This document shows positions 1 to 64,000 of a DNA stretch of 64,000 nucleotides, piece after piece. The position numbers and the translations under genes are program-made. The notes beneath the pieces were generated by a model, which had not been told where the DNA came from, did no database searches, and saw only the letters and a list, made by a program, of their open reading frames with translations. The stretch is taken from assembly GCF_016907385.1 (NCBI RefSeq), contig NZ_JAFBBU010000001.1, positions 1,922,001-1,986,000 on the forward strand. The letters run 5' to 3'. Each line of letters starts with the position of its first letter. The first letter of the stretch is position 1. Source of the stretch: Subtercola frigoramans. Lineage in GTDB: Bacteria; Actinomycetota; Actinomycetes; Actinomycetales; Microbacteriaceae.

Positions 1-702
1 CGACAGGCCGCCTTCACTGCGCAGTCCGAAACGCCGAAGGATGCTGGTAACCTCCTGCTCGAGGTGCCGATGCTCTACGTGGCGACCACGCCGGCGAACA
101 AGCCCCTCGAACGCCTCACCATCAAGGGCCTCGCCTTTCGCGGGCGAGGAACGTTCATCGTGTGGCAACACGGCGTCACACTCTCCGTCAACGGGGAACC
201 CGACGTCTTCGTGCCCGTGGCCGACATCCGTTCGATCGGAACATCGACCTACACGATCGATCGTGTCGTCGAATCCGGTGGACTGGTCCGGCTCGACTGG
301 ACCTCGGCTCTCGACGGCGACGACGAGGCTCGGCTGAACGCCGCAACCGCCGGGGCGAACCGCGCCGAACGCAACGCCGCCATCGCCCGCGCCATCTCGA
401 CCGCACACGACACCGCGGAGGCCGCTGCGGCGGTCGCCGCTGCCACCGAGGAGTTCGACCACGCACACCCCCGGCCGCGCGCGGGTGATCGAGGCGCGGC
501 CCAGACGGGTCACCGCAGCTCGACGGCGACGATCGTCGCCCACAGCACCGCCGACGTCGAGTCGTACGTGCGGATTCTCGACCAGGCCGACAGCACCCGC
601 GTTCTCGAGGCGGTCGACGGAATCGTCGCAGCCTTCACCCGAACAACACAGCCCAACACCCCACCCCCCGCAACCCCGACGCAGGAAGGGACTCTCGCGT
701 GA
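1..702 (+). CDS. PH-like domain protein, 5' partial, upstream of carA
   Basis: The frame is open from base 1, so the start lies outside the window; the GTG at 64 is only an internal candidate. The visible part has a compact beta-rich stretch (from MLYVATTP to about VRLDWTS) resembling the PH-like domain of small membrane-associated proteins found just upstream of carA in Microbacteriaceae. It is followed by a long Ala/Arg/Glu-rich, probably helical tail and a Pro/Thr-rich C-terminus. An N-terminal membrane anchor would be expected in the missing part. The stop is at 700-702 and overlaps the GTG of carA (699), so it is translationally coupled to pyrimidine synthesis, but its role is unknown. 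The domain call rests on context plus general resemblance. Confidence 0.7.
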
Positions 703-1859
703 TCGCCGCAGAGCCCGCAGTTTTTGTTCTCGAAGACGGCAATCGGTACGTGGGGCGCGCCTATGGCGCCCGCGGCCGCACCATCGGCGAAGCGGTCTTC
801 GCCACCGGAATGACCGGGTACCAGGAGACGCTGACCGATCCTTCGTACGCCGGCCAGATCGTCATGATGACGGCACCGCACATCGGCAACACCGGCACCA
901 ACGACGAAGACCTCGAGTCCAGCCGCATCTGGGTCTCGGGATTCGTCGTGCGCGACCCTTCGCGAGTCGTATCCAACTTCCGTGCGACCCGCAGCCTCGA
1001 CGACGACCTCGTCCGCGATGAAGTGGTGGGAATCAGCGGCATCGACACCCGGGCCGTGACGCGGCACATCCGGTCATCCGGTGCCATGCGCGCGGGCATC
1101 TTCTCGGGCCCCGACTTCGAACTGTCACCGGATGCCCAGCTCGAGCTGGTTCGCGCCGGCGCCGAAATGGCGGGCCAGAACCTCTCGAAGGTCGTCTCGA
1201 CACCCGAGCCGTACACGGTCGCTGCCGTCGGCGAACGTGTCGGATCCGTCGTGGTTCTCGACCTCGGCGTCAAGAAGTCGACTCTCAACTATCTCGCCGA
1301 CCGCGGCTTCGACGTGGAGGTGCTGCCGGAGTCCTCGACCTCGGCGGAGATCCTCGCGCTCGACCCCTCGGCACTCTTCTACTCGAACGGCCCCGGCGAC
1401 CCCGAGGCGTCTGAGGGGCATGTGCAGGTGCTCCGCGATGTGCTGCACGCGGGGCTGCCGTACTTCGGTATCTGCTTCGGCAACCAGTTGCTCGGCCGCG
1501 CGCTCGGTTTCGGCACCTACAAGCTGCCGTTCGGCCACCGCGGCATCAACCAGCCCGTGCTCGACCGAACGACGGGCCGCGTGGAGATCACCAGCCAGAA
1601 CCACGGCTTCGCTGTCGATGCCCCGCGCGAGGGCGTCATCGAGTCGCCAGAAGGGTTCGGCCTCGTCGAGGTGAGCCACGTGAGCCTGAACGATGACGTG
1701 GTCGAGGGCATCCGGTGCCTCGAGATCAACGCCTTCTCTGTGCAGTACCACCCGGAGGCGGCCGCCGGGCCGCACGACTCGATGTACCTCTTCGACCGAT
1801 TCAGAGACATGGTCCTGAGCTCCAACCTCCCGCACGCCAACTCCCAGGAAAGCAAGTAA
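699..1859 (+). CDS. carA: carbamoyl-phosphate synthase small subunit (glutamine amidotransferase)
   Basis: Hydrolyses glutamine and passes ammonia to CarB to make carbamoyl phosphate for pyrimidine and arginine synthesis. 386 aa, normal length. The N-terminal CarA domain begins with [15 protein letters not shown] and includes [15 protein letters not shown]. The class I amidotransferase domain (about residues 183-375) has the nucleophile Cys259 in [12 protein letters not shown], and the His-Glu pair in QYHPEA near residue 350. The GTG start at 699 overlaps the upstream stop, and the TAA stop shares bases with the ATG of carB, so the pair is coupled and should be made in equal amounts. Confidence 0.97.
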
Positions 1860-4800
1860 TGCCCAAGAGAGAAGACATCAAGAGCGTCCTGGTCATCGGC
1901 TCCGGCCCGATCGTGATCGGCCAGGCCTGCGAGTTCGACTATTCGGGTACCCAGGCGTGCCGCGTGCTGCGTGAAGAGGGCGTTCGCGTCATCCTGGTGA
2001 ACTCGAACCCGGCCACGATCATGACCGACCCCGATTTCGCCGACGCCACCTACGTCGAACCCATCACCTGGCGGGTCATTGAGAGCATCATCGCCAAGGA
2101 GAAGCCCGACGCGATCCTGCCGACCCTCGGCGGCCAGACCGCGCTCAATGCGGCAATCGACCTGCACAACCACGGCATTCTCGAGAAGTACAACGTCGAG
2201 CTGATCGGCGCGAACTTCGAGGCCATCAACAAGGGTGAAGACCGCCAGATCTTCAAGGAGCTGGTGCTCGAGTGTGGCGCAGACGTCGCTCGCTCCTTCA
2301 TCGCCCACACCGTTGAAGAAGCCGTCGAGTACGCCGCAGACCTCGGCTACCCGCTCGTGGTGCGCCCCTCCTTCACTATGGGCGGCCTCGGCTCCGGGTT
2401 CGCGTACACCGAGACCGAGCTTCGCCGCATCGTGGGCGACGGCCTGCATCAGAGCCCCACCACCGAGGTACTGCTCGAAGAGAGCATTCTCGGCTGGAAG
2501 GAGTATGAGCTCGAGCTCATGCGCGACACGGCCGACAACACGGTGGTCGTGTGCTCGATCGAGAACGTCGACCCGGTCGGTGTGCACACCGGCGACTCCA
2601 TCACCGTGGCGCCCGCGCTCACGCTGACCGACCGTGAGTACCAGAACCTCCGCAACATCGGCATCGACATCATCCGCGCGGTCGGTGTCGACACCGGCGG
2701 GTGCAACATCCAGTTCGCGATCGACCCGGCGAACGGCCGGGTGATCGTGATCGAGATGAACCCGAGAGTCTCCCGGTCATCCGCCCTCGCCTCGAAGGCC
2801 ACCGGGTTCCCCATCGCGAAGATCGCCGCGAAGCTCGCCATCGGGTACCGCCTCGACGAGATCCCGAACGACATCACCAAGGTGACCCCTGCCTCGTTCG
2901 AGCCGACGCTCGACTACGTGGTCGTGAAGGTGCCCCGGTTCGCATTCGAGAAGTTCCCCGCGGCGGATGCCACGCTGACGACAACCATGAAGTCAGTGGG
3001 CGAGGCGATGGCGATCGGGCGAAACTACAGCACCGCCCTGCAGAAGGCCCTGCGTTCGCTCGAGAAGCGCGGCTCCTCGTTCCACTGGGACGGCGAGCCC
3101 GGCAACAAGGACGAACTTCTGGCGATCGCCGCAGTGCCCACCGACGGCCGCATCGTCACCGTGCAGCAGGCGCTCCGCGCAGGCGCGACCATCGACGAGG
3201 TCTTCGAGTCGACCAAGATCGACCCCTGGTTCATCGACCAGATCGTGCTGATCAACGAGGTGGCGGATGCTGTTGCCGCCGCTCCTCTGACCGATGAGCA
3301 CATTCTCCGCCACGCCAAAGACCACGGTTTCTCCGACATTCAGATCGCGGCCCTCCGCGGCACCACCGAAGAGGAGATCCGCCAGATCCGGTACGGGCTC
3401 GACGTACGCCCGGTCTACAAGACCGTCGACACCTGCGCGGGGGAGTTCCCGGCGCTCACCCCGTACCACTATTCGAGCTACGACCTCGAGACCGAGGTCA
3501 TGCCGAGCGACCGCCGCAAGGTCGTCATTCTGGGCTCCGGCCCGAACCGCATCGGGCAGGGTGTCGAGTTCGACTACTCCTGCGTGCACGCCTCCTTCGC
3601 GCTGAGCGATGCCGGCTACGAGACCATCATGATCAACTGCAACCCCGAGACGGTCTCGACCGACTACGACACGAGTGACCGGCTGTACTTCGAGCCCCTG
3701 ACGCTCGAAGACGTGCTTGAGGTCATCCACGCCGAGAGCCAGAGCGGCGACCTCGTCGGTGTCGTGGTGCAACTCGGTGGCCAGACCGCGCTCGGGCTCG
3801 CGAAAGGGCTGAAGGCCGCAGGCGTGCCGATTCTCGGAACGACACCGGAGGCGATCGACCTCGCCGAAGAGCGCGGGCTCTTTGCGGGCATCCTCGATGC
3901 AGCCGGCCTGCTCGCACCGAAGAACGGCACGGCGACCGACTACAAGACCGCCGTCGTCGTCGCCGAGGAGATCGGCTACCCCGTTCTGGTTCGCCCCTCG
4001 TACGTACTCGGCGGCCGAGGCATGGAGATCGTCTACGACAGTCCCTCCCTCGAGGACTACTTCGAGCGGGTCGCCGGCCAGGGGATCGTCGGGCCGACAC
4101 ATCCGCTGCTCGTGGACCGCTTTCTCGACGACGCGATCGAGATCGACGTCGACGCGCTCTACGACGGCGTCGACCTCTACATCGGCGGCATCATGGAGCA
4201 CATCGAGGAGGCCGGAATCCACTCCGGCGACTCGAGTTGCACGCTGCCGCCCGTGACGCTCGGGCAGGATGTCATCGCCCGGGTCAAGAAGGCAACGCTG
4301 GGTATCGCCGAGGGCGTCGGCGTGCGCGGGCTGCTGAACGTACAGTTCGCCGTGGGGGCCGGAATCCTCTACGTGCTCGAAGCGAACCCCCGGGCATCCA
4401 GAACCGTGCCGTTCGTCTCGAAGGCGCTCGGCATACCGCTGGCCAAGGCCGCCTCACGAATCATGGTCGGCGACACCATCGCCGAACTGGTGGCCGAGGG
4501 TATGCTGCCGAAGCTCGACGGCTCGATCGTTCCCTTCGATGCGCCGGTCTCAGTGAAGGAGGCCGTGCTGCCGTTCAAGCGGTTCCGCACCAAGGAGGGA
4601 ATGGTCGTCGACTCGGTACTGGGGCCGGAGATGCGCTCGACGGGCGAGGTCATGGGCATCGACCGCGACTTCCCGCGGGCGTTTGCGAAGAGCCAGGAGG
4701 CCGCCTACGGAGGGCTTCCGCAGTCGGGCGCCGTGTTCGTGTCGGTCTCTGACCGCGACAAACGCGCCATCGTGCTGCCGGTGCTCAGGCTGTCACAACT

Positions 4801-5203
4801 CGGCTTCGAGATCCTTGCGACGGTCGGTACGGCCGAGGTGCTGAACCGCAACGGCATCCGCACTCGCATCGTGCGCAAGTACAGCCAGGGCGCCTCGCGC
4901 ACGAACGAACCGAACATCGTCGACCTGATCAACCGCAACGAGGTCGACATCGTGATCAACACGCCGTCGGGCCGCTCGGCGCGTGCTGACGGGTACGAGA
5001 TCCGGGCAGCGGCCGTGGCAGCGGACAAGCCGCTCTTCACGACGATCGCGCAGCTCGGTGCTGCCGTCGCCTCGTTCGACGGCATTCGCGACGGCTTCAC
5101 CGTGACCAGCCTGCAGGAGTACGCGTGGGAGCGGTCTGAGGCACTCGAGCGAGCTGAAGAGGCGGCCGCGGCAGAGCTGCTGCTCGAAGAACTCGAGGCG
5201 TAG
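1859..5203 (+). CDS. carB: carbamoyl-phosphate synthase large subunit
   Basis: Makes carbamoyl phosphate from bicarbonate, ammonia and two ATP. I place the start at the ATG at 1859 ([17 protein letters not shown]), which overlaps the carA stop as TAATG; the frame is open further upstream only because carA is GC-rich. 1114 aa, typical size. It has two homologous ATP-grasp halves: the first begins with [21 protein letters not shown] and the second, near residue 557, with [20 protein letters not shown]. Both contain EMNPR or EANPR ATP-grasp signatures. The C-terminal MGS-like allosteric domain includes [21 protein letters not shown]. It ends in a Glu/Ala-rich tail. pyrF follows within a few bases. 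Confidence 0.97.
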
Positions 5204-5211
5204 GGGTGGTG

Positions 5212-6147
5212 ATGGTTGGCACCCGGGTGACGCCCTTCGGCGAACGGCTGGCCGAGGCCTTCCGCGAACGTGGGCAGCTCTGCGTGGGCATCGACCCGCA
5301 CGACTACCTGTTGCGCGAGTGGAACCTGCCGCTGAGTGCCGCTGGAGTGCGCGAATTCGGCCTCCGGGTGGTGAATGCTGCGGCAGGGGCTGTGGGCATC
5401 GTCAAGCCGCAGGTGGCCTTCTTCGAGCTGTTCGGCTCGGCCGGTTATTCGGCCCTCGAAGACGTTTTCTCGGCTGCCCGCGCCGCCGGTCTGATCGTGA
5501 TCGCCGATGCGAAGCGGGGCGACATCGGAACCAGCGCAGAGGCCTACGGTCGGGCATGGTTGCAAGCGGGGTCGCCGCTCGAGGCCGACGCCGTGACCAT
5601 GACGGCCTACGCCGGAGTCGGCTCCCTCCAACCGGTCTTCGATCTCGCCGAAACGGCAGGCAAGGGTGTCTTCGTGCTGAGTGCGACCTCGAACCCCGAG
5701 TCGTTCCAGCTCCAGACGGCGAGGGCCTCTGGCACGGACGGCGACAGTTCGGTGGCCGGGCTCGTGGCCAACGAGGTCTCTGCGCACAATGCATCAGCGC
5801 GTGCCCAGGTACTCGCGCACGGCAGTGCCGACACCTCGGCCGAACCCACCCCCGACACCGCCGCGCTCGGTAACATCGGACTTGTGTTGGGTGCGACGAA
5901 GAACCTCAGTGACTATGGCATCGATACAGCGCGCCTCGCCCTCGTACCGGCCACCCCTGTGCTCGCCCCGGGATTCGGCTTTCAGGGCGCGCTCTTCAGC
6001 AGCGTGCGCTCGGTCTTCGGCCACCTGACGCCCGGTACGGTTGTTGCCGTGTCGAGGTCGGTACTGGCCGCAGGGCCGAAGCAGCTCGAGCAGAGCATCC
6101 GGCAGCAGTCTGACGAACTCGCAGAAGCATTGGTGGCCAGCGCGTGA
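5212..6147 (+). CDS. pyrF: orotidine 5'-phosphate decarboxylase
   Basis: Decarboxylates OMP to UMP, the last step of de novo UMP synthesis. It belongs to the longer actinobacterial/mycobacterial-type OMP decarboxylase subfamily: about 311 aa, with the active-site loop [18 protein letters not shown], the substrate contact LCVGIDPH, and a C-terminal [13 protein letters not shown] phosphate loop ([12 protein letters not shown]). Three start codons lie in a row (GTG 5206, GTG 5209, ATG 5212). I prefer ATG 5212 because GGGG at 5203-5206 is then suitably spaced. It follows carB by 8 bases and its TGA overlaps the GTG of the next gene, so it belongs to the same operon. Confidence 0.94.
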
Positions 6148-7103
6148 CGACATCGGATTCCTCCCGGGAACCAGGGTCAGGCACCCCTCCCCGCCACACC
6201 ACACCTCCCGACGTCGACCGGGTCGCCGCCTCGAGGGCCGCCGTCGCTGCCCGTCGTGCGCGCGCTGCAGTGAAGTCCGCTATCGTCTCCGGGGCCCGCA
6301 CGGCGATGGATGTCGTGCAGACGGGGCTCGACGAACCGGGTTCCGCTGAGGCAGGGCTGCGCGTACGCGAGCTTCTGCGGTGCATCCCCGGGCTCGGCCC
6401 TGTCAGGGCAGACAAGGTTCTCGACACCCTCGCGATCTCTCCCTCAAAACGTCTCGGCGGCCTCGGCAAGCACCAGCGTGTGAAGCTCGTCGAGTACGTG
6501 GGCAAGCGCACCCAGCCGCCCTCAGCACCGCGCAGTTCACCTGCAGACCAACGCTCGCGCCTGGTCGTTCTCGCCGGGCCGACCGCGGTCGGCAAGGGCA
6601 CGGTGTCGACCTACATTCGCGAGAACTACCCCGAGGTCAAGCTGTCTGTGTCTGCGACGACGCGCGCGCCTCGGCCAGGAGAAGTCCACGGCGTCAGTTA
6701 CTACTTCGTCTCTGACGAGGAATTCGACAGGATGATCGCTGCCGACGAGTTTCTCGAATGGGCGACCGTTCACAACCAGTCGCGCTACGGTACGCCACGC
6801 GGGCCCGTGAATGAAGCCCTCGAAGGCGGGCGCAGTGTGCTGCTCGAGATCGACATCCAGGGCGCGCGCCAGGTACGAAAGACCGCACCCGATGCAGTGC
6901 TCGTCTTTCTGCTGCCACCGACGTGGGAGGAGCTCGTGCGCCGCCTGGTCGGTCGGGGCACCGAGTCGGCCGAAGAACAGGGGCGGCGCCTCGACACCGC
7001 GAAAGTCGAACTGGCGGCGCAGGATGAGTTCGATTTCCGTGTCGTGAACACCAAGGTCGACGATGCGGCGCGCGAGGTCGTAGACTTAATGAATATTTCC
7101 TAG
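6144..7103 (+). CDS. gmk: fused actinobacterial integration host factor (mIHF) and guanylate kinase
   Basis: 319 aa, about 110-120 residues longer than ordinary guanylate kinase. Residues about 20-118 form a mIHF-type DNA-binding domain: a basic helix ([20 protein letters not shown]) followed by a helix-two-turn-helix/HhH-like core ([19 protein letters not shown] ... LGGLGKHQR). Residues about 138-319 are guanylate kinase, which phosphorylates GMP to GDP. It has the P-loop GPTAVGKGT, the GMP-binding [19 protein letters not shown], and [13 protein letters not shown]. In mycobacteria mihF and gmk are adjacent separate genes; here they are one frame with no stop between them. The GTG at 6144 overlaps the pyrF stop. 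Whether the two domains stay joined in the cell is not known. Confidence 0.93.
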
Positions 7104-7189
7104 GCCCTCCGTGGCCTTCTGCACGTTCTGAAGGCCCGTCACCCACCGTCATTCGGGGGTGTGCCTTCTCATCATCAAGGAGCATTTCC

Positions 7190-7456
7190 ATGCCAGCCAA
7201 GCCACTCGGCATCATTGACCCGCCCATCGACGAGCTGCTTTCGAAGGTCGACTCGAAGTACGCCCTGGTCATCTTCGCTTCCAAGCGTGCCCGCCAGATC
7301 AACGACTACTACGCAGACCTGCACGAAGGCAGCCTGTTCGACAACGTGGGCCCTCTGGTCGACTCCGGCATCGACGACAAGCCGCTCTCGATCGCCCTTC
7401 ACGAGATCAACGAAGACAAGCTCACGGTGAAGGCCAACGCGCCCATCGCCGACTGA
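7190..7456 (+). CDS. rpoZ: RNA polymerase omega subunit
   Basis: Small subunit that helps assemble the beta' subunit into RNA polymerase. 88 aa, the usual size for actinobacteria. The RpoZ core is visible: [28 protein letters not shown], then a short acidic/helical tail and [16 protein letters not shown]. It starts at ATG 7190 behind AAGGAG (7178-7183). Position directly after gmk and before coaBC is the standard actinobacterial order. A hairpin at 7464-7490 follows the stop. Confidence 0.95.
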
Positions 7457-7463
7457 ATATACG

Positions 7464-7490
7464 GCTGCGCCGGTCCCTGCCCGGCGCAGC
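7464..7490 (+). terminator. hairpin after rpoZ
   Basis: A perfect 10-bp stem (GCTGCGCCGG with CCGGCGCAGC) and a 7-base loop lie directly after the rpoZ stop. No T-run follows, which is common for actinobacterial terminator-like hairpins. A second weaker inverted repeat, GTCGCAC/GTGCGAC, lies at 7502-7530 with a 15-base loop. Function as a terminator is inferred from position. Confidence 0.5.
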
Positions 7491-7608
7491 AATCGGCGGG
7501 AGTCGCACGACGGAATTCAGCGTGTGCGACTGACAGCCATCTCGACGGCTCACTCTCGGCGCGGTTGCAGGGCTCATCCGTGAGGTGCAGATCTGACAGG
7601 GTAGAGCT

Positions 7609-8898
7609 ATGAACATCGTCGTCGGAATCACCGGGGGTATTGCTGCCTACAAGGCGGTCGGCGTCATCCGGAGCTTCGTGCTTGCAGGGCATTCCGTGCA
7701 GGTCATTGCGACCGAACATGCCCTTCGTTTCGTCGGTAAGCCCACCCTCGAGGCGATTTCTCGCAACACGGTCCATACCGACCTGTATGAGGGCGTGTCT
7801 GAGGTTCGGCACGTGGCGATCGGCCAGGCAGCTGACCTCATCGTCATCGCCCCGACCACAGCCAACACCGCGGCCAAACTCGCCGCAGGCATTGCGGATG
7901 ATCTGCTCGGCAACACCGTGCTCGCCACCACTGCTCCCATCCTCCTGGCGCCGGCGATGCACACCGAGATGTGGCAGAACGCCGCCACCGTGAGCAATGT
8001 GGCAACGCTTCGGGCGCGCGGCTTCCGCTTCGTCGGCCCGACAAGCGGCCAACTCACCGGAACGGACTCCGGCGTCGGCCGGATGGCAGAACCCGACGAC
8101 ATCGTTGCTGCCGCGTTCGGCATCCTCGCTTCCCTCGAACCGGGAGAACCTCAGCCGGGACAACCGCAACCGAGTGGATCGAAACCGGGTGAACCGGATC
8201 GCGACCTCGAGGGGCTGCGGGTCCTGATCTCCGCAGGTGGCACGCGCGAGCCGCTCGATCCTGTGCGGTTCATCGGCAACCGCTCCAGCGGCAAGCAGGG
8301 TGTTGCCCTGGCCGAGGCAGCGGTGGCGCGGGGAGCAGAGGTGACATTCGTCGGAGCTCATCTCGAGATCGAGCCTCCCCGGGGTGCGACGATCCATTCC
8401 GTCGAGACGGCAGAGGAGCTTCGCGTCGAGATGATCGCCCTTCTTCCAGAGGCCGACCTGGTGATCATGGCAGCGGCCGTCGCCGACTACCGGCCTCGCA
8501 CCGTGTCAGAGGGCAAGATCAAGAAGGACGTCACGGGCGACGTGCTCACACTCGAGCTCGTGAAGAACCCAGACATCCTTGCGGAGCTTGCGGCCTCAAA
8601 GGCCGAACACCAGGTGGTGGTGGGCTTCGCTGCCGAAACGGCACGGACGCAGGAAGAACTCCTAAGCCTTGGCCGGGCCAAGGTCGCCCGCAAGCGGTGC
8701 GACTACCTCGTCCTCAACACAGTGGGGTGGACCGAGGGCTTTGCCACAGACGGCAACACGATCATGGTGCTCGATCGTGACGGGCATAGAGTGATCGAGG
8801 CCGAGGGCACAAAGCTCTCCGTGGCACACAGCATCCTCACCGCGGTGAGCACACGTACTCCATCAGAAATCGCCGTAGAACCACCAGGAGCCCCATGA
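7609..8898 (+). CDS. coaBC: bifunctional phosphopantothenoylcysteine decarboxylase / phosphopantothenate-cysteine ligase
   Basis: Catalyses two consecutive steps of coenzyme A synthesis. The N-terminal flavoprotein CoaC domain (about 1-180) starts with [15 protein letters not shown] and has [22 protein letters not shown] and PAMHTEMW. The CoaB ligase domain (about 203-415) has [26 protein letters not shown] and KIKKDVTGD. The linker is unusual: residues about 173-200 are a Gly/Glu/Pro/Gln repeat ([12 protein letters not shown]...). 429 aa, ATG start at 7609. Its stop overlaps the ATG of metK (8895), so CoA and S-adenosylmethionine synthesis genes are coupled. Confidence 0.96.
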
Positions 8899-10088
8899 CG
8901 AACCTTCGCCTCTTCACCTCAGAATCGGTAACCGAAGGCCACCCCGACAAGATCTGCGACCAGATCTCCGACAGCATTCTCGATGCTCTACTCGAAGTCG
9001 ATCCCTCCAGCCGGGTCGCCGTGGAGACACTGGTCACCACCGGTCTGGTGCACGTGGCCGGCGAGGTCACCACGAAGGGCTATGTCGACATTCCGACTAT
9101 CGTGCGCGACCGCGTGCGTTCGATCGGCTACACCTCCTCAGACATCGGGTTCGACGGCAGTAGTTGCGGGGTCTCGGTGTCGATCGGCGCGCAGTCTCCC
9201 GACATAGCGCAGGGTGTCGACAATGCGTGGGAGACCAGGCAGGGCCACGACTCCGATCCCCTCGACCGCCAGGGTGCGGGTGACCAGGGCATCATGTTCG
9301 GGTTCGCCACCACCGAGACCCCCCAGTTCATGCCGCTGCCGATCTGGCTGGCCCACCGCCTGTCAGAGCGACTCGCCGAAGTGCGAAAGAGCGGCCAGCT
9401 CGACTACCTGCGGCCTGACGGCAAGACCCAGGTCACCATCGGCTACGAGGGGCTTTCGCCCCGCACAGTTGAAACGGTCGTCCTCTCGACCCAGCACACG
9501 CCGAGCGTCTCCACCGCCCAGCTCCAGGCCGACGTGGCCGAACTCGTCATCGGCCCGGTGCTGGCCGACGCACCACTGGATTCTGGCTCGGTGCGACTCC
9601 TGATCAACCCGACCGGCCGCTTCGAGATCGGCGGGCCCCAGGGTGACGCCGGTGTGACGGGTCGCAAGATCATCGTCGACACCTATGGGGGAGCGAGCAG
9701 GCATGGCGGCGGTGCCTTCAGCGGAAAAGACCCGTCGAAGGTCGACCGTTCGGCGGCGTATGCCATGCGGTGGGTCGCGAAGAACGCGGTGGCGGCAGGC
9801 CTGGCCGACAAGCTCGAAGTCCAGATCGCCTATGCGATCGGCAAGTCGGCTCCCATTGGGCTGTACGTGGAGACGTTCGGGACTGGTCATCTCCCCGACG
9901 ACGACATCATCAACGCCATCCGTGAAGTCTTCGATCTGCGCCCGGCCGCGATCATCGCCGACCTCGACCTGCTCCGGCCCATCTACGCCCAGACGGCCAC
10001 CTATGGTCACTTCGGCCGCGAACTGCCGGACTTCACGTGGGAGCGTCTTGACCGGGTCGAAGCCCTTCAGGGCGCAGCCCGGTTGTGA
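8895..10088 (+). CDS. metK: S-adenosylmethionine synthetase
   Basis: Makes S-adenosylmethionine from methionine and ATP. 397 aa, full length. Diagnostic motifs are [20 protein letters not shown] near the start, [12 protein letters not shown] (about residue 128), and the phosphate-binding glycine-rich [19 protein letters not shown] (about residue 272). It starts at ATG 8895, overlapping the coaBC stop, and its TGA overlaps the GTG of priA. No SAM riboswitch is visible upstream, and none would be expected with this overlap. Confidence 0.97.
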
Positions 10089-12166
10089 CCGGCGCCGGGG
10101 GTGCCGACCGGTCCCCGGGCGACATCGCCCCGGTACTGGTCGCCCGGGTGATGCTCGAATCGCTCCTCCCACAACTCGACCGTCTGTTCGACTACCGGAT
10201 TCCGGATCACCTCGTGGGCCTGGCCGTGCCCGGTGTTCGCGTGAAGGTTCCGCTGCGATCAGCAGGGCGAGTGTCACGGGGATATGTGATCGAGGTCACC
10301 AGCGATGCCGGCTACTCCGGATCGTTGAGTGAGGTCGACGAAGTCATCTCGCCAGTGCCGGTGCTGACCACAGAGGTCTGGGCGCTGGCCCGTCGGGTGG
10401 CCGACCGTGCCGCAGGCAACGCAAGTGATGTCGTGCGCCTCGCCGTCCCACCGCGGCAGGTGCGAGTCGAAAAGGCGTGGCAGCTGCGGCAGGCCGTGGT
10501 CGCCCCGCCGGATTCTGAAAGCACTGATTCTGAAAACACGATCGCGCCCGAGACACTCACACCGCCGCAGATCACAGGGTACGGGCCTGGGGCCGTCGAA
10601 GCAGCACTCGAACGACGGGCACGATTCGCACTGGCCGCCGTTCCCACGGTCACTCAGACGAGCGCGGGCGACTGGGTCGGCCAGTGGGCCACGACGATGG
10701 CGGCGATGGCGGTCTTCACGCTCGGGCTCGGCCGATCATCCATTCTCGTCGTGCCCGACTATCGCGACCAGGATCAGCTCGAAGCCGCACTTCAGGGCCT
10801 GGTTTCCGTGGGCCTTCTCGCAGTCGAATCGATCGCCAGAGTGGATGCCCGGCAGTCCAACTCCGAACGGTACGCGCATTTTCTCTCCTGCCTTGAAGAG
10901 CGGCCGAAGATCATCGTGGGCAACCGCTCTGCGATCTATGCCCCGGCCCACTCACTCGGGCTGATCGCGCTCTGGGACGAGGCCGACCCACTGCACAATG
11001 AGCCGCTGAGCCCGTACGTCGCTTCGCGCGATGTCGCCCTGGTCAGGCAGCAGCAGAGCGGCGCGGCCCTGGCGTTCGTCTCGCACTCGCGGAGTACCTT
11101 CGTGGAACGGCTCGTCGAACTCGATTTTGTCGAAGAGATTGCGCAGAACCCGCGGTTTCTGCCTCACGTCGTACCGACATCGTCGCAGGCCTCCACTGAC
11201 CGCTTCGCACAGTACGCCCGCATTCCCACGTCCGCATGGAACACCGCGCGAAAAGCACTCGAGACCGGGCCAGTACTGGTTCAGGTGGCGAGGCCGGGGT
11301 ACGCCCCGGTGCTGGCCTGCAGCAGTTGCGCCAAGCCTGCGCACTGCCAGGTGTGCGAGGGGCCCCTGCAGGCCGCGAGCCGGAACGCCAGGCCTTCGTG
11401 CGGTTGGTGTGGCGCCATTGCGGCCCAGTGGTCATGCCAGTACTGCGAGGGCACCAGCTTCCGGCTGGTGGGCAATGGCAGCTCCCGAACGGCCGAAGAC
11501 CTCGGCAAGGCCTTCCCGAAGACCCGGGTCATCGTGTCAGACGGCACACGATCGCTCACCGATGTGCCTGCCGCACCTGCGCTCGTCGTGGCCACCCGCG
11601 GCGCCGAGCCCGTCGCAGCCGGCGGGTACCACGCCGTCTTGTTGCTCGACGGCGAACGGATGCTCGCCCGCGAGTCGCTCACGGTTGCCGAAGAGTGCCT
11701 GCGGTGGTGGTCGAACGCCATCGCCCTGGCCGCCCCTCGCGCACCGGCCATCATCGTGGGGGTCGGCGGCGAGCTCGCGCGAACGCTGGTGACGTGGCAG
11801 CAGGGCAGGTTCGCCGCGTCAGAACTCGCCGACCGACGCACGCTTCGTTTTCCTCCAGCCATTCGTCTGGCAACCGTGCGGGGCACTCCGGAATCCGTTG
11901 CATCCGCTGTGAAAGAACTACACGATTCGGTGCAGGGCGAAGATAGCGCGAAGATAGATGTGCTCGGCCCGGTGCCCGACGAAGGCGATTTTGTGCGTTC
12001 CATCGTGCGATTCGACTATTCGGTCGGCGCCACAGTCGCCACCACTCTGCGTGCAGCGGTGATCAAGAATGCAGCAAACCGGCGAAAACCGGCTGGCAGA
12101 CCCGCGAACTACCGCACGCCACCCACCCTCAGGGTTCGATTCGATGACACGGAGATCCTCGATTGA
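10085..12166 (+). CDS. priA: PriA-like primosomal protein, probably without helicase activity
   Basis: Replication-restart protein homologue, 693 aa. The N-terminal 3'-DNA-binding domain is recognisable ([17 protein letters not shown] ... GVRVKVPL), as is the zinc-binding cluster with paired cysteines ([13 protein letters not shown], then [16 protein letters not shown]). The helicase core is degenerate: where a GSGKT P-loop is expected there is [14 protein letters not shown], and the DEEH box reads WDEADPLH. Such ATPase-poor PriA proteins are known in actinobacteria. GTG start at 10085 overlapping the metK stop; its own stop overlaps the TTG of fmt. A structural role in restart is inferred from the family. 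Confidence 0.9.
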
Positions 12167-13134
12167 GAATTGTCTTCGCCGGTACGCCAGCCGTCGCAGA
12201 ACCGACGCTGGTGGCCCTCGCGGCCGCCCATGACGTGGTTGCGGTCATCACGCGACTCGACGCCCCGATCGGTCGCAAGCGCGTGCTGACTCCGTCTCCC
12301 GTGGCGGAGCGTGCGGCTGCGCTCGACCTCCCCGTGATCAAGGCCAACACGCTCGACGCAGCTGTCACCGACCAGGTTGCTTCGCTTCACCCAGACCTCG
12401 GTGTGATCGTTGCCTATGGCGGTTTCGTGCGCGAACCACTGTTGGGAACCCCTCGTCTCGGCTGGATCAACCTGCACTTCTCGCTGCTGCCGCGCTGGCG
12501 CGGAGCCGCACCGGTGCAGCGCGCCGTGATCGCCGGTGACGAGGTGACCGGTGCCTCCGTCTTCCAACTCGTTCCTGCGATGGACGCCGGTGACGTGTTC
12601 GCCACGCTCACCACCACGGTGGGAGCACACCAGACGTCTGGCCACCTTCTGGATTCGCTGGCGCACACCGGTGCCGGCCTCGTGCTGCAGGTGGTCGCAG
12701 CCCTGGCCGGGGGAACAGCGGCGGCTCGGCCCCAGGTGGGCGAGGTCACCCTCGCACCCAAGCTCTCTCTCGACGATGCCCGGCTCGACTGGAGCAGGCC
12801 ACTGGCCGAGGTCTATCGGCGCCTGCGCGGGGTCACCCCCGAACCGGGAGCGTTCACCGTCGTGAACGGCCAGCGGCTCAAGATTCTGGAGGCGGAACCC
12901 GCTCACGATGTACCGTCGATTCCCCCGGGCCGAATCCGGCTCGCGTCGGGCTCGGTTGTCGTCGGCACCGCCGATGTGCCGCTCCGACTGCTCCGGGTGC
13001 ACCCGGCCGGCAAGAAGGGAATGCCCGCAATCGACTGGTGGAGAGGCGTTGTACCAAGCGCACAGAACAACGGGCAGGCGAGCAGCCTCGACAGCGGCGG
13101 CACCACCCAACAAGAGGAATTGACAGCAGAATGA
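12163..13134 (+). CDS. fmt: methionyl-tRNA formyltransferase
   Basis: Formylates Met-tRNA(fMet) for translation initiation using 10-formyl-tetrahydrofolate. 323 aa. The formyltransferase domain begins with [18 protein letters not shown], has the catalytic stretch NLHFSLLPRWRGAAPVQRA and the AMDAGDV loop; the C-terminal tRNA-binding domain follows (RRLRGVTPEPGAFTVVNGQRLKI). The start is TTG at 12163 overlapping the priA TGA; no better start exists because the canonical N-terminus begins exactly here. rsmB follows 10 bases downstream, so the two rRNA/tRNA modification genes are probably co-transcribed. Confidence 0.96.
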   Translation: MRIVFAGTPAVAEPTLVALAAAHDVVAVITRLDAPIGRKRVLTPSPVAERAAALDLPVIKANTLDAAVTDQVASLHPDLGVIVAYGGFVREPLLGTPRLGWINLHFSLLPRWRGAAPVQRAVIAGDEVTGASVFQLVPAMDAGDVFATLTTTVGAHQTSGHLLDSLAHTGAGLVLQVVAALAGGTAAARPQVGEVTLAPKLSLDDARLDWSRPLAEVYRRLRGVTPEPGAFTVVNGQRLKILEAEPAHDVPSIPPGRIRLASGSVVVGTADVPLRLLRVHPAGKKGMPAIDWWRGVVPSAQNNGQASSLDSGGTTQQEELTAE

Positions 13135-13144
13135 GAGGGTCTTC

Positions 13145-14707
13145 GTGAGTTCATCCCAGGGCGGCGCCGGCGACCGCCCCAAGCACGGCCGCCAGGGCGC
13201 GAACCAGGGTCGCAACGGGTCAAGCCCGGCGCGGGTCCCTGCTGGGCGCGACCACGGTCGAACGGCAGGCTCACGCGGTCGCTCCGGTTCGGCCCCGGGG
13301 CCGAGTGAACGGTCCCAGGGCAGCATCGGCGTCCAACCCGCCCGCCGCATCGCATTCGAGGTGATCCGCGCCGTGCGCGAAGACGACGCCTACGCGAACC
13401 TGCTCCTTCCCGCCAAGCTCGAACGGGCCAGGCTGAGCACCGCAGACGCCGGACTTGCCACCGAACTCACCTATGGCACACTCCGCCTGCGCGGGTACTA
13501 CGACCGCGTGATCGAACTCGCGGCCAACCGCCCGATCAGCGAGATCGACGGCGTCGTGGTCGACGTGCTCGAACTCGCAGCACACCAACTGCTTTCGCTG
13601 CGGGTGGCCAGCCACGCCGCGGTCAACGAGGCGGTCGAACTCGCCCGCGATGTGGCGAGCCGATCATCCACTGGCTTCGTGAACGGTGTCTTGCGCACGA
13701 TCACCCGGTCGACACCGGAAGAGTGGCAGGAGCGTGTTCTCGAAGCCGCCGGCGACGCCGATGCCCGGCTCGAGGTGCTGTATTCGCACCCATCGTGGAT
13801 CATCCGCGCGTTCCGCCGTGCACTCCTGGCCGACGGAGCCACTCCCGACGAGGCGGAGGTCGACCTCGTCGCGCTGCTCGAAGCCGACAATGAGGCGGCG
13901 AAACTCGGGCTCATCGCTCTGCCGGGATTGGCTGAGCGCAGCGAGATCCACGTCGACGGGCACGCGTCGCTGTATTCGCCCTTCGGTTTCATCACCGACT
14001 CCGGCGACCCGCGCGACATCGAGCAGGTGCGAACCGGCACGGTACGCGTGCAGGACGAAGGCTCGCAGCTCGCTGCCCTCGCACTCGTGCACGCTGCGCC
14101 GATAGCAACTGGTGAGGTCTGGCTCGACCTGTGCGCCGGTCCCGGTGGCAAGACGGCAGTGCTCGCGGCCGAGGCGCGAATCGGGGGAGCGACGGTCATC
14201 GCGAATGAACCGGTTGCAGCCCGCGCCGATCTCGTACGCAATGCGCTGGCCGCCCTGCCGAACCCTCCGTCGGTGTGGGAGGAAGACGGAACCCTGATGG
14301 GCGAGGAGAACCCTGGGCGATTCGACAGAATCCTGGTCGATGCTCCCTGCACTGGTCTCGGCGCACTGCGCAGACGACCAGAGGCTCGCTGGCGAAAATC
14401 ACCCGCCGATGTCTCGGAACTCGTCGGGCTACAGGCGCGGCTGATCGACGCCGCGGTACTCGCCCTGAAACCCGGGGGCATTCTGGTCTACGTCACGTGT
14501 TCGCCGCACGTCGCCGAGACCAGGGGTCAGGTGACCGACGCACTGAAGCGCCACAGCGAGACTCTGCGGCCGTTGGAGACCCAGGCCGTGATGCAGTCGT
14601 TCGTGTCGACTTCGCTACAGCTCGGCACTGATACGACGCAGGCCCAGCTGTGGCCCCATCGGCACGGTACCGATGCGATGTTCATCGCGGTCTTCCGCAA
14701 GCTCTGA
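13145..14707 (+). CDS. rsmB: 16S rRNA m5C methyltransferase RsmB/Sun family
   Basis: 520 aa. Residues 1-60 are a basic, Gly/Arg/Ser-rich disordered tail. A NusB-like RNA-binding domain follows (about 62-200, RIAFEVIRAVREDDAYANLLLP). The Rossmann methyltransferase domain has the SAM loop DLCAGPGGKTAVLA and the two cysteines of the RNA m5C mechanism: Cys402 in DAPCTGLG and Cys452 in YVTCSPH. RsmB methylates C967 of 16S rRNA in E. coli; the same target is inferred here. GTG start at 13145 behind GAGAGGG. It is preceded by fmt as in many bacteria. Confidence 0.94.
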   Translation: MSSSQGGAGDRPKHGRQGANQGRNGSSPARVPAGRDHGRTAGSRGRSGSAPGPSERSQGSIGVQPARRIAFEVIRAVREDDAYANLLLPAKLERARLSTADAGLATELTYGTLRLRGYYDRVIELAANRPISEIDGVVVDVLELAAHQLLSLRVASHAAVNEAVELARDVASRSSTGFVNGVLRTITRSTPEEWQERVLEAAGDADARLEVLYSHPSWIIRAFRRALLADGATPDEAEVDLVALLEADNEAAKLGLIALPGLAERSEIHVDGHASLYSPFGFITDSGDPRDIEQVRTGTVRVQDEGSQLAALALVHAAPIATGEVWLDLCAGPGGKTAVLAAEARIGGATVIANEPVAARADLVRNALAALPNPPSVWEEDGTLMGEENPGRFDRILVDAPCTGLGALRRRPEARWRKSPADVSELVGLQARLIDAAVLALKPGGILVYVTCSPHVAETRGQVTDALKRHSETLRPLETQAVMQSFVSTSLQLGTDTTQAQLWPHRHGTDAMFIAVFRKL

Positions 14708-14714
14708 CGCTGCA

Positions 14715-14788
14715 GGGTTTCGATACGCAGCTTCGCTGCTACTCAACCGGCGCTGGTTGAGTAGGCGCGTCGCGTCGTATCGAAACCC
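14715..14788. repeat. 74-bp palindromic repeat between rsmB and rpe
   Basis: Nested inverted repeat. The outer arms are GGGTTTCGATACG (14715-14727) and CGTATCGAAACCC (14776-14788), 13 bp perfect. The inner arms are CTACTCAACC (14739-14748) and GGTTGAGTAG (14755-14764), 10 bp perfect around a GGCGCT loop. The segments between the arms do not pair fully. From general knowledge, the GGTTGAGTAG / GGTTTCGATACG combination recurs in Microbacteriaceae and related genomes as an intergenic palindrome. It ends 15 bases before the rpe start. It may act as a bidirectional terminator or be a miniature mobile repeat. Confidence 0.85.
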
Positions 14789-14803
14789 GCCTACGCTGGA
14801 GCC

Positions 14804-15487
14804 ATGCCCATGCGTATCGATCCCAGCATCCTGGCCGCCGACTTTGCCAATCTCGAGGCCGAACTCGCCCGGATCGGTACGGCAGACCTCGTGCACGTCG
14901 ACGTGATGGACAACCATTTTGTGCCCAACCTCACCCTCGGGCTTCCCGTCGTCGAGTCGCTGCAGAAGGTGTCCGCCCTGCCGCTCGACCTGCACCTGAT
15001 GATCACCGATGCCGACCGCTGGGCTCCCGTCTACGCCGAGACCGGCGCCTACTCCGTGACCTTCCACGCGGAGGCAGCGACCGATGTCGTGGCAACTGCC
15101 AGGCGCCTTCGCCAGATCGGCGCGCGCGCCGGCCTGGCGGTCAAGCCCGGCACCGACATCGAGCCCTACCTGCAGCTCCTGCCCGAATTCGACATGCTGC
15201 TGGTCATGACCGTCGAACCGGGGTTCGGCGGGCAGTCGTTCATGGAAGACACGATGCCGAAGCTCCGCCGGGCATCCGAAGCCGTCGTGAAGAGCGGCCT
15301 CGACGTGTGGCTCCAGGTCGACGGGGGCATCAGCGAGAAGACGATCGAGATCGCGGCAGAGGCAGGCGCGAACACCTTTGTCGCCGGGTCGAGTGTCTTC
15401 GGCGCCGAGAATGCGGCCGCCCAGATCACCCTGCTCCGGGATCTCGCCTCACGGCATACCCACGCACCCACCCAGCCTGCGCACTGA
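14804..15487 (+). CDS. rpe: ribulose-phosphate 3-epimerase
   Basis: Interconverts ribulose 5-phosphate and xylulose 5-phosphate in the pentose phosphate pathway. 227 aa TIM barrel: RIDPSILAADFANLEAEL at the start, the metal/catalytic region HVDVMDNHFVPNLTLG, LDLHLMI, the phosphate loop VEPGFGGQSFM, and VDGGI near the C-terminus. The N-terminal Met-Pro-Met offers two starts (14804 and 14810). It opens the rpe-hisE-hisG-hisF-hisI-trpE run typical of actinobacteria, in which PRPP-consuming pathways follow the pentose phosphate enzyme. Confidence 0.96.
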   Translation: MPMRIDPSILAADFANLEAELARIGTADLVHVDVMDNHFVPNLTLGLPVVESLQKVSALPLDLHLMITDADRWAPVYAETGAYSVTFHAEAATDVVATARRLRQIGARAGLAVKPGTDIEPYLQLLPEFDMLLVMTVEPGFGGQSFMEDTMPKLRRASEAVVKSGLDVWLQVDGGISEKTIEIAAEAGANTFVAGSSVFGAENAAAQITLLRDLASRHTHAPTQPAH

Positions 15488-15523
15488 ACGCTGGCGACCG
15501 GCTCATGCCGGTACCCTTGAACC

Positions 15524-15787
15524 GTGAAGACCTTCGACGAACTGTTCAGTGAACTCAGCGAGAAGCAGGCGCTGCGGCCCGAGGGTTCCGGCACCGTGCG
15601 CGAACTCGACGCTGGCGTGCACGCCATCGGCAAGAAGATCGTCGAAGAGGCAGCCGAAGTGTGGATGGCCGCGGAGTACCAGAGCGACACCGAGACGGCC
15701 GAGGAGATCTCGCAGTTGCTCTACCATCTGCAGGTCATGATGCTGGCCAAGGGCCTTTCGCCAGCCGACATCTACCGGCACCTGTGA
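15524..15787 (+). CDS. hisE: phosphoribosyl-ATP pyrophosphatase
   Basis: Second step of histidine synthesis, hydrolysing phosphoribosyl-ATP to phosphoribosyl-AMP. 87 aa, stand-alone form. The all-alpha MazG-like fold shows the metal-binding [14 protein letters not shown] motif and the helix [18 protein letters not shown]. Starts at GTG 15524 ([15 protein letters not shown]). A perfect hairpin separates it from hisG, 85 bases downstream. Confidence 0.95.
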
Positions 15788-15793
15788 CTGATG

Positions 15794-15820
15794 GTTTCGT
15801 GCGTCCCCGCCGCACGAAAC
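15794..15820 (+). promoter_or_regulatory. perfect hairpin between hisE and hisG
   Basis: A 10-bp perfect stem (GTTTCGTGCG with CGCACGAAAC) with a 7-base loop, 6 bases after the hisE stop. No T-run follows. It could be a weak terminator or attenuation point, or a stability element that sets the ratio of HisE to HisG; the sequence does not decide which. Confidence 0.45.
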
Positions 15821-15872
15821 GACCCGCTGAACTCGAACGACCTGAACGACTCGAAATTGTGAAAGACACGAA

Positions 15873-16712
15873 ATGTTGAAAATCGCGGTGCCCAACAAGG
15901 GTTCCCTGTCAGAGACCGCCGCCCAGATGCTCGCAGAGGCGGGCTACCACGGCCGTCGCGACCCGCGCGAACTCGTCACCCAGGACCCCAAGAACGACGT
16001 CGAGTTCTTCTACCTCCGGCCGCGCGACATCGCGACCTACGTCGGCTCCGGCGCGCTCGACATCGGCATCACCGGCCGTGACCTCCTACTCGACTCCGAG
16101 TCGACAGCGACCGAGATCGCCGAACTGAACTTCGGCGAGTCGACCTTTCGCTTCGCCGCCCCGCCGAAGACATTCGATTCGCTGAGCCAGCTCCAGGGCC
16201 GCCGCGTGGCCACCAGTTACCCGGGCCTTGTCGCTGCCTTCCTCGCCAGGTCGAACGTCACAGCCACTCTCGTGAAGCTCGATGGCGCCGTCGAGTCTGC
16301 TGTGCGCCTGGGGGTGGCGGATGCTGTGGCCGACGTCGTCTCGACCGGCAGTACCCTGCGCAAGGCAGGGCTCGAGATCTTCGGCCCGGTCATCCTCGAG
16401 TCCACTGCCGTGCTCATCAGTTCCGGCGTGCAGAAGCCCGGTGCCGAAACCCTCCAGAGACGCCTGCAGGGTGTGCTGGTCGCACGCCAGTACGTGCTGA
16501 TGGACTACGACGTCCCTCGCGCGCTGCTCGACGCGGCAGCGGCGCTGACTCCCGGCATCGAGTCGCCCACGATCTCGCCGCTGGCCGACCCCGACTGGGT
16601 CGCCGTACGCGCCATGGTTCCCCGCCTCGACATGAACCTGGTGATGGACGCACTCTGGGAGGTCGGCGCCCGCGCCATCCTGGTCAGCCCCATCCACGCC
16701 GTGAGAATGTAG
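15873..16712 (+). CDS. hisG: ATP phosphoribosyltransferase (long form)
   Basis: First committed step of histidine synthesis, joining ATP and PRPP. 279 aa with a C-terminal ACT-like regulatory domain (about 205-279, including MNLVMDALWEVGARAILV), so it is the long, HisZ-independent, histidine-inhibited form. The catalytic domain begins LKIAVPNKGSLSETAAQML and contains the PRPP-binding region ADVVSTGSTLRKAGLEIF. ATG start at 15873. hisF follows 9 bases after the stop. Confidence 0.96.
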   Translation: MLKIAVPNKGSLSETAAQMLAEAGYHGRRDPRELVTQDPKNDVEFFYLRPRDIATYVGSGALDIGITGRDLLLDSESTATEIAELNFGESTFRFAAPPKTFDSLSQLQGRRVATSYPGLVAAFLARSNVTATLVKLDGAVESAVRLGVADAVADVVSTGSTLRKAGLEIFGPVILESTAVLISSGVQKPGAETLQRRLQGVLVARQYVLMDYDVPRALLDAAAALTPGIESPTISPLADPDWVAVRAMVPRLDMNLVMDALWEVGARAILVSPIHAVRM

Positions 16713-16721
16713 GAACGGGCC

Positions 16722-17483
16722 GTGTCTCTCGCAGTGCGTGTCATCCCGTGCCTCGACGTCGCCGGCGGCCGCGTCGTGAAGGGCATCAATTTCGAGAACC
16801 TGCGTGACGCCGGAGACCCGGTGGAGCTCGCCACCCTCTATGCGGCGCAGGGCGCTGACGAGATCACCTTTCTCGACGTCACGGCAACCGTCGACGAGCG
16901 GGCGACGACGTACGACATCGTGCGTCGCACCGCCGAACAGGTCTTCATACCGCTGACCGTCGGCGGGGGAGTCCGAAGCCCCGAAGACGTCGCACGGCTG
17001 CTGGCCAGCGGCGCCGACAAGGTCGGGGTGAACAGCGCCGCGATCGCGCGGCCCGAACTCCTCGGCGACATCGCCGACCGCTTCGGCGCGCAGGTCCTGG
17101 TGCTCTCGCTCGACGTCAAGCGTGGTGGCAACACCGAATCGGGCTTCATCGTCACGACCCACGGCGGCCGCCGTGACACCGATCTGGATGCCCTGGCCTG
17201 GGCATCGCGTGCCATCGAACTCGGCGCCGGCGAACTCCTCGTCAACTCCATCGACGCCGACGGCACCAAAGACGGCTACGACCTCGAACTCATCGCCCTG
17301 ATGCGCCAGGTGAGCACGGTTCCGGTGATCGCCTCCGGAGGAGCGGGCCGCACGAGCGATTTCCCCAAGGCGATCGCTGCAGGGGCCGACGCGGTGCTGG
17401 CGGCATCGGTGTTCCACAACAGACAATTGACCATCGCCGATGTGAAAGCGGCGCTTGCAGAGAGCGGGGTGGTGGTGCGATGA
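16722..17483 (+). CDS. hisF: imidazole glycerol phosphate synthase, cyclase subunit
   Basis: Cyclase half of IGP synthase; with HisH it makes imidazole glycerol phosphate and AICAR. 253 aa (beta/alpha)8 barrel. It has [19 protein letters not shown] with the catalytic Asp, [27 protein letters not shown] with the second catalytic Asp, and [11 protein letters not shown] start at 16722 behind TAGGAACG. The stop overlaps the ATG of hisI. hisH is not in the window. Confidence 0.96.
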
Positions 17484-17854
17484 GCTTCGCGCTCGACGTC
17501 GACTCGGTGATCAGCCGGGCCACGTTCAACGACCAAGGCCTGCTGCCGGCGATCATCCAGCAGTTCGACACGTCTGAAGTGCTCATGCTCGGCTGGATGG
17601 ACGCCGAAGCGCTGCGGCGCACCTACACCAGCGGCCGGGTGACATTCTGGTCGAGGTCGAGGCAGGAGTACTGGCGAAAGGGCGACACCTCCGGGCACGC
17701 GCAATTCGTTCGTGCCGCCGCGCTCGACTGCGATGGCGATACGCTCCTGGTCACGGTCGAGCAGATCGGTGTGGCCTGCCACACCGGCACGCGCACCTGC
17801 TTCGACGGCGACGTTCTCACTCCCCGAGTACTCACAGACCAACAGGAACAGTGA
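17480..17854 (+). CDS. hisI: phosphoribosyl-AMP cyclohydrolase
   Basis: Third histidine-pathway step, opening the adenine ring of PR-AMP. 124 aa, stand-alone HisI. Zinc and magnesium ligands are visible in the [20 protein letters not shown] region, the [10 protein letters not shown] stretch and [14 protein letters not shown] start at 17480 overlaps hisF; its TGA overlaps the trpE ATG. This links histidine and tryptophan genes in one transcript. Confidence 0.96.
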
Positions 17855-19422
17855 TGGCACCCAGTACCCCGAGCTCGACGACTCGCGAAGAGTTCGACCG
17901 ACTCCTGAACACCCACCGGGTCATCCCGGTCATCCGTACACTCTTCGCCGATGGAGAGACACCGATCGGCATCTACCGCAAGCTGAGCGACAACCGCCCG
18001 GGCACCTTCCTGCTCGAATCTGCGGGGCAGGGCGGCGTCTGGTCGCGGTTCTCGTTCATCGGCGTGTCGAGCTACGGTGTGCTGAGTGCCGACGGTGACC
18101 GCGCCGTGTGGATGGGATCCGGGCTCAACACGGCCCGGGCGTTCCCTCACGGTATGCCGAGCGGGCCGCTCGAGGCTCTGGCCGAGCTCTACGAAGAGTG
18201 GAAGACACCTGCCATCGAGGGGCACCCGCCGCTGACCGGAGGACTCGTGGGGTTCATCGGCTGGGAGACGGTGCGCCAGATCGAACACCTACCCAACCGC
18301 CCACCAGCCGACTTCGCGGTACCGAGCCAGGCGCTGTCGTTCGTCTCCGACCTGATCGCTGTCGACCACCTGCTCGGCACGGTGACACTGGTCTCCACGG
18401 TGCTCGCCGACGGCGACATCGCGGGCGGCTCCGGCGATTCGGGCGGCAGGAGTGCCGACCCTGATGAACTGTGGCGCGACGCCGTTGCGCGGCTGGATTC
18501 GATGCAGTACCGCCTGGCGAAACCGGCGGAGGCCTGGCTTGCAGAAGCCGACTTCTCGCTGGCCGCGACCCCGGATGCCCGCACCACCCGCACCGATTTC
18601 CTCGACTCGATCGAGGTGGCCAAAGAGCACATCCGCGAGGGCGACATCTTCCAGGTGGTCATCTCGCAGCGCTTCGACCTGGCCTGCAGCGCAGAACCGA
18701 TCGAGGTGTACCGCGTGCTCAGAACCCTGAACCCGAGCCCGTACATGTACCTGCTGAACCTCGAGTCTCCTGCGCGCACGCCGTACGCCATCGTCGGTTC
18801 GAGCCCCGAGGCACTGGTCAAGGTCGAAGACGGTCGCGCATTCACCCACCCGATCGCCGGTTCACGCCCGCGCGGCCGCGGTGTCGACGAAGACCTCTCT
18901 TTCGAGAGCGAGCTGCTGGCCGACCCGAAGGAGAAGGCCGAACACCTGATGCTCGTCGACCTGGCGCGCAACGACCTGCTGAAGGTCTGCGAAGCGGGCT
19001 CGGTCGAGGTCACCGAGTTCATGCGCATCGAGCGGTTCAGCCACATCATGCACATCGTCTCGTCGGTCGAGGGGGTTCTCGCCCCCGAGGTGACGGCGAT
19101 CGACGTGTTCCGCGCGACCTTCCCCGCCGGAACCCTCTCCGGTGCCCCGAAACCGCGGGCACTGCAGATCATCGACGATCTCGAACCGGCACAGCGCGGG
19201 GTCTACGGCGGCGTTGTCGGGTATTTCGACTTCGCCGGCGGGGCGGACCTCGCCATCGCGATCCGCACAGCCGTGATCGCCGACGGGGTGGCGCACGTGC
19301 AGGCCGGTGGCGGGCTCGTCGCCGACTCCGACCCCGCCTCTGAGTTCCTCGAATCCCAGAACAAGGCCGCGGCGCCCCTTCGCGCCGTGGCGATCGCTAA
19401 TGCGATGAAGAGAGTCGGATGA
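17854..19422 (+). CDS. trpE: anthranilate synthase component I
   Basis: Converts chorismate to anthranilate with ammonia from TrpG. About 522 aa. The N-terminal regulatory domain contains the Trp feedback-site-like segment FLLESAG. The chorismate-binding domain has KEHIREGDIFQVVISQRF, NPSPYMYLL, SPEALVKVEDGRAFTHPIAG, LMLVDLARNDL and the C-terminal GGGLVADSDPASEF. I prefer ATG 17854 (overlapping the hisI TGA as TGATG) over the adjacent GTG 17851. trpG, trpD and trpF are absent here; in actinobacteria a bifunctional PriA isomerase usually covers TrpF. Confidence 0.96.
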   Translation: MAPSTPSSTTREEFDRLLNTHRVIPVIRTLFADGETPIGIYRKLSDNRPGTFLLESAGQGGVWSRFSFIGVSSYGVLSADGDRAVWMGSGLNTARAFPHGMPSGPLEALAELYEEWKTPAIEGHPPLTGGLVGFIGWETVRQIEHLPNRPPADFAVPSQALSFVSDLIAVDHLLGTVTLVSTVLADGDIAGGSGDSGGRSADPDELWRDAVARLDSMQYRLAKPAEAWLAEADFSLAATPDARTTRTDFLDSIEVAKEHIREGDIFQVVISQRFDLACSAEPIEVYRVLRTLNPSPYMYLLNLESPARTPYAIVGSSPEALVKVEDGRAFTHPIAGSRPRGRGVDEDLSFESELLADPKEKAEHLMLVDLARNDLLKVCEAGSVEVTEFMRIERFSHIMHIVSSVEGVLAPEVTAIDVFRATFPAGTLSGAPKPRALQIIDDLEPAQRGVYGGVVGYFDFAGGADLAIAIRTAVIADGVAHVQAGGGLVADSDPASEFLESQNKAAAPLRAVAIANAMKRVG

Positions 19423-20195
19423 CCGGGGCGCCGCTTCGCCGGGTGAAATCCCTGAGCATCCTCGCCGTGGTCGCGTGGAGTGCCCTGGTGTTCCTGGCGT
19501 GGTCGCAACCGTGGTTCACGCTTACGGCGCAGGGGCGAGCCGGAGACACTCTCACGGTCACCGTGCAGGGTGCTGCAGCCGCTCCTGCCCTCTCTGCCCT
19601 GGCACTCGCCGGTCTCGCGCTCTCCGCGGCACTCGCCATCGCCGGGCCCGTCATCAGGATCATCCTCGGGCTGCTCGAACTCGTGCTCGGCCTGTCGATA
19701 GTGGTCTCCTCCGCCGCGGCCCTGGCCGACCCGGTGCCCGCAGGGCAGTCTGCTGTGACCAGTGCGACGGGCGTAGCGGGGAGCAGTTCCATTCTGGCCA
19801 TCGCCGAGGCAACGGGATCGACGCCGTGGCCCTGGGTGGCGACCGTCGCGGGTACGCTGATGGCTGTGACGGGCATCCTGATCGTCGTGACGTTCCGCCG
19901 GTGGCCGGTGTCGGGGCGCAAGTACCAGCCCGTGCAGTTCGCCGACGAGACAGGGCGAACCTCTACCAGCCCAGCCACGCTGGTGGAGGCGAACCTCGAG
20001 CCGGCCGGGCCCGTCGACGGGAGTCGTTCCACCGAGCGCACCACCCCGGAGACAGCTCAGGACTCCGCTCCTTCGACGGCCGCTCCCGTGGAAACGAGCC
20101 AGCCGGTCGACCTCGACGCGAAAGCCGAGTCCGACCGAACCCGGGCCGTCGACAGCTGGGACAGCCTGAGCCGCGGAGTCGACCCCACCAACTGA
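19419..20195 (+). CDS. Trp-biosynthesis-associated membrane protein
   Basis: 258 aa integral membrane protein between trpE and trpC, matching the actinobacterial family named for this position. The N-terminal half has about four transmembrane segments: ILAVVAWSALVFLAW, an Ala/Leu-rich pair near residues 48-95, and TVAGTLMAVTGILIVV around residues 145-160. The C-terminal 90 residues are polar and probably disordered cytoplasmic tail (Thr/Ser/Asp/Glu-rich). ATG start at 19419 overlaps the trpE stop. Its biochemical role is not known; operon position suggests a link with tryptophan supply. Confidence 0.85.
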   Translation: MTGAPLRRVKSLSILAVVAWSALVFLAWSQPWFTLTAQGRAGDTLTVTVQGAAAAPALSALALAGLALSAALAIAGPVIRIILGLLELVLGLSIVVSSAAALADPVPAGQSAVTSATGVAGSSSILAIAEATGSTPWPWVATVAGTLMAVTGILIVVTFRRWPVSGRKYQPVQFADETGRTSTSPATLVEANLEPAGPVDGSRSTERTTPETAQDSAPSTAAPVETSQPVDLDAKAESDRTRAVDSWDSLSRGVDPTN

Positions 20196-20280
20196 CATTC
20201 CGGGCCCCTCATCGGACCCGCACGGCAATTCGGCACCCGATAGACTGGTCGCCGACCCACGCACATCTTCAAGGAGCACC

Positions 20281-20511
20281 ATGAGCATTGAGTCATCTGA
20301 GCCCGGCCACGGCAGTTCCATTGCATCGTGGACGGCGGTCGTGATCATGCTGGTCGCGTTTGCGATCGGCACCCTCGCTTTCTTCCTCTCCATCGTCTGG
20401 CTCGTCTGGGCGTCTGCCGTGCTCCTCGTCGTCGGCCTTCTGGTGGGCTACGGCCTCGCCAAAGCGGGCTACGGCGTCGACGGGGCGAAGACCGCTGCCA
20501 GGGGGCACTAA
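20281..20511 (+). CDS. small two-helix membrane protein (HGxxPAAW-like family)
   Basis: 76 aa. After a short cytoplasmic segment it carries the motif GHGSSIASW, a variant of the HGxxPAAW signature seen in small actinobacterial membrane proteins encoded just before trpC. Two transmembrane helices follow ([20 protein letters not shown] and [20 protein letters not shown]) and then a short basic/polar tail. ATG start at 20281 behind AAGGAG (20271-20276). The trpC GTG lies 5 bases after the TAA. Function unknown. Confidence 0.85.
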
Positions 20512-20516
20512 CTCCA

Positions 20517-21290
20517 GTGCTCTCCTCCCTGAGTGCCGGGGCCGCAGAAGACGCGGAAGCCCGGCGACTTCTCGTCAGCTACGACGAGGTCGAACGTGCC
20601 GCTCTCGCCCAGGAGCCGGCACTCGATGCCCTGGCCTTCCTGGCTCCGGCCGAACGTGTGAAGATCATCGCCGAAGTCAAGCGCGCCAGTCCGTCGCGCG
20701 GCGCGCTGGCGGCGATCACCGACCCGGCGGCGCTGGCCTCCACCTACCAGTCCGCCGGCGCGAGTGCAATCAGTGTGCTGACAGAAGGCCGCAAGTTCAA
20801 GGGCTCGCTCGAAGACCTGGAGCTCGTTCGGCAGGCCGTCTCGGTACCCGTCCTCCGCAAGGACTTCGTGACCCTCGACTACCAGGTGCTCGAAGCCCGT
20901 GCGGCCGGTGCCGACCTGGTCCTGCTCATCGTGGCCGCACTCGACCAGTCGACGCTGCTGCACCTGCATGAGTTCATCAACGAACTCGGAATGACGGCGC
21001 TGGTCGAGACTCATTCGGCCGACGAGGTCGAACGCGCCCTTGACCTCGGTGCATCACTCATCGGTGTCAACGCCCGCAACCTGTCGACGTTCGAACTCGA
21101 CAGCGACCTGTTCGGCCGCCTCGCCGACCGCATCCCGGCCGGCATCATCCGGGTTGCAGAATCCGCTGTGAAGACTGCCGCCGACGTCAGCCACTACCGC
21201 TCGAGCGGGGCCGACGTCGTGCTCGTCGGCGAAGCCCTGGTCACCGGCGACCCTGCACGTACCCTCGAAGAATTCCTAGGAGTCTCATGA
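20517..21290 (+). CDS. trpC: indole-3-glycerol phosphate synthase
   Basis: Ring closure of CdRP to indole-3-glycerol phosphate in tryptophan synthesis. I start it at GTG 20517, giving [17 protein letters not shown], which is the usual family N-terminus; the open frame upstream runs through the membrane-protein gene and is not coding. 257 aa barrel with [14 protein letters not shown] (catalytic Glu and Lys), [23 protein letters not shown] and the C-terminal [11 protein letters not shown]. Stop overlaps the ATG of trpB. Confidence 0.95.
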
Positions 21291-22615
21291 CCACCCACCT
21301 GCGTGACGAGAACGGGCCGTTCTTCGGCGAGTTCGGAGGCAGGTTCATGCCGGAGTCGCTCATCGCGGCGCTCGACGAGATCAGCGCTGCCTACGACGAA
21401 GCGAAGAACGACCCCTCGTTCGCCGCCGAACTGGCCGAACTCCACCGCACCTACACCGGCCGGCCCTCGATCATCACCGAAGCCATGCGTTTCGCCGAGT
21501 ATGCGGGCGGAGCCCGCATCATCCTGAAGCGTGAAGACCTGAACCACACGGGTTCGCACAAGATCAACAACGTGCTCGGCCAGGCGTTGCTCGCCAAGCG
21601 ACTCGGGAAGACCCGCCTCATCGCCGAAACCGGCGCGGGCCAGCACGGTGTTGCCACGGCAACGGCCGCCGCGCTGTTCGGTATGAGTTGCGTGGTGTAC
21701 ATGGGCGAGGTCGACACCGAGCGCCAGGCGTTGAATGTGGCCCGTATGCGCCTGCTCGGTGCTGAGGTCGTTCCGGTCACCACGGGCACCCGCACGCTGA
21801 AAGACGCCCTGAATGAGGCGTTCCGCGACTGGGTGGCCAACGTCGCTGACACCCACTATCTGCTCGGCACGGTCGCAGGCCCGCACCCGTTCCCCGTCAT
21901 GGTGCGCGACTTCCACAAGATCATCGGCGAAGAGGCTCGCGAGCAGGTCCTGGCTCTGACGGGCTCGCTGCCCGACGCCGTCGTCGCGTGTGTCGGTGGC
22001 GGTTCGAATGCCATCGGCATCTTCCACGCTTTCCTCGACGACCCCGACGTGGCGCTCTACGGCTACGAAGCCGCGGGAGACGGCGTCGACACCCTGCGCC
22101 ACGCCGCGACGATCACCATGGGCCGCCCCGGCGTACTGCACGGCTCTCGCAGCCTGATGCTGCAAGACGACGACGGCCAGACCCTCGATTCGCACTCCAT
22201 CTCCGCCGGGCTCGACTACCCGGGGGTCGGGCCCGAGCACGCCTGGCTCGCCTCGATCGGGCGCGCCACCTACCTGCCCGTCACCGATGCTGAAGCCATG
22301 TCGGCCTTCCGGCTGCTGTGCCAGACAGAGGGAATCATTCCGGCCATCGAATCGGCACACGCGCTGGCGGGTGCGTTGACGCTCGGCCGTGAACTCGGCC
22401 CCGACGCGACGATACTCATCAATCTGAGCGGCCGCGGAGACAAAGACGTCGAGACCGCCGGGCGCTACTTCGGCGTGCTCGATGAGGCCGCCCTCGTCGC
22501 CAGCGAGCTCGAACTCACCGACCTCTCGAGCGAACTCGACAGTGGTGCAGAAGAGGTCGCCGAACTCGATCGCGATGCCAGGGAGCTGGCCAAAGGCGAG
22601 GGTACCCAGCGATGA
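21287..22615 (+). CDS. trpB: tryptophan synthase beta chain
   Basis: Joins indole and serine using pyridoxal phosphate. 442 aa, about 40 residues longer than usual because of a Glu/Asp-rich C-terminal tail (from about [14 protein letters not shown] onward). Core motifs: [13 protein letters not shown], the PLP lysine in [46 protein letters not shown], and [13 protein letters not shown] start at 21287 overlaps trpC; stop overlaps the ATG of trpA. The acidic tail shows no motif. Confidence 0.97.
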
Positions 22616-23415
22616 ACGACAGCACCACGACGGCCTCGCCCGTCGCCACGACCATCGCGAACACGCGCGTCGATCGCGCGGGCGCCCTGATCGGGTACCT
22701 ACCGGTCGGCTTCCCCACGCTCGAAACGAGCATCGATGCGGCTGTCGCGCTGGTAGAGAACGGCGTCGATGTGCTCGAGCTCGGGCTGCCGTACACCGAT
22801 CCGGTGATGGATGGCCCGGTCATCCAGAAGGCCACCCAGACCGCCCTCGAGAACGGCTTCCGCCTGCGCGACGCGTTCACGGCCGTCGAAGCCATCCGCT
22901 CGCGGGTCGACGCTCCCATTCTGCTCATGACGTACTACAACCCCGTCGTGCAGTACGGCGTAGACCGCTTCGCCGACGATCTCGTCTCGGCCGGGGGAGC
23001 CGGGCTCATCACGCCCGACCTCACTCCTGACGCAGCCGGCGAGTGGCTTGCAACCAGCGACCGCACGGGCCTTGACCGGGTGTTCCTGGCTGCGCCGACA
23101 TCGACGGATGACCGGCTCAAGCTCGCGGTCGACAACAGTCGGGGCTTCGTCTACGTGGTCTCGACCATGGGCGTCACCGGTGCCAGGGGCGACGTCGACG
23201 CGGCCGCACGCACACTCGTGGACCGCCTGCGCGGTGCCGGTTCCACCAGCGCATGCGTCGGCATCGGGATTTCAACGAGCGACCAGATCGCCGAGATCCT
23301 GGCCTATGCCGACGGTGCCATCGTGGGCTCGGCCCTCGTCCGGGCCCTCTCCGAAGACGGCGTCGCCGGAGTGGCCCGAGTCGCAGCTTCCCTCGCCCGG
23401 GGTACTGCGCGCTGA
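22612..23415 (+). CDS. trpA: tryptophan synthase alpha chain
   Basis: Cleaves indole-3-glycerol phosphate and passes indole to TrpB. 267 aa. The barrel shows [15 protein letters not shown], the catalytic Glu in [56 protein letters not shown] and a C-terminal GIGISTSDQ phosphate site. ATG at 22612 overlaps the trpB stop. A strong hairpin starts 13 bases after its stop and probably ends the his-trp transcript. Confidence 0.97.
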
Positions 23416-23427
23416 AAGTCCTTCTGG

Positions 23428-23466
23428 GATGGGCGGCGTCACGCTTCGCGCCTGACGCCGCCCATC
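23428..23466 (+). terminator. terminator-like hairpin after trpA
   Basis: A perfect 14-bp stem (GATGGGCGGCGTCA with TGACGCCGCCCATC) around an 11-base loop directly after trpA. There is no T-run, but such stable G+C stems commonly mark operon ends in actinobacteria. It separates the his-trp operon from lgt. Confidence 0.6.
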
Positions 23467-23587
23467 ACTCTGGGAGAGCTCGAAGGTTCAGAACCCGTGT
23501 CACGCGGGTGCACACGACGCACCATAAGATTGGGCTTGCCGATTGCCCATTGACGGCAACGAGTCCCTACGGAAGGTTTCCACCCAG

Positions 23588-24667
23588 GTGTTTGTGCCGC
23601 AAAGCATTCCCAGCCCGACGATCAATTCCCTGAACATCACGGGGTGGCTCCAGACGCTGGGCATCAACCTGCCTGTCACGATCGACATCAAGTTCTACGC
23701 GATCTGCATTCTCATCGGGATCGTCGCGGCGACCATCCTGACCTCTCGCAGGCTCACCAAGCGCGGCGCAGAGCCGGGCATCGTGCTTGACATCATCCTG
23801 TGGGCCGTGCCGCTCGGCATCATCGGCGCGCGACTCTTCCACGTGTTCACCCACCCCGGCGACTACTTCTACGACGGCGCCAACCCGTGGGAGGTGTTCG
23901 CCATCTGGAACGGCGGCATCGCCATCTTCGGCGGCCTCATCGGTGGCGCCGTCGGTGCGCTGATCGGCTGCCGTATCTCCGGTATTCGGTTCTGGACGTT
24001 CGCTGACGCCCTGGCGCCGGGACTGCTGCTCGCCCAGGCCTTCGGCCGCTTCGGCAACTACTTCAACCACGAACTCTTCGGCAACCCGACCGACGGCTGG
24101 TGGGGCCTCGAGATTCCCGCCACCTTCCCGTGGAACGGGCAGCCCAATCCGGCCATCCCGGTCGGCCTTGCCCCCGGAACCCTCTTTCAGCCGACCTTCC
24201 TGTACGAAGTCATCTGGAACCTGATCGGTGTGGCATTCCTGCTCTTCATCGGCAAGAAGCTGGCCCTCCAGTGGGGCAAGCTCTTCGGCATCTACCTCAT
24301 CTGGTACGGCGTGGGTCGCTCGGTCTGGGAGACCATCCGGGTCGACCCGAGCGAGATCTTCTTCGGCGTTCGGGTCAACGTCTGGGCGGCGTGGCTGGCG
24401 ATCCTCATCGGTATCGTCATCATCGTCGTGCAGACCAAGCGGCACCCAGGGCTGGAGCGCACCCCGTACAGTTCGGGCATTGCATGGTCGCCAGCAGGCG
24501 CTGAGGTAGACTCGAGTGAGAGATACACAGACGAAGAACTTCGTGGCGACGGTGCCGCCGAAGCAGCGGCAGGCGAGAATTCGGCCGATTCAGACGCTGG
24601 CACCCCGACTGAGAATGACTTCGAACCCAGCGCCACAAGCGCGACGCGTACCAAACCCACAGCTTAA
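23588..24667 (+). CDS. lgt: prolipoprotein diacylglyceryl transferase
   Basis: Membrane enzyme that transfers diacylglycerol to the lipobox Cys of prelipoproteins. Start placed at GTG 23588 ([15 protein letters not shown]) behind GGAAGG at 23571-23576; the frame is open to 23543 but that extension is not family-like. About 359 aa with seven predicted membrane helices; the Lgt signature reads [18 protein letters not shown], and the first-loop [14 protein letters not shown] and the YLIWYGVGR stretch match. The last about 75 residues are an acidic, Ala/Glu/Asp/Thr-rich cytoplasmic tail beyond the usual Lgt end. Confidence 0.94.
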
Positions 24668-24682
24668 TCAGAAGCCCGAATC

Positions 24683-24698
24683 CGATACTCTCGTATCG
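24683..24698. promoter_or_regulatory. short perfect dyad upstream of gltB
   Basis: CGATAC-TCTC-GTATCG, a 6-4-6 perfect inverted repeat, lies in the 110-bp gap between lgt and gltB, 79 bases before the gltB ATG. It may be an lgt terminator stem or a regulator site for glutamate synthase; the sequence alone does not tell. The rest of this gap shows nothing else I can support. Confidence 0.3.
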
Positions 24699-24777
24699 TT
24701 CACACCCCTGTCACACCTCGGGCCGCCGGCGTCCCAATCACGAAGAACCCGGTAAGTACCCGGGGGGATGGATTCCT

Positions 24778-30805
<6,028 letters not shown>

Positions 30806-30860
30806 TAGAACAGACCAACCAATGCGCTCTCTGCGCAGAATCATGGAGCACCGTTCAAAT

Positions 30861-32312
30861 ATGAGACGCGCAAAAATCGTCGCAACGCTCGGCCCGGCGA
30901 CATCGTCGTATGAGAACCTCCGGGCCATCGTCGATGCCGGAGTCGACGTCTGCCGCATGAACCTCAGCCACGGGACCTACGACGTGCACGAGGCCATCTA
31001 CGCCACCGTTCGCAAGGCGGCCGCCGATTCCGGCCGGGCCGTCGCCGTGATGGTCGACCTGCAGGGCCCGAAGATCCGCCTCGGCAAATTCGAAGGCGGC
31101 CCGTACTACCTCGAACAGGGCGACATCTTCAAGATCACCACCGAAGAGGTCATCGGTACCCGGGAACTCTCGGGAACGACCTTCAAGGGCCTGCCCCAGG
31201 ACGTCTCTCCCGGTGACTTCCTCCTGATCGACGACGGCAAGGTCAAGGTCCGTGTGCTGGAGACTGACGGCACCGTCGTCACCACCGAGGTTGTCGTGGC
31301 CGGCAACGTCTCGAACAACAAGGGCATCAATCTTCCCGGTGTCGCGGTCAACGTGCCGGCGCTGTCGAAGAAGGACGAAGCAGACCTGCGCTGGGGCCTG
31401 AAGCTCGGCGCCGACCTGATCGCGCTCTCGTTCGTCCGCGATGCGAGCGATATCACCCGCGTGCACGAGATCATGGCCGAAGAGGGTCGCAAGATCCCGG
31501 TGATCGCCAAGATCGAGAAGCCGCAGGCCGTCGACAACCTCGAAGAGATCATCGATGCCTTCGACAGCATCATGGTCGCCCGCGGTGACCTGGGCGTCGA
31601 GCTGCCTCTCGAGGCCGTGCCGATCGTGCAGAAACGGGCCATCGAACTGTCGCGCCGCATGGCCAAGCCGGTCATCGTCGCCACGCAGATGCTCGAATCG
31701 ATGATCTCCAGCCCCATCCCGACGCGGGCGGAGACGTCCGACGTCGCGAACGCCGTCCTCGATGGTGCAGACGCGGTCATGCTGAGCGGCGAGACCAGCG
31801 TGGGGGAGTACCCCATCATCACGGTTCAGACCATGGCGCGCATCGTCGAGTCGACCGAGGTGCACGGTATGGAGCGCATTCCTGCGCTCGGCACGAAGCC
31901 GCGTACACAGGCTGGCGCAATCACGTTGGCTGCCGCCGAAGTCGCCGACTTCGTCGAAGCCAAGTACCTGGTGGTGTTCACTGAGTCGGGCGACTCAGTT
32001 CGACGGATGACACGGCTTCGGTCGAGCATCCCCATCGTCGGCCTCACACCGGAGCCGGGCATCCGCAACCGCATGGCGCTGTCGTGGGGAGTCGAGTCGT
32101 TCCTGGTCGACCGGGTCAAGCACACGGACCAACTGATGGTGCAGGTGGATGACGTGCTCCTGGGCGAGAACATGGCCCAGATCGGCGACAAGGTCGTGGT
32201 GATCTCCGGGTCCCCTCCCGGAAAAGCCGGTACCACCAACGACATGCGCGTACACATCGTCGGTGAGGGACACAACCCGAAGAAGCCCGACCCCGACGAG
32301 CTCGACCACTAA
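30861..32312 (+). CDS. pyk: pyruvate kinase
   Basis: Converts phosphoenolpyruvate and ADP to pyruvate and ATP. 483 aa from ATG 30861 (MRRAKIVATLGPATSSYENL), with GGAGC at 30845-30849 as ribosome site; the frame is open far upstream over gltD but is not coding there. Motifs: CRMNLSHG, VMVDLQGPKIRLG, the catalytic KIEKPQAV, IMVARGDLGVELPLE and the substrate signature KPVIVATQMLESMI; the C-terminal allosteric domain follows. A perfect stem-loop terminator starts 7 bases after the stop. Confidence 0.97.
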   Translation: MRRAKIVATLGPATSSYENLRAIVDAGVDVCRMNLSHGTYDVHEAIYATVRKAAADSGRAVAVMVDLQGPKIRLGKFEGGPYYLEQGDIFKITTEEVIGTRELSGTTFKGLPQDVSPGDFLLIDDGKVKVRVLETDGTVVTTEVVVAGNVSNNKGINLPGVAVNVPALSKKDEADLRWGLKLGADLIALSFVRDASDITRVHEIMAEEGRKIPVIAKIEKPQAVDNLEEIIDAFDSIMVARGDLGVELPLEAVPIVQKRAIELSRRMAKPVIVATQMLESMISSPIPTRAETSDVANAVLDGADAVMLSGETSVGEYPIITVQTMARIVESTEVHGMERIPALGTKPRTQAGAITLAAAEVADFVEAKYLVVFTESGDSVRRMTRLRSSIPIVGLTPEPGIRNRMALSWGVESFLVDRVKHTDQLMVQVDDVLLGENMAQIGDKVVVISGSPPGKAGTTNDMRVHIVGEGHNPKKPDPDELDH

Positions 32313-32318
32313 GACGTC

Positions 32319-32364
32319 AAAGAAAAAGACCCGAGAAACTGCTTCTCGGGTCTTTTTCTTTTTT
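32319..32364. terminator. bidirectional intrinsic terminator between pyk and tRNA-Leu
   Basis: A perfect 19-bp stem: arms 32319-32337 and 32343-32361, core GACCCGAGAA/TTCTCGGGTC, loop ACTGC. On the plus strand it ends in TTTTTCTTTTTT, and on the minus strand in a mirror T-rich tail, so it can stop both pyk and the convergent tRNA-Leu gene. One of only two classic U-tailed terminators I find in the window. Confidence 0.92.
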
Positions 32365-32365
32365 G

Positions 32366-32446
32366 TACCGGTGGTCGGACTCGAACCGACACGTCTTGCG
32401 ACAACGCATTTTGAGTGCGCCGCGTCTACCATTCCGCCACACCGGC
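32366..32446 (-). tRNA. tRNA-Leu, anticodon CAA
   Basis: Read on the minus strand from 32446: acceptor GCCGGTG pairs with CACCGGT (one G-U at the end), D-arm region GGCGGAATGGTAGACGC, anticodon stem CGCA/TGCG with loop CTCAAAA giving anticodon CAA (codon UUG), a class II variable arm, and T-arm GGTTCGAGTCC. 81 nt; CCA is not encoded. Class II arm plus CAA identifies Leu. The gene faces pyk and shares its terminator. Confidence 0.95.
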
Positions 32447-32484
32447 TCGCGTCAACAGTGTTCAGAATACCGTAGGGTTGAGTT

Positions 32485-33090
32485 GTGACTGACCACGATA
32501 CGCCCACGACTGCACCCCGCCGTGTAGTTGTCGCTGAAGATGAATCCCTGATCCGCCTCGACATCGTCGAGATCCTCCGTGACAACGGTTTCGAGGTGGT
32601 GGGTGAGGCTGGCGATGGCGAGACGGCGGTGGCGCTTGCAACCGAACTTCGGCCCGACCTGGTCATCATGGACGTCAAAATGCCCCTGCTCGACGGCATC
32701 TCCGCCGCAGAGCGCCTTTCAAAGGGCCACATCGCTCCCGTCGTGCTGCTCACGGCCTTCAGCCAGAAGGAACTCGTCGAGCGCGCCACCGAGGCCGGTG
32801 CCCTCGCTTACGTCGTCAAGCCCTTCACTCCGAACGACCTGCTGCCCGCGATCGAGATCGCTCTCTCGCGCTATGCCCAGATCATCACTCTCGAGGCAGA
32901 GGTCGCCGACCTCGTCGAGCGGTTCGAGACGCGCAAGCTGGTCGACCGAGCCAAAGGCCTCCTGAACGAGAAGATGGGTCTGACAGAGCCTGAGGCGTTC
33001 CGATGGATCCAGAAGGCCTCGATGGATCGCCGTCTCACCATGCACGACGTCGCCCAGGCGATCATCGAGCAGCTCTCGGTCAAGAAGTAG
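32485..33090 (+). CDS. pdtaR: ANTAR-domain response regulator (PdtaR-like)
   Basis: 201 aa. Residues about 13-130 are a receiver domain: acidic pocket AEDESLIR, phosphoacceptor Asp63 in VIMDVKMPLLDG, conserved Thr/Ala in LLTAFSQ, and Lys in YVVKPF. A short coiled segment leads to a C-terminal ANTAR RNA-binding domain (about 137-197: ETRKLVDRAKGLLNEKMGL, EAFRWIQKASMDRR). ANTAR proteins bind paired hexaloop stem-loops in leader RNAs and act as antiterminators when phosphorylated. PdtaR of mycobacteria has the same architecture and neighbours (polA, thioesterase). Its sensor kinase is not in the window. GTG start at 32485. Confidence 0.93.
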   Translation: MTDHDTPTTAPRRVVVAEDESLIRLDIVEILRDNGFEVVGEAGDGETAVALATELRPDLVIMDVKMPLLDGISAAERLSKGHIAPVVLLTAFSQKELVERATEAGALAYVVKPFTPNDLLPAIEIALSRYAQIITLEAEVADLVERFETRKLVDRAKGLLNEKMGLTEPEAFRWIQKASMDRRLTMHDVAQAIIEQLSVKK

Positions 33091-33104
33091 AGCAGCCTGC
33101 GGAC

Positions 33105-33575
33105 TTGACCGGCGCACACAAGGCGACCGCCGCCGAGCGAGCCACTCCGGCGAACGGAACCACCTCGGCACTGAGCCCGATCGATATGAACGCACTGTTC
33201 GGTCGCGGCAGTGGTGCCCTCGCTGAGCGGATGGGTATCGAGTTCTTCGAGCTGTCGCCAGAGCGCTCGGTGGCGACGATGCCTGTCGACGGAAACACGC
33301 AGCCGTTCGGGATCGTTCATGGCGGAGCCTACGTCGTCCTTGCCGAGAGTCTCGGCTCGTTCGCCGCGAACATCTTCGCCGGCGCGGGCCGAGTCGCTGT
33401 GGGAATCGAGGTCAGCGCCAGCCACACGGGGTCAGCATCCAGTGGCACGGTGACCGGTGTCTGCACGGCCATCAAGCTCGGCCGGACCCTCACCGTTCAC
33501 GAGATCGCGATCTCTGATGCGTCCGGTCGACGACTGTCGACGGTACGCATCACCAACTTCATCAAGGATCTGTAG
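33105..33575 (+). CDS. hotdog-fold acyl-CoA thioesterase (PaaI/YdiI-like)
   Basis: About 156 aa hotdog thioesterase. Core features: MGIEFFELSPERSVATMPVDGNTQP, then the family helix start IVHGGAYVVLAESLGSFAAN, where GIVHGG and the Glu on the hotdog helix are catalytic in related enzymes, and the strand GTVTGVCTAIKLGRTLTVHEI. TTG 33105 gives a plausible N-terminus; ATG 33186 is the alternative and neither has a clear ribosome site. It sits between the ANTAR regulator and polA as in other actinobacteria. The natural substrate is unknown. Confidence 0.88.
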   Translation: MTGAHKATAAERATPANGTTSALSPIDMNALFGRGSGALAERMGIEFFELSPERSVATMPVDGNTQPFGIVHGGAYVVLAESLGSFAANIFAGAGRVAVGIEVSASHTGSASSGTVTGVCTAIKLGRTLTVHEIAISDASGRRLSTVRITNFIKDL

Positions 33576-33660
33576 AGGCCGGCATGGCGCGACGCGCGGC
33601 GCTCTGAGCTGTGCCGTGGCATCGGGTGTCGCCGTCGGCCCCCCTGTGTAGGCTTGCCCT

Positions 33661-36333
33661 GTGCCGGATACCGAACAGCCCACCCTTCTCATCGTCGACG
33701 GTCACTCGCTCGCGTTTCGTGCGTTCTACGCCCTGCCGGTCGACAGCTTCCAGACCAGAGACGGTCAGCACACCAACGCCATCCATGGCTTTGTGTCGAT
33801 GCTCCTCAACCTCCTGAAGAACGAGAAGCCGACCCACGTTGCCGTGGCGTTCGACATCTCCAGGTTCTCGTTCCGCACGCGCGAATACCCCGAATACAAG
33901 GGCACCCGGGGCGAGACGCCACCGGAATTCATGGGCCAGGTACCTCTGCTCAAAGACGTTCTTCATGCGATGAATATCGAGACCCTCGAAAAAGAAGATT
34001 TCGAAGCCGACGATATTCTCGCGACCCTCTCTGTGCAGGGTGCCGAGCAGGGCTTCCGCGTTCTCGTCGTCTCCGGCGATCGCGACACCATCCAACTGGT
34101 GAACGACAACGTCACTCTGCTCTACCCGTCGCGCCAGGGTGTCACCGACCTCACTCGCTACGACCGTGACAAGGTCTTCGAGCGTTATGGCATCGAACCG
34201 CACCAGTACCCCGAAGTGGCGGCCCTGGTTGGCGAGACGAGCGACAACCTGCCGGGCATTCCCAAGGTCGGCGAGAAGACTGCCGTCAAGTGGCTGAAAC
34301 AGTTCGGCAGTCTCGACGAGATCCTGCGTCGCTCCGACGAGATCGGGGGCAAGGTCGGCGAGAGCCTCCGCGAATTCCAGGAGAACGCGGTGCGCAACCG
34401 GCGCCTCAACCGGCTGCTCACCGACGTCGAGCTGCCCGTCGGGCCGGCCGATTTCACCCGGCGACCGATCAACGAGCAGGCCGTACGCGACATCTTTGCC
34501 CGGCTCGAATTCCGAACCCTGCTCGACCGGGTGTTCAAGCTCGACGGCATCGTTTCGGAGCCGGGGGCAACAGCATCCGTCACCGTCGACGAGACGGCCG
34601 TCGTCGCCCCCGTACCGTCTGCGTTGCTCGACGAGGAGCTCGAGGCCTGGCTCGCACGACACATCGTGGCTGAACCCTTCGGGCTCGCCCTCAGTGTGGA
34701 ACTGCTCGACGGCAATCCCATCGGCTTCGGCCTCGCGTCGTCTGAAGCGGCTCTTTTTCTGCCGTGGATCCCCGACAGCCGTGACTACCTGCCCTTCGAG
34801 AACTGGCTCGCGAGCGAATCGCCCAAGCTCCTGCACGGGGCGAAGACCCAACTCAAGGCGATGATCACGGCTGGGTTGACGGTCGCCGGCATCACCTTCG
34901 ACACCTCCGTGGCCGCATGGCTGTTGAAGTCCGACGGCACTGCGCCATCGCTGGCCGAGCTGGTGGATCGCGAGCTCGGCGAAACGCTGCCGACCCCCGA
35001 CCCGAACCAACTCGTGCCGGCTGACGAATCCGTCGTCGGCCCGGCAATCGAGGCCTGGTTCGTCGGCCGCGTTGCGCGGGCGCTGAACGACCGGCTCGAA
35101 GAGGGCTCGCGATCGGTGCTCGTCAACATCGAGATGCCGGTTCTCGCCGTGCTCGCCCAGATGGAGCTCGACGGAGTCGCGGTCAGCCACGCGCAACTGG
35201 CCGAACTGTCGGGTGAACTCTCGGCACGGGCATCCGACCTTGCTGCCCGGGCATTCGTGATCATCGACAAGGAGATCAACCTCGGGTCACCCAAACAGAT
35301 CCAGGAGGTGCTGTTCGAGCAGCTCGGCATGCCCAAGACACGGGCGACGAAGACCGGGTACTCCACCGACGCGGTGTCACTGGCCGACCTGCAGGCCAGT
35401 TCGCCGCATCCGTTCCTCGACCTGCTGCTCTCGCACCGCGACGCCACGAAGCTGAACCAGATCGTCGAGACGCTCGACAAGTCCATCGCCGCTGATCGAC
35501 GCATCCACACCACCTACGTGCAGACCGGTTCAAGCACCGGTCGCATCTCCTCCACAGACCCGAACCTGCAGAACATCCCCGTTCGCACCGAGGAGGGCCG
35601 ACGCATCCGCAAGGCCTTCATGGTTGGTGAATCGTACGAGACGCTGCTCACCACCGACTACTCGCAGATCGAAATGCGCATCATGGCGCACCTCTCCGAA
35701 GACGAGGGGCTCATTGCCGCCTTTCAATCGGGCGAAGACCTTCACCGCTTCGTCGGCGCACGCATTTTCGGCGTCGAGCCGGCCGATGTGACGCCGGCCA
35801 TGCGCTCGAAGGTGAAGGCCATGTCCTACGGCCTCGCCTACGGCCTGTCGGCCTTCGGGTTGTCGAAGCAGTTGCGCATTCCGCGCGACGAGGCCAAGCA
35901 GCTCATGAGCGACTACTTCGAGCGATTCGGCGCCGTGCGCGACTACCTGCGCAACGTCGTCGTGCAGGCGCGCGAAGACGGCTACACCGAGACGATCTTC
36001 GGTCGACGCCGCATGTTCCCCGATTTGGCCAGCGCCAATCGCGTCTTGCGCGACAACGCCGAGCGCCAGGCGTTGAACGCACCCATCCAGGGCACGGCCG
36101 CCGACATTCTGAAGATCGCCATGGTGAACATCTCAGCCGACCTCGCTGAACGCGAACTGCAGTCCCGCATGCTTCTGCAGGTGCACGACGAGCTGGTCTT
36201 CGACGTGTATCCGGGCGAATGGGATGCCCTGGCCGACGTCGTCACGACCCGCATGTCGACAGCAGCCGAGCTGAAGGTGCCGCTCGATGTGCAGCTCGGG
36301 CGCGGCCAGAACTGGAACGAAGCCGCGCATTGA
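33661..36333 (+). CDS. polA: DNA polymerase I
   Basis: Repair and Okazaki-fragment polymerase, 890 aa. The 5'-nuclease domain (1 to about 290) has LLIVDGHSLAFRAFYALP, EYKGTRG, DDILATL and TSDNLPGIPKVGEKTA. The middle exonuclease-like domain (about 310-490) lacks the Asp/Glu proofreading motifs, as in many actinobacterial Pol I. Polymerase motifs: A TTDYSQIEMRI, B RSKVKAMSYGLAYGLSAFG, C VHDELVFDV. GTG start at 33661. It converges on dnaE2, with a 218-bp repeat-bearing gap between them. Confidence 0.96.
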   Translation: MPDTEQPTLLIVDGHSLAFRAFYALPVDSFQTRDGQHTNAIHGFVSMLLNLLKNEKPTHVAVAFDISRFSFRTREYPEYKGTRGETPPEFMGQVPLLKDVLHAMNIETLEKEDFEADDILATLSVQGAEQGFRVLVVSGDRDTIQLVNDNVTLLYPSRQGVTDLTRYDRDKVFERYGIEPHQYPEVAALVGETSDNLPGIPKVGEKTAVKWLKQFGSLDEILRRSDEIGGKVGESLREFQENAVRNRRLNRLLTDVELPVGPADFTRRPINEQAVRDIFARLEFRTLLDRVFKLDGIVSEPGATASVTVDETAVVAPVPSALLDEELEAWLARHIVAEPFGLALSVELLDGNPIGFGLASSEAALFLPWIPDSRDYLPFENWLASESPKLLHGAKTQLKAMITAGLTVAGITFDTSVAAWLLKSDGTAPSLAELVDRELGETLPTPDPNQLVPADESVVGPAIEAWFVGRVARALNDRLEEGSRSVLVNIEMPVLAVLAQMELDGVAVSHAQLAELSGELSARASDLAARAFVIIDKEINLGSPKQIQEVLFEQLGMPKTRATKTGYSTDAVSLADLQASSPHPFLDLLLSHRDATKLNQIVETLDKSIAADRRIHTTYVQTGSSTGRISSTDPNLQNIPVRTEEGRRIRKAFMVGESYETLLTTDYSQIEMRIMAHLSEDEGLIAAFQSGEDLHRFVGARIFGVEPADVTPAMRSKVKAMSYGLAYGLSAFGLSKQLRIPRDEAKQLMSDYFERFGAVRDYLRNVVVQAREDGYTETIFGRRRMFPDLASANRVLRDNAERQALNAPIQGTAADILKIAMVNISADLAERELQSRMLLQVHDELVFDVYPGEWDALADVVTTRMSTAAELKVPLDVQLGRGQNWNEAAH

Positions 36334-36346
36334 CGTTCGGCGCCGT

Positions 36347-36540
36347 CACTTCGGGCGGAACACAGGCATCGTGGTGCCTCTGGCGGCAAGATGTTCGCTC
36401 AGCTCCGCCCGTTCTCCCTGCGGCCGGGCGGCTTCGTGCCGCGCACCAGCGTGCGGCAGCTGCACTTCGGGCGGAACACAGGCAACGTGGTGCCTCTGGC
36501 GGCGGCATGTTCGCTCAGCTCCGCCCGTTCTCCCTGCGGC
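36347..36540. repeat. two 78-bp direct repeats between polA and dnaE2
   Basis: Units at 36347-36424 and 36463-36540, period 116, differing at 4 of 78 positions. Each unit contains an outer inverted repeat CGGGCGGA ... TCCGCCCG and an inner AGGCA/TGCCT stem around an ACGTGG or TCGTGG loop, so each can fold into a branched hairpin. The 38-bp spacer has its own TGCCGC/GCGGCA stem. Open frames crossing it are GC-driven. It lies between convergent genes, where a transcription-terminating role would fit. No target-site duplication is obvious. Confidence 0.85.
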
Positions 36541-36551
36541 GGTGCGGCTGT

Positions 36552-39500
36552 TCAGCGGAAGTCGCGGGAGCGGGTGGGGGCGCCGAGCGGCAGCAACTCG
36601 AAGCGGTCGGCCACGAGGTTGAGGATGCCCTCGGGGGAGCGCTCGATGATGCCGCGCACGACCATGGCCGGGGCCTCGCGGGCGACCCGGCGATAGCGGC
36701 TCCACACGCCCACGCTGCAGATCACGTTCAGGATGCCCGTCTCATCTTCGAGGTTGACGAAGGTGATTCCGCTCGCCGTGGCCGGCCGCTGCCGGTGCGT
36801 GACGACTCCGCCCACCTCGATCCGGCGACCGTTCTCCGTGGTCTCGAGAGCGGCGATCGAGAGCGCTCCGCGGTCGTTCAACCAGTCACGGGAGTGCGAG
36901 ACAGGGTGGTCGTCTGGCGAGATTCCGGTGCTCCAGAGGTCGTAGATCACCTGCTCGGTTGGGCTCAGCATCGGCAATAGGGGCGGTTGCACGCTGACGT
37001 GCGTGCCTTGCAGGTATTCGGGACGGTCCTGGGCGGCGTTGCCGGCCTCCCAGAGCGCTTCGCGACGCGTCAGGTTCAGGCTGGTGAATGCTCCGGCCGA
37101 GGCGAGAGCCTCCATCTGCGTGGTGTTGAGGTCGTTGCGGCGGGCCACGTCGGCCATGTCCCGGTATGGGCCGCCCCGGTGGCGTTCGGCCACGATGCGT
37201 TCGGCGACCTTGTCTCCGATCGAGGTGACGTCGGCGAGACCGAGGCGCACGTCGAGATTGCCGTCGCGGCGATGCTCGGCGAAGTCGGCCAGGATCGCCC
37301 GGTTGAACGGCACGGCGACCGGCGGCTGGTCGTGCAGGATGCACTCGTGCCGCCCGGTTGGCTCGGCGGCGGTTCCGACGGCGATGTCGTCGCGGGGTTC
37401 GAGGCCGGCCTGCACCCCCGAACGCTGGATGTCGGGGCGGTGCACGACGACACCGTGCCGCCGGGCATCCGCCACCAGGGTCTGCGGCGAGTAGAACCCC
37501 ATCGGCTGGGCGCGCAACAGTGAGGCGAGAAAAGCTGCCGGGTAGTGCAGCTTGAACCAGGAGCTCGCATAGACGAGCAGGGCGAAGCTGTTCGAGTGGC
37601 TCTCGGCGAACCCGAAGTTCGCGAAGGCCTCGATCTTCTGGTAGATCTGCTCGGCCACATCGGGGGTGATCCCGTTGGATGCCATGCCGGCGAAGAGCTT
37701 CTCACGCAGCGACGAGATCTTCTCGACACCGCGTTTGGAACCCATGGCCCGACGCAGCAGGTCGGCGTCTTCAGCCGAGCATCCGCCCACAGCCTGCGCG
37801 ACCTGCATGAGCTGCTCCTGGAAGAGCGGCACCCCGAGCGTTCGTTCGAGCGGTTCTTCGAGCAGGGGGTGCAGGTACGTCACGGGTTCGAGCCCGGTCT
37901 TGCGACGAATGTACGGATGCACGGCCCCACCCTGGATGGGACCAGGCCGGATCAGCGCGATCTCGACGACGAGGTCGTAGAACCGCCGCGGCTGCAGGCG
38001 GGGGAGTGTGCCCATCTGCGCGCGACTCTCGACCTGGAAGACGCCGATCGAATCGGCCCGGCACAGCATGTCGTACACCCCCTGTTCTTCTTTGGGGATG
38101 CTCTGCAGCGACCAATCCTCGCCGAGGTGCTCACGAACGAGGTCGAGCGAGTGTTGCAGCGCCGAGAGCATGCCGAGGCCGAGCAGGTCGAACTTCACCA
38201 GGCCCATCCACGCGCAATCGTCCTTGTCCCATTGGAGCACGGTGCGGCCATCCATTCGCCCGTTCTCGATGGGACAGACCTCGCCGACCGGCCTGTCGGT
38301 GAGCACCATTCCTCCCGAATGGATGCCCATATGGCGGGGAAACTTCAGCACCTGCTCAGCGAGCCCGATCACCTCGGCGGGAATGTCATGCTCTTCGGTC
38401 GAGATCGTCGACCCCCAGCGCTCGATCTGTTTCGACCACGCATCCTGCTGGCCGGGACTGTGCCCGAGTGCCTTCGCCATGTCGCGCACCGCGAACTTCG
38501 GCCGGTAGGTGATGACGTTCGCGACCTGCGCCGCGTTGCGCCGCCCGTACTTGCGATAGACGTACTGGATGACCTCCTCCCGTCGATCCGAATCGAAATC
38601 CACATCGATGTCGGGTTCTTCGTCACGCATGCTCGACAGAAACCGTTCGAACGGCAGCTTGTAGAAGATCGAATCGACCGCCGTGATGTCGAGAATGAAA
38701 CAGACGGCGGAATTCGCGGCCGAGCCACGGCCCTGGCAGAGAATGCCCTGGCTTCGCGCGTAGTGCACGATGTCGTGCACGATCAGGAAGTACCCGGGGA
38801 AGTCCTTCTGTTCGATGACCGCGAGCTCCTTCTCAATGCGCGCCCGGTTGTCGGCCGTGGCATGGGGGTAGTGCGTGGCCATGCCGTCGGCGACCAGCTT
38901 GCGCAACCAGCTCATCGGCGTGTGCCCCTCCGGCACCTTCTGCCGGGGCAGTCGTGGTTTGGCGGTGCGCAGCTGGAAGGAGAGGTCGTCGGCGACCTCC
39001 ACCGTGCGCTCGACCGCCCCGGGGTACCGCGCGAACCTGGCCGTCATCTCAGCACCGGAGCGAAGATGAGAGCCGGCGGATGCAGGCAACCACCCTTCGA
39101 GGTCATCGAGACTGCGCCGTGCCCGAACGGCCGCGAGGGCCTGCGCGAGGGGAAACTGCTTCGGTGTTGCATAGTGCACGTTGCCGGTCGCGACGGTGTT
39201 CACCCTGTGTTTCGTCGCCAGCTCAGCCAGCGCGTCGTTCGTGTCGCTGTCGAGCGGGTTGCCGTGGTCGAAGAGTTCGACCAGCACGTTGTCACGGCCG
39301 AAGAGGGCAACGAGCCGGTCGAGCTCGCGCGAAGCCCCGGGCAAACCCTCGGCTTCGAGCGCCTGGCGAACGACACCCTTGCGGCAGCCGGTGAGAACCA
39401 TCCACTCGACGCTGCCGGTGCCACCATGGCCCGCCTCTCCCGTCAGTGTCGAAACGGCTTCGCTGCCGTCGGCTCCGCTGCCACCGCGGGCCTGGTCGGC

Positions 39501-40061
39501 GAGCAGCTCGAGATCATAGAGCGGCCTGCCCTTCTCGGCATCGCTGGCGAGCTGGGCAGAGGTGATCGCACCGGCAAGCCGGTGGTAACCCTTCTGCCTG
39601 CGGGCCAGGATCACGAGGTGGGAGCCCTCGGGGTCGGCCATTCCGTTCTGGGGCTTGGTGAGCCCGAGCGAGAGCTCCGCACCGAAGATCGTGCTCACGC
39701 TGGGATGCGACTCTGCGGCTTCGGCCAGGTGTACGACCCCGTAGAAACCGTCATGGTCGGTGAGGGCGAGCCCGTGCATCCGGAGCCGTACGGCCTCTTC
39801 GAGCAGCTCTTCGGGAGAGGAGGCACCGTCGAGAAAGCTGAAGTTCGAGTGGGCATGCAGCTCGGCGTAGGGCACGATCGGGCCGTCGTCGGCAGGCTCG
39901 GGTGCACGGGGCTGCTCGGGTGGGGGAGTGTACGGCTGCCGTTTGCGCGAGAAGGCCGGCCCGTCACCTCCGTCGCGGTCGACGGGCGCGCCGGGCCGTC
40001 GCGTGTCAGAGAGCTTCTTCTCGAGCTCTGACCACGGGATGGCAGGGTTGTCGAAGCCCAT
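36552..40061 (-). CDS. dnaE2: error-prone DNA polymerase III alpha subunit homologue DnaE2
   Basis: Translesion polymerase of the actinobacterial mutasome. I start it at the ATG at 40061 (MGFDNPAIPWSELE), the usual family N-terminus; a TTG at 40073 is also in frame. 1169 aa. A PHP domain comes first (YAELHAHSNFSFLDGASSPEEL ... ALTDHDGFYGVVHL). The C-family polymerase palm includes QGRGSAANSAVCFILDITAVD and the catalytic acidic run EEPDIDVDFDSDRREEVI. Finger and HhH regions follow, and a C-terminal OB-like fold ends the protein. Unlike replicative DnaE1 it lacks the long C-terminal clamp/tau region. It lies downstream of imuA-imuB, 135 bp from imuB. Confidence 0.95.
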   Translation of the reverse strand: MGFDNPAIPWSELEKKLSDTRRPGAPVDRDGGDGPAFSRKRQPYTPPPEQPRAPEPADDGPIVPYAELHAHSNFSFLDGASSPEELLEEAVRLRMHGLALTDHDGFYGVVHLAEAAESHPSVSTIFGAELSLGLTKPQNGMADPEGSHLVILARRQKGYHRLAGAITSAQLASDAEKGRPLYDLELLADQARGGSGADGSEAVSTLTGEAGHGGTGSVEWMVLTGCRKGVVRQALEAEGLPGASRELDRLVALFGRDNVLVELFDHGNPLDSDTNDALAELATKHRVNTVATGNVHYATPKQFPLAQALAAVRARRSLDDLEGWLPASAGSHLRSGAEMTARFARYPGAVERTVEVADDLSFQLRTAKPRLPRQKVPEGHTPMSWLRKLVADGMATHYPHATADNRARIEKELAVIEQKDFPGYFLIVHDIVHYARSQGILCQGRGSAANSAVCFILDITAVDSIFYKLPFERFLSSMRDEEPDIDVDFDSDRREEVIQYVYRKYGRRNAAQVANVITYRPKFAVRDMAKALGHSPGQQDAWSKQIERWGSTISTEEHDIPAEVIGLAEQVLKFPRHMGIHSGGMVLTDRPVGEVCPIENGRMDGRTVLQWDKDDCAWMGLVKFDLLGLGMLSALQHSLDLVREHLGEDWSLQSIPKEEQGVYDMLCRADSIGVFQVESRAQMGTLPRLQPRRFYDLVVEIALIRPGPIQGGAVHPYIRRKTGLEPVTYLHPLLEEPLERTLGVPLFQEQLMQVAQAVGGCSAEDADLLRRAMGSKRGVEKISSLREKLFAGMASNGITPDVAEQIYQKIEAFANFGFAESHSNSFALLVYASSWFKLHYPAAFLASLLRAQPMGFYSPQTLVADARRHGVVVHRPDIQRSGVQAGLEPRDDIAVGTAAEPTGRHECILHDQPPVAVPFNRAILADFAEHRRDGNLDVRLGLADVTSIGDKVAERIVAERHRGGPYRDMADVARRNDLNTTQMEALASAGAFTSLNLTRREALWEAGNAAQDRPEYLQGTHVSVQPPLLPMLSPTEQVIYDLWSTGISPDDHPVSHSRDWLNDRGALSIAALETTENGRRIEVGGVVTHRQRPATASGITFVNLEDETGILNVICSVGVWSRYRRVAREAPAMVVRGIIERSPEGILNLVADRFELLPLGAPTRSRDFR

Positions 40062-40139
40062 CAGCGCACCCAACCTTCATTGTCTACGTGAAGGTAAGAC
40101 TGAACCCAGGCTCCGAATTGAGTTTCAGTGAGGGCGCTG

Positions 40140-40160
40140 TAACCTTCGACCTCAAGGTTA
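40140..40160. promoter_or_regulatory. perfect 7-7-7 dyad between imuB and dnaE2
   Basis: TAACCTT, 7-base spacer, AAGGTTA: a perfect inverted repeat 80 bases upstream of the dnaE2 ATG, within the 135-bp gap after imuB. This gap has no LexA-box match. The dyad could be an operator giving dnaE2 its own control, or an mRNA hairpin. The base composition here is more AT-rich than the genes on either side. Confidence 0.4.
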
Positions 40161-40196
40161 ATCTTAGAAATCTGTCGACTGGATACTCCGCGACGT

Positions 40197-41789
40197 TCAG
40201 TCATACCGAGCCTCCGCCCACCACTCGTGCTCGTGCAGGGCCAGCAACCAGGCAGTTCCCTCTGCGTCAACCACCTGGAAACGGTGGAACGACCGCGCCT
40301 GCTCCTGATCCCACCAGCGTTCGAACACTGGCCAGGGGCCGGCCCAGGCGGTGAGTTGCGGCAGTCGAGGGGTAGCACTCTCTTCAGAGAACCGGGCGGG
40401 AACACCCGTCAGCACACCGCGCTCGGTCACGCCGACCGGGCCGCCGTCTTCGGCCTGCACGCTGACTCTTCGGGGCCTCTCGAACACCGTGGAGGGCGCC
40501 GGAAGCGGAATGCTGCCAGGCCACGGCTTACCCCCGAGCTCTCTCTCCTTCGGCCGGGGGTCACCCCACGGCACCAGGATCTGCCGCTCGCTGATGCCGC
40601 GCCCGCCACCGATCGCCGCCGTCATCACCCCGCCGTGCCCGAGCAGGCTCTGCACGCGTGAGAGCCCGTGGTGAACGCGGTCGTCTGGCGTGCTGCCCCA
40701 GAGCCCGGTCTCGTAGTTACCGATCGAGTCGAACCCCTCTGGCAGCACCCGCACCTTCGTGATCGGCGACCCGAGCGCACCGTTGCCGTTGCCGGTTCTG
40801 CCCTGCACCTGCCAGCGAATGCGGTCGAGCACATCAGAAGCACTGAACCACCGGGGATGCCCCCACGAACGCTCGTGCACCCCGCCGTTGTCGGTGTGAA
40901 TTTCGACCCGGATGCCCGTGCACACCAACAGCGCCCGAGTGAGTTCTTCGACGAACCGTTCGGCTGTCGTTCGAAAGGCGAAGGTGACCTGGTCGACAAG
41001 CTCGAATGGAGGCTCGAACGCCAGCTCGATGTCACGCAACTGCGGCGGCAGGCGCGGAACGACCCGCCGGGCATCTCTGCCGCTTGCGAGCGTGTGCGCG
41101 TACACCCCGGTCTCACCGAACCGCGCCCGCACGTCACGAAAGTCGAGTGCGGCGAAATCGCCGAGGGTCGTGAGCCCGAGCCTTCGCAGCAGGGTGGCCA
41201 GCGCCGGGTCGCCGATGGCCTCGATGGGCTGGGGTGCGAGGAATGCCGGTGAGCCGCCGGCGGGAACGACACGGATGCTCTGCACCCCCCGCATGCGCAC
41301 AGCCTGTTCGGCAGCGAACCGGCCGTCGGCGATGGCAATGCGTGCCGACGTCGTCTCTTCGGCAACCCCGGGGTCAGCAGACCCGGAGATCTCCAGCGCG
41401 GCCAGCGCCGTGAACAGCACCTTCGCCATCTCTTCTTCACCGCCGTAGTAGCGGGCGGGGCCGCGGGAACGCAGGGCACAGGTACCCGGCCTGATGAGCT
41501 GCACACCGGGCATCAGCTCTTCGATCGCCGAGACGATCGGCTCGAAACTGCGGTGGTCGAGCGCCGGGTCGTAGTCGAAGACCAGCAGTTCGGGGCACCG
41601 CGCCTGGGCCTCACGGATGCGCTGGCCACGCCGGACCCCTTCACCCCGCGCGCTCGGGGAGCACGCAAAAACCAGGCCGTGGTCGACCAGGGCAATGGGC
41701 AGCGTCGGCTCGATCTCTTCTGCGTGCGCGTGTGCCCGAACGGGCCAGTCGGGAAACCAGATCACCAGGGTGCGTGTGACATCAGTCAT
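40197..41789 (-). CDS. imuB: ImuB-like Y-family polymerase homologue
   Basis: 530 aa. The N-terminus has the Y-family fold (TLVIWFPDWPVRAHA) but lacks the DxDxFFASVE metal site and the S-[IL]-DE motif of active Pol IV/V, matching ImuB, which acts as a clamp-binding hub and not as a polymerase. HhH-like regions (ALATLLRRLGLTTLGDFAAL) and a little-finger region follow (ELAFEPPFELVDQVTFAF), then a C-terminal extension ending in Trp-rich ALHEHEWWAEARYD. In mycobacteria ImuB recruits ImuA' and DnaE2 to the sliding clamp. The ATG at 41789 directly follows the imuA stop. Confidence 0.92.
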   Translation of the reverse strand: MTDVTRTLVIWFPDWPVRAHAHAEEIEPTLPIALVDHGLVFACSPSARGEGVRRGQRIREAQARCPELLVFDYDPALDHRSFEPIVSAIEELMPGVQLIRPGTCALRSRGPARYYGGEEEMAKVLFTALAALEISGSADPGVAEETTSARIAIADGRFAAEQAVRMRGVQSIRVVPAGGSPAFLAPQPIEAIGDPALATLLRRLGLTTLGDFAALDFRDVRARFGETGVYAHTLASGRDARRVVPRLPPQLRDIELAFEPPFELVDQVTFAFRTTAERFVEELTRALLVCTGIRVEIHTDNGGVHERSWGHPRWFSASDVLDRIRWQVQGRTGNGNGALGSPITKVRVLPEGFDSIGNYETGLWGSTPDDRVHHGLSRVQSLLGHGGVMTAAIGGGRGISERQILVPWGDPRPKERELGGKPWPGSIPLPAPSTVFERPRRVSVQAEDGGPVGVTERGVLTGVPARFSEESATPRLPQLTAWAGPWPVFERWWDQEQARSFHRFQVVDAEGTAWLLALHEHEWWAEARYD

Positions 41790-41790
41790 G

Positions 41791-42522
41791 TCAGCTCGCC
41801 CTCTCGCTGAGGGTCGGTTGCAGGCCAGTCAACCGACTTTCGGCCACACGACCCTGCTCCGCCACACGCACCTGCTCAGAGGAATCGGGCAGCCACAGCC
41901 TGGCCGTGCGCTTCTGCCCCCGGAATGCCCGGCCGGCAGAACTCACCGTCACCTGCCGGCTCGCCAGATGCCCGTGACCCTGCCCGATACCGCCCCACTG
42001 GCTCGCCGTGATGCGCAGGGTCGCCTCGCTCTGCGGCCAGCCCCCCAGCACGATGAGGGTGGCCTCGCGCTGGCGGATGCGCGCGGTCAGCCGTGCCACC
42101 ACCGAATCGCTGAGGCGCGGGGGAGTCACGGTGACCACCACCGTCACCACGTCGATCACCGCAGACGCCACGGCCAGCCACTGTTCACCCGGATGCGGCA
42201 CCAGAACCAGCCGTTCGAGGTCGATACCCGACCGGCTCGCCGCTTCGGCACCGAAGTCGGGCAAGCCGATGACCCCGCACCAGGCGCCCGCCGCAGAGGG
42301 GCCCGTCATCAGGGCCATGACCAACGCGTGCGACCCCTCGACCGAGTAGGCGGCCCCCGCCTTGAGCGCACCGCCCGGCAGAAGGGAGGCGAATGCGGGG
42401 GAGGTGTTCAGGCTGCGTGTCTCGAGTTTTGTGCTCTGCATCTGCCGGATGCGTTCCTGAAGTTCGCGCACCGCTGACGCCGCGGGGGAGGCTTCGGCGA
42501 GGAGCAATGCAGGTTCAGGCAC
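41791..42522 (-). CDS. imuA: ImuA-like mutasome protein (RecA-fold)
   Basis: 243 aa, about the size of ImuA'. It has a degenerate RecA-like core: PGGALKAGAAYSVEGSHALVMALM where RecA has its P-loop, a WCGVIGLPDFGAEAA strand, VVTVVVTVTPP, and IVLGGWPQSEATLRITASQW. The N-terminal helix (AVRELQERIRQMQS) resembles ImuA proteins. The Walker A lysine is not clearly kept. It is first in the imuA-imuB-dnaE2 cassette, directly behind the LexA box at 42533-42548, so it is likely DNA-damage-induced. ATG start at 42522. Confidence 0.85.
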   Translation of the reverse strand: MPEPALLLAEASPAASAVRELQERIRQMQSTKLETRSLNTSPAFASLLPGGALKAGAAYSVEGSHALVMALMTGPSAAGAWCGVIGLPDFGAEAASRSGIDLERLVLVPHPGEQWLAVASAVIDVVTVVVTVTPPRLSDSVVARLTARIRQREATLIVLGGWPQSEATLRITASQWGGIGQGHGHLASRQVTVSSAGRAFRGQKRTARLWLPDSSEQVRVAEQGRVAESRLTGLQPTLSERAS

Positions 42523-42532
42523 CCTTCAATAT

Positions 42533-42548
42533 TCGAATATATGTTCGA
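42533..42548. promoter_or_regulatory. LexA (SOS) box upstream of imuA
   Basis: TCGAATATATGTTCGA matches the actinobacterial SOS box TCGAAC-N4-GTTCGA at 11 of 12 specified positions (T for C in one half). It lies 11 bp upstream of the imuA start on the minus strand. LexA repression of the translesion cassette, as established in mycobacteria, is the direct reading. Confidence 0.88.
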
Positions 42549-42583
42549 ATAAGTCAATTGCGCCCAGCGTGTCGTTCGCTGAG

Positions 42584-42592
42584 TTATCCACA
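42584..42592 (+). other. single DnaA-box-like 9-mer
   Basis: TTATCCACA is an exact match to the classical DnaA box, in the 204-bp divergent gap between imuA and the antitoxin gene. Only one copy is present, there is no dnaA/dnaN neighbourhood, and no AT-rich unwinding element, so it is not an origin. It could titrate DnaA or be chance. The rest of the gap holds the LexA box and the hairpin at 42703-42720. Confidence 0.3.
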
Positions 42593-42702
42593 GATAGTTG
42601 GCTCTGGTACATCGTTCGACCATGGATGCCGCACTGTCGTTTTCATGAACATTCACTCCAGCAACAACACTGTCTCAACACGCTTCAGAAAAGGCCTTCC
42701 AG

Positions 42703-42720
42703 AAGCCCTAATTCGGGCTT
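42703..42720 (+). promoter_or_regulatory. hairpin abutting the antitoxin start
   Basis: AAGCCC-TAATTC-GGGCTT, a perfect 6-bp stem, ends at 42720, directly before the possible starts at 42721 (TTG) and 42727 (GTG). No other ribosome-binding sequence is visible. The stem may mask initiation or mark an autoregulatory operator bound by the antitoxin complex. Confidence 0.4.
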
Positions 42721-42726
42721 TTGGGC

Positions 42727-43011
42727 GTGCAGATACTTCCCATTTCGCACGTCAAAAATCGCCTCAACGAACTTGTCGATGCTGCCTCGCTCATCAATGA
42801 GCAGGTGACCATCACGAAGAATGGTTCTCCTGCCGCCGTGCTCATCGGCGCCGACGAGTGGGAATCACTGCAGGAGACTCTCTTCTGGCTCTCGCAGCCC
42901 GGCATCCGCGCATCCATCGACGAGGCGAAAGCACATCTCGACTCTGGCGAGGGATTCACAGAAGAGCAGATCCGTTCAGAGTTCACTGTCCCCAGGCGCC
43001 GCGACCGGTGA
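42727..43011 (+). CDS. YefM/Phd-type antitoxin
   Basis: 94 aa from GTG 42727 (MQILPISHVKNRLNELVDAA); TTG 42721 is the alternative. The Phd/YefM N-terminal DNA-binding fold is clear: ISHVKNRLNELVDAASLINEQVTITKNGSPAAVLIGADEWESLQETL. The C-terminal half (from about WLSQPGIRASIDEAKAHL) is helical and acidic, as expected for the toxin-neutralising part. The GTG of the toxin overlaps its stop codon, the usual antitoxin-first layout. Such antitoxins repress their own promoter together with the toxin. Confidence 0.92.
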   Translation: MQILPISHVKNRLNELVDAASLINEQVTITKNGSPAAVLIGADEWESLQETLFWLSQPGIRASIDEAKAHLDSGEGFTEEQIRSEFTVPRRRDR

Positions 43012-43412
43012 GCCACCCGGTCATCTTCTCGTCGACTGCACGCCAGGATCTCCACACCATTCCTCCACGCATCCTGCCCGCCATCATCGAATTCATCTAT
43101 GGCGACCTGGCCGCGTCTCCCCGCAGGGTCGGCAAGCCGCTGTCGCGTGAACTCAGCGGAATCTTCAGCGCGCGGCGAGGGAGCTACCGAATTCTCTATG
43201 ACATCAGAGGCGATGGCACCAGAGGCGATGAAATCACAAGTGATGACATCAAGAACGGAGACATCAACTGCGGCGACAATCACCCCAACGACATCCGATC
43301 CGCGATTGTCGACCGTGAACCGGCGGAAGAATCATCCAGGACCTCAAGAGACGACCAATCCGGCATGGTCCGAATTCTTCGCGTCGACCATCGTTCCGAC
43401 ATCTATCGCTGA
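43008..43412 (+). CDS. RelE/YoeB-type toxin with a long internal insert
   Basis: 134 aa from GTG 43008, overlapping the antitoxin stop. The RelE fold is seen in HPVIFSSTARQDLHTIPPRIL, the LSRELSGIFSARRGSYRILYDI strand pair and the terminal VRILRVDHRSDIYR with its catalytic-region Arg/Tyr residues. RelE toxins cleave mRNA in the ribosome. Between YRILYDI and VRILRV, where family members have a tight turn of roughly 5-10 residues, there are 53 residues, Asp/Gly-rich and then Glu/Ser/Arg-rich, starting RGDGTRGDEITSDDIK. The insert is in frame with no stop. Activity of this form is uncertain. Confidence 0.85.
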   Translation: MSHPVIFSSTARQDLHTIPPRILPAIIEFIYGDLAASPRRVGKPLSRELSGIFSARRGSYRILYDIRGDGTRGDEITSDDIKNGDINCGDNHPNDIRSAIVDREPAEESSRTSRDDQSGMVRILRVDHRSDIYR

Positions 43413-43625
43413 TGAGGCCCGATGGTCTGAAGCCGTGGGCCTGCGAGTGCACTGATGAACCGGCAGTGAGTCAGCTGGACACCTGACGTACACGTCTCCT
43501 TCACTTCGGTGAGGGTGAAAAGCCACTCACACCCGCCAAGGTACTGGCTGAACGCATCGCGTTCTCAGCCCGACTGAGCTCATCAGGCCGCTGAGCTCAT
43601 CAGACTGAGTGAACCCGAGGATCCC
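43413..43625. other. 213-bp gap downstream of the toxin gene
   Basis: No convincing coding sequence. It contains an imperfect hairpin around 43500-43520 (CTTCAC-TTCG-GTGAGG), which could end the toxin-antitoxin transcript, and a 13-bp direct repeat CTGAGCTCATCAG at 43574-43586 and 43591-43603, period 17, each with the palindrome TGAGCTCA. Roles unknown. Confidence 0.5.
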
Positions 43626-44207
43626 GTGTCAGCCAGCCCGTGCATCGTCTTCTCGGCGTTCCGCACGAATTCCGAGCCGATGATCCGCGCGTGGTCGGCT
43701 TTCCGCCAGCAGGTGAAGGTCGGCGAGAAGACCACAGCGACGAACACCGCGGCCCAGAACACCGCGGAGCCGACAAGGGCGCAACTGACTCTCAGCGAAC
43801 CGCCGGCCACACGAACGCCAAGTACAGCCGCACCGAGCCAGTCGGGCATCTGGCGCCTGCTCGCGTCGAACAACCGCGAGGTCGCGCGCAGCTCGTACCT
43901 CTATACCTCGTTCGTCGCCGCTCGCGGGCACGTGCTCTACCTGCAGCAATCGGTCGACGACATGCAGATCACCATCGTGAATGGCCCGACGGCAGGCACC
44001 CACGGGTGGTTCGCGAGCATCGACTCGTCAGCCGTGATGACCTGCGCCCGCTGGTACGGAGCAAGTGCCTCGAGCCTCGAGGCTGCCGTGACCACGCTCG
44101 CCGCCTTGCGCAGTGCGACGGTGACAGACGACCCGAGGCGTACGGCCACGCCCGGCCAGCGCAACCGGCCCCTCACTTCGACACCATCGCGATCTGCCGC
44201 CTGGTAA
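43626..44207 (+). CDS. hypothetical protein, possibly with a DUF1508/YegP-like fold
   Basis: 193 aa from GTG 43626. I do not recognise a firm family. The first 70 residues are Thr/Ala/Pro-rich and look disordered. Residues about 73-150 form a compact segment (GIWRLLASNNREVARSSYLYTSFVAARGHVLYLQ ... TAGTHGWFASIDSSAVMTCARWY ... SSLEAAVTTLAALRSAT) that resembles the YegP/DUF1508 pattern of a short strand pair followed by a helix. The C-terminus is basic and low-complexity. It lies 13 bp upstream of the transglycosylase gene. Codon bias supports coding from about 43840 onward; the N-terminal part is less sure. Confidence 0.55.
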   Translation: MSASPCIVFSAFRTNSEPMIRAWSAFRQQVKVGEKTTATNTAAQNTAEPTRAQLTLSEPPATRTPSTAAPSQSGIWRLLASNNREVARSSYLYTSFVAARGHVLYLQQSVDDMQITIVNGPTAGTHGWFASIDSSAVMTCARWYGASASSLEAAVTTLAALRSATVTDDPRRTATPGQRNRPLTSTPSRSAAW

Positions 44208-44220
44208 CCGGGCACTGACC

Positions 44221-45105
44221 ATGAGAACCAGCATCACCCTTCTCGTCACCGCACTGCTCGCCCTCGGCGGCTGGCTGACCTACAGTGCCGTCACAGCCCC
44301 CGGCCAGTCCGCCCACGCTGCAATCGGGGTGCCCGGGCAGACCGACCTCGCGGCTCTGGCACCGGACGCTGTCACCCCCGTCGACCCGTCACCCCCCACG
44401 CTCCCCGAACCCACGTCACCGACTTCGTCGGCATCGGGTACCTCTGACGCGTCAACCACGACGGCCGGCCCCGGACTCGCGGGTACCACTGCAGGCGCAA
44501 CGGGGACCACTACATCGAGCAACACCGGCAATTCACGCAGGGTCGACCGTGCTTGGGCGCAGCGCGCGGTATCGGCCACGGGCATCCCGTATCGCGCAGT
44601 GCTCGGCTATGCCGGCGCGACCATCGCTCTGCAGACTGAGCAACCCGCGTGCCACCTGGGCTGGAGCACCCTTGCCGCCCTCGGCAACATCGAGTCTGGG
44701 CACGGAACACATGCCGGTTCGCGCATACAAGACGACGGCTGGGACACTCCCGGCATCTTCGGCCCCTCACTCGACGGCACAAGCTATGACGCGATCGCCG
44801 CCGCGCCGACGGGCACCACGGGTAACGCGGGCGGCACGTCAGCCCAGTGGGCCAGGGCCGCGGGGCCACTGCAGTTCATCCCCTCGACCTGGGCCCAGTG
44901 GGGCGCAGACGGCAACGCCGACGGTGTGGCCGACCCCCAGCAGATCGACGATGCGGCGTTGACCGCCGGGCGCTACCTCTGCAGCTACGGGGATCTGTCG
45001 ACGGCAGCGGGCTGGCGAGCATCCGTCTTCGCCTACAACCACGTCGAGACGTACGTGGACTCGGTCGCAGCGACGGCGAATCTGTATGCCGCCGAGGTGG
45101 GGTGA
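44221..45105 (+). CDS. secreted lytic transglycosylase-like protein
   Basis: 294 aa. An N-terminal signal/anchor helix (ITLLVTALLALGGWLTYSAV), a Pro/Thr/Ser-rich linker (about 50-105), and then an SLT-type muramidase domain. The catalytic Glu is Glu158 in LAALGNIESGHG. Further transglycosylase features are DDGWDTPGIFGPSLDG, AAGPLQFIPSTWAQWGADGNADG and SVFAYNHVETYVDSV. It should cut peptidoglycan outside the membrane. ATG start at 44221; the PASTA kinase gene starts 4 bp after the stop, suggesting joint cell-wall function. Confidence 0.93.
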   Translation: MRTSITLLVTALLALGGWLTYSAVTAPGQSAHAAIGVPGQTDLAALAPDAVTPVDPSPPTLPEPTSPTSSASGTSDASTTTAGPGLAGTTAGATGTTTSSNTGNSRRVDRAWAQRAVSATGIPYRAVLGYAGATIALQTEQPACHLGWSTLAALGNIESGHGTHAGSRIQDDGWDTPGIFGPSLDGTSYDAIAAAPTGTTGNAGGTSAQWARAAGPLQFIPSTWAQWGADGNADGVADPQQIDDAALTAGRYLCSYGDLSTAAGWRASVFAYNHVETYVDSVAATANLYAAEVG

Positions 45106-45108
45106 CCC

Positions 45109-47160
45109 GTGCAGCACGCATCGGAAGGGCTCATCTCCGGGCGATTTAGGCTCGGCGACCTGCTGGGAAGCGGTGGTTCGGCCTCGGTCTTCGACGCGGT
45201 CGACGTCACGGTACCGAACATCGGTGCCGCACCTGCCGCACCTGCCGCACCCGACGAATCTGATGCACCCGATCCTGGGGCAGCACCCACTTCGTCGCCG
45301 GGGTCGGAAGAGGCGCCAGGTTCTGACTCGACGCCCCTCGAAGCGCCCGAAACCCATGTCGCGCTGAAGATCCTGCACCCGCACCTGTCGCGCTCGCCCG
45401 AAGCCCGTGATGCCTTCTTCACCGAGGCGTTGGCGGCCGAGAAGCTGCGGCACCCGAACATCGTCGCGGTGCTCGGCGTCGGCGTGCATGACCCTGAGGG
45501 CGAGCCACTCGCGTGGATCGCCCTGGAGCGCGCACCGGGCATCACGCTGGCCGAGTTCGTCGAACTGAACGGCGCGCTGAGTGTCTCGAGCAGCCTGGCC
45601 CTTGCCGATGGTCTCTTGCGCGCACTCGAGGCGGCCCACGCTGTCGGGCTCGTGCACCGAGACGTGTCGCCGGCCAATATCATGGTCGAACCCGGGCAGC
45701 ACACCGTTCTGACCCCCGAGGCGGTGCGGTTGGTCGATTTCGGCCTCGCCGACGCAGCCGGGCGCCCGGTGCTCGGCGCCGACATCCTGCGGAGCATCCA
45801 GCCAAACTCCGGCGACTCGAGCACGCGGACGCCGGGGCCCAGCGACGACACACTGCCCTCCGCGCAGAGCGCCTCGCCGCTCGGCGCACTTGGAGTGCTC
45901 GGCAGCGCCAACTACATGTCGCCCGAGCAGGCCCTCGGCGAAGCCGTCGACGAACGCGGCGACATCTACCAGGTTGGTGCGGTGCTGCACTTCGCGCTCA
46001 CCGGGCGCCCACCGTTCGTTCGCGACTCGACCTCTGCCGTCATGCGGGCCCACGTGAATGCGCCACCGCCCGTCCCGTCGGTGCTGTATTCCGGCATTCC
46101 CCGTGCCGTCGATCGCCTGGTCGTCAAAGCGCTGCTCAAAGACCCGGCCAGTCGCTACCGCTCTGCCGCCTCCATGCGTGAGGCCGTCCTTCTCCTCGAA
46201 GTGCGAAACACCGCGCTCAACGCGCAACGAACGGTCATGCTGCCCCAGGCCGGCATCACGACACAGATGATCGCCCCACCCCCGCTCGCACCCCGCCGCC
46301 CCACGGGCCCGCCGGGGCAGGGGCGAACGGCCGCCACCGCACGCCAGCAGCCCCCATCCGGCCCGGTGTTCACCGGAGTCTCCCGGCCCACCGCCGCCGC
46401 CGCAGACGTTACACCCGCCCAGGTCACTCCCGGCCAGCTCGGTGCAGCGTCGGACACTCCGGCGACATTCGGCAGCAGGCGCCAGCGTGGTGGGGGAGCC
46501 GTGTGGGCCGGCATCATCCTCACGCTGACGGTCGTTGCCGTGGCGTGGGTGCTCGCCACCACGTCGAACCCGAGCTCGTCGACAGCAGCAGGGACGGGTT
46601 CAGCGAACCCGGTCAGTCACGCGGCAACGCCGTCTGCGACTGCCAGCGCAGAGCCGAGCCAGACGCCGGTGGTCACCGCGGCCGCGAGCACTGCTCCCTC
46701 ACAGGTCGCTGCGCCCACTCTGGTTTCGCTCACTCTGGCCGACGCGAGAGCAGCACTCACGGCAGCAGGACTCACGCTCGGAAGCATCACGTCACAGGAC
46801 TCCAATCGAGCTGGTGACACCGTGCTGTCGGTTTCACGCACTGCGGTCACCAGCGTCGATGCGGGCAGCGCGGTCGACGTCGTGGTCGCCTCCGGCTCGA
46901 ACGCCGTGCCGGTCGTCACCGGGCTCGGTCAGAGCGACGCGATCGCGAGCATCCAGTCAGCGGGTTTCGCCGTGGTGGTGCAGACGCAGGTGAACGGTGC
47001 AGCTGCGCCCGGCACGGTGACCGGAACGCAACCGGCCGAGACGTCGTCACTGCGGCTCGGCAGCTCGGTCACCATCGTCGTCGCGACGGCCCCTGCCACA
47101 CCTGCCCCGACACCGAGCACCACGGGCACGCCGACACCGTCAGCGACCCCGCACGCATGA
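45109..47160 (+). CDS. Ser/Thr protein kinase with two PASTA domains
   Basis: 683 aa membrane kinase of the Stk/PknB type. Kinase domain about 10-365: glycine loop LLGSGGSASVF, catalytic Lys87 in VALKIL, HRDVSPANIMV, DFG in LVDFGLAD, and SPEQALGE. A juxtamembrane Pro-rich region leads to one transmembrane helix (VWAGIILTLTVVAVAWVLA, about 465-483). The extracellular part has a Ser/Thr/Ala linker and two PASTA repeats (PTLVSLTLADARAALTAAGL and VPVVTGLGQSDAIASIQSAG), which sense peptidoglycan fragments in the family. Unusual: about 45 extra Ala/Pro/Glu/Asp residues between the glycine loop and Lys87, and another insert after DFG. Confidence 0.93.
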   Translation: MQHASEGLISGRFRLGDLLGSGGSASVFDAVDVTVPNIGAAPAAPAAPDESDAPDPGAAPTSSPGSEEAPGSDSTPLEAPETHVALKILHPHLSRSPEARDAFFTEALAAEKLRHPNIVAVLGVGVHDPEGEPLAWIALERAPGITLAEFVELNGALSVSSSLALADGLLRALEAAHAVGLVHRDVSPANIMVEPGQHTVLTPEAVRLVDFGLADAAGRPVLGADILRSIQPNSGDSSTRTPGPSDDTLPSAQSASPLGALGVLGSANYMSPEQALGEAVDERGDIYQVGAVLHFALTGRPPFVRDSTSAVMRAHVNAPPPVPSVLYSGIPRAVDRLVVKALLKDPASRYRSAASMREAVLLLEVRNTALNAQRTVMLPQAGITTQMIAPPPLAPRRPTGPPGQGRTAATARQQPPSGPVFTGVSRPTAAAADVTPAQVTPGQLGAASDTPATFGSRRQRGGGAVWAGIILTLTVVAVAWVLATTSNPSSSTAAGTGSANPVSHAATPSATASAEPSQTPVVTAAASTAPSQVAAPTLVSLTLADARAALTAAGLTLGSITSQDSNRAGDTVLSVSRTAVTSVDAGSAVDVVVASGSNAVPVVTGLGQSDAIASIQSAGFAVVVQTQVNGAAAPGTVTGTQPAETSSLRLGSSVTIVVATAPATPAPTPSTTGTPTPSATPHA

Positions 47161-47282
47161 GCGTGCCGGCCCACTCTCACGCCATCGCGTCGGCCCGGGC
47201 ATCCACCCGTCGTGCGCACGATACTCGTGACCCTCGCACTGGGGGCGCCGGCCGATTTCTGATCATGCCGTGTCCATACCTC

Positions 47283-47311
47283 CTTCACCCTCCCGGCCCC
47301 GGGCGTTCACC
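47283..47311 (+). promoter_or_regulatory. candidate PhoP (PHO) box upstream of pstC
   Basis: TTCACC occurs at 47284 and again, as GTTCACC, at 47305-47311. The two copies are exactly 22 bases apart, two turns of the 11-bp spacing seen between PhoP direct-repeat units (GTTCACC-like) in actinobacteria. The middle unit is poor. It lies about 66 bp before the pstC start in a 216-bp gap that otherwise shows only the ribosome site GGAGG near 47366. Phosphate-starvation control of the locus is inferred. Confidence 0.4.
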
Positions 47312-47376
47312 TTGCCCGGTGATTATCAGGCCTGTGGTGCGGAGCCTGCCCGAGGCATGCCACAAGGAGGTGCACA

Positions 47377-48543
47377 GTGTCTGAAAAGAAGTTCGACTCG
47401 TTGACAGACGTGCACAGCATGCTCACCGACAAGACCAGCGTGAAGACCCCCGTCGAGCGGGTGTTCGCCGACGAAGTCGGCCCCGACCCGTCAGCGCTGC
47501 GGCCACCGCTTCCCCCTGACTCAGACGACGCACCCACCCATGTGAACCCCGACCCGATCAACATGATCGGCGTTCACAAGCGGTCGCTGAAGTCACGCCC
47601 GTCACGCTCGGACTCGATCTTCAAAGGCGTCTCGTTCACCGCCGGCGCAACCACGGTCGGCATCATGCTCGCCGTCGGCCTCTTTCTCACCCTGCGCGCC
47701 AGCGACGCCCTGCAGGTGCAGGGCATCAACTTTCTGCTCGAACAACAGTGGTCGCCCGACACCCACCAGTTCGGCATCGCCGCCGTGATCTTCGGTACCT
47801 TCACCATCGCCATCATCGCCATGTGCGTCGGTGTGCCGCTGGCCGTCGGCACAGCACTGCTGCTCTCCGAGGTCGTGCGCGGCGGGCTGCGCTCCTTTCT
47901 CGTGTCGCTCGTCGACCTCATGGCCGCCGTTCCCAGCGTGGTCTTCGGCCTCTGGGGTCTCTTCTTTCTGCAATCGGCGGTCATCCCGGTATCGAAGTGG
48001 ATCTCGACCTACTTCGCCTGGATCCCCGTCTTCGCCGTGACCGACCCCTCCAGCGGCCAGACCCTCACCGAGGCGAGCGCTTTCACCTCCTCGGCCTTCA
48101 TCGCCGGAATCGTCGTCGGCCTGATGGTCGTACCCACGCAGACCTCCGTCATGCGCGAGGCCTTCTCGCAGGCACCCATCGGCGAGCGCGAAGCAGCCTT
48201 CGCCCTGGGCTCCACCCGCTGGGGCATGATCCGCACGGTCGTCATCCCCTTCGGGCGCGGCGGGATGATCGGGGGAGTCATGCTCGGCCTCGGCCGCGCC
48301 CTCGGCGAGACCATCGCGGTGTATCTGATCATCTCGCCGATCTTCTCGATCAACTGGCAAGTGCTGAAGACCGGCACCAACTCGGTCTCGGCCCTGATCG
48401 CGCTGCGCTACGGCGAAGCGACCCAGTTCGGGCTCTCCGCCCTCATGGCCGCAGGGTTGGTGCTCTTTCTCATCACCCTGGTCATCAATTTCACCGCATC
48501 GTCGATCGTGGCCCGTTCACGCTCCGGCGCTGAGACGAGCTAG
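47377..48543 (+). CDS. pstC: phosphate ABC transporter permease PstC
   Basis: 388 aa. The permease part (about 85-388) has six transmembrane helices, the PstC feature VDLMAAVPSVVFGLWGLFFL, and the coupling-helix sequence EAAFALGSTRWGMIRTVVIPFGRGG that contacts PstB. A cytoplasmic N-terminal extension of about 75 residues (SEKKFDSLTDVHSMLTDK ... PPLPPDSDDAPTHV) precedes the first helix and is absent in ordinary PstC. GTG start at 47377 with GGAGG 7 bases before. First gene of a locus that ends in pstB at 60985. Confidence 0.96.
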   Translation: MSEKKFDSLTDVHSMLTDKTSVKTPVERVFADEVGPDPSALRPPLPPDSDDAPTHVNPDPINMIGVHKRSLKSRPSRSDSIFKGVSFTAGATTVGIMLAVGLFLTLRASDALQVQGINFLLEQQWSPDTHQFGIAAVIFGTFTIAIIAMCVGVPLAVGTALLLSEVVRGGLRSFLVSLVDLMAAVPSVVFGLWGLFFLQSAVIPVSKWISTYFAWIPVFAVTDPSSGQTLTEASAFTSSAFIAGIVVGLMVVPTQTSVMREAFSQAPIGEREAAFALGSTRWGMIRTVVIPFGRGGMIGGVMLGLGRALGETIAVYLIISPIFSINWQVLKTGTNSVSALIALRYGEATQFGLSALMAAGLVLFLITLVINFTASSIVARSRSGAETS

Positions 48544-48551
48544 GCGCGCAC

Positions 48552-49937
48552 ATGACCACCATCACCACGTTCGAGAAGCCCGTTTCGGGCGACCCCGACG
48601 ACGACGGTTTCGGCGAGGGTACCCAGCACGACGAAGACCTCGATTCAGGGCCCCGCCTGACCTTCATACCTCCCCACGTGCACGAGGGAGCTCCCACCGA
48701 GCCCGCACCGCGCCGCCGCCTGCGCGAGGCGACCCTCGACGAACGTTTCAACATCATCGGCGCACTCGTCGCCGGCCCCACCCTGGCGACACTGCTGTTC
48801 GGCTGGTTCACCCCGCTCACCGGCCCCATCGGCTGGGTCGTCGTGGCCTTCATCTCCTTCATCGGCTTCTACATCCTGCTGGTCTCCCTCCGCTCCGACC
48901 GCGAAGAAGTCAAAGACCGTGTTCTTACCGTGCTGCTGATCAGCGCCGGTACCGTGCTGTTCAGCGCCCTCGTCTTCGTGGTCATCTTCACAGTGAGCCG
49001 CGGACTCGAAGCCCTGCCGCACCTGAACTTCTTCACCCAGACGATGCAGTTCGCCGGCCCGCTCGACGGTCTCGACGTGGGAGGTATCGCCCACGCGATC
49101 GTGGGCACGCTCATCCAGATCTCCATCGCCCTGCTGATCACGATTCCGCTCGGTATCACCACCGCCGTGTTCCTCAACGAGATCGGCGGCAAGTTCGCGC
49201 GATTCGTGCGAACTATCTCCGACGCGATGACAGCTCTGCCGTCGATCGTGGCCGGCCTCTTCGTGTACGCCGCCGTCATCCAGCTCTTCACCCACCAGCG
49301 CTCGGGGTTCGCTGCGGCAATCGCCATCGCGGTGATGATGCTGCCGATCATCATCCGCGCCTCCGATGTCGTGCTCCGACTCGTGCCAGGCAACTTGCGC
49401 GAGGCCGCATACGCTCTGGGCTCGACCCGATGGCGCACCGTCTGGGAGGTCGTGCTGCCGACGGCTCGTTCGGGCCTCGTCACCGCGGTCATCCTGGGCA
49501 CTGCACGCGGTATCGGCGAGACCTCGCCCGTGCTGCTCACCTCGGGCATCACGGCCGTGATGAACCTCAACCCCTTCGAGGGCCCGATGATCTCGCTGCC
49601 ATTGCAGGTGTTCGACTTCGTCAAGTCGCCCCAGCCCACCATGATCGCGCGAGGGTTCGGCACGGCGGCCGTGCTGATCTCGCTCGTTCTTCTGCTGTTC
49701 ATCGTTGCGCGCCTCATCGGTGGCAAGGGCCCAGGGCAGCTCTCCGACGGCCAGCGCCGCCGGGTCGCCCAGCAGTCAGCGGATGACCTGCAGCGCATCA
49801 CCGTCATGAAGTACGCCCTCGCCCAGAGTGTCGAGGCCACACAGACCGCAGCCCCTGCGCCCCCGAGCTCCGCACCTCCCACACAAGCACCCACGACCCA
49901 CGTGACCACGAACAACAGCGAGGAGACGTCTCAGTGA
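48552..49937 (+). CDS. pstA: phosphate ABC transporter permease PstA
   Basis: 461 aa, about 150 more than usual. The permease core (about 75-395) shows the helices and the coupling loop REAAYALGSTRWRTVWEVVLPTARSG, and ALPSIVAGLFVYAAVIQLF. An acidic N-terminal cytoplasmic tail of about 60 residues and a C-terminal tail of about 75 residues ending in a Pro/Thr/Ala-rich stretch (APAPPSSAPPTQAPTTHV) are extra. ATG start at 48552, 8 bp after pstC. Its stop overlaps the GTG of pstS. Confidence 0.95.
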   Translation: MTTITTFEKPVSGDPDDDGFGEGTQHDEDLDSGPRLTFIPPHVHEGAPTEPAPRRRLREATLDERFNIIGALVAGPTLATLLFGWFTPLTGPIGWVVVAFISFIGFYILLVSLRSDREEVKDRVLTVLLISAGTVLFSALVFVVIFTVSRGLEALPHLNFFTQTMQFAGPLDGLDVGGIAHAIVGTLIQISIALLITIPLGITTAVFLNEIGGKFARFVRTISDAMTALPSIVAGLFVYAAVIQLFTHQRSGFAAAIAIAVMMLPIIIRASDVVLRLVPGNLREAAYALGSTRWRTVWEVVLPTARSGLVTAVILGTARGIGETSPVLLTSGITAVMNLNPFEGPMISLPLQVFDFVKSPQPTMIARGFGTAAVLISLVLLLFIVARLIGGKGPGQLSDGQRRRVAQQSADDLQRITVMKYALAQSVEATQTAAPAPPSSAPPTQAPTTHVTTNNSEETSQ

Positions 49938-51457
49938 CGCCGCGCATCCGATTCCTTCGTTTCTTCACCGCGGCTTCGGCCTTCGCGGTTCTGCTCGTCA
50001 GCGCTGTTGGTGGTGTGACGACGCAGAGCGCCTCGGCCGACACCTACGTGCCCATCTCGGGCAGTGGTTCGACGTGGTCGTCGAACGCGCTCGACCAGTG
50101 GCGCAAGGACTTCGCCTCGAACTTCGGCGTCACGGTCAACTACTCGGCGTCGGGTTCGTCTGCTGGGCGAACAGACTTCATCAACGGCTCTGTCGACTTC
50201 GCGGTGAGTGAGATTCCGTTCCAGACCGCGCCGGTCGACGGTTCGGCTCCGGAGAACGCCACAGATTACGCCTACATGCCCATCGTGGCCGGTGGCACGT
50301 CGTTCATGTACAACCTCAACATCGGTGGCAAGCGCGTCACCGACCTGCAGCTCGACGGCGACACCATCACCAAGATGTTCACCGGCAAGATCACCAATTG
50401 GAACGACCCCGCCATCCAGGCGACGAACCCCAGCCTGGCGATGCCGAACAAGCCGATCGTGCCGGTCGTGCGCTCCGACGGCTCGGGGTCGACCGCGCAG
50501 TTCACCCTGTGGATGGCGAAGCAGCATTCCGATGTGTGGTGCCCCTTCGTCAACGAAGCACCGGGCGACAGCTGTGGGCTCACCTCGCAGTACCCCAACG
50601 CGAGCTTTGCGAAGTTCCAGAGCGGGTCGCTCGGTGTGGCCGGGTACGTGAGCCAGGGCTACGGCGAAGGCGCGATCACGTACGTCGAGTACTCGTATGC
50701 GCTCAACTCAAAGTTCCCGGTTGCGAAAGTGCTGAATACGGCAGGAAACTACGCCGAGCCGACGGCCTCCGCTGTCGCGATCGCGCTCGGCAAGGCGAAG
50801 ATCAACGCCGACCTCACACAGGACCTCAGCGAGGTGTACACCAACCCCGACACGGCGGCGTATCCGCTTTCGAGCTACTCGTACATGATCATCCCGACGG
50901 TGGCGAAGGGTATCTTCACCACAGACAAGGGAAAGACTCTCGCGGCCTTCGTGACGTATGTGCTCTGCAATGGGCAACAACAGGCGGCCGCCCTCGGCTA
51001 TTCGCCGCTGCCCGCAAACCTCGTCTCCGCCGCCTCCGAACAGGTGAAACGCATTCCGGGAGGCCCGGCTGCCGGAATCGACTGTTCCAAGGTCAAGGGC
51101 GGCTCTGCTGGCGTCACGGTCACACCAGACCCGACAACCAGTGCGGCCGCAACAACGGCCGGTGCTGGCGGTGCAGCCAGCACCGGCGCCTCAACAACCG
51201 ACGGCTCCACTGGTGCGGCGACCACGGATTCCGCTGCCGCCGCAGCAGCGTCGAACACCGCCGTCTACGACGCCAACGGTGCCATCGTCAGCGGTTCCTC
51301 AGGGGTCGGGGCTGCAGTTGCTGCGTCAAAACCCCTCGTGCTCGACGACAGCGCGTTCGGCTCCCAACAGATCGTGATGATCGTGGCCGGCATTCTGCTG
51401 GTGCTCGCGATCGTTCTGCCGCCGTTCCTTTCTCGTCGCCTGAAACGGAGCAAATAG
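49934..51457 (+). CDS. pstS: phosphate-binding protein PstS, anchored by a C-terminal helix
   Basis: 507 aa. Signal peptide 1 to about 35 (ends ...SASA-DTYVP) without a lipobox Cys. The PstS fold (about 37-380) has PISGSGSTWSSNALDQW, NYSASGSSAGRTDFINGSVDFAVSEIPF, FTGKITNWNDP, VVRSDGSGSTAQFTLW and YVEYSYAL; it should bind phosphate through the GSG-type loops. A Thr/Ala/Gly/Ser-rich linker (about 390-470) and a C-terminal transmembrane helix follow (IVMIVAGILLVLAIVLPPFLSRRLKRSK region). So it is tethered by a helix and not by lipid. GTG start at 49934 overlaps pstA. Confidence 0.95.
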   Translation: MTPRIRFLRFFTAASAFAVLLVSAVGGVTTQSASADTYVPISGSGSTWSSNALDQWRKDFASNFGVTVNYSASGSSAGRTDFINGSVDFAVSEIPFQTAPVDGSAPENATDYAYMPIVAGGTSFMYNLNIGGKRVTDLQLDGDTITKMFTGKITNWNDPAIQATNPSLAMPNKPIVPVVRSDGSGSTAQFTLWMAKQHSDVWCPFVNEAPGDSCGLTSQYPNASFAKFQSGSLGVAGYVSQGYGEGAITYVEYSYALNSKFPVAKVLNTAGNYAEPTASAVAIALGKAKINADLTQDLSEVYTNPDTAAYPLSSYSYMIIPTVAKGIFTTDKGKTLAAFVTYVLCNGQQQAAALGYSPLPANLVSAASEQVKRIPGGPAAGIDCSKVKGGSAGVTVTPDPTTSAAATTAGAGGAASTGASTTDGSTGAATTDSAAAAAASNTAVYDANGAIVSGSSGVGAAVAASKPLVLDDSAFGSQQIVMIVAGILLVLAIVLPPFLSRRLKRSK

Positions 51458-51662
51458 CCCAGCCGCACCACCCCGATCACACCCCTGAAGCGCGCTCGGT
51501 CTGGGGTGTCTCCGCTGCGCCATTCTGCCCCGAAGCGCCCGCCCCATTGTGAAATCTCCGAAGCAGTACTCGTTATCACGTCGTTCATCTGGGCGACACT
51601 CTCCGCCCCTACTTTTGTGCCGTTCCTCTTCGAAACCGCTGGTTTCCAGCTTGGAGTTTGCC
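51458..51662. other. 205-bp gap between pstS and the giant PBP-like gene
   Basis: Holds an inverted repeat ACACCCC (51479-51485) / GGGGTGT (51503-51509) shortly after the pstS stop, possibly a weak terminator, and the ribosome site at 51653-51656. No promoter is clear and no small gene is convincing. Confidence 0.4.
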
Positions 51663-54284
51663 TTGTCTTCAGCACCCCGTCACCGCCTGTCGCGGCGCCG
51701 AACCCTCGTTCACTCGGGGCTCTCGGGCATCATCGGCGGCCTCGCCGTCGGGGCGATCGTGACGCTGGGCGGGGTCGTGATTCCGGCGACATCGGCGCAG
51801 GCGGCTGTCTCGAGCGCTGTGACGGTGTCGGTCGCTGACCAGGACCCTGACAAGGCCAACGCGCCCCTCCCCGACCTCAAGGTGACCGTCTCGCAGACGA
51901 AGGACTTGCAGGCCCAGGGCATCAAGGTGAGCTGGACGGGCGGAAAACCCTCGACCCCACCCAGTTCGACGTCGCCTGGTGGCACGAGTGGCGGTGGAGA
52001 CTACTTGCAGATCATGCAGTGTTGGGGAAACGACCCTCTCGACGCCTCGCAGCCCGACAGGACAACGTGCCAGTACGGCAGCTTCATCACCACTGGCGCA
52101 AGCCGATTCTCGAACATCGGAACCGGTGATCCGGTCGCGGATCAAGACAAGTCGTATACGGTGCCGGCGACTGAAACCAGTACGGGCTTGACGTCGATAC
52201 CGTTCAAACCCTATCCGGGCGACGATGCCACCAAGACTGTAGCGCTGGTCGCAGACAGTAAGTTTGTGCCCAACGCCACTGACCCTGCAAACAACCAGTA
52301 CTTCACCAAGCTGACGACGAATGAAGTCAGCTGGGCAGGCTCAGGCCCCAACGGCGACGGATCTGTGAAATTCGAGATCCAGACAGCCACGCAAGCTGCT
52401 GGCTTGGGCTGTGGCACGCCTGTGACGACTGCCAATGTCGTCTCTGGAACCCCGTGCTGGCTTGTGATCCTCCCTCGGGGTGAAACCGATCCTGGATACT
52501 CGTACTCGGGCACGAAGCAATCGGGTCTCGATTACAACGTGTGGAAACACAAACTGGCTGTGAAGCTCGACTTCCAGCCGGTTGGGCTCCGGTGCACCCT
52601 CGGTGCTGCGATCAGGCAGCTTGCTGGCAGCCAGCTGATCGAAGGTGCCGTACGCTCCTGGCAGCCGCAGCTCTGCACCGCCCCCGGCGGAGCAACGTAT
52701 GCGCTCATCGGCCAGCCCGAATCCGACGCGGCAACGGCTGCCAACAGCACAGACCCTCAGCCACTCGCGCTGACCTCGAGCGCGCTCCAAACCGACGGAA
52801 CAGACTCACTGACGTACGCACCAGTCGCACTGACTGGCGCCACAATCGCCTTCGCTTTAGATAGGACCGTGAAGTCGACCTGCCCGGCTGTCTCTGCCGA
52901 TGATTTGAAAACGTACACGTCACAGAACCATCTGCCATTCACAGAACTGAAGCTGACACCACGGCTGGTTGCAAAGCTTCTGAGTTACTCCTACTGGGAA
53001 TCCCTGCCCAACTTCGCCGATAAGTCCGAGGTCGGCTACAAGAGCCCATCTGAACCGGGCCCGAATGCCAGAAACATCACCTGGGACAAGGAGTTCATTG
53101 AGATCAATGGCCCAGAGTGGGGTTGCCAAGCCATCGCCGATCCTGCAGTTGCAGACATGCTCGAGCCGCTCGGCCACTCCGACGCAGCATCGGCGATGTG
53201 GAAGTACGTCATGAGCGACAAAGACGCGGTTGACTTCCTGAACGGCGTGCCAGATCCCTGGGGCATGAAAGTCAATCCCTGGTCTTCCACCAATCCCGAC
53301 ATCAATCCGACGCACTCGGGGCTCGTCCTCCCCACAGATAGCTTTCCCAAGCCCAGCCCCATTGAGCGAGCGGCCACAGCAAACGACCCTGCAATCAACC
53401 TGGTGACGTGGCGCCCGTATACAAACAGCTTCGACGCGGGTGGAATCGCAGTTCTGCGAGGCGATGGGCAGGACTACGGGAGCTCTGACCCTGGTCCGCC
53501 TGTGAAGTACACCAAAGCTGCGCGAAACATTCCTGGATATCAGAAAGTCATGGGTATCACGAGCACCGCTTCCGCCTCGAAGTACCAGCTGTTCACCGCG
53601 GCTCTACGAAACCCTGCCGGCAAGTACGTCACAGCGACGACAGATTCGCTGGCCGCCGCCGCTGCCGCGATGACGCCAGACACGAAACAGCCCCAAGTAG
53701 TGGGTTTCGACCCCACCTCTGTATCTGCCAAAACCGCCGAGGCTGCATACCCGCTCACGATGCCCGTCTACGCAGCAGTCAACCCGGCGATGAAGGATCC
53801 TGCAGCCACCGATCCGACCTCGATCCGCAAGGACTATGCCGCGTTCATCCGCTACGCAGTGGGTGCCGGCCAGGCACCGGGCACGGCATTGGGCCAGCTG
53901 CCCGATGGTTACGCCCCGATCCCCGATGCGTGGGAGACGCAGGCACTGGCCGCGGCGACGACAATCGGTGGGGCACTTCCCACCACGGCGACGCCGACTC
54001 CCAGCCCATCCGCTTCGTCTGCCGCACAGGCCACAACGAAACCCCTGCAGAGCTCGTCGGCCGGCACCTCCTCGTCGCAGGTCGCGTCCGTCGCTGCCCA
54101 GCCGGTCGCGACTCCCACAGACCCAGCCCCCACAGGCGCTGCGGCCGCCCCACTTCTCGGCGACCCGACCCCTGCAGACCCCACGTCGGGAGCACTCCCC
54201 GCAGCCCTGCCAGCGAGCATCATCGCCGGCCTCGGGTTCGCGTTGGCTGTTCCCTTCGTCTCCCGCATCAGGAGAAGACGATGA
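51663..54284 (+). CDS. giant extracellular PstS-like (type 2 PBP) surface protein
   Basis: 873 aa from TTG 51663 (MSSAPRHRLSRRRTLVHSG), with GGAG at 51653-51656; the upstream open frame is not family-like. A twin-arginine-like RRR followed by a hydrophobic helix (GIIGGLAVGAIVTLGGVVIP) and ATSAQA cleavage site gives secretion. The long ectodomain has PstS-like pieces: ITWDKEFIEINGPEWGC, VLRGDGQDYGSSDPGP, and YPLTMPVYAAVNPAM ... FIRYAVGAGQAPG. Several Cys occur (CWGNDPL, TCQYG, GCGTP, PCW), suggesting disulfides. A Pro/Ser/Thr/Ala linker and a C-terminal helix with RIRRRR anchor it. Ligand unknown; phosphate or a phosphorylated compound is inferred from context. Confidence 0.8.
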   Translation: MSSAPRHRLSRRRTLVHSGLSGIIGGLAVGAIVTLGGVVIPATSAQAAVSSAVTVSVADQDPDKANAPLPDLKVTVSQTKDLQAQGIKVSWTGGKPSTPPSSTSPGGTSGGGDYLQIMQCWGNDPLDASQPDRTTCQYGSFITTGASRFSNIGTGDPVADQDKSYTVPATETSTGLTSIPFKPYPGDDATKTVALVADSKFVPNATDPANNQYFTKLTTNEVSWAGSGPNGDGSVKFEIQTATQAAGLGCGTPVTTANVVSGTPCWLVILPRGETDPGYSYSGTKQSGLDYNVWKHKLAVKLDFQPVGLRCTLGAAIRQLAGSQLIEGAVRSWQPQLCTAPGGATYALIGQPESDAATAANSTDPQPLALTSSALQTDGTDSLTYAPVALTGATIAFALDRTVKSTCPAVSADDLKTYTSQNHLPFTELKLTPRLVAKLLSYSYWESLPNFADKSEVGYKSPSEPGPNARNITWDKEFIEINGPEWGCQAIADPAVADMLEPLGHSDAASAMWKYVMSDKDAVDFLNGVPDPWGMKVNPWSSTNPDINPTHSGLVLPTDSFPKPSPIERAATANDPAINLVTWRPYTNSFDAGGIAVLRGDGQDYGSSDPGPPVKYTKAARNIPGYQKVMGITSTASASKYQLFTAALRNPAGKYVTATTDSLAAAAAAMTPDTKQPQVVGFDPTSVSAKTAEAAYPLTMPVYAAVNPAMKDPAATDPTSIRKDYAAFIRYAVGAGQAPGTALGQLPDGYAPIPDAWETQALAAATTIGGALPTTATPTPSPSASSAAQATTKPLQSSSAGTSSSQVASVAAQPVATPTDPAPTGAAAAPLLGDPTPADPTSGALPAALPASIIAGLGFALAVPFVSRIRRRR

Positions 54285-54398
54285 TGCCCCACATTCTTGG
54301 CACCCGTGAACGACGGCAACGATTGACGCCGTTCGCACCAAGTCGATGCGACTGCGCTTGCCGTTGCACGGTAAACCCTCCCGAAAGGAATCCCCACA

Positions 54399-55514
54399 GT
54401 GAAGATCAATAAGGTTGTTGCAGTTGCAGCAGCTCTGGGCGTCGCCGTTGCCGGCATCGCTTTCTCCGCTCCCGCCGCTTACGCGGAGCCTGTCTCCAAC
54501 AGCTACGTGCTGGTCGGTTCCGACACCCTTCAGGATGCAGTCAACGCTCTGGCCAACGGTACCTCGATCAGTGGCGCGAGTGTTCGCGTCACCGCTTCGG
54601 GTTCCTCGATCGGTTCGTACGACGCTTTCGGTTCAACTTCCATCCAGGTCAAGCCTGCTGGCCCGACCTTCGGCCGCCCCTCGGGTTCGGGCGACGGAGT
54701 CAAGGCTCTGAGCCGCTCCATCGATGGCGCCAACTGGGTCAAGAACGGTCTCACCAAGTCCATCACGGGCCAGGTCGACCTTGCTCGTTCATCAAGCGGC
54801 CCCTCGGCCAACCCGACCGGCCCGCTTCTCTACACCCCGTTCTCGCGTGACGCCGTTTCGTATGCATACAAGTTCGGCGCCGGCGTCACCTCTGCTGCGG
54901 GCATCGACACCCTGAGCTCTGCTGACCTGACCTCGCTCTACAACGGCACGCTCACCTCCGTCGGTGGCGTCACCGTTGTTCCCCGTCTTCCCCAGGATGG
55001 TTCGGGAACCCGCAAGTTCTGGGTCGGCGCACTCGGCGTCGGCAACTCACCTGCTGGTGTTCCGGATGCTGCAACCACCACCCTGCAGGAGAACGACGCT
55101 ACCCAGCTGACCCCCGCCGCGAACACGATCCAGATCGTTCCCTTCTCGGCTGCCAGCTGGATCGCGCAGTCCAACGGCGCCACGGGCACCAACACCATCG
55201 CCGGCTCGGGCGTTTCGCTCGGCGCCATCGGCGGCGTTGTCGCCTTCACCGGTTCGGGCACCGCGCTCGTTCCTGACGCTCCGTTCTACGCCAACACCAC
55301 GTTCGGCCGCGACACCTACATCGTCGTCGAGTTCGCTCGCGTCGACCCGACCAGCGCCACGTACGACGCTGGCCTGGCTTCGCTCGTCAACACCTCGGCT
55401 GCAAAGAGCCTCACCAACTTCGGCACGAGCCCGGCAACTGCCGGTGCCGTAAAGAAGAAGTTCGGCTTCCTCGCACCGTCGACCACCAACACCCAGCGTG
55501 CCAACCTCTCCTAG
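54399..55514 (+). CDS. secreted PstS-like substrate-binding protein
   Basis: 371 aa from GTG 54399 behind AAAGGA (54384-54389). Signal peptide 1-29 (VVAVAAALGVAVAGIAFSAPAAYA). The mature protein has PBP type 2 features: YVLVGSDTLQDAVNALANG at the start, RPSGSGDGVKAL, VDLARSSSGPS, YTPFSRDAVSYAYKFG, LSSADLTSLYNGTL and VPRLPQDGSGTRKFW. There is no transmembrane helix or sorting signal at the C-terminus, so it is either free or held by partners. Codon use is strongly biased toward preferred codons, hinting at high expression. Phosphate as ligand is inferred from operon position. Confidence 0.85.
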   Translation: MKINKVVAVAAALGVAVAGIAFSAPAAYAEPVSNSYVLVGSDTLQDAVNALANGTSISGASVRVTASGSSIGSYDAFGSTSIQVKPAGPTFGRPSGSGDGVKALSRSIDGANWVKNGLTKSITGQVDLARSSSGPSANPTGPLLYTPFSRDAVSYAYKFGAGVTSAAGIDTLSSADLTSLYNGTLTSVGGVTVVPRLPQDGSGTRKFWVGALGVGNSPAGVPDAATTTLQENDATQLTPAANTIQIVPFSAASWIAQSNGATGTNTIAGSGVSLGAIGGVVAFTGSGTALVPDAPFYANTTFGRDTYIVVEFARVDPTSATYDAGLASLVNTSAAKSLTNFGTSPATAGAVKKKFGFLAPSTTNTQRANLS

Positions 55515-55551
55515 TTTCCCTTCCTCTCCACACACCTCTGAAAGGCTAGAA

Positions 55552-56637
55552 ATGATCAAGAAGAATGCCATTCGTTTGGCATCAGTCGGCATCATCGCCG
55601 GCGCGCTCATCGGCGCGACGTCGCTGACTGCCCAGGCAGCACCCGGCGTGCCGCCCGCACCCGTCGGCTCGACCGGTGCGTACTACCTCGTCGACTCCGG
55701 CACCGGCGAACCCGTGCTCGCAGGCACCGTGCTCAACTACAACACCGACGTTTCTGGTTCACCGGTCGTCGGCGCTGCGAACGACTTCGCGAACTACTTC
55801 ACCGGACCGGCAGACGCCACCGGCGTCAAGGTGTTCGTCGCCGCTGTCGGTACCGAGCGCAACACGAACACGTACTCCTCGTGGGCTCCGAGCGCGTTCG
55901 CTGACCCTGTCGCCAAGACCGTCCTGCTCCCCGCAGGCGAGCTCGACGCCATGATCAACGGCCTTCCCGGCCAGGCGTCCGTCAAGGCTGCTGGTGGTAA
56001 CTACAGCCTCGGCGTTGCGTTCACCAAGGACAACGGCGTGAACATCGCGTCGGGTGCTGTGTACTACACGACCATCAGCATCGAAGCCGGCACCGGCCTC
56101 TGGACCCCGTACGTCACGGGCGTCGTCACCCCGCCGCCGCCCGCCAGCGGTACCTTCGACCAGAACTTGTCGGCTACCACCATTGCCGCACAGGATGGCA
56201 CCCTGAACCTGGTCGCCCCGGCCAGCTCCACCACCACACTTGGTGCAGCGACCCTGGTCAACCAGCTCTCGACCTCGACCGGTGACCTCGGTAAGTTCAC
56301 CGTTCAGGACACGCGCGTCGTCACTGCCAAGGGTTGGGACCTGACCACTTCGGTCACGAACTTCACCAACACGGCTGACAGCACCAAGACGATCGACAAA
56401 AAGCAGCTCGGTGTCGCGGCCAAGGCCGCAGCCGGCACCACGCTTCCTGCCGGTGTCACCCTCGCAGCAGCCCAGGTCGCCGGCTCCGCCGTCAACCCGG
56501 CGCCGTTCGCAAGCGCTGCCGCAGGCACCGCGATCGCCGCAACCGACCTCGACGCTGGACTGACGCTTGTCGCTCCCGCCAACACGCCGGCTGGTACCTA
56601 CACCGCGAAGCTCACCGTCACGCTGGCTTCGAAGTAA
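55552..56637 (+). CDS. WxL-like cell-surface protein
   Basis: 361 aa from ATG 55552 behind AAAGG (55541-55545). Signal peptide 1 to about 29 (GIIAGALIGATSLTAQA). Residues about 42-190 are a beta-rich domain of unknown type; after a PPPPASG hinge, residues about 205-361 resemble a WxL domain. The first motif is intact (Trp262 in GWDLTTSVTNF); the second, normally YxxxLTWxL near the C-terminus, reads TYTAKLTVTL, with Val for Trp. WxL domains bind peptidoglycan and interact with DUF916 proteins, and a DUF916 gene follows. A terminator lies just downstream. Confidence 0.75.
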   Translation: MIKKNAIRLASVGIIAGALIGATSLTAQAAPGVPPAPVGSTGAYYLVDSGTGEPVLAGTVLNYNTDVSGSPVVGAANDFANYFTGPADATGVKVFVAAVGTERNTNTYSSWAPSAFADPVAKTVLLPAGELDAMINGLPGQASVKAAGGNYSLGVAFTKDNGVNIASGAVYYTTISIEAGTGLWTPYVTGVVTPPPPASGTFDQNLSATTIAAQDGTLNLVAPASSTTTLGAATLVNQLSTSTGDLGKFTVQDTRVVTAKGWDLTTSVTNFTNTADSTKTIDKKQLGVAAKAAAGTTLPAGVTLAAAQVAGSAVNPAPFASAAAGTAIAATDLDAGLTLVAPANTPAGTYTAKLTVTLASK

Positions 56638-56663
56638 CATCCGCTCCACAGCACTGAACCAGG

Positions 56664-56693
56664 GGAGGGGTCGCGCAAGCGGCCCCTCCTTTT
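56664..56693 (+). terminator. intrinsic terminator after the WxL-like gene
   Basis: Stem GGAGGGGTCGC with GCGGCCCCTCC (11 pairs, one U-G), GCAA tetraloop, then TTTT. It splits the pst locus: the genes from pstC to the WxL-like protein end here, and the DUF916 gene starts about 90 bases later, so read-through or a second promoter must serve the genes through pstB. Confidence 0.88.
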
Positions 56694-56784
56694 GGGGTGA
56701 CAGCAGAACCGTTCGGCGCCCCTTGTTCACCTCCGGTTCAGCTTCCCGACCGACTCCCGCCAACTGAGTTTGGATAAATGTACT

Positions 56785-57927
56785 GTGCCCGATATCACAG
56801 CCCTGCCCTCACTGCTCAAACGCCTTCTCGCATTCGCCATTGCTGCCCTTTTCCTCGCCGGACTGATGGTCTCGTTCCAATCGGCAAGCAGCGCGCGGGC
56901 CGACGACACCGCCGGAATCTCCGGTGCACCCTCTGACGGCAAGTCGACAGACGATCGGTCGCGATTCAGCTATCAACTCGCGCCTGGCCAGCACATCGAC
57001 GACTTCTACCAGGTCAAGAACACCGGTACCGTTCCCCAGACCATGAAGGTCTTCGCGACTGACGCCTACAACACCGACGACGGTTCGTATGGCCTGCTCG
57101 ACACCGATGCGACCCCCACCGACGCAGGCAACTGGGTGTCGTTCGCGAACGGGGCAAAGCAACTCTCCATCCCGCTCGACCCGGGAGCCACCCAGATCGT
57201 GCCCTTCACCCTGGATGTGCCGGCCGACGCCTCGCCCGGCGACCACGCAGCAGGAATCGTCATCTCTGTACTCACGCCCGACGGCCAGGTTCTCGTTGAT
57301 CGCCGCGTAGCCACACGCCTCTACGCCCGCGTCGAGGGCGCCCTCCAGGCAGCCCTCACCATCAGCAGCATCGCCGCGACCTACGACCAGCAGTTCAATC
57401 CGTTTGATGGTTCAGCGACCGTCACCTACACCGTGAAGAACAACGGAAACGTGGCGCTCGGCGCGAACACCGTCGTCGGAGTCAACACGTACCTGGGCAT
57501 TGCTGCGGCGGGCCAGGTGCGTACGGAACTCAAGGAGATGCTCCCCGGCAGCACAAGAACCGTCTCGGTCACCGTCCCCGGTGTCGCCCAGCTCGGCTAC
57601 CTCAACCCGTACATCAGCCTCGCCCCGACGATCGACCCCGAAGCGCTGAACCCGGGCCCGCTGACCACGGTGAACCGCGACACCGTACTCATCGCCATGC
57701 CGTGGTGGCTCGTGATCATCCTCATCATCGTGCTGATCGTTTGGCTGGTCCTGCGCATTCGCCGCAAGCGCGACGAGAAGAACGCCATCGCCTGGGCCGC
57801 CTACACCGAGGCAGAAGCTCGCCGCCGCGCGACAGAAGAACTCGTCGCCGCCGGCGCATCATCCACCGCCGCAACATCCGGGGCCGCATCCATAAACGAG
57901 GCGCCAGCGCCCGACTCCTCCCGGTAA
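56785..57927 (+). CDS. DUF916 WxL-interacting-type membrane protein
   Basis: About 380 aa. I favour GTG 56785 (MPDITALPSLLKRLLAFAI); TTG 56770 is in frame and no ribosome site is clear, so the mRNA may be leaderless (ATAAAT lies about 10 bases upstream). Signal peptide to about residue 38. The peptidoglycan-binding DUF916 domain shows SYQLAPGQHIDDFYQVKNTG, FATDAYNTDDGSYGLL, GNWVSF and PADASPGDHAAGIVIS. A second Ig-like domain follows (LQAALTISSIAATYDQQF ... YTVKNNGNVALG). A C-terminal transmembrane helix (WWLVIILIIVLIVWLVLRI) and a charged cytoplasmic tail end the protein. In Firmicutes such proteins pair with WxL proteins. Confidence 0.85.
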   Translation: MPDITALPSLLKRLLAFAIAALFLAGLMVSFQSASSARADDTAGISGAPSDGKSTDDRSRFSYQLAPGQHIDDFYQVKNTGTVPQTMKVFATDAYNTDDGSYGLLDTDATPTDAGNWVSFANGAKQLSIPLDPGATQIVPFTLDVPADASPGDHAAGIVISVLTPDGQVLVDRRVATRLYARVEGALQAALTISSIAATYDQQFNPFDGSATVTYTVKNNGNVALGANTVVGVNTYLGIAAAGQVRTELKEMLPGSTRTVSVTVPGVAQLGYLNPYISLAPTIDPEALNPGPLTTVNRDTVLIAMPWWLVIILIIVLIVWLVLRIRRKRDEKNAIAWAAYTEAEARRRATEELVAAGASSTAATSGAASINEAPAPDSSR

Positions 57928-57931
57928 CACG

Positions 57932-58702
57932 GTGAAATCGAGAAGGCGAGCGATAGCAGCCCGGGTGGCGGTGACCCTTGCGATGGCTACCGTCGCCACC
58001 GCGGTATTCGGTACGAGCGCGGCGATGGCCGATGACAGCTCCGGGGGAGTGGGCATCACCGTGACCGTGGCGGGTTCACCCACGAGTTCGGCCGTGACAT
58101 CCACAAACCCCGCGGGCACCAAAGCCTCACCGTCGAAATCGAACACGGGTTCCGGTTCGTCAACCGTCGTCACACCGACCACTCCTTCGACGAACAAGCC
58201 CGTCGCGGCCCCGGGTGAATTCGATCTGGGCGGCCTCATCTTTCTCAGCGGCGTGACCTCCGACTACGCCTGGAGCATCAATCCACTCGCCGGCGAATCG
58301 CACGCGCAGATCACGGTGCACAACGTCTCCACAGAGACCATCGACTCGACCGCCGATTTCGTGATCGTCGGCCCGTTCGGCAACGAGATCAGCCGAGTGG
58401 ATGCTGTACCCATCGCCGCCCTGAAACCCGACGAGTCTCGCACCGTCGACGCGACCTTCACTGGCCTCGGGCAGTGGACGTTCCACACCACCCACGTCAC
58501 CTTCGTTCCGCCGCCTGTCGTGCAGGGCACTGAGCTGACGCCCGTCACCCGCGATGGATTCATGTTCGTGCTGCCGTGGTTCCTTCTCGTTCTGCTGATT
58601 CTCGCCATCGGCACGTATTCGGTGGTGCGGATCATCCGTGAGGCCGAATTCGAAGGCGCAGTCGTCGCCAGTTCGCCGAGCCTCGGGGAGGGCGTCGCAT
58701 GA
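57932..58702 (+). CDS. membrane-anchored surface protein with Ig-like domain
   Basis: 256 aa from GTG 57932, 4 bp after the DUF916 gene. Signal peptide about 1-33, then a Ser/Thr/Gly linker (about 35-95), then a single Ig-like beta-sandwich (about 97-205: GEFDLGGLIFLSGVTSDYAW ... ITVHNVSTETIDSTADFVIVGPFG ... SRTVDATFTGLGQW) that resembles the second domain of WxL-interacting proteins. A C-terminal helix (FMFVLPWFLLVLLILAIGTY) anchors it. No firm family assignment. Its GTC-GCATGA end overlaps the ATG of the pseudo-sortase. Confidence 0.75.
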   Translation: MKSRRRAIAARVAVTLAMATVATAVFGTSAAMADDSSGGVGITVTVAGSPTSSAVTSTNPAGTKASPSKSNTGSGSSTVVTPTTPSTNKPVAAPGEFDLGGLIFLSGVTSDYAWSINPLAGESHAQITVHNVSTETIDSTADFVIVGPFGNEISRVDAVPIAALKPDESRTVDATFTGLGQWTFHTTHVTFVPPPVVQGTELTPVTRDGFMFVLPWFLLVLLILAIGTYSVVRIIREAEFEGAVVASSPSLGEGVA

Positions 58703-59700
58703 CCGCCACCATCGAAGCGCCTCTCGGCGGCACACCGGCCGGCCCGACTCCACCCCGCCCACCGAGACCTCCGAAACCGCCGAAGGTCCCCAAAGCGGCA
58801 CGGCCACCGCGACCGCCGCGCCGCCCGCCGGCCTCAGCGATGCCCGTCATTCCTCTCGGGCCGGCTCAGACGATCATCCGGGGCGTGCTTCTGCTCGTCG
58901 CCGTCATGCTGTTCGCCTTCGCGGCGAACCTCATGATCCTCAGCCACGTGCAGCACGCGGTGGCCCAGCAGCAGCAGTCGAACGAGCTGCGCGTCGAGCT
59001 CGCCGCAGGCACCACACCCGTGAGCGAGGCAACCTTCGACGACAAGCTCGTGGCTGACGGCGCACCGCTCGGCATCATCGACATCCCGTCGATCGGCGTG
59101 CACGAGGTCATCTCCGAAGGCACGTCGGCAGACATTCTGAAGAACGGCCCGGGTCACCGGCGGGATTCTGTTCTGCCCGGCCAGGCCGGAATCAGCACCG
59201 TCATGGGCCGCGCTGCTGCGTACGGCGGGCCGTTCTCGCGCATCCAGGAGCTCGCCCCAGGCGACCGCTTCACCGTGCTCACCGGCCAGGGCACGCAGAC
59301 CTTCTCGGTGATCGGTGTGCGCTATGCCGGCGACCCGGTTCCCACCTTCCAGGGCGGCACCAGCCGGCTGACAATGATCACCGCCCGAGGTCCCGCGTAC
59401 ATTCCGAACGCGATCGCCTACGTCGATTCCGCACTCGCCTCCGAAGTGCAGCCGGCTGGCAAACGCCAGACGACCTACCTCGCCCTGCCGGCCACCCAGC
59501 AGGCCATGGCGACCGACACCTCGACCGTGTGGGCGCTCGTCTTCGCCCTGCAGTTCCTGCTGGCGGTCGAGATCGCCGCCGTCTGGGCGTACCGCAAGAT
59601 CGGCCCGCAGAAGACCTGGGTCGTGTTCCTCCCGCTCTCCGTGCTCGCCGCGCTCTATGTGGCGAACCAGATGACCCTGCTGTTGCCCAACCTGCTGTGA
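58699..59700 (+). CDS. sortase-family membrane protein lacking catalytic His and Cys
   Basis: 333 aa. Cytoplasmic N-terminus with a Pro/Lys/Arg repeat (residues about 17-46, PPRPPRPPKPPK type), one transmembrane helix (about 58-82), the sortase beta-barrel (about 120-260), and two or three C-terminal helices. The sortase fold is clear: IIDIPSIGVHEVI, KNGPGH, PGQAG, AYGGPFSRIQELAPGDRF. The catalytic His of the usual GHR is Arg171 (VMGRAAAYGG), and the catalytic Cys of TLxTC is Ala229 (TMITARG). No LPXTG signal is encoded nearby. So it is probably a binding or scaffold protein. ATG start overlaps the previous stop. Confidence 0.88.
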   Translation: MTATIEAPLGGTPAGPTPPRPPRPPKPPKVPKAARPPRPPRRPPASAMPVIPLGPAQTIIRGVLLLVAVMLFAFAANLMILSHVQHAVAQQQQSNELRVELAAGTTPVSEATFDDKLVADGAPLGIIDIPSIGVHEVISEGTSADILKNGPGHRRDSVLPGQAGISTVMGRAAAYGGPFSRIQELAPGDRFTVLTGQGTQTFSVIGVRYAGDPVPTFQGGTSRLTMITARGPAYIPNAIAYVDSALASEVQPAGKRQTTYLALPATQQAMATDTSTVWALVFALQFLLAVEIAAVWAYRKIGPQKTWVVFLPLSVLAALYVANQMTLLLPNLL

Positions 59701-59785
59701 GCCGGTCACAGCACTGGCAGACCCTGATGGATGCTGCACCCCACCCCTTCGCAAGAACCCGTTCGTGCCAGAGAAATGATTCGCC

Positions 59786-60985
59786 ATGACTGACGCCACC
59801 GCCACGCCCCCCGAAGTGCCCGCAGAACCGCCTGTTGAACTGCCCGTTGAAGGTCCCTCCACGGCATCCATCGTGCCGGCATCCGCCCCGGTGGCTACCG
59901 ACGCTGACAAGACGGAAGTGCTCCCCGCCCAGAAGCGCCGCGACAAACGCGTCTTCTCCTCGACGGTCAAGGCGCCCAAACCGCCGAAGGCCCCCCGAGA
60001 GCCGAAGCCGCCCAAACCGCCCAAGGGTGCGGCTCCCTACGTGCGGGTCGGTACCCCGGGAGCGCGCGACTGGACCCCGCCTGCCGGAAGCCCGGCCGCG
60101 TGGGTGCCCCCGGCATCCGGCGGTCTCACGCCACTGCCCGGCACGGCCCCCGGCTACGCCGCCGGCACAGTCAGGGGCCAGGCCACCACAGCCGTTCTCG
60201 AGCGCCCACCCCTCGCCGCCCTCGAAGCCAAGAACATCTCAGCGTGGTTCGGCGACCACCAGGTGCTCGACCGCGTCTCGCTGACGATGCCCGCCGGTGT
60301 GATCACCTCGCTCATCGGCCCATCGGGCTGCGGCAAGTCGACCTTCCTGCGCATCCTGAACCGCATGCACGAGCTCGTGCCCTCCGCGAGCCTGGCCGGC
60401 GAGGTGCTCATCGACCACGAAGACATCTACAGCGCCGACCGCAAGCTCGTCGACGCCCGCAAGAGCATCGGCATGGTCTTCCAGAAGCCGAACCCGTTCC
60501 CGGCGATGTCGATCTACGACAACGTCATCGCCGGCCTGCGACTTACCGGCACCCAGGTCGGCCGCGCCGAACGCGACTTCCTCGTCGAGAGCTGCCTCAC
60601 CAAGGCCGGCCTCTGGAAGGAGGTGCGCGACCGCCTCCGCGCACCGGGCGGCGGCCTCTCGGGTGGCCAGCAGCAACGCCTCTGCATCGCCCGCTCGCTC
60701 GCCGTCACCCCTCGGGTTCTCCTCATGGACGAGCCGTGTTCCGCCCTCGACCCGACCTCGACTCGCGTCATCGAAGAGACCATGCTCGAGCTCGTGAACG
60801 ACGTCACCATCGTCATCGTCACGCACAACATGCAGCAGGCCCAGCGTGTCTCCACCCAGTGCGCGTTCTTCCTCGCATCGCAGGGCAAGCCCGGCGGCAT
60901 CGTCGAATACGGCGACACCGAGGCGATGTTCTCCAAGCCCATCGACTCACGCACCTACGACTACGTGAACGGTGTCTTCGGCTAA
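59786..60985 (+). CDS. pstB: phosphate ABC transporter ATPase PstB with long N-terminal extension
   Basis: 399 aa; ordinary PstB is about 255. The ATPase part (from about residue 145) has Walker A GPSGCGKST, the Q-loop QKPNPFP typical of PstB, signature LSGGQQQR, Walker B VLLMDEPCSALDP and switch VTHNMQQA. The extra about 140 residues are Pro/Glu-rich and then Pro/Lys-rich (about 65-85, KAPKPPKAPREPKPPKPPK), like the tail of the pseudo-sortase. It should power PstC/PstA. It is separated from pstCA by about 8 kb of surface-protein genes. phoU is not present. ATG start at 59786. Confidence 0.95.
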   Translation: MTDATATPPEVPAEPPVELPVEGPSTASIVPASAPVATDADKTEVLPAQKRRDKRVFSSTVKAPKPPKAPREPKPPKPPKGAAPYVRVGTPGARDWTPPAGSPAAWVPPASGGLTPLPGTAPGYAAGTVRGQATTAVLERPPLAALEAKNISAWFGDHQVLDRVSLTMPAGVITSLIGPSGCGKSTFLRILNRMHELVPSASLAGEVLIDHEDIYSADRKLVDARKSIGMVFQKPNPFPAMSIYDNVIAGLRLTGTQVGRAERDFLVESCLTKAGLWKEVRDRLRAPGGGLSGGQQQRLCIARSLAVTPRVLLMDEPCSALDPTSTRVIEETMLELVNDVTIVIVTHNMQQAQRVSTQCAFFLASQGKPGGIVEYGDTEAMFSKPIDSRTYDYVNGVFG

Positions 60986-61005
60986 GCGCGCACCGTGCTC
61001 ACTCT

Positions 61006-61023
61006 CATAGACTGTGGTCTATG
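61006..61023. promoter_or_regulatory. ArsR-type operator overlapping the arsR-arsC start
   Basis: CATAGA-CTGTGG-TCTATG, a perfect 6-6-6 inverted repeat. Its last three bases are the ATG start codon of the regulator. The same half-sites and spacing recur at 61962-61979. TAGACT at 61008-61013 fits a -10 element (TANNNT) 7 bases before the start, so the mRNA may be leaderless and the repressor would cover its own promoter. Confidence 0.75.
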
Positions 61024-61935
61024 GATGACCTGCGAGCCCCCAGCGACCTGAAACTCCTCGCCAACCCCACGCGGGCCCGCATCATGCAGCTCATCCTCAA
61101 CAGCCCCGACGGTCGGCGGCGGGTCGGCGAGCTGGCCACCGAGCTCCAGTTGCGCCAGCCCACGGTCAGTCACCACGTCAAGGCGCTGATGGACCAGGAT
61201 CTGCTCGAGCGTCACCCCGACGGTCGTCGCGTCTGGTACTCGCTCGCCGAGCACCAACGCGACCGGGTCGATGCCTTGTTGCCGGGGGAGCCAGATCGTG
61301 CCATCGAGCCCGAGGTGCTCGAACGGATCTCGGCCGACCTCGCCCTCCGATTCTCTGGCACGTTCTCGCGCGAGACGGTCAATCGCTACGTCGCCGAGAG
61401 TTTCACCTTGCTGTCCACGACGTCGCAGCTCACCAGCCACGTGGCATCAATCACCTCGACATTCACAGTCGACCGACTCTCCGCCCTCGCCACCCAGACC
61501 ACGTCGAAATACGACCCGGGGGAGTCACGCCGGGTTCCGGAGGTGCTGTTCGTCTGCGTGCAGAACGCCGGTCGCTCACAACTTGCGGCGGGCATCCTGA
61601 GGCATCTCGCAGGAGACCGCGTTCACGTGCGCACCGCGGGATCGGCCCCGGCGAGCGCAATGCGTTCGGTGATCGTCACTGCGCTCGACGAGATCGGCGT
61701 TGCCGTCGGGGGTGAATTCCCGAAGCCGCTCACGGACGAAGTAGTACGCGCGGCAGATTTCGTCATCACGATGGGCTGCGGAGACGCATGCCCGGTCTAC
61801 CCCGGTCGCACGTACCTCGACTGGAGCATCGATGACCCCGACGGCCAGCCCCTGGCTACGGTGCGTGAAATCCGCGGCGACATCGAGGCGCGCGTGCGAG
61901 CGCTGCTGGCCAGCCTCGCGGTGAACGATTCATGA
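61021..61935 (+). CDS. ArsR repressor fused to arsenate reductase
   Basis: 304 aa with three parts. Residues 1 to about 90: ArsR winged helix (DLKLLANPTRARIMQLIL ... LRQPTVSHHVKALMDQDLLERHPDGRRVWYSL). Residues about 98-150: the three-helix module found in front of some ArsC proteins (LERISADLALRFSGTFSRETVNRYVAESF). Residues about 178-304: low-molecular-weight-phosphatase-like ArsC with active-site loop FVCVQNAGRSQLAAG and the second-Cys region TMGCGDACPVYPG. It should sense arsenite and reduce arsenate. ATG 61021 lies inside the operator. The usual ArsR Cys-V-C metal site is not visible in the helix region, so the sensing residues are unclear. Confidence 0.92.
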   Translation: MDDLRAPSDLKLLANPTRARIMQLILNSPDGRRRVGELATELQLRQPTVSHHVKALMDQDLLERHPDGRRVWYSLAEHQRDRVDALLPGEPDRAIEPEVLERISADLALRFSGTFSRETVNRYVAESFTLLSTTSQLTSHVASITSTFTVDRLSALATQTTSKYDPGESRRVPEVLFVCVQNAGRSQLAAGILRHLAGDRVHVRTAGSAPASAMRSVIVTALDEIGVAVGGEFPKPLTDEVVRAADFVITMGCGDACPVYPGRTYLDWSIDDPDGQPLATVREIRGDIEARVRALLASLAVNDS

Positions 61936-61961
61936 ACAGGTGATCATCCGGCAGCCAAACG

Positions 61962-61979
61962 CATAGATAACCATCTATG
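61962..61979. promoter_or_regulatory. second ArsR-type operator, upstream of arsC
   Basis: CATAGA-TAACCA-TCTATG, extended by G and C on the two sides to GCATAGATAACCATCTATGC (61961-61980). Half-sites and spacing are identical to the operator at 61006. It lies 29 bp before the arsC start, so the ArsR-ArsC fusion probably represses both promoters. Confidence 0.8.
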
Positions 61980-62007
61980 CTTTGAGAAACGACCGTGAGG
62001 AAGCCCT

Positions 62008-62418
62008 ATGTCAGAAAAGCCCGTCGTACTCTTCGTCTGCATCCACAACGCAGGCCGCTCCCAGATGGCCGCCGGCTACATGCGTGCCCTGTCTGGCGGC
62101 GCCGTCGAAGTGCGCTCTGGCGGCTCGGAGCCCGGTGACCAGATCAACCCGATCGCCGTGCAGGCCATGGCCGAAGAAGGCATCGACATCTCCGAGGCCG
62201 TCCCGCAGTTGATGACGACCGAGCAGGTGCAGGATTCCGACGTCGTCATCACAATGGGCTGCGGCGACGTCTGCCCGATCTTCCCCGGCAAACGTTACGA
62301 GGACTGGGAGCTGGTCGACCCCCGCGGCAAGAGCATCGACGACGTTCGCCCCATCCGCGACGACATCAAGGCCCGCATCACCGCGCTCCTCGCCGAGCTC
62401 CTGCCCGCGACGGTCTGA
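62008..62418 (+). CDS. arsC: arsenate reductase, LMW-phosphatase type
   Basis: 136 aa. The whole protein is one ArsC domain: P-loop FVCIHNAGRSQMAAGYM with the nucleophilic Cys and Arg, EVRSGGSEPGDQINPIAVQAM, and VVITMGCGDVCPIFPGKRYEDWEL with the second-Cys region. This matches the actinobacterial mycothiol-dependent arsenate reductases. ATG 62008 follows GAGGAAG. It has its own operator palindrome upstream and is followed 5 bp later by a third ArsC gene. Confidence 0.94.
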   Translation: MSEKPVVLFVCIHNAGRSQMAAGYMRALSGGAVEVRSGGSEPGDQINPIAVQAMAEEGIDISEAVPQLMTTEQVQDSDVVITMGCGDVCPIFPGKRYEDWELVDPRGKSIDDVRPIRDDIKARITALLAELLPATV

Positions 62419-62423
62419 CTCTT

Positions 62424-63098
62424 ATGGGCACGTTCGACGCCCAGAAGGCCCTTCCCGGGCTGGCGTACCCCGAAGAATACCTGCGCCGGCTTGCCAGCGA
62501 CCTGTCGGAGAAGTTCGCCGGCATCTTCAACCCCGAAACCGTCGAACGGTACGTGCTCGAGTCGTACACGGCATTGCTTCGCACCTCAACGGTCAGGGCT
62601 CACCTCGCGAGCAACACCATTCGTTTCGCGACCGATCGCCTCACCGCCCTGGCGCAGGCGAAGGGCGCGATCGAGAGCCTGGTGCCCGAAGTGCTGTTCG
62701 TGTGCGAACAGAACGCCGGTCGCTCACAGATGGCCGCAGCGCTCACCCACGCTCTCTCGGGCGGTCGCGTGCATGTGAGGTCGGCCGGTTCGCTCCCGGC
62801 GCACCAGTTGAACCCGACGGTGGTTGCGGCAATGGCCGAGCTCGGCCTCGACCTGAGCACCGAGTTTCCCAAACCGCTCACCGATGATGTCGTGCAGGCC
62901 GCAGATATTGTCATCACCATGGGGTGCGGCGACGCCTGCCCGGTCTACCCCGGCACCCGCTACCGCGACTGGGAACTGGCAGACCCAGCCGAGCTTCCGA
63001 TCGAAGAGGTGCGCATCATCCGGGATCAGATCGTCGTCAATGTTGGCGAAGTTCTGGCAACTCTCGGTATCGATCCCTCTTGGCTCACGAGCGTCTGA
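62424..63098 (+). CDS. arsenate reductase with N-terminal three-helix domain
   Basis: 224 aa. Residues about 15-75 repeat the three-helix module (YLRRLASDLSEKFAGIFNPETVERYVLESYTALL) that is also in the ArsR-ArsC fusion. The ArsC domain (about 88-215) has FVCEQNAGRSQMAAAL, HVRSAGSLPAHQLNP and VITMGCGDACPVYPGTRYRDW. It is close to the ArsC part of the fusion, which suggests duplication. ATG start at 62424. It converges on the MIP gene across 93 bp. Confidence 0.93.
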   Translation: MGTFDAQKALPGLAYPEEYLRRLASDLSEKFAGIFNPETVERYVLESYTALLRTSTVRAHLASNTIRFATDRLTALAQAKGAIESLVPEVLFVCEQNAGRSQMAAALTHALSGGRVHVRSAGSLPAHQLNPTVVAAMAELGLDLSTEFPKPLTDDVVQAADIVITMGCGDACPVYPGTRYRDWELADPAELPIEEVRIIRDQIVVNVGEVLATLGIDPSWLTSV

Positions 63099-63191
63099 CA
63101 CGAATACCGCCACGTCTCATCTGCCGAGTTCACGCCCGGGTGACCGACCTCCGGCCACGATCCCGGGATGAGCGGATCGGCGTGGGATCGA

Positions 63192-63944
63192 TCAGCCCAG
63201 CTGCCGGTCCAGTTCGGATTCGGCAACAGACGCGGTAACGCGCGTGGCGACGGGAAAGATCACCAGCAGCAGACCGATCGCCAGAGCGGAGCCGATGATC
63301 TGCGCACCCACGTACCCGGGCACCGATCCGGGTGCGATCCCGGCGAAGGTATCAGAAAACATTCGCGCTACCGTGACGGCAGGGTTCGCGAACGAGGTGG
63401 AACTGGTGAACCAGTAGGCCGCACCGATGTACGCACCGACCGCTGGTGCGGCGAGAGCACCACGCCCCGTGCGGGCAAGAGCGAAGATCAGCATGATGAG
63501 GCCGGCAGTCGCGACGACCTCACTGAGCAGATGCCCGCCAGTGGCCCGATCGGTGGTCGATATGCTCGTCGGAACGTCGAACATCGCATTCGCGAGTAAA
63601 GCACCGGCCACACCGCCCAGGCATTGCGCCACGACATATGCCCCGACGTCGGGCAGGCTGAGTCCGGTCTGAGCCCGTCGGCCGAGCATCCAGTCGGTGG
63701 CGGTGACGACCGGGTTGAAGTGCGCTCCCGACACCGAGCCGAACAAAAGGATCAGCACCGTCAGGCCGAGCGCGGTCGTGATGCTGTTCTCCAGCAACTG
63801 CAGCCCGACATCCGTCGGTGAGAGTCGCTGCGCCGCCACGCCAGATCCGACGACGACCGTGACAAGCAGGCCGGTACCGAGGAATTCGGCACACAGGCGT
63901 CTCCACAGCGGGGGCCGGGAAGTGACACTCACAGGCAGATCCAT
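63192..63944 (-). CDS. MIP/aquaporin-family channel, possibly arsenite-conducting
   Basis: 250 aa with six membrane helices and two re-entrant motifs: NPV in GSVSGAHFNPVVTATDWM and NPA in SFANPAVTVARMF. The first motif replaces the usual NPA alanine with Val. It resembles the AqpS-type channels encoded in ars operons, which let trivalent arsenic leave the cell down its gradient after reduction; no Acr3/ArsB pump is in the window. ATG start at 63944 on the minus strand, 5 bp after the stop of an upstream gene. Confidence 0.88.
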   Translation of the reverse strand: MDLPVSVTSRPPLWRRLCAEFLGTGLLVTVVVGSGVAAQRLSPTDVGLQLLENSITTALGLTVLILLFGSVSGAHFNPVVTATDWMLGRRAQTGLSLPDVGAYVVAQCLGGVAGALLANAMFDVPTSISTTDRATGGHLLSEVVATAGLIMLIFALARTGRGALAAPAVGAYIGAAYWFTSSTSFANPAVTVARMFSDTFAGIAPGSVPGYVGAQIIGSALAIGLLLVIFPVATRVTASVAESELDRQLG

Positions 63945-63949
63945 CGCCG

Positions 63950-64000
63950 TCAGACGCTGATCGGCGCGCGGCCGAGTTGGATGAACGTGGGAGCGGGTGC
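63950..64000 (-). CDS. C-terminal end of an unidentified gene, partial
   Basis: On the minus strand the frame reads APAPTFIQLGRAPISV and a TGA stop at 63952-63950, 5 bp before the MIP start. The tight spacing suggests an operon with the MIP channel, perhaps another arsenic gene. Sixteen residues are too few to name a family. Confidence 0.45.
   Translation of the reverse strand, partial: APAPTFIQLGRAPISV

Follow-up and report, generated by a model that had tools for sequence, protein, structure and literature searches.

The stretch of Subtercola frigoramans DNA analysed here (the window, 64,000 nucleotides) carries ten open reading frames between positions 47377 and 60985. All ten were confirmed, in the order given in the earlier note, on the + strand and with short gaps, although transcription as a single unit is unlikely. 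The genes are as follows.

47377..48543, + strand: pstC, permease (TIGR02138, 236.2 bits, cut-off 196.45)
48552..49937, + strand: pstA, permease of a divergent second class (TIGR00974, 220.1 bits, cut-off 193.45)
49934..51457, + strand: pstS, secreted phosphate-binding protein with a C-terminal transmembrane (TM) anchor and no lipobox (TIGR00975, 230.3 bits, cut-off 205)
51549..54284, + strand: giant, with a signal peptide, beta-rich N-terminal domain, PstS fold, linker and C-terminal TM segment (structure model)
54399..55514, + strand: sPstS, secreted PstS-fold protein without a C-terminal TM segment (structure model)
55552..56637, + strand: wxl, WxL-like secreted protein with one W-x-L motif (Trp invariant, 22/22)
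56770..57927, + strand: DUF916 / WxL-interacting protein with a C-terminal TM segment (PF06030, 28.9 bits, cut-off 27.3)
57932..58702, + strand: Ig-like membrane-anchored protein (DUF916-profile match)
58699..59700, + strand: pseudo-sortase, with His replaced by Arg171 and Cys by Ala229 (PF04203, 45.9 bits, cut-off 26.6)
59786..60985, + strand: pstB, ATPase with an N-terminal extension (TIGR00972, 323.9 bits, cut-off 343.2, from residue 146)

The start of wxl was corrected to the ATG at 55552, and that of giant is probably the TTG at 51651, judging from a relative (L039) with ATG at that place. The giant, sPstS, WxL-like and Ig-like proteins had no Pfam match at E <= 0.01.

PstC, PstA and PstS exceed the NCBIfam cut-offs for phosphate equivalogs. 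PstB falls below that of TIGR00972, which is still its best family; its Walker and LSGGQ motifs are visible, and its N-terminal extension of 145 residues is rich in Pro and Lys. The C-terminal TM segment of PstS, read directly in the window's own protein, is present in 86/86 relatives, and the RSDGSG-type loop is kept, with Arg in all 85 of the PstS sequences matched by the pattern (5 were unmatched); the acid-loop count omits 22 of 90 PstS without a match to its pattern. That this pst set is the only one is ruled out by a canonical pstS-C-A-B elsewhere in the same genome; the cluster is a second pst system. Canonical pstA genes score 259-290 bits in 57 of 60 family genomes, as against 220.1 for the pstA of the cluster. 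The likeness to a PstSCAB importer lies in the PstC, PstA and PstS families over curated cut-offs, the PstB ATPase and the PHO-box-like control, whereas the cluster differs in being a divergent second copy in a genome that also has a canonical one, in anchoring its PstS by a C-terminal TM segment instead of a lipobox, and in adding extra PstS-fold proteins and a pseudo-sortase. Low- and mid-scoring pst copies in four genomes (G010, G013, G018 and G030) were considered as wrapped clusters and rejected, as 19-20 kb around them held no giant or pseudo-sortase. Weak giant-profile matches in these four regions fall on PstS-like genes.

Structure prediction gave a complete PstS fold for both giant and sPstS, so that their labels as a giant PBP-like and a secreted PstS-like protein hold. 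In giant the fold spans residues 306-768 (numbered from the frame at window positions 51684-54284), with a beta-rich domain N-terminal to it and a low-confidence linker before the C-terminal TM segment; PstS-1 of Mycobacterium tuberculosis is among its top solved folds. At the sequence level giant has a partial match to TIGR00975 (E 2.9e-8, 33.1 bits against a cut-off of 205) and sPstS has none; phmmer found no relatives of sPstS in the PDB at E <= 1, and a profile comparison of the two proteins with each other gave no match. Several PstS folds also occur within M. tuberculosis, where PstS-1 and PstS-3 are lipoproteins. Those are separate canonical binding proteins, whereas here the loops of giant and sPstS are altered, giant carries a beta-rich domain and sPstS has no anchor. 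Genomes G037 and G052 show two additional sPstS-like genes away from the cluster.

The loops were read against what we take to be the phosphate-contact positions of E. coli PstS. The acid loop of sPstS reads D(I/L)ARSSSG where PstS has DFAxSEIP, and Pro198 stands in place of the RSDGSG-loop Arg in 33/33 sequences, with SGT kept; the profile match behind this comparison reaches a probability of only 46%. Its invariant residues (33/33 each) are GSDT40-43, R93, R130, S132, D151, S202-G203-T204 and E231. In giant, GRSD replaces the SGT loop, the loops being placed by the order of secondary structure and not by residue-level structural alignment; among 34 sequences G497 is conserved in 34, R498 in 31, S499 in 31 and D500 in 33. 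Of the three binding proteins proposed in the earlier note, all three have the PstS fold (PstS by family, the others by model), but the usual contact motifs are found only in PstS. As their anion-contact loops differ from those of PstS, sPstS and giant may bind something other than phosphate, or nothing; with loops that are conserved yet not of the PstS type, the proposal that three binding proteins hand phosphate on is not supported as it stands.

One explanation is that the system imports or captures a phosphorylated compound other than orthophosphate (an ester, pyrophosphate or polyphosphate) or another oxyanion, and that sPstS and giant are the primary receptors for it. The invariant non-PstS residues of sPstS, the highly conserved loops of giant's own and the canonical pst already available for orthophosphate would suit it, but we consider it unlikely, as the PstS, PstC and PstA of the cluster all pass phosphate equivalog cut-offs and PstS keeps its RSDGSG-type loop.

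The sortase homologue passes the Pfam cut-off for its domain, and its best NCBIfam match is the class E sortase NF033747 (E 2.8e-17, 63.3 bits, below the cut-off of 160). In the alignment columns the catalytic His is Arg in 33/33 sequences and the catalytic Cys is Ala in 30, Ser in 2 and Thr in 1, and never Cys (0/33); both residues are also lost in 17/17 of a wider set, which bears out its description as a pseudo-sortase. On our reading of the sequence it has a hydrophobic segment near the N-terminus and two near the C-terminus, and a C-terminal TM segment is present in 81/81 relatives. No viral relatives of the pseudo-sortase were confirmed. The stretches GPGH..PGQ.G and YGGPF are common to it and class E sortases, from which it differs in the replaced His and Cys, in the C-terminal TM region and in that its dead-site homologues were at pst in every case examined. 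Among the ten best matches in 296 Actinomycetota genomes, 9/9 dead-site sortases lie in pst clusters, three of the nine (G273, G289 and G323, with 43%, 42% and 62% identity to the nearest profile member) being independent of the building of the profile, which used the window's sequence and five from giant-found loci (G241, G150, G247, G075 and G060). Eight regions were taken from sortase matches of 115-138 bits (G193, G269, G338, G225, G213, G172, G128 and G182). Nine intact sortases were examined, none of them at pst, and all keep His and Cys. The retained sortase fold and N-terminal hydrophobic segment could suggest that the homologue still transpeptidates, through other residues or with a sortase in trans, and fixes the surface proteins covalently; against the complete loss of both residues in the two sets and their retention in the intact sortases elsewhere, this is extremely improbable.

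The DUF916 (WxLIP_PGBD) domain passes its Pfam cut-off, with 29/30 members matching, and hydropathy places a C-terminal TM segment in 66 of 74 loci; of the 13 Pfam families listed in a scan of 30 members (E <= 0.01), none was DUF3324 (HBD). In the WxL-like proteins the Trp of the first motif is invariant, a second W-x-L is absent, and the protein ends in an LT(L/V)T(L/V)-like stretch without Trp; the Pfam WxL family (PF13731), scanned at E <= 0.1, matched 7/22 members with a best E of 5.3e-7, and the window's own protein was not matched. The Ig-like protein and the DUF916 protein's C-terminal half are related (DUF916-profile match of 69.5 bits in G000). According to PMC10599100, WxL and WxLIP proteins have so far been reported almost entirely from Lactobacillales and Bacillales, and those of Firmicutes are described as wall-bound platforms for host-binding domains. 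The WxLIP_PGBD domain, the C-terminal TM segment, a secreted W-x-L protein and adjoining genes are common to the Firmicutes (DUF916-DUF3324) systems and the cluster, but here there is no DUF3324 match, only a single W-x-L motif, and the genes are embedded in an Actinomycetota pst cluster.

WxL and DUF916 as the defining part of the assembly were considered and rejected. DUF916 of the cluster's type occurs without the cluster in 9/60 family genomes; among the 12 family genomes with the cluster, 5 gave no DUF916 match, and in one clade DUF916 is replaced, with WxL, by Ig-like repeats fused to a PstS-like domain. As they are used elsewhere and missing from some clusters, DUF916 and WxL are accessory, and the core of the cluster is giant, sPstS and the pseudo-sortase. 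The same occurrences of DUF916 without pst, the Ig-like repeats of the other clade and the host-binding role described for the Firmicutes platforms (PMC10599100) are consistent with a phosphate-starvation surface structure, for adhesion or for remodelling of the wall as teichoic acid is reduced, that is under the same Pho control as a second pst and has no role in import. This is rather unlikely, since it is the PstS-fold proteins and the pseudo-sortase that remain associated with pst, and since their genes lie between pst genes with pstB last, an order that plain co-regulation would not need.

All ten genes are found in order at 54 of the 58 named loci with enough flank, and the six core genes, by score thresholds, at 57 of the 58. 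The 80 named loci are the top scorers among 361; they were found through giant and so favour near relatives. The one miss is L093, whose pstB is broken by masked bases; broken frames are also why this locus was scored as having no sPstS and a poor pstB, and its sPstS profile match (483 bits) lies in the open frame of giant. The pseudo-sortase and sPstS each occur in 12 of 60 family genomes, and these are the same 12; pstB adjoins the pseudo-sortase in all of them. The gene order next to pst is kept in many genera, so that the absence of conservation named in the earlier note as a refutation was not observed. Downstream arsenic genes were considered as part of the system and rejected, being present in 3/91 loci only. 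A PASTA kinase relative is found somewhere in 64/91 loci.

Four further features were found on the + strand.

47305..47311, + strand: PHO-box-like half-site GTTCACC upstream of pstC (read directly)
51572..51589, + strand: PHO-box-like direct repeat GTTATCACGTCGTTCATC upstream of giant, its second half perfect (read directly)
56662..56697, + strand: hairpin after wxl, a likely terminator (read directly)
56725..56742, + strand: PHO-box-like direct repeat GTTCACCTCCGGTTCAGC upstream of the DUF916 gene (exact pattern match)

The PHO box consists of 11-nt direct repeats of the GTTCACC type, with the consensus as in PMC4415409. The pattern GTTCANCNNNNGTTCANC has three exact matches in the 3.68 Mb genome, one of them that at 56725-56742, and a PHO-box-like repeat also precedes the canonical pstS. 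Across the loci, in counts that are not independent because the sequences are related, GTTCA[CT]C upstream of pstC was found on the + strand in 56/80 and on the - strand in 9/80, and, between pstS and giant (gaps of 20-600 bases only), GTTCA[CTG]C in 38/72 and 3/72, respectively. Two-unit repeats of at least 12/14 were present in only 27/75 DUF916 and 12/80 pstC upstream regions, both strands counted, and by strand (+/-) numbered 11/1 for pstC, 30/2 for giant and 26/1 for DUF916. Less favourable to this reading, single half-sites show a + strand bias before sPstS (15 vs 4, n=87), wxl (14 vs 6, n=82) and the sortase gene (14 vs 3, n=81) as well. The sites before pstC, giant and DUF916, judged against internal controls, and their strand bias make Pho co-regulation with pst a candidate; the earlier note's other refuting outcome, an absence of co-regulation, was tested at the level of DNA sites.

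In 81/81 relatives' loci the 73 nt that follow the stop codon of wxl have a folding energy below -25 kcal/mol, compared with 3-68% after the other nine genes (pstB 68%, pstS 63%). This conserved hairpin and the PHO-box-like repeats at two internal places make a single operon unlikely, a view weakened by a consensus terminator scan in which the wxl hairpin did not appear and 8 terminators were found against 7.2 in shuffles; a consensus promoter scan found none.

We lean towards a second Pst importer under Pho control that has an extracytoplasmic assembly of its own, the parts of which are established by sequence or structure model. Under phosphate limitation PhoP would switch on three transcription units, pstCAS, giant-sPstS-wxl and DUF916-Ig-sortase-pstB. 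The pseudo-sortase would not cut, but would hold or order the cluster's proteins at the membrane; their C-terminal tails (a TM segment plus basic residues) look like those of sortase substrates, but the sorting motif is missing. The WxL/WxLIP pair, or in the other clade the Ig repeats, would retain sPstS in the wall. Together with giant, sPstS would gather phosphate, or else a phosphorylated ligand, for delivery to PstS-PstCAB, a hand-off that we infer for these extra PstS-fold proteins. The pseudo-sortase might also be an anion-binding receptor, since the lost His has given way to Arg and other Arg residues are invariant as well. A wall-to-membrane relay for the second Pst throughout Actinomycetota, made of this non-catalytic sortase, as scaffold or receptor, and two re-tooled PstS-fold proteins, is a more tentative proposal that we regard as possible. 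That the extra PstS folds and the pseudo-sortase instead sense wall or external phosphate and signal through PstCAB/PhoR appears very improbable with no kinase, PhoU or regulator among the ten genes, although in E. coli PstSCAB takes part in Pho sensing (PMC4415409) and the pseudo-sortase is a membrane protein encoded beside pstB.

The earlier interpretation thus holds in part, for conservation, candidate Pho co-regulation, the PstS folds and the pseudo-sortase, but not, as written, for the hand-on by three binding proteins; WxL/DUF916 as the defining part and a sole pst are rejected. The literature searched, outside which lay most subscription journals and all of bioRxiv, gave no description of a pst/pseudo-sortase surface assembly, and nothing joining a phosphate ABC transporter with WxL, on pseudosortases or sortase pseudoenzymes by catalytic cysteine, or on a PHO box under the search stem Microbacteri-. 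For PstS and sortase under phosphate starvation in Actinobacteria, only Cutibacterium phosphatases and an ordinary PstSCAB-PhoU were met. The assembly recurs in many Actinobacteria, in several classes or families of Actinomycetota. To our knowledge, the route of scarce phosphate through the thick Gram-positive wall to the membrane importer is little studied. With a conserved gene set of Pst, extra PstS folds and a dead sortase, the question of phosphate in the wall becomes directly testable, and the assembly would also offer a defined context in which to study a non-catalytic sortase.

All ten open reading frames named in the earlier note (pstC, pstA, pstS, a giant membrane-anchored protein with a predicted PstS fold, the secreted PstS-like protein sPstS, wxl, DUF916, Ig, a pseudo-sortase lacking the catalytic His and Cys, and pstB) were found, all on the forward strand of the window (G000:C1:1922001-1986000, within a single contig of 3.68 Mb). 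PstC, PstA and PstS of the cluster passed curated cut-offs and PstB, which carries a Pro/Lys-rich extension of 145 residues, was slightly below its own (323.9 vs 343.2 bits). By eye, this N-terminal extension (59786-60220) is like the tail with which the pseudo-sortase begins (KPPKPPK-like). The DUF916 and sortase domains passed Pfam cut-offs, and no Pfam match at E <= 0.01 was obtained for the giant, sPstS, WxL-like or Ig-like proteins. The start of wxl needs moving to the ATG at 55552, and that of the giant probably to the TTG at 51651, where relative L039 has ATG. The giant also has a beta-rich N-terminal domain (51819-52583, approximately residues 46-300) with conserved Cys and the motifs QCWG and CWLV..PRG, for which there was no Pfam match.

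Searching 60 Microbacteriaceae genomes with the pseudo-sortase gave 12 strong matches (E 6e-53 or better), followed after a gap by matches no better than E 1.4e-12. The pseudo-sortase adjoins pstB in each of the 12 genomes, and pstC-pstA-pstS-giant lies upstream of it in the ten loci retrieved; the assembly of G038 is fragmented, with short contigs carrying srt-pstB and pstC-A-S. The sPstS family (A5) is present in exactly the same 12 genomes, three of which (G037, G046 and G052) have additional copies away from the cluster. Two tandem sPstS-like open frames lie past the cluster of one relative, L046 (G046:C7:38304-41943).

A profile of the giant was then scanned against named genomes, and the best 80 of 361 relatives, which were kept, include Subtercola, Herbiconiux, Cryobacterium, Leifsonia, Microbacterium, Agromyces, Frigoribacterium, Propionicimonas, Propionicicella, Tessaracoccus, a Cellulomonas and others. 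Similar neighbourhoods are known from Microbacteriaceae annotation, and the same gene order was found in related genomes; 58 loci extend 4.5 kb or more before the giant and 8.5 kb or more after it, and the complete ten-gene order is present in 54 of them. The exceptions are L068 and L115 (no DUF916 detected), L089 (neither DUF916 nor Ig) and L093 (sPstS not called as a gene of its own). A core of six genes (pstC, pstA, pstS, giant, pseudo-sortase and pstB) was detected in order in 58/58 loci, or 57/58 with score thresholds applied, as the pstB of L093 is interrupted by masked bases. This actinobacterial cluster also occurs on a contig labelled Stenotrophomonas maltophilia (L132), probably through contamination of that assembly.

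The best NCBIfam match of the pseudo-sortase is class E sortase, though under that family's cut-off. Aligned to solved sortases, the catalytic His position is Arg171 in the window's protein and Arg in all 33 aligned relatives, as it also is throughout a wider set (n=17); a later match, G289, has Lys. The Cys column, which we located by reference to an intact sortase and its L-T-x-T-C motif, holds Ala in 30, Ser in two and Thr in one of the 33, in which H153, R155, D156, T195-G198, R208 and R223 are invariant. A search of 296 Actinomycetota genomes gave ten sortase matches above 180 bits. His and Cys are missing from nine of them, every one of which is in a pst cluster. Three of the nine (those of G273, G289 and G323) were outside the profile set, at 43, 42 and 62% identity to its nearest member. 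The tenth match (G329) keeps both catalytic residues and has no pst. Eight weaker sortases which were retrieved all keep both residues, with no pstC, pstA or pstS match within the 20 kb retrieved; the pstB-profile matches near them reached only 109-198 bits and are read as other ABC ATPases. With nine dead sites at pst and nine intact ones away from it, loss of the active site therefore accompanies pst linkage in every case examined.

One pseudo-sortase (L148:10658-11557), which adjoins pst in G060, a genome of the same phylum as the window and another class, has His->Arg, Cys->Ser and a later Arg in an ASERLVV stretch. It looks half-way to class E sortase and is helpful for dating the loss of the catalytic residues.

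The middle section exists in two builds. It is sPstS-WxL-DUF916-Ig in six genomes of the family, among them that of the window, and G042 has a different TM protein together with sPstS, a WxL-like protein and DUF916; in L046-L049 it is a single open frame of about 760-870 residues, an sPstS domain and then Ig-like repeats. DUF916 of the cluster's family is found in 16/60 genomes: seven of the 12 that carry the cluster, and nine that do not. From the two builds and this distribution, WxL/DUF916 is therefore a recruited attachment, and the constant parts of the assembly are the giant, the pseudo-sortase and the domain of sPstS. According to PMC10599100, DUF916 binds peptidoglycan and WxL, and reports of WxL proteins are almost entirely from Lactobacillales and Bacillales; the terms 'actinobacteri' and 'phosphate' are absent from the main text of a WxL survey (PMC9772566).

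The cluster is a second pst system of the window's genome, whose canonical pstS-C-A-B is at C1:1.12 Mb. PstA matches across the 60 genomes fell into two main classes by score, the upper (259-290 bits) in 57 genomes and the lower (200-222 bits) in all 12 cluster-bearing genomes plus G010 and G013 (206 bits). A PstA of ~235 bits is an extra copy in G018 and the sole copy over the cut-off in G030, and G044 has none over it. Surface genes are absent beside the low- or mid-scoring pst copies of G010, G013, G018 and G030. The canonical PstS has a lipobox (LSAC, read from the sequence); the cluster PstS has a C-terminal TM segment in 86/86 loci, with a basic tail in 84 and a lipobox-like pattern in only three.

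A PHO box is two 11-nt direct repeats, with GTTCACC in Streptomyces coelicolor (PMC4415409). Two-unit matches (at least 12 of 14, counted upstream on both strands) were most frequent before giant, DUF916 and pstC, and occurred in 1-2% of shuffled sequence.

PHO-box-like sites upstream of each gene: two-unit matches; single half-sites, + vs - strand
pstC: 12/80; 56 vs 9 (n=80)
pstA: 0/81; 7 vs 6 (n=81)
pstS: 6/83; 19 vs 29 (n=83)
giant: 32/90; 54 vs 3 (n=90)
sPstS: 2/87; 15 vs 4 (n=87)
wxl: 4/82; 14 vs 6 (n=82)
DUF916: 27/75; 23 vs 7 (n=75)
Ig: 3/76; 4 vs 6 (n=76)
srt: 4/81; 14 vs 3 (n=81)
pstB: 3/79; 4 vs 2 (n=79)

Within gaps of 20-600 bases, half-sites (+ vs -) numbered 38 vs 3 for pstS-giant (n=72) and 32 vs 6 for wxl-DUF916 (n=71), and in the control gaps 12 vs 2 for giant-sPstS (n=87), 2 vs 0 for sPstS-wxl (n=28) and 2 vs 2 for srt-pstB (n=77). 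Counts over loci are not independent, because the loci are related. In the whole genome of the window the pattern with at most one mismatch occurs 41 times, and its mirror three times. Three matches are exact, one of them preceding DUF916, and the canonical pstS is preceded by a copy with one mismatch. The other two exact repeats are at G000:C1:6740 and G000:C1:2006493. A stable fold follows wxl in 81/81 loci, and the other nine genes in 3-68%.

The flanks of the cluster carry the following genes and sites.
44221-47160, upstream of pstC: SLT-domain protein and PASTA Ser/Thr kinase
61021-63944, downstream: ArsR-type regulator whose N-domain has a phosphatase-like match, two arsenate-reductase-like LMW-phosphatase genes and a MIP channel (minus strand)
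61920-61937, minus strand, near the arsenic genes: PHO-box-like repeat with one mismatch

PASTA kinase matches occur somewhere within 64/91 relatives' loci. The downstream genes are probably an arsenic gene set adjoining the phosphate importer, and it is not conserved, because its first three genes are in just 3/91 loci.

The analysis shows the parts with their anchors and predicted folds, the dead active site, the constant link to pst and the PHO-box-like sites. Beside these stands a proposed working in which low phosphate would induce the cluster, the pseudo-sortase would serve as a scaffold, and a ligand would be captured and handed on. The ligand of sPstS and the giant is its weakest point. 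The papers searched for the combination gave nothing, and we rate the cluster as a Pst importer with a conserved, undescribed surface assembly.
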